NCBI RefSeq assembly: GCF_000716445.1
Contig: NZ_JNWK01000073.1
Span: 1 to 32,937, forward strand
Direction of reading: 5' to 3'
DNA from: Streptomyces wedmorensis
GTDB lineage: Bacteria; Actinomycetota; Actinomycetes; Streptomycetales; Streptomycetaceae
Length of the DNA stretch: 32,937 nt
Shown here in pieces: positions 1 to 32,937 of this stretch; position 1 is the first letter of the stretch; the number at the start of each line of letters is the position of its first letter. The notes below the pieces were generated by a model that saw only the letters and a list, made by a program, of their open reading frames with translations, ran no database searches and had not been told where the DNA came from. The position numbers were made by a program, and so were the translations under genes.

Positions 1-3000
1 ATGACATCCACCTCACCGGCAACCAACCGCCACAGATCCTCCGGCGACGACACCCCACCCGGAAAACGGCACGCCACCCCCACGATCGCCACCGGCTCGT
101 CGAGGGCGAGCACCGGTGCGGCGGCGGGCTCGGCCGTCTCCTCGCCGGCTCCGAAGAGTCCGCGGTGCAGTCGGCGGGCGAGGGCTTCCGGCGTGGGGTG
201 GTCGAAGGCCGAGGTGGGCGGCAGGCGCAGCCCGGTCGCCTCGCCGAGCCGGTTGCGCAGTTCGACGGCGTTGGCGGAGGTGAATCCGAGGTCCTTGAAG
301 GCGCGCCCGGTCGGGACGGACTGGAGGCCGGGCAGGGCCAGGAGGTCGGCGACGTGGCCCCGGACCAGGTCCACGAGCCGTCGCATCCGGTCGCCGTCGG
401 CGAAGTCCTCCCGCCGGGCGGAGCGGGTGCTTCGCGCGGTGGGGGCCGCCCCGCGGTCCCGCTCGGTGTCCGGCCCCGCGACGAAGAGGTGCGGGTGTCC
501 GGTGGTGAGGGCCGCGTCGAGGGCGGCGAGGTCGTCCTGCGGGCCCCATCCCAGGGACAGTGCCGGAACGCCGTGCTCGGCGCGCAGCCGCACTGCGAAG
601 GCGTCGAGGTACGCGGCGTGGGCGGCCGTACGGGCATCGTCACGATCGCCGGTGACGCCGGCGGCGGAGGAGCACAGGACGAAGGCGGACAGGTCGGATG
701 CGCGGGTGAGCCGGTGCAGGTTGCGCAGGCCCGCGGCCGTGGCGGCGAGCGGGCCCGTGGGCTCGGAGGCGTGGACGACGGCCCGTACGGGTCCTTCGGC
801 CTGCGCGAGGGCGTCGGCCAGTTCGTCCTCGGCCGTGAGGTCGCACGCGACGAGCCGGACCTCGGCGCCCGCCGCGACGAGTCGTTCGTAGGTCGTGGTG
901 GCCGCCGTGCCGGTGCCGGGCGAGGAGACGAGCAGCAGTCGGCGGGCGCCGTGGGCGCCGACGAGGTGGTCGGCGAGGGCCGCGCCGCGCGGGGTGTCGG
1001 CGCCGGTGAGCACCACGGTTCCGGGGCCGTCGAAGGTCCCCCGGGCGTCGTGACCGCTGTCCATCGCGACGCGGACGTGGTGCGGCAGCAGGGTGACCCC
1101 GGCGCGTACCGCGAACTCCGGCTCGCCGGTCGCCACGGCGCCGGGCAGGGCCCTGCCCGAGTCCTCGTCGAGGACGGGGCCGAGGTCGGCGAGGGTGACG
1201 CGGCCGGGGTGGGCGAGCCGTGCGGACCGTACGAGGCCCCACACGGCGGCCTGGTCGGGATTGCCCGGTCCGTCCTCGGGGCCGGTCGCCATGGCTCCGC
1301 GGGTGACGACCACCAGGCGGGAGTCCGGCGTCCGTCCCTCGGCCGCCGTCCAGGCGTCGATCGCCGACGCCACCGAGGATTCCGCCGACCCCGCCTCGGT
1401 CGTTTCCGGTGCCACGAGGAGCGTCACGTCCGGCAGGGCTCCGTCCGCGGCCGTGTCCACGCCGGGACGCACCCGTACTCCGGCGGAGCGGAGTCCGGCG
1501 AGGAGGGAGGGGTCCGGATCGCCTTCCACCGCCCACAGCCGCTCCCCGGCGGGTGCGTCGGCGCCGCCCGGGATCCACTCCAGGCGGTGGAGGCCCTCTT
1601 CGTCGCCGTTGCCCATCGCGCGCAGCAGCGCGGGGAGTTCGAGCAGCAGTCGGCGGGTGACCTTGCCGGACGCCGTCCTCGGGATCTCGCGGATCTCGTA
1701 CAGCTCCTCGGGCACCTTGAAGTACGAGAGCCGTTCGCGGCAGGCGGCGAGGGCCGTGGCCGGATCGAAGCCGTCGGCGCCGGGGACGACGTACGCGACG
1801 GGAATCTCGCCGAGCACGGGGTGCGGCTTCCCGGCGACGGCGACGTCGTCGATGCCCGGGACGGTCCGCAGGACGCTCTCGACCTCCAGCGGATGGATGT
1901 TCTCGCCGGCCCGGATGACGAGTTCCCTGATGCGTCCGGTGACGGTGAAGTACCCGGCCTCGTCGCGCCGGGCGAGGTCGCCGGTGCGGTACCAGCCGTC
2001 CTTCAGGGCCTCGGCGGTGGCCTCGGGCTGGTTGTGGTAGCCGGCCATCACGTTGGGGCCTCGGACCCAGACCTCGCCCTCCGTGCCGTCCGTGACGTCC
2101 AGGCCGGTGCGGTGGTCGACCAGCCGGACCCCGAGGCCGACGACCGGTAGTCCGCAGGAGCCCTCGACGCGGGCTCCGCTCGGCCAGTTGATGGTGATGG
2201 AGCCGCACGTCTCGGTGCTGCCGTAGGCGTCCACGAGCGGTGCGCCGAACGCCGTCTCCACCACGTTGCGCAGCTCGGCGGTCGTGATGGCGCCGCCGAC
2301 GAGTCCGACCCGCAGCCCGGGGGCCGTGAAGTCGCGGGCCCGTGCCTCCCGTACGAGGTGGTGGTACATCGTCGGGACTCCGGCGACGACGGTGAAGTCC
2401 TCGGTGGCCCAGATGTCGAGCACGTCCGCGGCGGACAGCCCGTCGACGATCCGCGCGGTGGCGCCGACCGACGCGACCGACAGCACGCAGGCGATGTGGG
2501 AGAGGCTGTGGAAGAGCGGCAGGGGCCACAGCACCCGGTCCCGCTCGGACAGGTCGAGCACGGGGGCGTAACTGGCCGCCACCGACCAGAGGCAGTTGCG
2601 CGTGGTGGACAGGACGCCCTTGGGCTTGCCCGTGGTGCCCGAGGTGTAGAGCATCCAGGCGATGTCGTCGAGTCCGAGACCGTCGTACGCGGGTCGCCCC
2701 GGCTCCGAGGTCGCGAGCTGCTCGTACGGGTGGAGGCCCGCCGGGAGCGGCTCGTCGTCCGGGTCTCCGCCGACCACGAGGACGGTCAGCGGGGCGCGGT
2801 CCGCGGTGACGCGGCCGAGCTGGTCGAGGTGGTACGCGTCGGTGACGATCGCCTGGGCGCCGCTGTCCTGGAGGAGGTGGGCGAGTTCGGCGTCGGAGGA
2901 GCGCGGGTTGAGGGGGACGCCGATGGCGCCGGACCGGGCGACGGCGTAGTAGCTCTCGACCGTCTCGACCCGGTTGCCGAGCAGCAGGGCGACCCGGTCG

Positions 3001-3173
3001 CCGGGGCGGATCCCCAGGTCCGCGAGGTGGCCGGCGAGCCGCCGGGTGCGGGTCTCCAGGTCGGCGTAGCCGATCGCGCGGCGGTCGTCGCGGTATGCCG
3101 TCTTCTGACCGAACCGCTCACTCTGCCGCCGCAGCAGCTCGTGCAGGGGCCGCAGCAGTTCGGTGCGCAGCAT
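1..3173 (-). CDS. Modular type I PKS, AHBA-type loading module (AL-KR*-ACP) and start of first KS; partial at window edge
   Basis: Reading frame is open from ATG at 3173 to the window edge (1057 complete codons); an SD-like GGAG lies about 8 nt upstream. Domains in order: acyl-CoA-ligase/adenylation domain (about 1-510; YTSGTTGKPKG near 175, SGKVTRR near 505), ketoreductase-like domain (about 540-870), ACP (about 930-1005; Ser966 in GFTSANAVEL), then a KS N-terminus (VAIVGVACRFPGG near 1035). The KR is degenerate: its nucleotide-binding loop reads GADTPRG and the usual catalytic Tyr and Asn are Thr and Ala in TAAHAAYLDAF. Loading modules of this shape start ansamycin synthases by activating AHBA. 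The gene is last in the AHBA operon, 110 bp after aminodehydroquinate synthase, which supports an AHBA starter. The nature of the polyketide cannot be told from here. Confidence 0.93.
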   Translation of the reverse strand, partial: MLRTELLRPLHELLRRQSERFGQKTAYRDDRRAIGYADLETRTRRLAGHLADLGIRPGDRVALLLGNRVETVESYYAVARSGAIGVPLNPRSSDAELAHLLQDSGAQAIVTDAYHLDQLGRVTADRAPLTVLVVGGDPDDEPLPAGLHPYEQLATSEPGRPAYDGLGLDDIAWMLYTSGTTGKPKGVLSTTRNCLWSVAASYAPVLDLSERDRVLWPLPLFHSLSHIACVLSVASVGATARIVDGLSAADVLDIWATEDFTVVAGVPTMYHHLVREARARDFTAPGLRVGLVGGAITTAELRNVVETAFGAPLVDAYGSTETCGSITINWPSGARVEGSCGLPVVGLGVRLVDHRTGLDVTDGTEGEVWVRGPNVMAGYHNQPEATAEALKDGWYRTGDLARRDEAGYFTVTGRIRELVIRAGENIHPLEVESVLRTVPGIDDVAVAGKPHPVLGEIPVAYVVPGADGFDPATALAACRERLSYFKVPEELYEIREIPRTASGKVTRRLLLELPALLRAMGNGDEEGLHRLEWIPGGADAPAGERLWAVEGDPDPSLLAGLRSAGVRVRPGVDTAADGALPDVTLLVAPETTEAGSAESSVASAIDAWTAAEGRTPDSRLVVVTRGAMATGPEDGPGNPDQAAVWGLVRSARLAHPGRVTLADLGPVLDEDSGRALPGAVATGEPEFAVRAGVTLLPHHVRVAMDSGHDARGTFDGPGTVVLTGADTPRGAALADHLVGAHGARRLLLVSSPGTGTAATTTYERLVAAGAEVRLVACDLTAEDELADALAQAEGPVRAVVHASEPTGPLAATAAGLRNLHRLTRASDLSAFVLCSSAAGVTGDRDDARTAAHAAYLDAFAVRLRAEHGVPALSLGWGPQDDLAALDAALTTGHPHLFVAGPDTERDRGAAPTARSTRSARREDFADGDRMRRLVDLVRGHVADLLALPGLQSVPTGRAFKDLGFTSANAVELRNRLGEATGLRLPPTSAFDHPTPEALARRLHRGLFGAGEETAEPAAAPVLALDEPVAIVGVACRFPGGVSSPEDLWRLVAGEVDV

Positions 3174-3283
3174 GGATGGGACTCCCAGCGGTTCGGTCGG
3201 TGGTTCTTCGGGGGCGGGCGGTTCGCCCGGAGGGGACGCCGCCCACGGCGCGTGCCCCGGGCGCGGTGTGGTCGGTTCGGCCG

Positions 3284-4333
3284 TCAGGCCGGTGGCGCTT
3301 GTCTCGGCATCCGTGCCAGCACCGTCTCGGTCGCGGCCTGCGGCACTCCGCTGACGAGTTCGGCGCCGTCCGGTCCGTCGAGGACGAAGGTCAGTCCTGT
3401 CGTGGCCTTCTTGTCCAGCCTCATCAGGCCGACGAGTTCGGCGGTGTCCACGCCGTGCGGCAGCTCCGTCGGCAGCCCGTAGTGGGCGACCACCTCGTGG
3501 TGCTCGGCGACCCGCTCGGGCGGGATGCGTCCGAGGTGGCCGGCGAGGCGGCCCGCGAAGACGGTGCCGATGGCCACGGCCTCGCCGTGCCGGAGGGAGT
3601 AGCCGGTGGCGCGTTCCAGCGCGTGACCGAGGGTGTGGCCGTAGTTGAGCAGGTGGCGCAGGCCGGAGTCCCGCTCGTCGGCGGAGACCACCTCGGCCTT
3701 GCGGCGGACGCTGGCGGCGATCTGGTCGGTGAGGGAGAGCCCGCGCAGGTCACCGGTGCCGATGAAGTGGCAGCGGGCGATCTCCCCGTAGCCACTGGTC
3801 ATCTCCCTGGCCGGGAGGGTGGTCAGGTAGTCGGTGTCGCACAGGACCGCCCTGGGCTGCCAGAAGGCGCCCACGAGGTTCTTGCCCTCGGGCAGGTTCA
3901 CCGCGGTCTTGCCGCCGACGCTCGCGTCGACCTGGGCGAGGAGCGTGGTCGGCAGGTGGATGACGGCCACGCCCCGGTGGTACAGGGCGGCGGCGAGGCC
4001 CGCGGTGTCGGTCGTGGATCCGCCGCCGACGGAGACGACGACGTCGGCCCGGGTGAGGCCGAACCCGGCGAACGCGCGGCAGTAGCGTTCCACCGCCGCC
4101 AACGATTTCCCGTGCTCCCCGTCCTCCGCCCGGAGGTGGAGGGCGGGCACGCCCGGGTCCGGGGTCCACTCCCCGGGCCGGGCCGAGACGACCGCGGCCC
4201 GGCGGGCACCGAGGCCGGCGACGAGGTCGGGCAGCGTGTGCCGTACGCCCGGGCCGATGTGGACCTCGTACGAGCGGCTGCCGAGCTCCACGCCGACGGT
4301 CCGCGCCGTGGAGGTGGCCTGGCCGCCGGTCAC
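3284..4333 (-). CDS. rifG: Aminodehydroquinate synthase (3-dehydroquinate synthase family), RifG-like
   Basis: 349 aa from a GTG that overlaps the upstream phosphatase stop (GTGA). In the aminoshikimate pathway it cyclises aminoDAHP to 5-deoxy-5-amino-3-dehydroquinate. The dehydroquinate synthase fold is evident: the NAD-loop region SVGGGSTTD, PTTLLAQVDASVGGKTAVN, GKNLVGAFWQP, and the metal-binding stretches LLNYGHTLGHALE and RHGEAVAIG. The length fits the family. It differs from housekeeping AroB (GGGSTTD rather than GGGVVGD, NYGHTLGH rather than NLGHTFGH). Together with its place between phosphatase and PKS in the AHBA operon this makes the amino version much more likely than primary metabolism. 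The 110-bp gap to the PKS shows no obvious terminator. Confidence 0.92.
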   Translation of the reverse strand: MTGGQATSTARTVGVELGSRSYEVHIGPGVRHTLPDLVAGLGARRAAVVSARPGEWTPDPGVPALHLRAEDGEHGKSLAAVERYCRAFAGFGLTRADVVVSVGGGSTTDTAGLAAALYHRGVAVIHLPTTLLAQVDASVGGKTAVNLPEGKNLVGAFWQPRAVLCDTDYLTTLPAREMTSGYGEIARCHFIGTGDLRGLSLTDQIAASVRRKAEVVSADERDSGLRHLLNYGHTLGHALERATGYSLRHGEAVAIGTVFAGRLAGHLGRIPPERVAEHHEVVAHYGLPTELPHGVDTAELVGLMRLDKKATTGLTFVLDGPDGAELVSGVPQAATETVLARMPRQAPPA

Positions 4334-5037
4334 GTGGCGGCCTCCAGGCACCAGGCGAGGAAGTCGGCGGGGCTCTCCATGGCCGCGTCGGGCGCGGCGT
4401 CGAGGAGCGGCTCCGGGTCGCTCTCGCCCCAGAGCGCCGCGACGGCCTCGACCCCGGCGGCGCGGGCGCTCGCGAGGTCGGTGACCGCGTCGCCGATCAT
4501 CACGGCGCCCTCCTTGTCGGCGCCGAGCAGTTCCAGGGCGCGCAGCACGATGTCCGGTGCGGGCTTGGGGTGTTCGACCTCGTCGGAGCCGATGACGTGC
4601 TCGAACAGCGGCAGGACGCCGAGGCCTTCGAGGAGGGAGCGGGCGCGGGGGCCGCTCTTGCCGGTGGCGATGGCGAACCGGATGCCGCGTGCGTTGAGCG
4701 CTTCGAGCATCTCCGTGACGCCGTCGAAGAGGCGGACGCGGTGGGCGAGCCGGTAGCTCTCGCGGACGAAGGGCTCCTCCATCTCCAGCGGCAGGCCCAT
4801 CATGTTCATGATGTCCGGGAAGTAGCGGCCCAGGTGGGTGCTGTACTCCTCGAAGGGCGGCTCGCCGTCGCCGACGACCTCGCGGTAGGCGAGGGCGAAC
4901 GCCTCGCGCATCACGCCGAAGCTGTCCACGAGCACGCCGTCGAGGTCGAAGACGACGGTCCGCAGCGGGGTCCGCGTGGCGGCCGTGGTGCCCGCCGACG
5001 CGGGGTCGCCGCCCTCGGTGATCAGTTCGGTGCTCAC
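4330..5037 (-). CDS. rifM: HAD-superfamily phosphatase, RifM-like
   Basis: 235 aa. The GTG start overlaps the stop of the upstream oxidoreductase by 4 nt (GTGA), and the stop overlaps the next start in the same way, so expression is translationally coupled. All four HAD motifs are present: VVFDLDGVLVDS (I, both Asp), AIATGKSG (II), EHPKPAPD (III, Lys) and MIGDAVTDLASA (IV). The cap insertion between motifs I and II is that of a phosphoglycolate-phosphatase-like subfamily I enzyme. In AHBA clusters the RifM-type phosphatase acts at the UDP-kanosamine/kanosamine stage of aminoshikimate precursor supply; the exact substrate is not visible in the sequence. The assignment to that role rests on the operon. 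Confidence 0.9.
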   Translation of the reverse strand: MSTELITEGGDPASAGTTAATRTPLRTVVFDLDGVLVDSFGVMREAFALAYREVVGDGEPPFEEYSTHLGRYFPDIMNMMGLPLEMEEPFVRESYRLAHRVRLFDGVTEMLEALNARGIRFAIATGKSGPRARSLLEGLGVLPLFEHVIGSDEVEHPKPAPDIVLRALELLGADKEGAVMIGDAVTDLASARAAGVEAVAALWGESDPEPLLDAAPDAAMESPADFLAWCLEAAT

Positions 5038-6149
5038 GCCGGCTGCCTTTCCGTGTTCCGCTCGCTTGTGGGGGTGCCGACGCCGAGCGCGGACGCGTAG
5101 GCCCGCTCGATGACACCGATGGTCGTCCTGGTGGCCGCGATGGACCGGCCGCGGAGGCCGGGGTCGGCCAGGAGGGCGGGGAGCGCGTCGACCTGCCGGT
5201 CGTACTCGACTCCCACGGGCTCCGGGTCGAGCGGGACGGGGACGGTCTCCCCGTGCCGGGTGACGGTGAGCGTGGAGCCGCCCCGCCGGTTGGGGCTGAA
5301 GCCGAACGTGCACGAGAGCACGGCGGTGCCGGCGGTGCCGTGCACCTCCACGAGGGTGGTGTCGTACTCGGCGTGGGACGCCCAGCTGGCGTGTACGGAG
5401 ACGGAGACTCCGTCGTCGGTGACCAGGAACGCGCGAGCCGTGTCCTCCACGTCTCCGGTCCCTCCCGGGGCCGGCTCGTCCTCTTCCCGCCAGGCAGCCT
5501 GGGCCACGTCGCGGTTGACGAAGTCGTGTCCGACCGTCGCCGCCACCTGCTCGAACTCCACCCGGCCGCCCAGCAGGGGCAGGGCGGTGTCGAGGAGGTG
5601 CCAGCCGAGGTCCACCAGGGCTCCGCCCCCGGCGGTGTCCCGGCGGGTGAACCAGCGGGTGCCGGGAACGCCTCGGGCCCGTTCCCACGCCACCCGGACG
5701 TGGCGGATCCGGCCCAGGGACGGGGTGAGGTCCTCAAGGCGCCTGATGTCGCCCCGGTAGCGGGCGGCGCTGCCCGCGACGAGGACCGCGCCCGCCTTCT
5801 CCGCCTCTGCCAGTTCGTCCGCCTCGGCCGTGCTGAGGCAGACGGGCTTCTCCAGGAAGACCGGGATGCCCCGGCGGAGCAGGCCCGAGGCGACGGAGCA
5901 GTGGGCGTGGTTGGGAACGGCGACGATCGCGAGGTCGGCCAGGTCCGGCGTCAGTTCGGCGGCCGAGGCCAGGACGCGCGGCGCGGGACCTCCCGCGCCG
6001 ACGGCCGGCTCTTCCGCGAACGCGGCCCGGGCCGCCGGGGAGGGGTCCACGACGGCGGTGACGGTCATGCCGGGGTGGGCGGCCACCCGGGGCAGCCAGA
6101 TGCTGCGGGCCGCCCAGCCCAGGCCGACCACGGCGACGCGCAGGGTCAT
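5034..6149 (-). CDS. rifL: Gfo/Idh/MocA-family NAD(P)-dependent oxidoreductase, RifL-like
   Basis: 371 aa from an ATG overlapping the AHBA synthase stop (ATGA). The N-terminal Rossmann motif is VAVVGLGWAARSIWLPRV. FLEKPVCLS carries the EKP motif typical of Gfo/Idh enzymes, and DLGWHLLDTALPLLGG carries the conserved His of the C-terminal domain. Known role of RifL: partner of AHBA synthase in oxidising the 3-position of UDP-glucose so that AHBA synthase can transaminate it to UDP-kanosamine. Adjacency to AHBA synthase, with 4-bp overlap, fits that partnership. No signal peptide or membrane segment is seen, so it is cytoplasmic. Confidence 0.92.
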   Translation of the reverse strand: MTLRVAVVGLGWAARSIWLPRVAAHPGMTVTAVVDPSPAARAAFAEEPAVGAGGPAPRVLASAAELTPDLADLAIVAVPNHAHCSVASGLLRRGIPVFLEKPVCLSTAEADELAEAEKAGAVLVAGSAARYRGDIRRLEDLTPSLGRIRHVRVAWERARGVPGTRWFTRRDTAGGGALVDLGWHLLDTALPLLGGRVEFEQVAATVGHDFVNRDVAQAAWREEDEPAPGGTGDVEDTARAFLVTDDGVSVSVHASWASHAEYDTTLVEVHGTAGTAVLSCTFGFSPNRRGGSTLTVTRHGETVPVPLDPEPVGVEYDRQVDALPALLADPGLRGRSIAATRTTIGVIERAYASALGVGTPTSERNTERQPA

Positions 6150-7312
6150 GAAGTGGCCAGGACGTCGGCCACCACGTCCGCGATGGCGTGCATCTGCTCC
6201 TCGGTCCCGAGCAGGGTCCGGTGGTGCAGCCAGATGCAGTCGCGGGTGAGGGCCTCGCTGTTGGGGCATCGGGCGGCGATCTCGTCGACGGTCTCGTCGG
6301 GCGCGGCCATCTCCCAGAAGGCGGCGGTGCGGTAGACGGCCCGGAAGGCCGCGAACGCCGGAAGGCCGCGCGCGATCAGCGCGTCGACCAGGGCGTTGCG
6401 CCGCTCCTCGGTGATGCCGGGGACCCGGAACATGGCCATGTAGTGCGGGTTGCGCGTGCAGCGGTCGTCGGTGCCCTGCGGCACGACTCCGGGGATCCGG
6501 GCCAGCAGACCCGACAGCAGCGGCCAGCGCTCCTGGCGGGTGGCGATCTGCTCGTCGAGCCTGGTGAGCTGGGCGCGGAGCACGCTCGCGGAGAACTCGT
6601 TCATGCGGAAGTTGGAGCCCGACGTCTCGTGCAGGTACGAGCGGTCGGTCCGCGGGCGGCCGCAGCTGTGCCGCAGGAAGGCGAGTTCGTACTGGGCGGC
6701 CTCGGGGAACGTCACCGCGCCGCCCTCGCCCGCGGTCATCAGCTTGCCGTTCTGGAAGCTGAAGGCCGCGACGGAGCCGAGGTCGCCGACCCGCTTGCCC
6801 CGCCACTCGGCGCCGTGCGCGTGCGCCGCGTCCTGGAGCAGCGGGACGCCGGAGTCGGCCGACAGCTTGGCGAGCGCGTCCATGTCGGCGAGGAGGCCGG
6901 CCATGTGGACGGGCATGATCGCCTTGGTCTTCGGGGTGATCGCGGCTTCCGCGGCCCGCACGTCGATGTTGTACGTGTCGAGGTCGACGTCCACGGGGAC
7001 GGCGACGGCGCCGAGACGCTGGGCGGCCTGCGAGGAGGAGATGAAGGTGAAGGCGGGAACGATGACCTCGTCGCCGGGCCCCACTCCCATCACCTGAAGG
7101 GCGAGTTCGAGGGCGTGGGTGCCGCTGGTCACCGCGAGGGCGTGTGCGGTGCCGTGGTACTCGGCGAATTCGCGCTCGAATTCGTCGACTTCACTTCCGC
7201 CGATACGCCACCACTGCCCCTGTTCGAGGGCGCGCATCAGAGCGACTCTTTCCTGGTCACCGAACTGGGGCCACTCCGGAAATTCCAGGCTCCGCTGCGA
7301 AATCCCAAACAT
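6146..7312 (-). CDS. rifK: 3-amino-5-hydroxybenzoate (AHBA) synthase
   Basis: 388 aa, the usual length for AHBA synthases, a branch of the DegT/DnrJ/EryC1 aminotransferase fold. The PLP-binding Lys is Lys190 in SFQNGKLMTAGEGGAV. VTSGTHALELAL, VPAFTFISSSQ and LLQDAAHAHGAEW are cofactor- and substrate-binding stretches. Family knowledge: the enzyme aromatises aminodehydroshikimate to AHBA and, with the RifL-type oxidoreductase, also makes UDP-kanosamine. It is the accepted marker of ansamycin and mitomycin clusters. It is first in the minus-strand operon AHBA synthase - oxidoreductase - phosphatase - aminoDHQ synthase - PKS. The ATG start at 7312 is preceded by only a weak SD (GGATGG). Confidence 0.96.
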   Translation of the reverse strand: MFGISQRSLEFPEWPQFGDQERVALMRALEQGQWWRIGGSEVDEFEREFAEYHGTAHALAVTSGTHALELALQVMGVGPGDEVIVPAFTFISSSQAAQRLGAVAVPVDVDLDTYNIDVRAAEAAITPKTKAIMPVHMAGLLADMDALAKLSADSGVPLLQDAAHAHGAEWRGKRVGDLGSVAAFSFQNGKLMTAGEGGAVTFPEAAQYELAFLRHSCGRPRTDRSYLHETSGSNFRMNEFSASVLRAQLTRLDEQIATRQERWPLLSGLLARIPGVVPQGTDDRCTRNPHYMAMFRVPGITEERRNALVDALIARGLPAFAAFRAVYRTAAFWEMAAPDETVDEIAARCPNSEALTRDCIWLHHRTLLGTEEQMHAIADVVADVLATS

Positions 7313-7321
7313 AGTCCATCC

Positions 7322-7333
7322 ATCTAGCTAGAT
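7322..7333. promoter_or_regulatory. Perfect 12-bp palindrome in the AHBA synthase leader
   Basis: ATCTAGCTAGAT is its own reverse complement and lies 10-21 nt upstream of the AHBA synthase start. It is AT-rich in a very GC-rich setting, so it stands out. It could be an operator or an mRNA structure near the ribosome-binding region. No regulator is known to me for it. Confidence 0.4.
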
Positions 7334-7359
7334 ACCGGCCACCCGGAGAAGACGGCCGG

Positions 7360-7388
7360 GCCATGGCTGCTGGTCGATCTGTTGTCAA
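7360..7388 (-). promoter_or_regulatory. Possible promoter of the AHBA synthase operon
   Basis: A perfect -35 hexamer TTGACA (7388-7383 on the minus strand) is followed after 17 nt by CATGGC, a poor -10. The predicted start would leave a leader of about 40 nt. A good -35 with a poor -10 could reflect activator dependence or a different sigma factor; this is inference. Confidence 0.3.
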
Positions 7389-7444
7389 CCGGCACGGAAC
7401 GACTCGGTTTTCACATGGTCCAGGCCACGGAAAGCCTTCACAAT

Positions 7445-7504
7445 CCCCTAGGCGACCCCCTTAGATCCCCCTCATCCGACCCCCCTAGTCGACACACCCC
7501 TCAG
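7445..7504. repeat. Ladder of five CCCCT(n)AG-like elements in the divergent AHBA promoter region
   Basis: The elements are CCCCTAG (7445), CCCCCTTAG (7456), CCCCCTCA (7467), CCCCCCTAG (7480) and CCCCTCAG (7497), spaced 11-15 bp apart. On the other strand they read CTAGGGG-like. They lie between the two divergent promoters, about 60 bp from one -35 and 90 bp from the other. Regular helical spacing suggests a multi-site binding region for a pathway regulator; the protein is unknown. The rest of the 351-bp gap 7313-7663 holds only the promoter elements listed separately. Confidence 0.45.
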
Positions 7505-7594
7505 ACCAGGTGGTTTCCCGCCACGATCCCCTTCCGAGCGTTTCTGACAGAACGTCACCACGCCCCCGTAAACGGGCATTCGGACTTTGTCGCA

Positions 7595-7624
7595 TTGCAC
7601 GGGCAAGCGGCCTCTGGTTAGCAT
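7595..7624 (+). promoter_or_regulatory. Sigma-70-type promoter of the aminoDHQ dehydratase operon
   Basis: TTGCAC (7595-7600) and TAGCAT (7619-7624) are separated by 18 bp and match -35 and -10 consensus well. Transcription would start near 7631, about 33 nt before the TTG start codon at 7664, with the SD GAGG at 7654-7657 in between. Confidence 0.55.
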
Positions 7625-7663
7625 CGGCGGCCAACCGCCGCGCGAGAAGCACCGAGGTCTGTC

Positions 7664-8101
7664 TTGAGTGAACTCCTGTTGTTGAACGGGCCAAATCTGG
7701 GAATACTCGGCCGCCGGGAGCCGGAGATCTACGGCACCGAAACCCTGGCCGACATCGAGCGGATCGTCGCCGAGGAAGTCGCGGAATCCGGGTGGAAAGT
7801 GGTGGCCCGCCAGTACGACTGCGAAGGGGAGATGGTCCGCGCCGTCCAGGACAGCTACGACACGGTGGGCGCGATCATCAACCCGGGCGCGCTGATGATC
7901 GCCGGCTGGAGCTTCCGGGACGCGCTCGCCAACTACCCCAAGCCGTGGATCGAGGTCCACCTGTCCAACGTGTGGGCGCGCGAGGGCTTCCGGCACCAGT
8001 CGATCCTCGGCGCCCTGGCAAGCGGCGTGATCTTCGGCCTGGGCGCCGAGGGGTACCGGCTCGCCGCCCAGGCCCTGGTCCGGCGAGGCGTCACGGGATG
8101 A
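7664..8101 (+). CDS. rifJ: Aminodehydroquinate dehydratase (type II dehydroquinase family), RifJ-like
   Basis: 145 aa, the length of type II dehydroquinases. The start is TTG, supported by GAGG six nt upstream; no in-frame ATG or GTG fits better. Signature stretches: LLNGPNLGILGRREPEIYG with the catalytic Tyr, NPGALMIAGWSFRDAL, IEVHLSNVWAREGFRHQS with the catalytic His and Arg. It dehydrates aminodehydroquinate to aminodehydroshikimate, the substrate of AHBA synthase. It is divergent from the AHBA synthase operon and overlaps the following monooxygenase by 4 bp (ATGA). A housekeeping AroQ is formally possible, but the context argues against it. Confidence 0.92.
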   Translation: MSELLLLNGPNLGILGRREPEIYGTETLADIERIVAEEVAESGWKVVARQYDCEGEMVRAVQDSYDTVGAIINPGALMIAGWSFRDALANYPKPWIEVHLSNVWAREGFRHQSILGALASGVIFGLGAEGYRLAAQALVRRGVTG

Positions 8102-9723
8102 GCGGCACGAGCTCCACCACCTCCGCCGGCCGCCCTCACCCCGACGCCGCCGACGTCCTCGTCGTCGGGTACGGGCCGGTCGGCCAGGTCCTGGCGATCC
8201 TGCTGGCCCGGCAGGGCCGCCGGGTGACGGTCGTCGAGCGGTGGGAGACCCCGTATCCGATGCCGCGCGCCACCGTCTTCGACGGCGAGACCGCGCGCAC
8301 CCTCGCCTCCCTCGGGATCGCCTCCTCGTTCGAGGAGATCGGCGAGCCCGTCGACGCGTACGACTGGCGGAACGCCGCCGGGCGGACGCTGCTGCGCATG
8401 GAGTTCGCCGCCCCCGGCGCGCACGGCTGGCCGGACGCCACCACCTTCCACCAGCCGGCGCTCGAAGCGGCGCTCGCCGAGCGTGCCGCCGAGTTCGAGG
8501 ACCGGGGCCTGCTGCGCGTCCTGCGCGGGCACACCGCGACGGCCGTCGAGGACCACGGCGACCACGGCGTGACCCTCACCGCGGAGACCGCCGCCGGCGA
8601 CGTCAGGACCCTCGAGGGAGCCTGGCTGGTCGGCTGCGACGGGGCCAACAGCCGGATACGGGACCTTCTGGACGTCGGCGTCACCGACCTCGACTTCTCC
8701 TTCGACTGGCTGCTCTGCGACGTCGTCCTGGGCGAGCCCCGGGAGTTCACGCCGGCCAACGCGCAGATCTGCGACCCGGCCAGGCCGACGACGGTCGTCG
8801 GGAGCGGCCCCGGGCGCAGGCGCTGGGAGTTCATGCGGCTGCCGGACGAGTCCAAGGAGGAGCTCGACACGCCCGAGACGGCCTGGCGCCTGCTCAAGTC
8901 CTTCGACGTGACCCCGGAGAACGCGGTCCTCGCCCGGCACACCGTCTACACCTTCCGTGCCGCCCTGGCCGACACCTGGAAGAAGGGCCGGGTGCTGCTC
9001 GCGGGTGACGCCGCGCACTCGATGCCGCCGTTCGCGGGCGCCGGGATGTGCTCGGGCATCCGGGACGTCCTCAACCTGTCCTGGAAGCTCGACCGAGTCC
9101 TGCGGGGCGCATCGGACGCGCGGCTCCTCGACACGTACGGGCCCGAGCGCCGCGGCCATGTGCTCCGCACGATCGAACTGTCCGTACAGCTCGGGAAGAT
9201 CGTCTGTGTCTCCGACGCGGAGGAGGCGGCCCGCCGGGACGCCACCCTGACGGCGGGCCAGACGCCGGACCGCCCGGTGACGCAGCCGCTGCGCGAGGGC
9301 GTGCTGCACCGCACGGTCGGCACGGTCGCCGCGCCCCCGACCGGCTCGCCGGTCCCCCAGGGGCGGGTGGCGCGGGACGGCGTCGCCGGGCTCTTCGACC
9401 AGGTGGTGGGCACGGGCTTCGTGCTCCTCACCACGGAGGACCCGGCCTCCGCGCTGAGCGCGGAACAGCGCGCCCTCCTCGCGGAGATCGGCGCCCACAC
9501 GGTCAGGCTCGCCTCCGGCACGGAGCCGGCGGCGGGTGCGGTCACGGACCTCGACGACGTGTACCTCCCGTTCATGGCCTCCGTCCGGGCGCGCTTCGTC
9601 CTCGTCCGGCCCGACTTCCACGTCTTCGGGGTCGCCCGCAGCACGAGGGAACTCGGCATGGTCCTCGACCAGTTGGAGACCCAGCTCATGACGACGGGAG
9701 CGGGCCATCCACCTCGGCATTGA
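8098..9723 (+). CDS. FAD-dependent aromatic-ring monooxygenase (MhpA / PheA-TfdB type)
   Basis: 541 aa. FAD-binding motifs of class A flavoprotein hydroxylases: DVLVVGYGPVGQV (GxGxxG) near 20, WLVGCDGANSRIRDLL (DG motif) near 180, and GRVLLAGDAAHSMPPFAGAGM (GD motif) near 300. The C-terminal part has the thioredoxin-like tail of this group, ending in FVLVRPDFHVFGVARS. Ansamycin clusters often carry such an enzyme near the AHBA genes (for example rif-orf19, gdmM), where it hydroxylates the aromatic ring and helps form the quinone or naphthalene system; I infer a similar tailoring role here. Start overlaps the upstream stop (ATGA). The stop lies inside the reading frame of the next gene. Confidence 0.85.
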   Translation: MSGTSSTTSAGRPHPDAADVLVVGYGPVGQVLAILLARQGRRVTVVERWETPYPMPRATVFDGETARTLASLGIASSFEEIGEPVDAYDWRNAAGRTLLRMEFAAPGAHGWPDATTFHQPALEAALAERAAEFEDRGLLRVLRGHTATAVEDHGDHGVTLTAETAAGDVRTLEGAWLVGCDGANSRIRDLLDVGVTDLDFSFDWLLCDVVLGEPREFTPANAQICDPARPTTVVGSGPGRRRWEFMRLPDESKEELDTPETAWRLLKSFDVTPENAVLARHTVYTFRAALADTWKKGRVLLAGDAAHSMPPFAGAGMCSGIRDVLNLSWKLDRVLRGASDARLLDTYGPERRGHVLRTIELSVQLGKIVCVSDAEEAARRDATLTAGQTPDRPVTQPLREGVLHRTVGTVAAPPTGSPVPQGRVARDGVAGLFDQVVGTGFVLLTTEDPASALSAEQRALLAEIGAHTVRLASGTEPAAGAVTDLDDVYLPFMASVRARFVLVRPDFHVFGVARSTRELGMVLDQLETQLMTTGAGHPPRH

Positions 9724-10606
9724 CATCGGCGGCACGAAGGTCGCCTTCCGCACGGAGACGTCCGGGACCCGCGGCGCGGCGTCGCGGGATTCCGTGGTCC
9801 GCTGGCGGTCGTCCGCCGGTCTCCCGGAGGACCTGGACACCCTGCGGGCCCACGTGGAGGAGCTCCTGGCCCGTGCCGCACGGCCGCTCGCGGGGGTCGG
9901 TGTCGCCGTGCCTGCCACGCTGGACGCCGCGGGGCGGGTGACGGCCTGGCCCACCCGGCCGTCCTGGGTGGGGCTCGACCTGTCGGAGGTCTTGCGGGAC
10001 CTCTTCCCCGGATCCGAGGTGTCCTGGGCCGACGACGGAGACCTGGCCGCCGTGGCGGAGGCCCACGCGGCCGGTCACTCCGACCTGGTCTACGTGGGCG
10101 TGGGCACCGGCATCGGCGGCGGGATCGTCCTCGGCGGCCGGCCCGTGCCCGGTACGCGCCGGGGGTCGTGCGAGCTGGGACACCTGATCGTGGACCGGGA
10201 CGGCGAGCTCTGCGACTGCGGCCGCCGCGGCTGCGTCCAGGCCGAGGCGTCGGGCCCGGCGACGCTGCGCCGGGCGGCGGCCGCGCGCGGGGCGGAGGTG
10301 ACCTTCGAGGAGCTCAGGGCCGGGTACGCCGACGGTGCGGACTGGGCCGTCACCGCGGTCGAGCACAGTTGCGCGGCCCTCGCGGCCGCCCTGGTGGGGG
10401 CGGGCGAGCTGGTGCACCCCTCGGCGACGGTCGTGGGCGGCGGGTTCGCCGCGGGGATCGAGGGCTTCGTGGCGGAGGTCGCCCGGCAGGCGGCCATGCT
10501 GGCCAGGCCGGGACACCCGGTGGCCCCCGTCCTTCCGGCCCGGCTCGGCGGCGGTTCGTCCCTGCACGGGGCGCTGCTCGCCGCCAGGGGACTGCCGAAC
10601 CCCTGA
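9707..10606 (+). CDS. rifN: ROK-family sugar kinase, kanosamine kinase RifN-like, with non-canonical start
   Basis: About 299 aa if initiated at ATC 9707. The ATP-binding motif LGIDIGGTK is encoded from 9713, but the frame is closed by TGA at 9689 and has no ATG, GTG or TTG before GTG 9794, which would delete the motif. ATC 9707 follows GGGAG (9696-9700) by 6 nt, ideal SD spacing; ATT 9719 is another possibility. Further ROK features: VGVGTGIGGGIV, ELGHLIV with the metal His, and the zinc motif CDCGRRGC. The catalytic Asp region reads ADDGDLAAV. Family role: phosphorylation of kanosamine to kanosamine-6-phosphate for aminoshikimate synthesis. The gene overlaps the monooxygenase end by 17 bp. 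A sequencing indel is the alternative explanation for the start. Confidence 0.85.
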   Translation: MHLGIDIGGTKVAFRTETSGTRGAASRDSVVRWRSSAGLPEDLDTLRAHVEELLARAARPLAGVGVAVPATLDAAGRVTAWPTRPSWVGLDLSEVLRDLFPGSEVSWADDGDLAAVAEAHAAGHSDLVYVGVGTGIGGGIVLGGRPVPGTRRGSCELGHLIVDRDGELCDCGRRGCVQAEASGPATLRRAAAARGAEVTFEELRAGYADGADWAVTAVEHSCAALAAALVGAGELVHPSATVVGGGFAAGIEGFVAEVARQAAMLARPGHPVAPVLPARLGGGSSLHGALLAARGLPNP

Positions 10607-10626
10607 CCGCTCGGTCGCGCGCGGCG

Positions 10627-10658
10627 CGGCCGGGGCCCGCGACACGGGACCCCGGCCG
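10627..10658. terminator. Bidirectional hairpin terminator between convergent genes
   Basis: Perfect 9-bp stem CGGCCGGGG / CCCCGGCCG (10627-10635 and 10650-10658) with a 14-nt loop that can pair further. It sits between the stops of the convergent kanosamine kinase and nitroreductase genes. No T-run, as is common in Streptomyces. Confidence 0.6.
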
Positions 10659-10671
10659 TCGCACGGCGGCG

Positions 10672-11301
10672 TCAGACGAGCTGGACGGCCTGCTCGTAGT
10701 CGTGGCGCGGCATCCGCTCGCCCCAGGCGTCCTCGGCGGGCTCGCCGATGTTGACCAGCAGGATCGCCTTCCAGCGCCCGTCGGGGAAGAACTCGGTGTT
10801 CACCGCCTCGGCGTCGAAACCCTTCATCGGCCCGGCGGCCAGACCCGCGGCACGTACCGCGAGGACGAAGTACCCGGCCTGCAGGGCGGCGTTGAAGTCG
10901 CCGGAGGCGTCACGCAGGACGGGGTTGGAGTCGAGGACGTCCTTGAGTCCGGGGATGCTGGGGCACAACTCGGCGCCGTACTCGCCGTATTCACGGTCCA
11001 CCGCAAGCACCGCGATGACGGGCGCGGAGGCGCTCTTGGGCTGGTTCGGCGGGGTGAGCAGGGGGACCAGCCGCTTCTTCCCCTCGTCCGTGCGCACGTA
11101 GAGGATCCGCATCGGGTTGAGGTTGCTGCCGGTGGGCGCCCACTTGAACAGTTCCCAGATCGCCCGCAGCCGCTCGTCGTCGACCGGCGCGTCGGTGAAC
11201 TTGAGGGCCGTGCGGGCCTCGGTGAACAGCAGCCGCTGCCCCTCGGGGGACAGCGCGTAGAGGTCCTGGTGTTCGACAGGGGAGGTCATGTCGTTCGGCA
11301 C
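10672..11301 (-). CDS. Nitroreductase-family flavoprotein (RutE / malonic-semialdehyde-reductase type)
   Basis: 209 aa from GTG 11301; ATG 11289 (205 aa) is an equal alternative, as neither has a strong SD. Typical of this FMN-binding branch are FTEARTALKFTDAPVDDERL, WAPTGSNLNPMRILYV, and AAGLAAGPMKGFD with DGRWKAILLVNIGEP near the end. The family reduces nitro groups, enones or semialdehydes with NAD(P)H. It is read together with the upstream shikimate/quinate dehydrogenase (47-bp gap) and lies within the AHBA block, so a role in aromatic precursor or ansamycin tailoring is possible. I know of no established step for it in AHBA synthesis. Confidence 0.8.
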   Translation of the reverse strand: MPNDMTSPVEHQDLYALSPEGQRLLFTEARTALKFTDAPVDDERLRAIWELFKWAPTGSNLNPMRILYVRTDEGKKRLVPLLTPPNQPKSASAPVIAVLAVDREYGEYGAELCPSIPGLKDVLDSNPVLRDASGDFNAALQAGYFVLAVRAAGLAAGPMKGFDAEAVNTEFFPDGRWKAILLVNIGEPAEDAWGERMPRHDYEQAVQLV

Positions 11302-11348
11302 GTCTCATCCGTTCCGTCGTAAGAAGGTTGATCTACCGTGGTTCCCGA

Positions 11349-12200
11349 TCATGACAGCTCCGCCCGCTCGGGGGCGTCCAGCCGGAAGAACTCGCGGTAG
11401 AGGTCGAGTTGGTGAATGAGCATGTGCGAACCGTGATGGATCCGGTGGCCGCGCGCCTCGGCCGCCCGCAGCAGCGCGGTCTCACGCGGTTCCATGATGA
11501 TGTCGGCGACCGCCGCCCCTGACGGGAGGCCCTCCACGTCGAACGGCAGCGGGTCGTCGGGGCGCAGGCCGAGCGGGGTGGCGTTCACGACGAGGTCCGC
11601 GCCGTCGAGCCGTGGGGTAACCGTTCCGGCCAACCGGCCCGGCCAGTAAGGCCCGAGACGGTTCGTCACCTCGGTCACCCGGTCCTCGTCGCGGTCGCAC
11701 ACGTCGAGGTGGGCGGCTCCGGCGGCGAGCACGGCGGCGGCCAGGGCGCCTCCGGCGCCGCCCGCGCCGATCAGGGACACGCGCTTCCCCGCGAGGTCGA
11801 ATCCGGAGGCGCTCAGCCCCCGGACGAACCCGATGCCGTCGAAGTTCTCGGCGCTCCACCGGCCGTCGGGCTCCCGGCGCAGCGCGTTGGCGCTCCCGGA
11901 CTGGGTGACGGCGCCGCTGACGGTGTCGGCGAACCGGCGGACGTCGGCCTTGTGCGGCACGGTGACGAGCAGCCCGTCGAGGTTGCCGATCCGCTGGAGC
12001 CCTCGCACGATCTCACCGAGGTGCTCGGGCTCGGCGAGCACCGGCACGAGGACGGCGTCGAGGCCGAGGCGGGAGAAGACGGGATTGAGCAGCGCGGGCG
12101 CCTTCACCTGGGCGACCGGGCAGCCGAGGACGGCGTAGAGCCGGGTCGAGCCGCCGATCCCGGGCCGCTCGGGCATCGGTGGTGTCGCTGGAGTGGTCAC
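11349..12200 (-). CDS. rifI: Shikimate/quinate dehydrogenase family, RifI-like aminoquinate dehydrogenase
   Basis: 283 aa from GTG 12200, preceded by GGAAGGAA. Family signatures: catalytic Lys in LLVTVPHKADV, Asp in AENFDGIGFVRGL, Rossmann loop VSLIGAGGAGGALAAAVL, and LVVNATPLGL. In AHBA clusters RifI interconverts aminodehydroquinate/aminodehydroshikimate with reduced forms, a side branch that is not essential for AHBA. The substrate-binding motif, normally HSxSP, reads QVKAP: the two Ser that usually bind the shikimate carboxylate are Val and Ala. It is the first gene of a two-gene minus-strand unit with the nitroreductase and marks the right edge of the AHBA block. Confidence 0.88.
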   Translation of the reverse strand: MTTPATPPMPERPGIGGSTRLYAVLGCPVAQVKAPALLNPVFSRLGLDAVLVPVLAEPEHLGEIVRGLQRIGNLDGLLVTVPHKADVRRFADTVSGAVTQSGSANALRREPDGRWSAENFDGIGFVRGLSASGFDLAGKRVSLIGAGGAGGALAAAVLAAGAAHLDVCDRDEDRVTEVTNRLGPYWPGRLAGTVTPRLDGADLVVNATPLGLRPDDPLPFDVEGLPSGAAVADIIMEPRETALLRAAEARGHRIHHGSHMLIHQLDLYREFFRLDAPERAELS

Positions 12201-12367
12201 ACGGCTTCCTTCCACTGGGGTCGGTGCACCTTTCGACGGCCATCCTGGCAGTCCTGACCACGGCGGTGCGGGGCGGCCGAGGCCGTGCCTCCGGAGCGAC
12301 GCTGGGTACGGTGGGCGAGGAAGTCCCCGGCTCGGAGGGGTCCCCTGGCGGAAAGGGAAGGTGCGCG

Positions 12368-13048
12368 GTGATCGAGGCGCTGCTGCCGGAGAGCGTGGTC
12401 GCGGTCGAGGGCTACGGCCACACCGCCCTGGACGCGGAGCTGTACCCCGAGGAGGCTGCGCTCGTGAGCCGGGCGGTCGACAAGCGGCGCCGGGAGTTCG
12501 CGGCGGTACGGGTCTGTGCGCGTCGGGCGATGGCGAAGCTCGGCCTGCCGCCGCAGCCGGTGCTGCCGGGCGAACGGGGTGCGCCGGACTGGCAGCCGGG
12601 GCTGGTCGGAAGCCTGACGCACTGCGACGGTTACCACGCGGCCGCTCTGGCGCTCAGCGCCGACGTCGCCTCGCTGGGCATCGACGCCGAGCCGGCCGCC
12701 CCGCTGCCCGAGGGCGTGCTGGAGCTCGTGGCCCTGCCGGCGGAGCGCGACCGGCTGAGCCGGCTGGCCGCGGAGCATCCGGGGATCCCCTGGGACCGGT
12801 TGCTGTTCAGCGCCAAGGAGGCGGTCTACAAGGCGTGGTCGCCGCTGACCGGGAAGTGGCTGGATTTCTCCGAGGCCGATGTCGAGATCTCCGTGGATCC
12901 CGGTGGGCAGCCGTGCGGTGGGTTCCGTGCCGGGCTGCTCGTGCCGGGTCCGCGGGTGGGTGACCGCCGGCTCGACGGGTTCGAGGGCCGCTGGACGAGC
13001 CGGCAGGGCTTCGTGGCGACGGCCGTCACGGTCCCGTACCCCGCTTGA
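12368..13048 (+). CDS. Sfp/EntD-type 4'-phosphopantetheinyl transferase
   Basis: 226 aa from GTG 12368; the SD is AAGG, about 6 nt upstream. Motifs of the family: GLVGSLTHCDGYHAAAL (P1-like), SLGIDAEP with Mg-binding Asp-x-Glu, and LLFSAKEAVYKAW with the Glu and Lys of the (W/F)SxKEaxYK motif. It transfers phosphopantetheine from CoA to the Ser of carrier proteins. It sits exactly between the ansamycin and the uridyl-peptide parts, both of which need it (PKS ACPs, free PCP, and the PCPs of the A-PCP, C-PCP and A-PCP-TE proteins). It is divergent from the dehydrogenase gene across a 167-bp gap. I see no SsaA-type box there, only a half-site. Confidence 0.92.
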   Translation: MIEALLPESVVAVEGYGHTALDAELYPEEAALVSRAVDKRRREFAAVRVCARRAMAKLGLPPQPVLPGERGAPDWQPGLVGSLTHCDGYHAAALALSADVASLGIDAEPAAPLPEGVLELVALPAERDRLSRLAAEHPGIPWDRLLFSAKEAVYKAWSPLTGKWLDFSEADVEISVDPGGQPCGGFRAGLLVPGPRVGDRRLDGFEGRWTSRQGFVATAVTVPYPA

Positions 13049-13063
13049 CCGGACCGTCCGGAT

Positions 13064-13109
13064 CTCCTGACCGCTGTCAGTACGTGTGCGGCGGGGGGCC
13101 GCGTAATCT
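13064..13109 (+). promoter_or_regulatory. SsaA-type operator (site 1) with -10 element, upstream of the phosphoesterase gene
   Basis: CTCCTGACCGCTGTCAGTAC (13064-13083) matches the consensus GTMCTGACA-N2-TGTCAGKAC at 16 of 18 defined positions. TAATCT (13104-13109) starts after exactly 20 bp. Transcription would start near 13116, about 47 nt before the ATG at 13163. Confidence 0.75.
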
Positions 13110-13162
13110 GCGCGTCACGACAGCGGGCCGGTCGCCTCGCTGGAGCCGTGGAGGACGCATTG

Positions 13163-13993
13163 ATGACGCCTACGCTCCTGAAACTCGCGACGTGGAACAT
13201 CGGGGGCGGGATTCTCGGTGAGTCGCATCAGCACGACGGAATTCCGTCACTCGGCCATTACGCCTCGGTGTTGGAGGCACACGCGCCCGACGTGGTCTGT
13301 CTGCAGGAGGCGCATGACTACCACGGGCGCCGGGAGGACCAGGCGACGGAACTGGCCAGGCGGGTCGGGTATCCGCATGTCGCGTCCTTTCCGGTGAGCG
13401 TCTCGCACATGGCGCGGGACGCCTCGCTGGCGCTCGGAATCCTGTCGCGTTTCCCCCTCGACGACGTGGTGTTCAAACGGTTTCCCAATCCCGGCCTCGA
13501 GGGTTCGGGACCGGGCGGCGGGCGCTGGACGCTGCACGACAAGGGCTATGCGGTCGGGTCGTTGGACCTGGGCGGCGGCCGGCGGCTCGGCTTCGTGAAC
13601 GGGCACTGCTTTCCGCTGCGCCGCTTCGGGGCGAGTCCCGCCGATCCGGTGTTCGCGCCGATGTGGGAGATGCTCGCGGAGGACCTGCGGGAGATCGGCC
13701 GTACGGGGATGGCCTTCGCGGGCGTCGACGCGAACTACGGGCGCTTCGGGGAGCTGCTGGGCGACGTCATGGGCGCGGGCGGCTACCGAAGCGCGTTCGA
13801 AGGGACTCCCACGACGGCCAAGGGCGTCCAGAACGACCACGTTCTCTACGGCCGTGCGCTGCGGCTGCTGAGTACGACGGTGGCGGCCACGGAGTCCGAC
13901 CACGCGTACTGCCAGGTGCGCGTTCAGGTGGAGGCCGGGGGTGCCGGCGACGGCGGCATGATCCTGACCGGTGTCAGTACAGGCCCCTCCTGA
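13163..13993 (+). CDS. Endonuclease/exonuclease/phosphatase (EEP) family phosphoesterase
   Basis: 276 aa from ATG 13163, chosen over GTG 13148 because GGAGGA (13150-13155) stands 7 nt before it. All metal and catalytic positions of the DNase-I-like fold look intact: LATWNIGGG (Asn), VVCLQEAHD (Glu), FAGVDANYGRF (Asp-x-Asn), VQNDHVLYG (Asp) and ESDHAYCQVRV (Asp-His). No signal peptide. The family includes nucleases, phosphodiesterases and nucleotidases. Because it is controlled by its own SsaA-type box in a nucleoside antibiotic cluster, plausible roles are releasing uridine from UMP or another nucleotide, removing a phosphate from an intermediate, or self-protection; the sequence does not decide. 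The last codons contain the operator for the next operon. Confidence 0.85.
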   Translation: MTPTLLKLATWNIGGGILGESHQHDGIPSLGHYASVLEAHAPDVVCLQEAHDYHGRREDQATELARRVGYPHVASFPVSVSHMARDASLALGILSRFPLDDVVFKRFPNPGLEGSGPGGGRWTLHDKGYAVGSLDLGGGRRLGFVNGHCFPLRRFGASPADPVFAPMWEMLAEDLREIGRTGMAFAGVDANYGRFGELLGDVMGAGGYRSAFEGTPTTAKGVQNDHVLYGRALRLLSTTVAATESDHAYCQVRVQVEAGGAGDGGMILTGVSTGPS

Positions 13994-14006
13994 CGGTGGG
14001 TAGCTT
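13961..14006 (+). promoter_or_regulatory. SsaA-type operator (site 2) with -10 element, upstream of the PCP/C/MbtH operon
   Basis: ATCCTGACCGGTGTCAGTAC (13961-13980) followed after 20 bp by TAGCTT (14001-14006). The box lies within the 3' end of the phosphoesterase coding region, encoding part of its tail ILTGVST. Transcription would start near 14013, about 63 nt before the PCP start. Confidence 0.75.
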
Positions 14007-14075
14007 GTGGCTCCGCCGCAACCTGCGAGTTGTGGGCACCAGGAATTCGCGCAGCAGTCGTGAGGAGCTCCCGAC

Positions 14076-14357
14076 ATGAGTCCACAGAATCAGATGGCGC
14101 CGGATCGCGTTGCGGCTCTGACCCAGATCTGGCGGGAGGTTCTCGGAAATCCCGAACTCGACGAGAGCTCGGACCTCTTCGAGAACGACGGGTCGTCGCT
14201 GCACGTCCTGCAGATCACCGGCAGGATTCACGACGCCCTCGGGGTCGACGTGAAACTGCGCCACGTGTTCTCCCACGCTTCGCCGCGCAGCCTTTCGGAT
14301 TTCCTGGAAGGCGAGCCGGGGCAGGTGGATTCCGGTGCGGACGGCGCCCGCTCCTAA
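14076..14357 (+). CDS. pacH: Free-standing peptidyl carrier protein, PacH-like
   Basis: 93 aa; SD GAGGAG about 8 nt before the ATG. A single carrier domain: IWREVLGNPELDESSDLFENDGSSLHVLQI, where the first Ser of SSL in DGSSLHVL is the phosphopantetheine site (DGSS replaces the usual GGxS), then a helix ending LRHVFSHASPRSLSDFL. A free PCP is one of the dissociated NRPS parts of uridyl-peptide clusters, where the growing peptide chain is built on trans-acting carriers. It begins the operon PCP - C domain - MbtH, in the same order as pacH-pacI-pacJ. The C-terminal tail of about 15 residues is probably disordered. Confidence 0.87.
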   Translation: MSPQNQMAPDRVAALTQIWREVLGNPELDESSDLFENDGSSLHVLQITGRIHDALGVDVKLRHVFSHASPRSLSDFLEGEPGQVDSGADGARS

Positions 14358-14389
14358 GACGGTCAGCGTCACGTGCCCGGAGGTGTGAG

Positions 14390-15661
14390 ATGACGTTCTC
14401 CCAGGAAAAGGGATCGGCGGGGCCGACCTCGCTGGCGGAAATGGCCCGGCTGACGGGCGAGTTCGCCGACTGGCACAACCTGCACTACATGGCGATGTGG
14501 CTCACCGGCGACCTCGACGTCGCCGCGCTGCGCGACGCCTGGTGGCGGGTGTGCCTGCGCCACGACGTACTGCGCCGCGCCTACCTGTCGCCGGAGGAGG
14601 CGTGCACGTACGACGACGCGCTGAGCGAGGTGCAGGTCCTCACCGCCGACACGGACGCGGAGGCCGTCGAGCTGATGGGCCGCTTCATCGGCGAGCCCTT
14701 CAGCCTGGACGGCCGCGGCTTCTCGCGCATCGCCGTCGTGCGGCGTGACGAGCGCAGGCACCTCTTCGGCATCGCGATCGACCACATCATCAACGACCTG
14801 GCCTCGTGGGCCCGGATCCGGTCGGACTTCACCGAGTTCTACAACCGGGCGCTGGCCGGCGACACCGGCGACGTGTCGGGCGCGAGCAGCTACCAGGCCT
14901 TCGCCTCGGAGGAGCGCCGGCTGTTCTCCGGCTCCTGGGGAGCGGAGCGGCGGGCCTTCTGGGGCTCGTACGTCGAGGAGTTCGGGACGGTCCCGGCGCC
15001 GTTCCCCGTCGGCACCGAGCACGCGGGCGAGTACCGGCCCAAGAGGATCGCCCGGGCGCTTCCGGCGGACGCGAAGGCCCGGTTGCGGCGCTTCGCCCTG
15101 GAGGCCCGGGCGACTCCCTTCGCCGCGGTCACGGCCAGTGTGCTCGCCGCGGCGCGTGAGGTCACCGGCGAACCCGCGCCGGGGATCTCCGTCAACCAGC
15201 ACGGGCGCATGCTGCCGGGCACGTCGCAGACCGCCGGTCTGTTCGTGCAGACCGTGCCGCTGCACCTCGGGCGGGAGCGCGGTGACCGGGTCGGGACGGT
15301 CCGCGAGGTGTTCCTCCGGACCCACGACGTCTTCGAGTACAGCATTCCGCTGCTGGTCGCGGGACGGTACTGGAACGAGACGCTGATGGTGCCGGACCGG
15401 CAGGCCGGCCTGTACGTCAGCCTCAACGAGGAGCCGCCGTCCTCGTACGACCTGGCGCCGTTCACCGGTACCGAGGCGGAGTACGTGGAGTTGGACGTCC
15501 CCGGCGGGAAGCGCTTCCTGGAGACCGTGGTCGTCGGGTGGAACCTGTACGAGACGGGGCCGGAGATCGTCGCGCACTACAACGAGAGCTGCTTCCCCGG
15601 CGCGGCCGTGGAGCAGCTCCTCGACGCGGCCGAGGCGTTCGCACTGCCCGCGGGTGACTAG
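14390..15661 (+). CDS. pacI: Free-standing NRPS condensation domain, PacI-like
   Basis: 423 aa; the SD GGAGGTG stands directly upstream of ATG 14390. One complete C domain and nothing else. The active-site motif HHxxxDG appears as DHIINDL: the first His is Asp and the last Gly is Leu, but the catalytic second His and the Asp are kept. Other family positions include LRRAYLSPEE, ISVNQHGRMLPGTSQTAGLFVQTVPL and the SLNEEP region. In the pacidamycin system a free C domain of this kind is thought to release the peptide by joining it to the 5'-amine of the nucleoside; I infer the same here from operon position, and the divergent motif fits an unusual acceptor. Confidence 0.87.
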   Translation: MTFSQEKGSAGPTSLAEMARLTGEFADWHNLHYMAMWLTGDLDVAALRDAWWRVCLRHDVLRRAYLSPEEACTYDDALSEVQVLTADTDAEAVELMGRFIGEPFSLDGRGFSRIAVVRRDERRHLFGIAIDHIINDLASWARIRSDFTEFYNRALAGDTGDVSGASSYQAFASEERRLFSGSWGAERRAFWGSYVEEFGTVPAPFPVGTEHAGEYRPKRIARALPADAKARLRRFALEARATPFAAVTASVLAAAREVTGEPAPGISVNQHGRMLPGTSQTAGLFVQTVPLHLGRERGDRVGTVREVFLRTHDVFEYSIPLLVAGRYWNETLMVPDRQAGLYVSLNEEPPSSYDLAPFTGTEAEYVELDVPGGKRFLETVVVGWNLYETGPEIVAHYNESCFPGAAVEQLLDAAEAFALPAGD

Positions 15662-15672
15662 GAGGGGATTCC

Positions 15673-15882
15673 GTGTTCGACGACGAGACGCGCGCGTTCC
15701 GTGTGGTGCGGAACGACGAGGAGCAGTACTCGGTCTGGCCGGTCGGGCGGGAGCTGCCCGCCGGCTGGTCCGAGGCCGGGAAGCGGGGCACGAAGGCCGA
15801 GTGCCTCGCCCATGTCGACCGTTCCTGGACGGACCTCCGGCCCGCGAGTCTGCGGCGGAGCCCGTCCGTCGACGAGGGCTAG
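15673..15882 (+). CDS. pacJ: MbtH-like protein, PacJ-like
   Basis: 69 aa from GTG 15673, 8 nt after AGGAGGGG. Carries the MbtH signature NDEEQYSVWP and the conserved Trp positions in LPAGWSEAGKRGTKAECLAHVDRSWTDLRP. These small proteins bind the large subdomain of NRPS adenylation domains and are needed for their solubility or activity. Likely partners here are the A domains of the A-PCP protein at 17506-20049, the A-PCP-TE protein at 22536-25079 and the free A domain at the window end. It is the third gene of the PCP - C - MbtH operon; an 11-bp gap separates it from the C domain gene. Confidence 0.93.
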   Translation: MFDDETRAFRVVRNDEEQYSVWPVGRELPAGWSEAGKRGTKAECLAHVDRSWTDLRPASLRRSPSVDEG

Positions 15883-15934
15883 GTCGTCTCTTCCGGATCT
15901 TGCGGGTCAGACAGGCCCTAGGGGCCCGACCGGT

Positions 15935-15960
15935 GGCGGCGCGCACGGCGTGCCGCCGCC
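15935..15960 (+). terminator. Hairpin followed by T-rich stretch after the MbtH gene
   Basis: Stem GGCGGC..GCAC / GTGC..GCCGCC with loop GGC and a small internal bulge, followed by TTTCCCTTT. It could end or weaken transcription before the flavin oxidase gene. A near-palindrome around CCCTAGGGG (15917-15925) lies just upstream. Confidence 0.45.
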
Positions 15961-16075
15961 TTTCCCTTTCCGGCCGACATCCACGCACATGCCCGGCCGG
16001 GCGGCCCTGGCACGGCCCGGCCCATGTGCCCACCGATCCGCACGGCGTGCGGAGCGACCTGGGGACCACTTGCTG

Positions 16076-17407
16076 ATGACTTCTTTCACCGGGGCCTTCT
16101 GGCGCAGGGGCGACACCGGGTTCGCCGACGCCGCGACCTCACGCCTCTTCAACCACCGGCTGCCGTCGAGGCGGCCGGCGGCGGTGCTGCGCGCGGCGGA
16201 CGCCGCCGATGTGGCGGCGGGAGTGCGGCTGGCGGCGGCGGAGGGGTGGAAGGTCGCCGTCCGCTCCGGCGGGCACAGTTGGCCCGCGTGGTCACTGCGC
16301 GAGGACACCCTGCTCGTCGACCTGGCGCTGTTCACCAGGATGGCGTACGACCCGGCGGACGCGACGGTCGCGGTCGGTCCGGCGGTGCGCGGCGGTCTCG
16401 ACCTCGACCCGTACCTCGCGGAGCACGGCCGGTTCTTCTCCGTGGGCCACTCCCCCACCGTGGGCATGGGCGGCTTCCTGCTGCAGGGCGGCATCGGGTG
16501 GAACTGCCGCGGCTGGGGCTGGGCCGCGGAGTCCGTCGAGTCCATGGACGTGGTCACGGCCGCGGGCGACCTCGTGCGGTGCTCCGAGACGGAGAACGCC
16601 GACCTGTTCTGGGCCGCGCGGGGCTCGGGTCCCGGCTTCTTCGGCGTGGTCACCGAGTTCCGGCTCCGCACCCGCCCCCGGTTCCGGGAGCTGACGCGGT
16701 CCACGTACGTGTACCCCGCCGACCTCGCTCCCGAGGTCCTGACCTGGTATCTGTCGGCGCGCCGCGAGGTGCCGCCGTCGGTCGAGCTCGCCGCGGTCGG
16801 CTGCACTCCGCCCGGCTGCGACGCTCCGGTGCTGATCGTCGACGCCGTGTCGTTCGACGGCGGGCCGGCCTCGTCGGCCGCGCTCGACACCTGCCCGGTG
16901 GTCGGGAAGGCGTCGGCCGCCACCGTCGCCCGGCCGGTGGGGTTCGCCGAGCTGCAGGCGGCGCAGCTGCGGGCCAACCCCGACTACCACCGCTACTTCG
17001 CGGACAACGCCTTCCTCACCGGTTCCGCCTCCGAGCTGGTCCCGGCGCTGGTGCCCGCCTTCGTCGACCTGCCGACGCCCAGGACGTTCACCGTCCTCGG
17101 CGACTTCACGCCCCTGCGGTCGCGCCGGACGCCGGACATGGCCCTGTCCGTGGGGACCGACCTGTACTTCGCCGCGTACGTGATCGGCGAGGCCCCGGAG
17201 GAGGACGCGCGGTGCCGTGCGTGGCTGGACGGCACCATGCGCCGCGTGGCCCCCGTCTCCGCCGGCTGCTACCTGGGGGACAGCGACCTGACGGTCCGGC
17301 CCGACCGGATCATGTCCGACGCGGCCTGGTCGCGGTTCCGGCGGATCCGTGCGGACCGTGACCCGGACGGGTTGTTCGTCGGCTACCTCGGCGCGCCCGC
17401 CCAGTAG
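16076..17407 (+). CDS. pacK: BBE-like FAD-linked oxidase, PacK (Pac11)-like uridine 5'-oxidase
   Basis: 443 aa from ATG 16076; GGGGA stands 10 nt upstream, and TTG 16070 is an alternative. The FAD_binding_4 / berberine-bridge-enzyme fold is clear: His67 in AVRSGGHSW is the residue that carries 8-alpha-histidyl FAD, followed by SPTVGMGGFLLQGGIGWNCRGWGWAAES and, near the C terminus, the NPD-like stretch in ADRDPDGLF. The position of the second covalent link in bicovalent members (Cys of CPTVG) is Ser126, so only one covalent bond is expected. In pacidamycin the homologue oxidises uridine to uridine-5'-aldehyde, the substrate of the Pac13 cupin encoded at 20091-20456. Gene order after MbtH matches pacJ-pacK. 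Confidence 0.87.
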   Translation: MTSFTGAFWRRGDTGFADAATSRLFNHRLPSRRPAAVLRAADAADVAAGVRLAAAEGWKVAVRSGGHSWPAWSLREDTLLVDLALFTRMAYDPADATVAVGPAVRGGLDLDPYLAEHGRFFSVGHSPTVGMGGFLLQGGIGWNCRGWGWAAESVESMDVVTAAGDLVRCSETENADLFWAARGSGPGFFGVVTEFRLRTRPRFRELTRSTYVYPADLAPEVLTWYLSARREVPPSVELAAVGCTPPGCDAPVLIVDAVSFDGGPASSAALDTCPVVGKASAATVARPVGFAELQAAQLRANPDYHRYFADNAFLTGSASELVPALVPAFVDLPTPRTFTVLGDFTPLRSRRTPDMALSVGTDLYFAAYVIGEAPEEDARCRAWLDGTMRRVAPVSAGCYLGDSDLTVRPDRIMSDAAWSRFRRIRADRDPDGLFVGYLGAPAQ

Positions 17408-17418
17408 GCGCGGCGCGA

Positions 17419-17465
17419 GCCCGGAGGGCCACCGCGCACTCGGTGCGGTGGCCCTCCGGGCTTTT
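17419..17465. terminator. Strong bidirectional terminator between convergent pacK- and pacL-like genes
   Basis: Perfect 17-bp stem GCCCGGAGGGCCACCGC (17419-17435) with its complement (17445-17461), a 9-nt loop and TTTT (17462-17465). It lies 11 bp after the flavin oxidase stop and 41 bp from the stop of the convergent NRPS gene. Confidence 0.85.
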
Positions 17466-17505
17466 CCGTGCGGACGGTTCCGTCACGGGGCGGGGCGGTA
17501 CGGGG

Positions 17506-20049
17506 TCAGAGCAGCTGCGCGAGCTCGGCGACGGTCGGGTTCCGGACCAGCGCCTGGGCCCTGAGTTCCACGCCGAGTTCGGTGCGGATCCTCGACCTCA
17601 GCCGGGTGGCGAGCAGCGAGTCGCCGCCCAGGGAGAAGAACCCCTCGTCGATGCCGACCCGTTCGAGGCCCAGGATCTCGGCGAAGACGGCGCACAGCCG
17701 GTGCTCCTCGGGCGTGCTGGGGCCGCGGCCGGTGCCGCCGCCGTAGTCGGGTGCCGGGAGGGCCCGGCGGTCCAGCTTGCCGTTCGGCGTCAGGGGCAGT
17801 TCCGTCAGCGTGACGAAGGCGGAGGGCACCATGTACGCGGGCAGGGTCCTGCCGACCTGCTCGGCCAGGGCCGCCGGGTCCGGGGTCCGTCCGGCGGCCG
17901 GCACCACGTACGCCACCAGGCGCTCGTCGCCCGGCTGGTCCTGCCTGACGATCACCGCGACCCGCGCGACCCCGTCCTGCCGGGCCAGGGCGGTCTCGAT
18001 CTCGCCGAGTTCGATGCGGTAGCCGCGTACCTTGACCTGGTCGTCGGTGCGGCCCACGAACATCAGGACGCCGTCGCGGGTCCAGCGGGCCAGGTCCCCC
18101 GACCGGTACATCCGGGCGCCGACGCCGTGGAACGGGTCCGGTACGAACCGCTCCGCGGTCAGCGCCGCGTTGCCGAGGTAGCCGCGGGCCAGGCCCTCGC
18201 CGCCGAGGTACAGCTCGCCGACCGTGCCGGGCGGCACCGGGTCGAGGTGCTCGTCCAGGACGTACACGCGCCTGTTGTCCATCGGCTTGCCGATGGGGAC
18301 GTCGCCCGTCAGCAGGTCCGCCCGTTCGACGCTGTGGTGGGTGACGCACAGCGTGGCCTCGGTGGGCCCGTACTGGGGGTGCACGACGAGGCCGGGAGCC
18401 GCTTCGAGTGCCTTGCGCACCGCGACCGGGGAGATCACCTCGCCGCCCATGTACACGCGGAGCATGCCGGTGAAGGCCGCCGCCGAGTCGTCGGCGATGC
18501 TGCGGAAGAGTCCGCCGGAGAGCAGGGCGCCGGTCACGCCGTGGCGTGCGACGAGGTCCTTCAGGCCCTGTGCGTCCAGGTCACCGGGCGGCGCGATCAC
18601 CAGCTGCCCGTTCCTGAGCAGCGGCAGCCAGATCTCGCCCGTCGACACGTCGAACGCGAGCGGCGAGTGCACCAGCATCCGCGCCGCGGCCGCCTCGTCC
18701 CAGGAGCTGTCGAGCACCATGCACACGGCGCTCCGGTGGGACACCAGGATGCCCTTGGGGACTCCGGTCGAGCCCGAGGTGTACATGAGGTACGCGGCCT
18801 GCTCGGGCAGCGGCGCGCGGTCGGGGCTGCCGGTGGTCGCCCCCGCGGAGTCGTCCGCGGTGACGAGGAGGGTGGTCGTGGCGCCCCGCGCGGCCTCGTG
18901 GTGGGCGTGGGTCGTGTCGGTCAGCAGGATCCGGGCGTCCGCGGCCGCCATGACGCCGAGCATGCGTTCCGCCGGATGGGCCAGGTGCAGGGGCAGGTAG
19001 CAGCCGCCGGCCTTGAGGACGGCGAGCACCGCGACGATCTGCTCCGCGGACCGGTCCATCAGGATGGCCACCGGCTCCTCGGTCCGGATGCCGGAGCCGA
19101 TCAGCCGGTGGGCGAGCGCGTTGGCCCGGGCGTCGAGTTCGGCGAGGGTCAGCGACACGTCGCCGCACACCAGCGCCACGGCGTCCGGTGTCTCCAGGAC
19201 GCGGGCCTCGAACCGCCGGACCAGCGTGGCCTCGCCGATCTCGCGCTCGGCGCCGCTCGACGTCTCCAGCCAGGCCTTGCGTTCCCCGGCGGACAGCAGC
19301 TCCACGCGGGACAGGGCGGTGTCCGGTGCGGTGGTGAACGCCGTCAGGAGCAGGACCAGACGGTCCGCGAGCGAGACGGCCGTCGCACGGTCGAACAGGT
19401 CGGTGTCGTAGGCGATCTCGCCCGCGATCCCCGCCGGCTCCCGGTCGTCCCGCCGGCGCTCGGTCAGGGTGACGGCGAGGTCGAAGGCGGACGGGTCCGT
19501 CGTGCCGGCCTCGGACGCGGTCTCGTCGTCGACGACGACGCTCACCTGGACCAGGCGGCTCCGGCCGGCGTACGGGGCGAGGTCGACGATCTCGGCCAGC
19601 CGCTCCGCGGGCACGTCGTGCGCCGCGCGCGCCGCGTCCTCGGCCTCCCGCACGCGGTCGAGGAGTGCTCGTGGGCTCGGGTCGCCCGAGGCGTCGATCC
19701 GGACGACGAGGTGACGGGCGAGGAACTCCGCCGCGTCGCCCCGCGGCACGCCGGGTCGCGCCGCGGCCGGAGCCGCGATCGGGATGTCGGTGCCGGCCCC
19801 CAGCCGGGTCAGCAGGGCGGCCGCGGCGGCCCGGACCGTCGTCCCCACCGTCGCCCCGGCCTCCCCGGCCGTCGCGAGAAGGGCCCGGTGGACCTCGGGA
19901 GCGATGTCGAACCGGTGCGACCCGCTCACCGAGGAGGCGTGCGCCGGTCGCGGACGATCCGTCGGCAGGGCCAGTTCGTTCGGTAGCGACGCCAGAGTGC
20001 GCGCACAGCGCTCCGTGAGCGGTGCGGCCTCGTCCGTGGTCGTCGACAT
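17506..20049 (-). CDS. pacL: NRPS: condensation-domain remnant, adenylation domain, PCP (PacL-like)
   Basis: 847 aa from ATG 20049 with SD GGAGGA. Residues about 30-260 resemble the C-terminal half of a condensation domain and its linker, without an HHxxxDG motif. A complete A domain follows (about 275-750: AYLMYTSGSTGVPKG near 420, YGPTEATL, YRSGDLARW, GRTDDQVKVRGYRIELGEIE, NGKLDRRAL), then a PCP (EGFFSLGGDSLLATRL, Ser near 811). Pocket residues read by hand against PheA: D-V-G-L-Y-G-Q-L-C; I cannot name the substrate from that. It is the last gene of the minus-strand operon C-PCP - cupin - A-PCP, corresponding to pacN-pacM-pacL. Uridyl peptides need A domains for aromatic residues and Ala; this is one candidate. 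Confidence 0.88.
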   Translation of the reverse strand: MSTTTDEAAPLTERCARTLASLPNELALPTDRPRPAHASSVSGSHRFDIAPEVHRALLATAGEAGATVGTTVRAAAAALLTRLGAGTDIPIAAPAAARPGVPRGDAAEFLARHLVVRIDASGDPSPRALLDRVREAEDAARAAHDVPAERLAEIVDLAPYAGRSRLVQVSVVVDDETASEAGTTDPSAFDLAVTLTERRRDDREPAGIAGEIAYDTDLFDRATAVSLADRLVLLLTAFTTAPDTALSRVELLSAGERKAWLETSSGAEREIGEATLVRRFEARVLETPDAVALVCGDVSLTLAELDARANALAHRLIGSGIRTEEPVAILMDRSAEQIVAVLAVLKAGGCYLPLHLAHPAERMLGVMAAADARILLTDTTHAHHEAARGATTTLLVTADDSAGATTGSPDRAPLPEQAAYLMYTSGSTGVPKGILVSHRSAVCMVLDSSWDEAAAARMLVHSPLAFDVSTGEIWLPLLRNGQLVIAPPGDLDAQGLKDLVARHGVTGALLSGGLFRSIADDSAAAFTGMLRVYMGGEVISPVAVRKALEAAPGLVVHPQYGPTEATLCVTHHSVERADLLTGDVPIGKPMDNRRVYVLDEHLDPVPPGTVGELYLGGEGLARGYLGNAALTAERFVPDPFHGVGARMYRSGDLARWTRDGVLMFVGRTDDQVKVRGYRIELGEIETALARQDGVARVAVIVRQDQPGDERLVAYVVPAAGRTPDPAALAEQVGRTLPAYMVPSAFVTLTELPLTPNGKLDRRALPAPDYGGGTGRGPSTPEEHRLCAVFAEILGLERVGIDEGFFSLGGDSLLATRLRSRIRTELGVELRAQALVRNPTVAELAQLL

Positions 20050-20090
20050 GCCATCCTCCATCCAAGTGGTAGTGATGCCCGGCAGCGGCA

Positions 20091-20456
20091 TTAGTCGGGG
20101 CTCTCGCTCTCGCTGATGAACCTGACGTGCCGTTCGTCCCGTTCGTCGAACGCGGGCGCCACCGTGAGAACCATCTCCATCGCGCCGAAATAGAAGATCC
20201 GGGTGTTCGGCGGGACGGTGATCAGGTCGGTGGCGCCGACGGCGACCGGCTCGCCGTTCAGGTGGAACACGCCCCGACCGCTGACGATGTAATAGGTGTA
20301 GGAACTCCTGGTGTTGAGGAATTCCTGGAAATGTCCTCGCTCGACGTTCACGCGCACGACGGTCGCCGCCGGGTCGTCCTGGCCGTAGACCGTCAGGTCG
20401 ATGCCGTGCTTGTGGAATCTGTCGGCTTCCTCGACCGTGTGCCGGTACGTGGTCAT
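20091..20456 (-). CDS. pacM: Small cupin nucleoside dehydratase, Pac13 (PacM)-like
   Basis: 121 aa, the length of Pac13. From family knowledge, Pac13 is a small monomeric cupin that removes the 3'-hydroxyl of uridine-5'-aldehyde by dehydration, with His42 as catalytic residue. Here residue 42 is His, in NVERGHFQEFL. Other recognisable stretches are EADRFHKHGIDLTVYGQ, SSYTYYIVSGRGVFHLNGE, DLITVPPNTRIFYFG and, at the C terminus, DERHVRFISESE. Start ATG 20456 with SD AGGAGGG. It lies between the C-PCP and A-PCP genes (gaps of 19 and 41 bp), in one operon. This gene, with the flavin oxidase, is the best single proof that the right half makes a 3'-deoxy-4',5'-enamino uridine peptide. Confidence 0.95.
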   Translation of the reverse strand: MTTYRHTVEEADRFHKHGIDLTVYGQDDPAATVVRVNVERGHFQEFLNTRSSYTYYIVSGRGVFHLNGEPVAVGATDLITVPPNTRIFYFGAMEMVLTVAPAFDERDERHVRFISESESPD

Positions 20457-20475
20457 CGCCCTGTCCCTCCTGTCG

Positions 20476-22161
20476 TCAGCCCTGTACGCCGGAGGGCTGC
20501 CGGAGGTGCTCGGCCGACGCCGCCTCGAGTTCGAGCGGTGACGAGAACTCGAAGACCAGGCTCGTCGGGGGCCGCCAGCCGGCGAGCGACTCGTAGTGCG
20601 ACAGCAGCATCGGGACGAGCAGCGAGTAGCCGCCGACCTGGAAGAAGTCGTCGTCCTCGTCGATGTCGTCGCGCTCCAGGATGTGGCGGAACGCCTGGAG
20701 CCACAGCGAGTCGGAGCCCGCCCCGCCGCCGGCCGGGCGGGCGGCGGCCGCGGGCGGCTCCACGTCGGCGGCCGCGGCTGCGGGGACCTGTCCGGCGGCG
20801 CGGTCGTCGTCGGCCGGCGGCGCGACCACGGTCGGCGCGAGGCTGCCGATCGGCTCGTGCGGCTGGGCGACGTACGCGCGGAGCAGGGTCTCGAAGCCCG
20901 TGGCGAGCAGCTCGACGTGTTCGGGTGCGAAGACCTGCGTGGAGTACTCCCAGACCAGTTCGTAGCCGTGCTCGCCGCCGGTGCCGTGGAGGACCTTGCC
21001 GGGCATGACCACGACGCTGAGGTCGAACTTGGTGCTGTTGGCGCCGACGGCGATCTGCATGTCGACGGAGAGGCCGGGGGCGTCCATCGGGGGGCAGGGC
21101 GCGTCGTGCATGGCGAACATGATGTTGAAGAGGGGGTTGCCGAGCCCCTTGCTGCTGCGCTTGGTGGCCTTCACGAGCTCCTGGATCGGCGCCGACTCGT
21201 GGTCGATGGCGTCGAAGATCGCCTCCATGGCCTCCGTGGCGACGTCGCCGCCCGGGGCGTCGGGGTCGATCGCCAGCCGGAGGGGGACGGCGCCGACCAT
21301 CATGCCCACCGTGCGTTCGAAGCCGGGGGGACGGTTGGCGAACGGCATGCCGATGACCAGGTCGTTCTGACCGGAGTGGCGGCGGCAGAGCTCGGCGTAG
21401 ACCGCCAGCAGGGTGGCGAAGACGGTGTGGCCGCCCTCCTGGGCCGCCGCGCTCACCCGGGCCATGAGGTCGGCGGGAACCGCCTGCCGGAACTGGCCGC
21501 CGCGGTGGTCGAACAGGGCCGACCGCCGGGTGCCGATGCCGGGGAAGTCGACGGTGAACCGGGCGCCTTCGAGGCGGTCCGCCCACCACGCGACGTCGGC
21601 GGCGACCCGCGCGCGGTACTCGTCGGAGTTCGTGTGGGCGACGTACTCCTCGTAGGAGGGAGCCGCCTCCGCGACGAACTCCCCGCCGGTCACCTCGGCC
21701 GCGTACTGCCGGAACACGCCCGCGAGGAACTCCACGGTGGACCGGCCGTCGTGCACGAGATGGTGCTCGGTCATGAAGAGCTGCCAGTGGCCGTCCCCCA
21801 GGCGGACCAGCGTCCAGCGGGCCAGGGGCGCGTTCCGCAGGTCGAACTCGGCGAGCACCTGGCCGCGGAGCAGCTCCGCCCGCCGCTCCTCGGGGTCCTC
21901 AGCGCCGCGCAGGTCGTATTCGGGAATCTCGATGTCGAGGCTTTCCACGACTTCCTGGAAGGCGATCGCAGAGCCTTCGTCACATATCCGGATCCGCATC
22001 GCGTCATGGCGGCCGACCGCGTCGGAGACGCACTGGCGGAGCATCTTGGGCTGGATTTCACCGTGGAAGTCGACGACCGCTGTGGCGTGATACGCGCGGC
22101 TGTCAGGAACTACCTTCTGCTGCAGCCAGACGATTTGCTGTGAGGCGCTGAGCGGGAACAC
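20476..22161 (-). CDS. pacN: NRPS condensation domain plus PCP, PacN-like
   Basis: 561 aa from GTG 22161 with SD AGGAGA. The condensation domain begins at the first residues (PLSASQQIVWLQQ), carries an intact active site FMTEHHLVHDGRS, and has the later motifs DLVIGMPFANRPPGFERTVGMMVGAVPLRL and GNPLFNIMFAMHD. After an Ala/Pro-rich linker (about 455-480) comes a PCP with DDFFQVGGYSLLVPML. There is no adenylation domain, so its PCP must be loaded in trans, as usual in these dissociated systems. It is the first gene of the minus-strand operon and is preceded by SsaA-type site 4. Which peptide bond it makes cannot be read from the sequence. Confidence 0.88.
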   Translation of the reverse strand: MFPLSASQQIVWLQQKVVPDSRAYHATAVVDFHGEIQPKMLRQCVSDAVGRHDAMRIRICDEGSAIAFQEVVESLDIEIPEYDLRGAEDPEERRAELLRGQVLAEFDLRNAPLARWTLVRLGDGHWQLFMTEHHLVHDGRSTVEFLAGVFRQYAAEVTGGEFVAEAAPSYEEYVAHTNSDEYRARVAADVAWWADRLEGARFTVDFPGIGTRRSALFDHRGGQFRQAVPADLMARVSAAAQEGGHTVFATLLAVYAELCRRHSGQNDLVIGMPFANRPPGFERTVGMMVGAVPLRLAIDPDAPGGDVATEAMEAIFDAIDHESAPIQELVKATKRSSKGLGNPLFNIMFAMHDAPCPPMDAPGLSVDMQIAVGANSTKFDLSVVVMPGKVLHGTGGEHGYELVWEYSTQVFAPEHVELLATGFETLLRAYVAQPHEPIGSLAPTVVAPPADDDRAAGQVPAAAAADVEPPAAAARPAGGGAGSDSLWLQAFRHILERDDIDEDDDFFQVGGYSLLVPMLLSHYESLAGWRPPTSLVFEFSSPLELEAASAEHLRQPSGVQG

Positions 22162-22193
22162 ACCAGGTCTCCTTTTTGATGCGACTGGTGCCG

Positions 22194-22241
22194 AGTATGC
22201 AGGCGCTCCGGTGGCATTCCGGTACTGATACCTGTCAGTAC
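22194..22241 (-). promoter_or_regulatory. SsaA-type operator (site 4) with -10-like element, upstream of the pacN-pacM-pacL operon
   Basis: GTACTGATACCTGTCAGTAC (22222-22241) is the most symmetrical box in the window, with perfect 7-bp arms GTACTGA / TCAGTAC, and deviates from the consensus at one position. On the minus strand a CATACT hexamer (22199-22194) follows after 22 nt. Transcription would start near 22187, about 26 nt before the GTG at 22161. Confidence 0.75.
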
Positions 22242-22348
22242 TTCGGCCGCGATCCGCAGGGGGCCGGCCGGCGCCGGGACCCGTCGATTACCCGGTGGGC
22301 CGCCGTGGGCGGGCCGCGCCGGGACGTCCGTGCCGTCCGGCCGTCCGA

Positions 22349-22394
22349 GCCCTGACCGATGTCAGTACGGGTGGACCCCGCGGCTCACTAACGT
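22349..22394 (+). promoter_or_regulatory. SsaA-type operator (site 3) with -10 element, upstream of the A-PCP-TE / DABA operon
   Basis: GCCCTGACCGATGTCAGTAC (22349-22368) followed after exactly 20 bp by TAACGT (22389-22394). Transcription would start near 22401, giving a leader of about 135 nt before GTG 22536. The divergent gap 22162-22535 (374 bp) also contains site 4 and a possible short leader ORF; nothing else is recognisable there. Confidence 0.75.
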
Positions 22395-22401
22395 GCTCGG
22401 C

Positions 22402-22485
22402 ATGAGCGGTCGTTGCCGTCGGCCCGTACGGCCGCGCCGGCCCTCCGTGACGCTCCACAACGCGTTCGTTTTTCTCGTCGGTTGA
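22402..22485 (+). CDS. Possible leaderless 27-codon leader ORF upstream of the A-PCP-TE gene
   Basis: ATG 22402 falls at the transcription start predicted from the -10 at 22389-22394, so it could be translated without a leader. It encodes MSGRCRRPVRPRRPSV and a hydrophobic end (FVFLVG), ending at TGA 22483-22485, 50 nt before the NRPS start. Arg-rich short ORFs arise by chance in such DNA, so this is only a suggestion. Confidence 0.2.
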   Translation: MSGRCRRPVRPRRPSVTLHNAFVFLVG

Positions 22486-22535
22486 TTGATCTGGAATCCA
22501 GGCCGCCCCTACGTTCGGCCGGAAAGGCTGGCACT

Positions 22536-25079
22536 GTGACGGAGAAGGTCGAGGCAGTCCGCGGTCCGCAGTCGCGTGGAGTCGGGCCGGTACGGCCGCT
22601 CCCCGATCGCCGTGCCCACGAGCTCTTCGAGGAGTGCGCACGCGAGACGCCGTCGGCGCTCGCCGCCGTGCACCGCGGGACCCGCTGGACCTACGCGGAG
22701 CTCGACGCGGCGGCGGACCGGGTGGCCGGGGCGCTCCTGGCGGCCGGGCTGCGGCCCGAGGGCGTCGTCGCGGTCATCAGCCGGCGCTCGCTGGACTGGC
22801 TGGCGGCGATCCTCGGCATCTTCAAGGCGGGCGGGGTCTACCTGCCGATCGACCCGGCGTACCCCGACGAGCGCATCGCCGACCTGCTGCGCCGCAGCGG
22901 GACGCGACTGGCGCTGGTCGAGGCCGAGGTGTCGGCGCGTCCGCTGGAGGAAGCGGCCGTCCGGGCGCTCCCGCTGGCGCCTTCGGCGGCCGTCGCGGCC
23001 CGGCCGGAGCGCGTCGCGGAGGACGCGCTCGCCTACATCTACTTCACCTCCGGTTCCACGGGCGCGCCGAAGGGCGCCGCCTGCGAGCACGCCGGCATGC
23101 TCAACCACCTGCTGGCGAAGGTGGACACCTTCGAGCTGGAGCCCGGCACGGTCGTCGCGCAGACCGCGTCCCAGTGCTTCGACATCTCGCTGTGGCAGGC
23201 GATCGCGCCGCTCACGGTCGGCGGCAGCACCGTGATCATCGATCCCGAGCTGATGCTGGACGTCCCCGGCCTCCTCCGGCTGCTCGGTGAGGAGAACGTC
23301 GGTGTGCTCCAGCTCGTCCCGAGCTACCTGGACGTGATCGTCACCCGGCTGGAGGGGGGCGACCCCGCGCCCGGCTCGCTGCGGATGCTCGGCGTCACCG
23401 GCGAGGCCGTGAGCCGGCAGGTGCTCACCCGCTGGTTCAAGCAGTGCCCCGAGGTGCCGGTGGTCAACGCGTACGGCGCCACCGAGGCGTCCGACGACAC
23501 CACGCACGAGGTCATCCGCTCCATGGCGGACGACGAGCAGGTCACCGTGGGCGTGCCGATCGCCAACGTCCTCGTCGACGTGATCGGCGAGGACGGACTG
23601 CCGGTGCGGGACGACTCGGTCGGTGAGGTCACGTTCTCCGGCGTCTGTGTCGGCCGGGGCTACATCAACGACCCCGAGCGTACGGCCGAGGCCTTCGGCG
23701 ACGACCCCGTCCGGCCCGGTCTGCGCCGGTACCGCACCGGTGACTACGGGCACTGGCTGCCCGACGGCCGGCTCCGGTTCGTCGGCCGGCGGGACGAGCA
23801 GGTGAAGATCAGCGGCATGCGGGTCGAGGTCGGCGAGGTCGAGGCCCAGCTCCTCCGGGTGCCCGGCGTCCTGTCGGCGTGCGTGATCGTGATGCCGGAC
23901 GGCGTGAGCAAGCGCCTGGCCGGGTTCTACACCGCCGAGCAGGCCATTCCGGCCGTGCGCGAGCTGCTGGCCGAGCGGCTGCCGCTCCAGCTGATCCCGC
24001 GGACCCTGCGCTGGCTGCCCGAGCTCCCGCTCACCGACAACGGCAAGGTCGACAAGCGCGGTCTCGCCGACCTGGAGACCAACAGTGCGAGCGGCAACAG
24101 CCTGACGCCACCGCGGACGGACACCGAACGGCGGATCGCCACGGTCTGGGCGGAGGTCCTCGGCCTGCCGCTCGACGAGGTCGGCCGCAACGACGACTTC
24201 TTCGCGTTCGGCGGCGGCTCGCTGGCCGCGGTCCGGCTCGTCGTGCAGCTCGGCGGGCTCATCTCGCTCGTCGACCTGATGGCGAACCCGGTGCTCGCCG
24301 ATCTGGCGCAGGCGGCCGACGGGGCCGGCTCGGACGACTCGTCGCTCCTGCAGCCCCTCTCGGTTCCCGCGAGCGCGACCACGGCGCTGGTGTGCGTGCC
24401 GTACGAGGCGGGCAACGCGCTCAACTTCGAGGCCATGGCCCGGGCGCTGTCCGCCTCGGACGTGGCGGTGTACGCGGTGGAGCTGCCCGGCCACGACATC
24501 GCCAGGCCCGACGACGAACTGGTCGGCGTCGACGTGATCGCCGGCCGGCTGAGCGAGGAGATCCGCGAGCGGATCGGGATCCCCGTGGCCCTGTGGGGCC
24601 ACGGCGCGGGCGTGGCGCTCGCGTTGGAGACCGCCCGCTCGCTGCGGACCGCCGGCGCGCCTCCGCGACACCTGTTCCTGGCGGCGGCCACCGGGCAGGA
24701 GTCCGACGGCGAGCCGGCCGCGGCCGGCTCGGCCGACATCGGCGCCTGGCTGCGCGACGCCGGTGCGCTCACCGACGTCGACCAGTCGCGGTCGAGCCGC
24801 ACCGAGCTGATCGAGCGGGCCTATCTGCACGATCTCGGCGAGGCGGAGCGCTCGCTCGGCGCCTTCGCCGGGACGCTCGACGTCCCCGCCACCGTCATCG
24901 TGATCCCCCGGGCGCCCGGCGAGAGCGATGCCGCCGCGCGCTGCGCGGACGTGCTTCCCGGCGCCCGTACCACCCGGTTCGAGGACGCGGGCCGCTATCT
25001 CGTCCGGAGCCACCCCGCCGCGGCGGCGGAGCTCGTCGCCGCGACCCTCGCGGACGCGGAGCAGGGCGGTACCCGTTGA
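22536..25079 (+). CDS. NRPS: adenylation domain, PCP and degenerate thioesterase; probable 2,3-diaminobutyrate module
   Basis: 847 aa from GTG 22536. A domain about 35-520 (YFTSGSTGAPKG near 168, YRTGDYGHWLPDG, RRDEQVKISGMRVEVGEVE, NGKVDK near 502), PCP about 535-600 (DDFFAFGGGSLAAVRLV, Ser near 562), then a full-length alpha/beta-hydrolase thioesterase domain (about 612-847). The TE nucleophile motif GxSxG reads GHGAG: residue 690 is Gly instead of Ser, and the usual His position (GGHF) reads AGRYL. A-domain pocket read by hand against PheA: D-I-W-Q-G-T-A-D-D; two acidic residues at the pocket base fit a side-chain amine. The downstream genes look like a DABA pathway, so I infer DABA as substrate. 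First gene of the operon, under SsaA-type site 3. Confidence 0.87.
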   Translation: MTEKVEAVRGPQSRGVGPVRPLPDRRAHELFEECARETPSALAAVHRGTRWTYAELDAAADRVAGALLAAGLRPEGVVAVISRRSLDWLAAILGIFKAGGVYLPIDPAYPDERIADLLRRSGTRLALVEAEVSARPLEEAAVRALPLAPSAAVAARPERVAEDALAYIYFTSGSTGAPKGAACEHAGMLNHLLAKVDTFELEPGTVVAQTASQCFDISLWQAIAPLTVGGSTVIIDPELMLDVPGLLRLLGEENVGVLQLVPSYLDVIVTRLEGGDPAPGSLRMLGVTGEAVSRQVLTRWFKQCPEVPVVNAYGATEASDDTTHEVIRSMADDEQVTVGVPIANVLVDVIGEDGLPVRDDSVGEVTFSGVCVGRGYINDPERTAEAFGDDPVRPGLRRYRTGDYGHWLPDGRLRFVGRRDEQVKISGMRVEVGEVEAQLLRVPGVLSACVIVMPDGVSKRLAGFYTAEQAIPAVRELLAERLPLQLIPRTLRWLPELPLTDNGKVDKRGLADLETNSASGNSLTPPRTDTERRIATVWAEVLGLPLDEVGRNDDFFAFGGGSLAAVRLVVQLGGLISLVDLMANPVLADLAQAADGAGSDDSSLLQPLSVPASATTALVCVPYEAGNALNFEAMARALSASDVAVYAVELPGHDIARPDDELVGVDVIAGRLSEEIRERIGIPVALWGHGAGVALALETARSLRTAGAPPRHLFLAAATGQESDGEPAAAGSADIGAWLRDAGALTDVDQSRSSRTELIERAYLHDLGEAERSLGAFAGTLDVPATVIVIPRAPGESDAAARCADVLPGARTTRFEDAGRYLVRSHPAAAAELVAATLADAEQGGTR

Positions 25080-26572
25080 GGCTGACCGGCCGGCTCGCGG
25101 CGGCGCCGGACGAGTTCATCCGGCAGGAGTTCCTCGAACCGCAGTTCCGGCACGAGGTCGCCCACCTGCTGCCCTGGTACGTCCTGATCGAGAAGGCTCT
25201 CCTGCGGGAGTACCGCCGTCTCGGCGTGCTGTCGGCGCACGAGGTGGAGCGGCTCGCGGAGGCGCTCGGCGGGCTGACCGCGGAGGAGCTCACCGCGGGT
25301 GCGGGGGCGGCGCTCACCGACATCGCGCTGGCGATGGAGAAGCGGGTGGCGGAGGTCGTCCCGGAGCCGGTTCCCGCCTGGCACGTCGACCGGAGCCGCA
25401 ACGACCTGCAGGCGTGTGCCCAACTGCTGTACGGGCGCCTGCAGGTGACCGAGATCGCGGCGATGCTCGGGGAGCTGGCCGAGGTCGCGCACGCACGCGC
25501 GTCCCAGGACGTGACCTCGCCGATGCCCGGGTACACGCACCTCCAGTCGGCGCAGATCATCACGCCGGGCTTCTACCTCAGCGCCGTGGCGGAGCACGCG
25601 CTGCGGGTCTCGTCCCGGCTGCTCGCCACCTACGACCGGATCAACTTCTCGCCGCTCGGCGCCGGGCCCATGGCCGGGCAGGAACTCGCCTGGGACCGCG
25701 ACTGGCTGGCGCGGGCCATCGGCTGCGCGGGCCCGGTCCCGCACGCGCTGTCCGCGGTGGCCTCGCGGGAGTGGCTGCTCGACGTCGCCGCGGACATCGC
25801 CTCGGCGGGCGTGGGGTTCAGCCGGGTCCTGACCGACCTCATGGCCTGGTCGTCGAGCGCGTACGGACTGGTCGAGCTGCCGGACGAGCTGGCCGGCATC
25901 TCGGCGGCCATGCCCCAGAAGAAGAACTACCCGATCCTGGAGCGGCTGCGCGGCCGCACCGGTCATCTGACGGCCTTCTACGTCGACTTCGCCACGGGCC
26001 AGCGGAACACCCCGTACAGCAACATGGTGGAGGTCTCCAAGGAGGCGGGCCTGCACGCGAGCAACATGTTCGGGGCGATCCGCGCGGTGCTGACCGGGTT
26101 CACCCTGGTCGTCGACCGGCTGGAGTGGCGCACCGACCGGATGCGCGCCGTCTGCGAGGAGGACCACTTCGGCGGCTTCGGCCTGGCCAACGAACTGACC
26201 CTGCGGGCGGGAGTGCCGTGGCGTACGGCCCAGGTCATCGCCGGCAGGTACGTCACCGCGGTGCTGGCCGCCGGCGACGGCCACGCGGGGCACACCGACC
26301 CGGCGGCGCTCGCCGAGGCCGCGCTGGAGGCGGGTCATCCGCTGGAGGACCCGGCGTCGTACCTGACGGGTTCGGCGGACGTGGACGCGCAGCTGCGCGC
26401 GAAGGTGTCCGCGGGCTCGACCGGCCCCGCCTCCGTGCTGGCGCTGCTCGCCGAGCAGCGGAAGCGGCTCGACGGGCTGACGGCGGAGTGGGACGCGCGC
26501 CGGGCCACGGTCGGGGCCGCGATCACCGCCACCGACGCCGCCGTGGCACCGGCGGCGGGAGGAGCCGTATGA
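25076..26572 (+). CDS. Argininosuccinate-lyase-like enzyme (fumarase/aspartase superfamily), probable DABA biosynthesis
   Basis: 498 aa from TTG 25076, which overlaps the NRPS stop (TTGA). Superfamily features: HVDRSRNDLQACAQ (ASL GRSRND motif), SPMPGYTHLQSAQ (MPGYTHLQ motif) and GISAAMPQKKNYP (GSSxMPxKxNP loop). The loop differs from the family: the second Ser, the usual general acid/base, is Ala277. Argininosuccinate lyases release fumarate from an N-succinyl group. Here the likely reaction is release of fumarate from an aspartate-derived adduct made by the PLP enzyme downstream, leaving the beta-amine of 2,3-diaminobutyrate. A homologue in the same gene set is known in pacidamycin-type clusters (from memory). 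Stop overlaps the kinase start (ATGA). Confidence 0.87.
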   Translation: MRLTGRLAAAPDEFIRQEFLEPQFRHEVAHLLPWYVLIEKALLREYRRLGVLSAHEVERLAEALGGLTAEELTAGAGAALTDIALAMEKRVAEVVPEPVPAWHVDRSRNDLQACAQLLYGRLQVTEIAAMLGELAEVAHARASQDVTSPMPGYTHLQSAQIITPGFYLSAVAEHALRVSSRLLATYDRINFSPLGAGPMAGQELAWDRDWLARAIGCAGPVPHALSAVASREWLLDVAADIASAGVGFSRVLTDLMAWSSSAYGLVELPDELAGISAAMPQKKNYPILERLRGRTGHLTAFYVDFATGQRNTPYSNMVEVSKEAGLHASNMFGAIRAVLTGFTLVVDRLEWRTDRMRAVCEEDHFGGFGLANELTLRAGVPWRTAQVIAGRYVTAVLAAGDGHAGHTDPAALAEAALEAGHPLEDPASYLTGSADVDAQLRAKVSAGSTGPASVLALLAEQRKRLDGLTAEWDARRATVGAAITATDAAVAPAAGGAV

Positions 26573-27492
26573 CGAGCCGGCAGCTCATCCAGCCGACGGC
26601 CGGGCAGCACCCCTCCCCCGCCCGGGCCGTCGCGGTCAGTTCCGCCTTCGGCACCTTCGGGGAACTGCTCCAGGGCGCCCTGCCGGACGACGGGCCCGAC
26701 TTCCTGGTCACCCTGCCGATCGCCCGGTGGGCCACCGCGACGTTCGAGTACACGAGCGCACGCGACGGCGTCGAGGTGTTCCCGGCCACGAAGACGAAGG
26801 CCCGCAGGGTCGCCGAGGCCGTCCTCGCGCGCTACGCGGCCGGTGGCGGGTCCCTGCGGCTCGACGGCTCCCTGCCCGAGGGCAAGGGCCTGGCGAGTTC
26901 CTCGGCCGACCTCGTGGCGACGGCGCGTGCCGTGGCGAGTGCGCTCGGCGTCGACCTGCCGCCGCGGGTCGTCGAGGACGTGCTGCGGGAGATCGAGCCG
27001 ACGGACGGCGTCATGTATCCGGGGGTCGTCGCGTTCCGGCACCGCGACGTCGAGCTGCTCGACCGGCTCGGTGCGCTGCCGCCGATGACGATCGTGGGCA
27101 TCGACGAGGGCGGCACCGTGGACACCGTCGCGTTCAACAGGATCCCGAAGAACTTCACGGCGGCGGAGCGGGACGAGTACGCCCGTCTCCTCGACGACGT
27201 ACGGACGGCGGTGCGGGCCGGTGACGCGGCCGCGATCGGCCGGGTCGCGACCCGCAGCGCCCATCTGAACCAGCGCCTCTGCCGCAAGCGGACGCTCGAC
27301 GCGATGACCGCCCTCAGCGCCGAGATCGGCGGGGTCGGTGTCGTCACCGCGCACAGCGGGTCGACGATCGGGCTGCTGCTGCCGCACGACGTCCCCGGAT
27401 TCCGGAGCCGGCTGGCCCAGGCCATCAACCGGTGCGGTCAGCTCGTGCACCGCGAACGGGTCCTCTGCTACCAGACCTTGGCTTCGAGCTGA
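26569..27492 (+). CDS. GHMP-family L-threonine kinase (PduX-like), probable DABA biosynthesis
   Basis: 307 aa; ATG overlaps the upstream stop (ATGA) and GGAG stands 5 nt before it. The GHMP phosphate loop is LPEGKGLASSSADL (about 102-115). The N-terminal AFGTFGELLQG matches the PduX signature GTCGELLQG, and the C-terminal GHMP motif is VVTAHSGSTIGLLL. PduX makes O-phospho-L-threonine from threonine and ATP. Phosphorylation turns the beta-hydroxyl into a leaving group, which fits the PLP beta-replacement enzyme encoded 19 bp downstream. Homoserine kinase or a cobamide-related kinase are the other GHMP options, but neither fits the neighbours. Confidence 0.88.
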   Translation: MTSRQLIQPTAGQHPSPARAVAVSSAFGTFGELLQGALPDDGPDFLVTLPIARWATATFEYTSARDGVEVFPATKTKARRVAEAVLARYAAGGGSLRLDGSLPEGKGLASSSADLVATARAVASALGVDLPPRVVEDVLREIEPTDGVMYPGVVAFRHRDVELLDRLGALPPMTIVGIDEGGTVDTVAFNRIPKNFTAAERDEYARLLDDVRTAVRAGDAAAIGRVATRSAHLNQRLCRKRTLDAMTALSAEIGGVGVVTAHSGSTIGLLLPHDVPGFRSRLAQAINRCGQLVHRERVLCYQTLASS

Positions 27493-27511
27493 ACAGGAAG
27501 CGGAACAAGCA

Positions 27512-29779
27512 ATGATCTACAACGACCTTGTCGAAGCCATCGGGCACACCCCCCTCGTCCGGCTGCGGGCGGCGCCCGCCGACGTGACGGTGGCGGCCAA
27601 GCTCGAACTGCAGAATCTGTTCGCGATGAAGGACCGGGTCGCCCGCCAGGTCATTCTCGAGGCCCGCGCGAACGGGGTCCTGGCCCCCGGCGGCCCGATC
27701 ATCGAGAGCTCCTCGGGCACCATGGCGCTGGGGCTCGCGGTGGCGGGCCACGCGCTCGGCCACCCGGTGCACATCGTCACCGACCCCCGCATCGACGCGA
27801 TCACCCTGGCGAAACTGAAGGCACTCGGCTGCTCGGTGCACGTCGTCGACGCGATGACGGCGAACGGCTGGCAGAGCGCGCGCCTCGAACGGCTGGCCGC
27901 GCTGCGCGAGGAGTACCCGGGGGCGTTCTGGCCGCGCCAGTACTCCAACCCGCAGAACCCCCTCGCCTACGCCGCACTGGCCAAGGAGCTGGTGGCGGAC
28001 CTGGGCGGCGTCGACGTCCTCGTCGGCGCGGTCGGCAGCGGCGGGTCCCTGTGCGGGACGGCCCGCGCCCTGCGGCGGGAGCTGAAGGCGGCGGGACGGA
28101 CCGAGCCGCTGCGGGTGATCGGCGTCGACGCCGTCGGCAGCGTCCTGTTCGGCCAGCCCGACCAGCCGGGACGCAAGCAGAGCGGCATCGGCAACAGCCT
28201 CGTCCCGGGGAACCTGGACCACGCGGAGATCGACGAGGTCCACTGGCTGAACGACCACGAGGCGTTCGTCGCGACCCGTGACCTCGCCCGCGAGGAGGGC
28301 ATCTTCGCCGGGAACTCCTCCGGCTCGGTCTACCGGGTGCTGAAGCACCTGGCCGCCACCGTCCCGCCGGGCACGCGCGTCGTCGGCATCTTCCCCGACC
28401 GCGGCGACCGCTACGTGGACTCGATCTACGACGACGGCTACTGGGAACGCGCCCGCCTCGCCGAACTCCCCTTGCGCACCGAGCCGTCGGAGGTCCCGTA
28501 CGGCACCGAGGTGGACGGCTGGGCGCGGGCGGAGGTGCCGTCCACGCCCCGCAGGCGCCTGGTGTTCGTCGAGTCGAACACGACGGGCACCGGAATGCTC
28601 GCGCTGTCGCGTGCCCGGGACCTCGGGCTGGCACCCGTACTCCTCACCAACCGCCCCGGCAGGTACCCCGGCATCGGCGAGGCCGACTGCGAGGTCATCC
28701 GCTGCGACACCAACGACGCCGACGCGCCAGCGGCGGCCCTCCGGGCCCGCTTCGACGCCGACGAGGTGGCCGGCGTCACGACCACCAGCGAGTTCTACCT
28801 GGAGGCCGCCGCCTCACTGGCCGCGACGCTCGGCGTGCCCGGCAACCCGCCCGCCGCGGTGGCCGCGTGCCGCCGCAAGTCGGAGACCCGCCGGCTGCTG
28901 ACGGACGCGGGACTGCCCCAGCCTGTCTCGGTGGCCGTCACGAGTGAGGCCGAGGTCGCCGAGGCCGTCGCGGCCGCCGGCCTGCCGTGTGTCGTCAAAC
29001 CGGCCGCGGACTCGGCGTCGACGGGGGTGCTGCTGTGCGGCTCCGTCGAGCAGGCCCGGGACCACGCCGCGAAGCTGCTCGCGATCACGCACAACGTGCG
29101 CGAGCAGGCGGTCCCGACGGAGGTCCTGGTCGAGGAGCTCGTCGAGGGAACCGAGTACAGCGTGGAGACGATCTTCGCCGACGGCGAGCTCCACGTCGTC
29201 GGCGTCACCCGGAAGTCGGTGTCGCCCCCGCCGTCGTTCGTCGAGCTGCGGCACGCCTTCCCCGCCCCGCTGGACGAGACCGCGTCCGGCGAGATCGAGC
29301 GGGTGGTACGGGCGGCCGTCGAGGCGGTCGGGCTGCGCCACGGCGCCTGCCACACCGAGCTGCGCCTGACGCCCGCGGGACCGACGGTCATCGAGATCAA
29401 CGCTCGCCTCGCGGGGGGCATGATCCCCGAGCTGATCAGGCTGGCGGGCGGTCCCGACCTGCTGACGCAGCAGCTGCGCGCGGCGGCCGGCCTGCCCGTC
29501 GAGCTCCCGCGGGGAGAGCTGACCCCGACCGGCGTCGCCTTCCTCACCAGCTCCGAAGAGGGCCGGCTGGCGAGCCTGGACGGCCACGAGGCGGCCCGGA
29601 GGCTGCCCGGCGTCGCGGAGGTCCACATCGCGCGCCGGCCCGGCGACCCGGTCCGGCCGGCCACCGACGCCTACGACCGCATGGGATACGTCATCGCCTC
29701 GGCCGACTCGGTCGAGGAGCTCGACCGGTCGCTCGACGCGGCCCTCGACCGCATCACTGTCCGATTGACGAACGACTGA
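27512..29779 (+). CDS. Fusion of cysteine-synthase-like PLP domain and ATP-grasp domain, probable DABA biosynthesis
   Basis: 755 aa from ATG 27512. Residues about 1-310 are a fold-II PLP enzyme of the cysteine synthase/SbnA group: GHTPLVRL, PLP Lys40 in LQNLFAMKDRVA, ESSSGTMALGLA, and the phosphate loop GAVGSGGSLCGT. Residues about 350-755 form an ATP-grasp ligase: PCVVKPAADSASTGV, EVLVEELVEGTEYSVETI, and the metal site HTELRLTPAGPTVIEINARLAGG. Proposed reaction of the first domain: exchange of the phosphate of O-phosphothreonine for the amino group of aspartate, by analogy with SbnA in diaminopropionate synthesis. The ATP-grasp half has no obvious task in DABA formation; amide-bond or peptide formation with DABA is possible. 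Separate in most bacteria, so the fusion itself is informative. Confidence 0.88.
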   Translation: MIYNDLVEAIGHTPLVRLRAAPADVTVAAKLELQNLFAMKDRVARQVILEARANGVLAPGGPIIESSSGTMALGLAVAGHALGHPVHIVTDPRIDAITLAKLKALGCSVHVVDAMTANGWQSARLERLAALREEYPGAFWPRQYSNPQNPLAYAALAKELVADLGGVDVLVGAVGSGGSLCGTARALRRELKAAGRTEPLRVIGVDAVGSVLFGQPDQPGRKQSGIGNSLVPGNLDHAEIDEVHWLNDHEAFVATRDLAREEGIFAGNSSGSVYRVLKHLAATVPPGTRVVGIFPDRGDRYVDSIYDDGYWERARLAELPLRTEPSEVPYGTEVDGWARAEVPSTPRRRLVFVESNTTGTGMLALSRARDLGLAPVLLTNRPGRYPGIGEADCEVIRCDTNDADAPAAALRARFDADEVAGVTTTSEFYLEAAASLAATLGVPGNPPAAVAACRRKSETRRLLTDAGLPQPVSVAVTSEAEVAEAVAAAGLPCVVKPAADSASTGVLLCGSVEQARDHAAKLLAITHNVREQAVPTEVLVEELVEGTEYSVETIFADGELHVVGVTRKSVSPPPSFVELRHAFPAPLDETASGEIERVVRAAVEAVGLRHGACHTELRLTPAGPTVIEINARLAGGMIPELIRLAGGPDLLTQQLRAAAGLPVELPRGELTPTGVAFLTSSEEGRLASLDGHEAARRLPGVAEVHIARRPGDPVRPATDAYDRMGYVIASADSVEELDRSLDAALDRITVRLTND

Positions 29780-29795
29780 GCCGGGACGGGTTGAC

Positions 29796-30848
<1,053 letters not shown>

Positions 30849-30891
30849 ACCGACGGGCGCGGGGCCGGTCGCGGCCCCGGACCCACGTGAC

Positions 30892-30932
30892 ACGGGAAAG
30901 GCGGCGGGCGTGAAGCCCGCCGCCTTTCCCGT
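30892..30932. terminator. Strong hairpin terminator after the DABA operon
   Basis: Perfect 18-bp stem ACGGGAAAGGCGGCGGGC (30892-30909) with its complement (30915-30932) and 5-nt loop GTGAA, 43 bp after the threonine aldolase stop. Confidence 0.9.
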
Positions 30933-30950
30933 ACCGGCGGCTCACACCGT

Positions 30951-31094
30951 GCCCGCCCGTCCCTCCCCTGCCGGCGGCTCGCACCAGGCCGCCCGTCCCT
31001 CCCCTGCCGGCGGCTCGCACCTGGCCGCCCGTCCCTCCCCTGCCGGCGGCTCGCACCAGGCCGCCCGTCCTTCCCGTGCCGGCGGCGCTCCACC
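30951..31094. repeat. 36-bp tandem repeat, four units
   Basis: Units start at 30951, 30987, 31023 and 31059. The core is GGCCGCCCGTCCCTCCCCTG followed by CCGGCGGCTCGCACCA. Units 2 and 3 are nearly identical, unit 1 has one early mismatch, and unit 4 diverges in its last third. A degenerate fifth unit (30915-30950) overlaps the right arm of the preceding terminator. No spacers and no cas genes, so not CRISPR. With the two flanking terminators it fills the 335-bp gap 30849-31183 between convergent genes. Confidence 0.85.
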
Positions 31095-31107
31095 GCAGGC
31101 CGCACGG

Positions 31108-31145
31108 ACGGAGGGCCGACGGCGTCGTCGCCGTCGGCCCTCCGT
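31108..31145. terminator. Strong hairpin terminator downstream of the phenylalanine hydroxylase gene
   Basis: Perfect 17-bp stem ACGGAGGGCCGACGGCG (31108-31124) with its complement (31129-31145) and a 4-nt loop, 38 bp beyond the stop of the minus-strand gene. No T-run. Confidence 0.85.
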
Positions 31146-31183
31146 GTGCCGTTCCCGGGTGTACGCCCGCCGGGCGAGCCGGT

Positions 31184-32026
31184 TCAGCGCCGGGTGCCGA
31201 CCGAGCGGGAGGCCCCGCTGAACAGGGCCGCGATGCTGTCGTCGTCGCAGGTGTCCCAGAAGGAGCCGACCAGGTCCTCGACCTCGTTCATGGAGTCCGC
31301 CTCGAACAGCAGCGGCTGGTACGTGGTGATGTCGTACTTGACGTCGACGAGGCTCTCGATGGACAGCGGCCGGAACTCGGCGCTGCGGAAGTGGTCGAGC
31401 TCGCCGTAGGAGGAGACCAGCGTCGCCCCGTACGCCTTGCGCTCGCCGCGCTCGCGGACGACGCCGCACTCCAGGGTGAACCAGAACACCTTGCCGATGA
31501 ACTGCAGGGCCTCGTCGCTCTCCACCCGGTTCGCGGCCTCGCCGGCCAGCCGGTAGAGGCGGACGAACCGGTCGTTCGCCAGGACGTTCCCGTGGCCGAC
31601 GAGGTCGTGCAGCATGTCGGGGTCCTCGCTGTACAGGGGGGCGCGAGGGTGCCGGATGTACTGGGTGGAGCGGAAGACGGAGTTCGCGAGGCTGCCGCAG
31701 AACTCCTTCAGCGGCACGAGGGTGGCGGCCGACTGGAGACGGAACCCCGATATCGACGTCAGACGGTCGCTGACGTCCCGGAGTTGGGGGACGTGGTCCA
31801 ACGGGATGGCCAGCGCCTCCGCCGATTCGAGGTACTCCGCGGCCGCGTCCACGCGGTGCCGGGCGTCGAGGGCGGCGCATGCCAGCCGCCACACCTCGTG
31901 CTCCCAGTCGATGTACTCGACCACCGGGACGGGGCCGTGCAGGGTGACGTCGGCCGACAGCGCCGCGATCTCCTCGCGGCGCTTCGCATAGGCGGTGTCG
32001 GTGACTTGGTCGCGATGCCCTTGCAT
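31184..32026 (-). CDS. pacX: Phenylalanine 3-hydroxylase (meta-tyrosine synthase), PacX-like
   Basis: 280 aa from ATG 32026, SD GGAG about 10 nt upstream. Pterin-dependent aromatic amino acid hydroxylase: the non-haem iron triad is His140 and His145 in PDMLHDLVGHGN and Glu186 in FWFTLECGV. Ordinary phenylalanine 4-hydroxylases have Phe after that Glu (VEFGL); this protein has Cys187, and Thr202 follows. From memory, Cys187 and Thr202 are the residues that set meta- rather than para-hydroxylation in PacX, and the numbering agrees here. The product, meta-tyrosine, is a hallmark residue of uridyl-peptide antibiotics. A plain Phe-4-hydroxylase is the alternative but fits neither the Cys nor the context. 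Transcribed towards the DABA operon. Confidence 0.92.
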   Translation of the reverse strand: MQGHRDQVTDTAYAKRREEIAALSADVTLHGPVPVVEYIDWEHEVWRLACAALDARHRVDAAAEYLESAEALAIPLDHVPQLRDVSDRLTSISGFRLQSAATLVPLKEFCGSLANSVFRSTQYIRHPRAPLYSEDPDMLHDLVGHGNVLANDRFVRLYRLAGEAANRVESDEALQFIGKVFWFTLECGVVRERGERKAYGATLVSSYGELDHFRSAEFRPLSIESLVDVKYDITTYQPLLFEADSMNEVEDLVGSFWDTCDDDSIAALFSGASRSVGTRR

Positions 32027-32248
32027 GAAAGATCACTCCAATTCGAAGGAACGCGTGGGGGAACCCGTCGGCGCCACGCGCGCGCGAGCGCGGCCGGACC
32101 GCCCCGGGGAAGACGTCCTCCCGGGCCGCCGGGCCGGCGGAGGCACGCCGTGAGGGCGGGACCTCCGGTCGCGGCCCGGTCGGACCGGGAGACGGAATCC
32201 GCCCTGGTCACGCGCCCTACCCCTCGTCTCGGCGGGCGGCACGCATGG

Positions 32249-32734
32249 TCAGGCGGAAGGCAGACCGAGGACGCTGTGCTCGGCGACTTCGGAGGTCATG
32301 TCGATGACGCCCGAGAGCGCGCGCATCATGCGCGTCAGCTGGGCGCGGAGCTCTCGGGCGGGTTCACCGAGCAGAACGGCGCTGATGACGAGCTCCAGGA
32401 CGACGCAGTCGTATTCCGCCGACGGGGACGCGTAGCGCGGGGCGTGGCCCTCGACGACCGCGCGCGAGATCTTCCACCCGCCGGTGGCGACCGGCCGGAA
32501 CGTGGCTTCGTAGATTCCGTAGCCGGTCCCGCGCCGGTACAGGCGAAGGGTGTCGTCGAGGCAGTGGGAGTCCCACTTCGATCCGTCGCCGTCCCGCGGT
32601 CCGTCCGCCTTGACGCGCTCCCAGTCCCTGTCGGACCAGAGGCGCCGGGGCAGGGCCGGCATGACGCGGGGCGTCACGAGGGGACGCAGGTCGCCGGTGG
32701 GCGTGGACGGGGCGCTGTATCCGCTGGAGGGCAT
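32249..32734 (-). CDS. Conserved-looking protein of unknown function
   Basis: 161 aa from ATG 32734; SD weak (GGTGAT). I do not recognise the family. Third-position G/C is high across the frame, supporting a real gene. The first 25 residues are rich in Pro, Ser and Thr. A mixed alpha/beta core follows (WERVKADGPRDGDGSKWDSH, LRLYRRGTGYGIYEATF, GGWKISRAVVEGH) and then a longer hydrophobic helix with CVVLELVISAVLLGEPAREL that could pack internally rather than span a membrane. It lies in the minus-strand series between the free A domain and the phenylalanine 3-hydroxylase, so it probably belongs to the uridyl-peptide cluster. The 222-bp gap downstream (32027-32248) shows no gene or operator box. 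Confidence 0.6.
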   Translation of the reverse strand: MPSSGYSAPSTPTGDLRPLVTPRVMPALPRRLWSDRDWERVKADGPRDGDGSKWDSHCLDDTLRLYRRGTGYGIYEATFRPVATGGWKISRAVVEGHAPRYASPSAEYDCVVLELVISAVLLGEPARELRAQLTRMMRALSGVIDMTSEVAEHSVLGLPSA

Positions 32735-32830
32735 GCGATCACCATGGGATTCCGGTCGAGACGAACGTGAAGTTCCTTGCTCGGAGCGCGAGTTGCAGCC
32801 TCTCGGCGCCCCGGGCCTCAGCTGTCCTGT

Positions 32831-32937
32831 TCAGATGGTCATGTTCTCGGCGAGCTTGCGCAGCGCGAGCCGGTCGACCTTCCGGTTGGGGTTCAACGGG
32901 AACTGCTCCAGACGCACGTACCGCCGGGGCAGGACAC
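32831..32937 (-). CDS. C-terminus of an adenylation domain (free-standing), partial at window edge
   Basis: Only the last 35 codons are in the window, ending with TGA at 32833-32831. LPRRYVRLEQFPLNPNRKVDRLAL contains the A10 motif with the catalytic Lys (normally NGKVDR; here NRKVDR). The protein ends 13 residues after the motif, so no PCP is attached to its C-terminus: a free-standing A domain, as found in the dissociated NRPS of uridyl-peptide clusters. The substrate cannot be read from this part; meta-tyrosine is a reasonable guess because the meta-tyrosine synthase gene is near. Confidence 0.85.
   Translation of the reverse strand, partial: VLPRRYVRLEQFPLNPNRKVDRLALRKLAENMTI

Follow-up and report, generated by a model that had tools for sequence, protein, structure and literature searches.

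The window, i.e. the whole stretch of DNA that was analysed (32,937 bp), is the complete contig C73 of the Streptomyces wedmorensis genome (9.38 Mb, 259 contigs, completeness 99.99%, contamination 0.11%), and it breaks off inside a polyketide synthase (PKS) gene on the left and inside an adenylation-domain (A-domain) gene on the right. Its left part carries ansamycin (AHBA) genes and its right part those of a uridyl peptide antibiotic (UPA) cluster (Table 1), with a gap of exactly 167 bp between the divergent genes rifI (GTG start at 12200, minus strand) and a phosphopantetheinyl transferase (PPTase; GTG start at 12368, plus strand), whose start codons both agree with those of the nearest database proteins. 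The preliminary description of this DNA had reported seven AHBA genes and an AHBA-loading PKS to the left of the gap, a pacidamycin-type cluster 167 bp away to its right, and a junction devoid of mobile elements. The left side was borne out by Pfam assignments and gene order, the right side by a Pac13 cupin, a PacK-type oxidase, an MbtH protein, a free peptidyl carrier protein and dissociated condensation, adenylation and carrier proteins, and no transposase or integrase family was found by Pfam among the 35 open reading frames of the window that were scanned. The repeats flanking the junction are short and weak with the exception of one operator pair (repeat finder), and scans for promoters and terminators found none.

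Table 1. Features of contig C73, from left to right, with the evidence on which each assignment rests
Feature	Position	Strand	Basis
Start of ansamycin PKS (AMP-binding, KR, ACP, then KS), broken by contig end	3..3173	-	Pfam
rifG-like aminodehydroquinate synthase	3284..4333	-	Pfam DHQ_synthase; gene model
rifM-like HAD phosphatase	4330..5037	-	Pfam
rifL-like GFO/IDH oxidoreductase	5034..6149	-	Pfam
rifK-like AHBA synthase	6146..7312	-	Pfam PF01041
rifJ-like type II dehydroquinase	7664..8101	+	Pfam
FAD-binding aromatic monooxygenase	8098..9723	+	Pfam, NCBIfam
rifN-like ROK kinase (real start possibly further upstream)	9794..10606	+	Pfam
Nitroreductase / malonic semialdehyde reductase family gene	10672..11289	-	Family matches; adjoins rifI in NRRL 3413 and G341 too
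rifI-like aminoshikimate dehydrogenase, last ansamycin gene at junction	11349..12200	-	Pfam; homologues
Junction gap, divergent rifI / PPTase	12201..12367		167 bp, exact
Sfp/PptT-type phosphopantetheinyl transferase	12368..13048	+	Pfam; outside UPA operator array
SsaA-type operator, first of UPA half (TAATCT 20 nt later)	13064..13083	+	Consensus scan; repeat finder
Endonuclease/exonuclease/phosphatase family gene (UPA phosphatase)	13163..13993	+	Pfam; homologues
SsaA-type operator	13961..13980	+	Consensus scan; repeat finder
Free-standing peptidyl carrier protein	14076..14357	+	Pfam PP-binding
Free-standing condensation protein	14390..15661	+	Pfam
MbtH-like protein	15673..15879	+	Pfam
PacK/Pac11-type FAD-linked oxidase	16076..17407	+	Pfam FAD_binding_4
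NRPS: truncated condensation, adenylation, carrier	17506..20091	-	Pfam
Pac13/PacM cupin dehydratase	20091..20456	-	phmmer to Pac13 structures
NRPS: condensation domain and carrier-like C-terminus	20476..22161	-	Pfam condensation; C-terminus judged by eye
Two SsaA-type operators, divergent promoter region	22222-22241 and 22349-22368		Consensus scan
NRPS: adenylation, carrier, thioesterase	22536..25079	+	Pfam
Argininosuccinate-lyase-like enzyme (putative diaminobutyrate route)	25076..26572	+	Pfam, NCBIfam
GHMP-family kinase (putative diaminobutyrate route)	26569..27492	+	Pfam
PLP-dependent SbnA-like synthase fused to ATP-grasp domain	27512..29779	+	Pfam, NCBIfam
Threonine-aldolase-family PLP enzyme	29796..30848	+	Pfam, NCBIfam
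SsaX/PacX-type phenylalanine 3-hydroxylase (m-tyrosine)	31184..32026	-	Pfam Biopterin_H
C-terminal end of A-domain gene, broken by contig end	32834..32937	-	Duplicate of C95 copy

The set of AHBA genes (rifG-N) is complete in the source genome, with seven members on C73 and rifH (DAHP_synth_2) on a further contig, C82. Since the genome holds a single strong copy of the rifK-like AHBA synthase, C82 was regarded as carrying the far end of this ansamycin cluster. Besides RifH, C82 encodes a PKS module ending in an ACP, a RifF-type NAT, a zinc-binding dehydrogenase, a KSIII, a thioesterase, a LuxR regulator and a second PPTase beside a metallophosphoesterase. Both the AHBA-loading PKS (C73; homologues 63% identical in Streptomyces viridochromogenes NRRL 3413 and 65% in the genome G341) and the RifF-type amide synthase (C82) are present, and they would belong to one cluster if the two contigs join as presumed. 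In comparison with rifamycin-type clusters (rif gene set as given in the accessible text of PMC8788734) the locus has in common rifG, I, J, K, L, M and N (C73) together with rifH (C82), the AHBA-type loading PKS, the RifF-type NAT and the LuxR regulator, and it differs in that rifG-M-L-K are divergent from rifJ-monooxygenase-N, that a nitroreductase gene adjoins rifI, and that a KSIII and a zinc-binding dehydrogenase are encoded on C82. The latter dehydrogenase is probably crotonyl-CoA-reductase-like, and the two genes may contribute an unusual extender unit. In the pathway that we propose, the eight AHBA genes would furnish the starter, the loading module of the PKS would activate it, and the RifF-type amide synthase would close the ansamycin macrolactam.

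The right half of C73 shows the hallmarks of a UPA cluster (i.e. an m-tyrosine hydroxylase, putative diaminobutyrate genes and a dissociated NRPS with MbtH), the kinase, lyase and PALP genes being those that we take to serve diaminobutyrate synthesis. It resembles the pacidamycin, napsamycin/mureidomycin and sansanmycin clusters in its Pac13 cupin, PacK-type oxidase, class III aminotransferase, phenylalanine 3-hydroxylase, MbtH, dissociated NRPS, nuclease/phosphatase gene and SsaA-type operators. The PacK-type oxidase is 81-86% identical to its homologues in G388, G338 and NRRL 3413, and the 121-residue cupin matches Pac13 structures over 120 residues (phmmer, E 3e-64), with retention of K16, H42, Y55, Y89, F103 and E108, which are Pac13 residues named in the accessible text of PMC5656905 (structure entries there: 5OO4, 5OO5, 5OO8 and 5OOA). 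Two 39-nt ssaX primer stretches (sansanmycin), printed in PMC4858918, match the hydroxylase gene, one of them exactly and the other with a single mismatch, and the UPA phosphatase may correspond to SSGG_02980 in the mureidomycin cluster (PMC10714638, as far as its accessible text goes).

More UPA genes are found on contig C95, among them one for a class III aminotransferase (Aminotran_3; PacE-type by family and synteny). Over 114 bases the right end of C73 shares 98.2% identity with the end of the C95 A-domain gene (C95:21175-21288), and over 165 bases the right end of C95 itself shares 99.4% identity with the start region of this A-domain gene; a duplicated A-domain is, on these sequence overlaps, the most likely cause of the break between C95 and C73. 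Among 15 proteins encoded within or near the UPA cluster of NRRL 3413, 10 find their match on C95 (two A-domain genes, a methyltransferase, the aminotransferase, a TauD-family gene, an MFS transporter and four that belong to no Pfam family) and one, the phosphatase, on C73, while the remaining 4 of the 15 (n07 and n12-n14, i.e. a 453-residue protein and three from the right margin) had no match on C73, C95 or C82 at E <= 1e-20. Conversely, the NRRL 3413 stretch 152,000-241,766 contained no match (E <= 1e-20) to a 161-residue ORF of C73, to the PPTase or to the pacX-type hydroxylase, although the last nearly matches sansanmycin ssaX. We considered whether the left flank of the UPA genes in NRRL 3413 was ordinary chromosome and rejected this, as most of its genes also stand beside UPA genes in G388 and on C95 in the source genome. 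The order of the UPA genes differs here from that in NRRL 3413 and G388; in particular, the phosphatase sits at the cluster edge behind its own operator, with the ansamycin cluster beyond, whereas in NRRL 3413 it lies inside the cluster. As for the product, PacK, Pac13 and the class III aminotransferase would yield a 3'-deoxy-aminouridine and the dissociated NRPS proteins a pseudopeptide, giving a uridyl peptide antibiotic of the pacidamycin/sansanmycin/mureidomycin class and, as would be expected of it, an MraY inhibitor.

In the mureidomycin cluster, five promoter regions have conserved SsaA sites according to the accessible text of PMC4572928. A scan with an SsaA consensus (<=3 mismatches) predicted 4 operators on C73, all in the UPA half (shuffled-sequence control, mean 0.00), and the repeat finder recovered one pair of them (13065 / 13962) without any consensus. 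The first of the four begins 15 bp past the stop codon of the PPTase gene, and the edge of the UPA cluster is, on this prediction, near 13064, downstream of the PPTase. Elsewhere in the source genome there are 3 such operators on C95 and 0 in the C82 stretch; in NRRL 3413 there are 6 in the stretch of contig C36, all within the UPA cluster, and 0 on C266, the contig of its AHBA genes. Furthermore, the stretches with UPA genes in G388, G235 and G338 contain 4, 4 and 2, respectively, and 35 other AHBA loci (631,017 bases) contain 0. Several operators are followed after about 20 nt by a hexamer such as TAATCT, a spacing that fits activator-dependent promoters, and an SsaA-type activator would act through these dedicated UPA sites; no FHA or LuxR-type domain, as sought for an SsaA/PacA-type activator gene, was found among the UPA genes scanned. 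The operator at 13064 resembles the one at C36:188363 in NRRL 3413, which stands upstream of an A-domain gene whose counterpart is on C95 in the source genome, and this likeness is a further sign of reshuffling within the UPA cluster. Since none of the predicted UPA operators falls in the AHBA half, shared regulation finds no support in the sequence, and separate regulation of the two halves is predicted.

The PPTase had been described as the gene that opens the right side and is usable by both pathways. Its position was confirmed, and its use by both pathways is possible; its membership of the UPA cluster was rejected, both by synteny (in G816, G388, G235 and G338, four relatives that carry UPA genes, the best match sits elsewhere, beside a metallophosphoesterase gene) and by the operator array, which begins only at 13064, downstream of it. 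In five relatives the best match is 68-71% identical and lies outside both clusters, next to a neighbour gene that is similar in all five (a metallophosphoesterase in the one checked). No such PPTase/metallophosphoesterase locus was found in the source genome besides the more distant pair near RifH and RifF (C82:16168-17675; PPTase 56% identical), and the PPTase of C73 may, by inference from these neighbourhoods, be the displaced ordinary PPTase of the species.

The occurrence of the two cluster types was followed in a draw of 392 genomes of the genus, with the UPA phosphatase (E <= 1e-20) and the AHBA synthase (E <= 1e-130) as markers. The phosphatase was present in 6 genomes and the AHBA synthase in 38, and only the source genome had both at the limits used. 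PacK-type UPA genes were seen, in the window or in fetched stretches, in 4 of the 6 phosphatase-positive genomes (G388, G235 and G338 besides the source), and pacK itself (E <= 1e-150) was found in 296 relatives and 394 genomes of the family only in the source genome; among plasmid records, one carried a relative that is 41% identical. UPA clusters thus look rare. On the AHBA side, 35 of 41 other places were fetched (the six most distant being left out); the core order N-monooxygenase-J|K-L-M-G-pksA recurred in 1 of the 35 (G341), and 0 of the 35 showed, within the fetched stretch, a match at E <= 1e-20 to the UPA phosphatase, the free condensation gene or PacK. The fetched stretch of G341 contains the AHBA core and no UPA gene, and G388 has the UPA core with no AHBA synthase at E <= 1e-130.

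Both clusters are present in S. viridochromogenes NRRL 3413, on different contigs. This genome was reached through its PacK, and the scan of named genomes returned two loci, a number probably limited by the use of two peptide patterns. The AHBA synthase on its contig C266 is 86% identical to that of C73, and the gene order there is the same (pksA-G-M-L-K|J-monooxygenase-N-nitroreductase-rifI). C266 extends 14.8 kb past rifI through genes for a thioesterase, a LuxR regulator, a two-component pair, a P450 and an SNF2 helicase, and its matches to C73 are AHBA-side genes only, apart from an A-domain hit of 27%. The UPA cluster occupies about 170-202 kb of C36, the nearer end of which is 40 kb away; together with the extent of C266, this distance places at least 40 kb between the UPA genes and any gene of C266, and a minimum of about 53 kb between them and rifI. 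The gene that follows rifI in both NRRL 3413 and G341 encodes a thioesterase, and the best DNA match in the source genome to that of NRRL 3413 is on C82. The pattern that the preliminary description named as speaking against its observation, with each cluster alone elsewhere and the same edge genes, was found in part: in G341, G388 and NRRL 3413 a cluster of either kind stands without the other beside it, and the nitroreductase-rifI edge is kept in NRRL 3413, but the phosphatase, the UPA edge gene on C73, is internal to the cluster there.

The divergence of the two halves was compared through fourfold-site identity, computed from codon alignments for one genome pair (the source genome and NRRL 3413; G338 was left out). 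It amounted to 69.1% for 12 UPA genes on C73 (1,955 sites), 68.9% for 7 UPA genes on C95 (763 sites), 66.5% for gyrB (203 sites) and 55.5% for 9 AHBA-side genes (940 sites), with the qualifications that fourfold sites near 55% are possibly partly saturated and that the single-gene ranges overlap (49-79% for the UPA genes, phosphatase and methyltransferase being lowest, and 42-62% for the AHBA side). In this pair the halves do not diverge in parallel, and the values (69.1% and 55.5%, set against 66.5% for gyrB) argue for separate histories.

Taken together, these observations favour (with a probability of about 0.77) two independent clusters that came to abut through a rearrangement. The locus most likely brings together clusters of two known kinds in a neighbourhood that is unusual but can be explained. 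The rearrangement would account for the rifI-thioesterase order of two relatives and for the presence of the thioesterase counterpart on C82, and the UPA cluster would itself have been reshuffled relative to its relatives. This agrees with one of the readings offered at the outset, namely that of two neighbouring clusters, as each occurs elsewhere without the other beside it and their regulation is predicted to be separate. Against it counts the fact that NRRL 3413, although found through its UPA genes, carries the same rare AHBA block, and co-occurrence of the two cluster types may be above chance. That the junction is instead a chimeric contig of the draft assembly would be in keeping with the 259 contigs and with the thioesterase, in place of the PPTase, after rifI in two relatives; we regard it as very improbable in view of the lack of a strong repeat at the junction, the ends of C73 at expected break points (a PKS gene and a duplicated A-domain), the high completeness and low contamination, and the listing of both edge genes on a contig of the same length (650,459 bp) in Streptomyces sp. 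LMG1-1-1.1. Least credible of all, and here rejected, is the proposed single hybrid pathway that joins AHBA or an ansamycin to a uridyl peptide: adjacency and the carrier proteins in each half are compatible with it, yet each half has most of the starter or precursor, assembly or loading, and release genes expected of it (the ansamycin side its own RifF-type release, RifH and loading module), the UPA genes of C95 resemble clusters without AHBA neighbours, and other genomes with either cluster do not have the other beside it.

A co-inherited supercluster of two antibiotics was also put forward in the preliminary description. In its full form, selection for co-inheritance would keep an ansamycin and an MraY inhibitor together, with the PPTase common to both. 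Among the matches listed, the cluster nearest to RifI (93%, 6 members) and the second nearest to the UPA phosphatase (78%) are both from LMG1-1-1.1, a strain on which no paper was found, and both are given with a contig of 650,459 bp; the equal length and the shared strain name indicate that its RifI and UPA phosphatase are located on one contig. In a 9.5-Mb genome, chance alone would put a second locus on a contig this large with a probability of roughly 7%, and the linkage may be older than the source genome. Adjacency in the source genome and the presence of both clusters in NRRL 3413 speak in the same direction. Weighing on the other side are the different contigs of NRRL 3413, the unequal fourfold-site divergence of the halves, the restriction of SsaA-type operators to the UPA half, and the finding of both markers in 1 of 392 genomes; moreover, the identities of 93% and 78% in LMG1-1-1.1 would argue against strict co-inheritance, with the reservation that the phosphatase is among the faster-changing UPA genes. 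We hold a conserved supercluster to be unlikely, although linkage may persist in a small clade. A version in which a clade around this species, including LMG1-1-1.1, keeps the two clusters linked as a two-target supercluster, with the PPTase between them and the UPA half evolving or exchanged separately from the AHBA half, appears similarly unlikely. The cephamycin C and clavulanic acid supercluster is alike in that two antibiotic pathways are adjacent in one Streptomyces; as far as the partly accessible accounts of it go, the present locus differs in having no shared operator, no matching divergence and one relative with the clusters on different contigs.

No description of an ansamycin/UPA pairing was found in the literature searched, which covers a minority of the subscription journals. 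Under the favoured reading of two independent clusters, C73 offers a single strain in which a UPA and an ansamycin cluster are both present and clearly delimited from each other, and cluster-calling software may merge the two into one 'hybrid' cluster. If the linkage in LMG1-1-1.1 is close, the pair would become a test case for the co-selection of antibiotics with different targets.

Several minor observations were made in the course of the comparisons. The genomes G007 and G104 (loci L049 and L050) have the phosphatase, a Pac13-like cupin and a PacX-like hydroxylase with no PacK in the fetched stretches (in G007, no pacK match at E <= 1e-150), and contig C78 of G235 (L051) has the phosphatase, a Pac13-like cupin, MbtH and an A-domain, again with no PacK within the stretch; these three stretches possibly represent a related nucleoside-peptide cluster type. 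AHBA synthase genes (E <= 1e-80) are also present in 11 Streptomyces plasmid records (H22-H32). A shorter S. wedmorensis phosphatase (P0299) matches half of the query at 96% identity, and the tail of this protein is similar to the reading frame just upstream of pacK on C73 (about 15975-16050), a similarity that suggests a deletion within the UPA cluster of that strain. Lastly, G341 (L052, L102-L104), whose genome is in two contigs and shares the AHBA core of C73, has a PKS of at least 8 KS motifs and is well suited as a reference for the ansamycin product.
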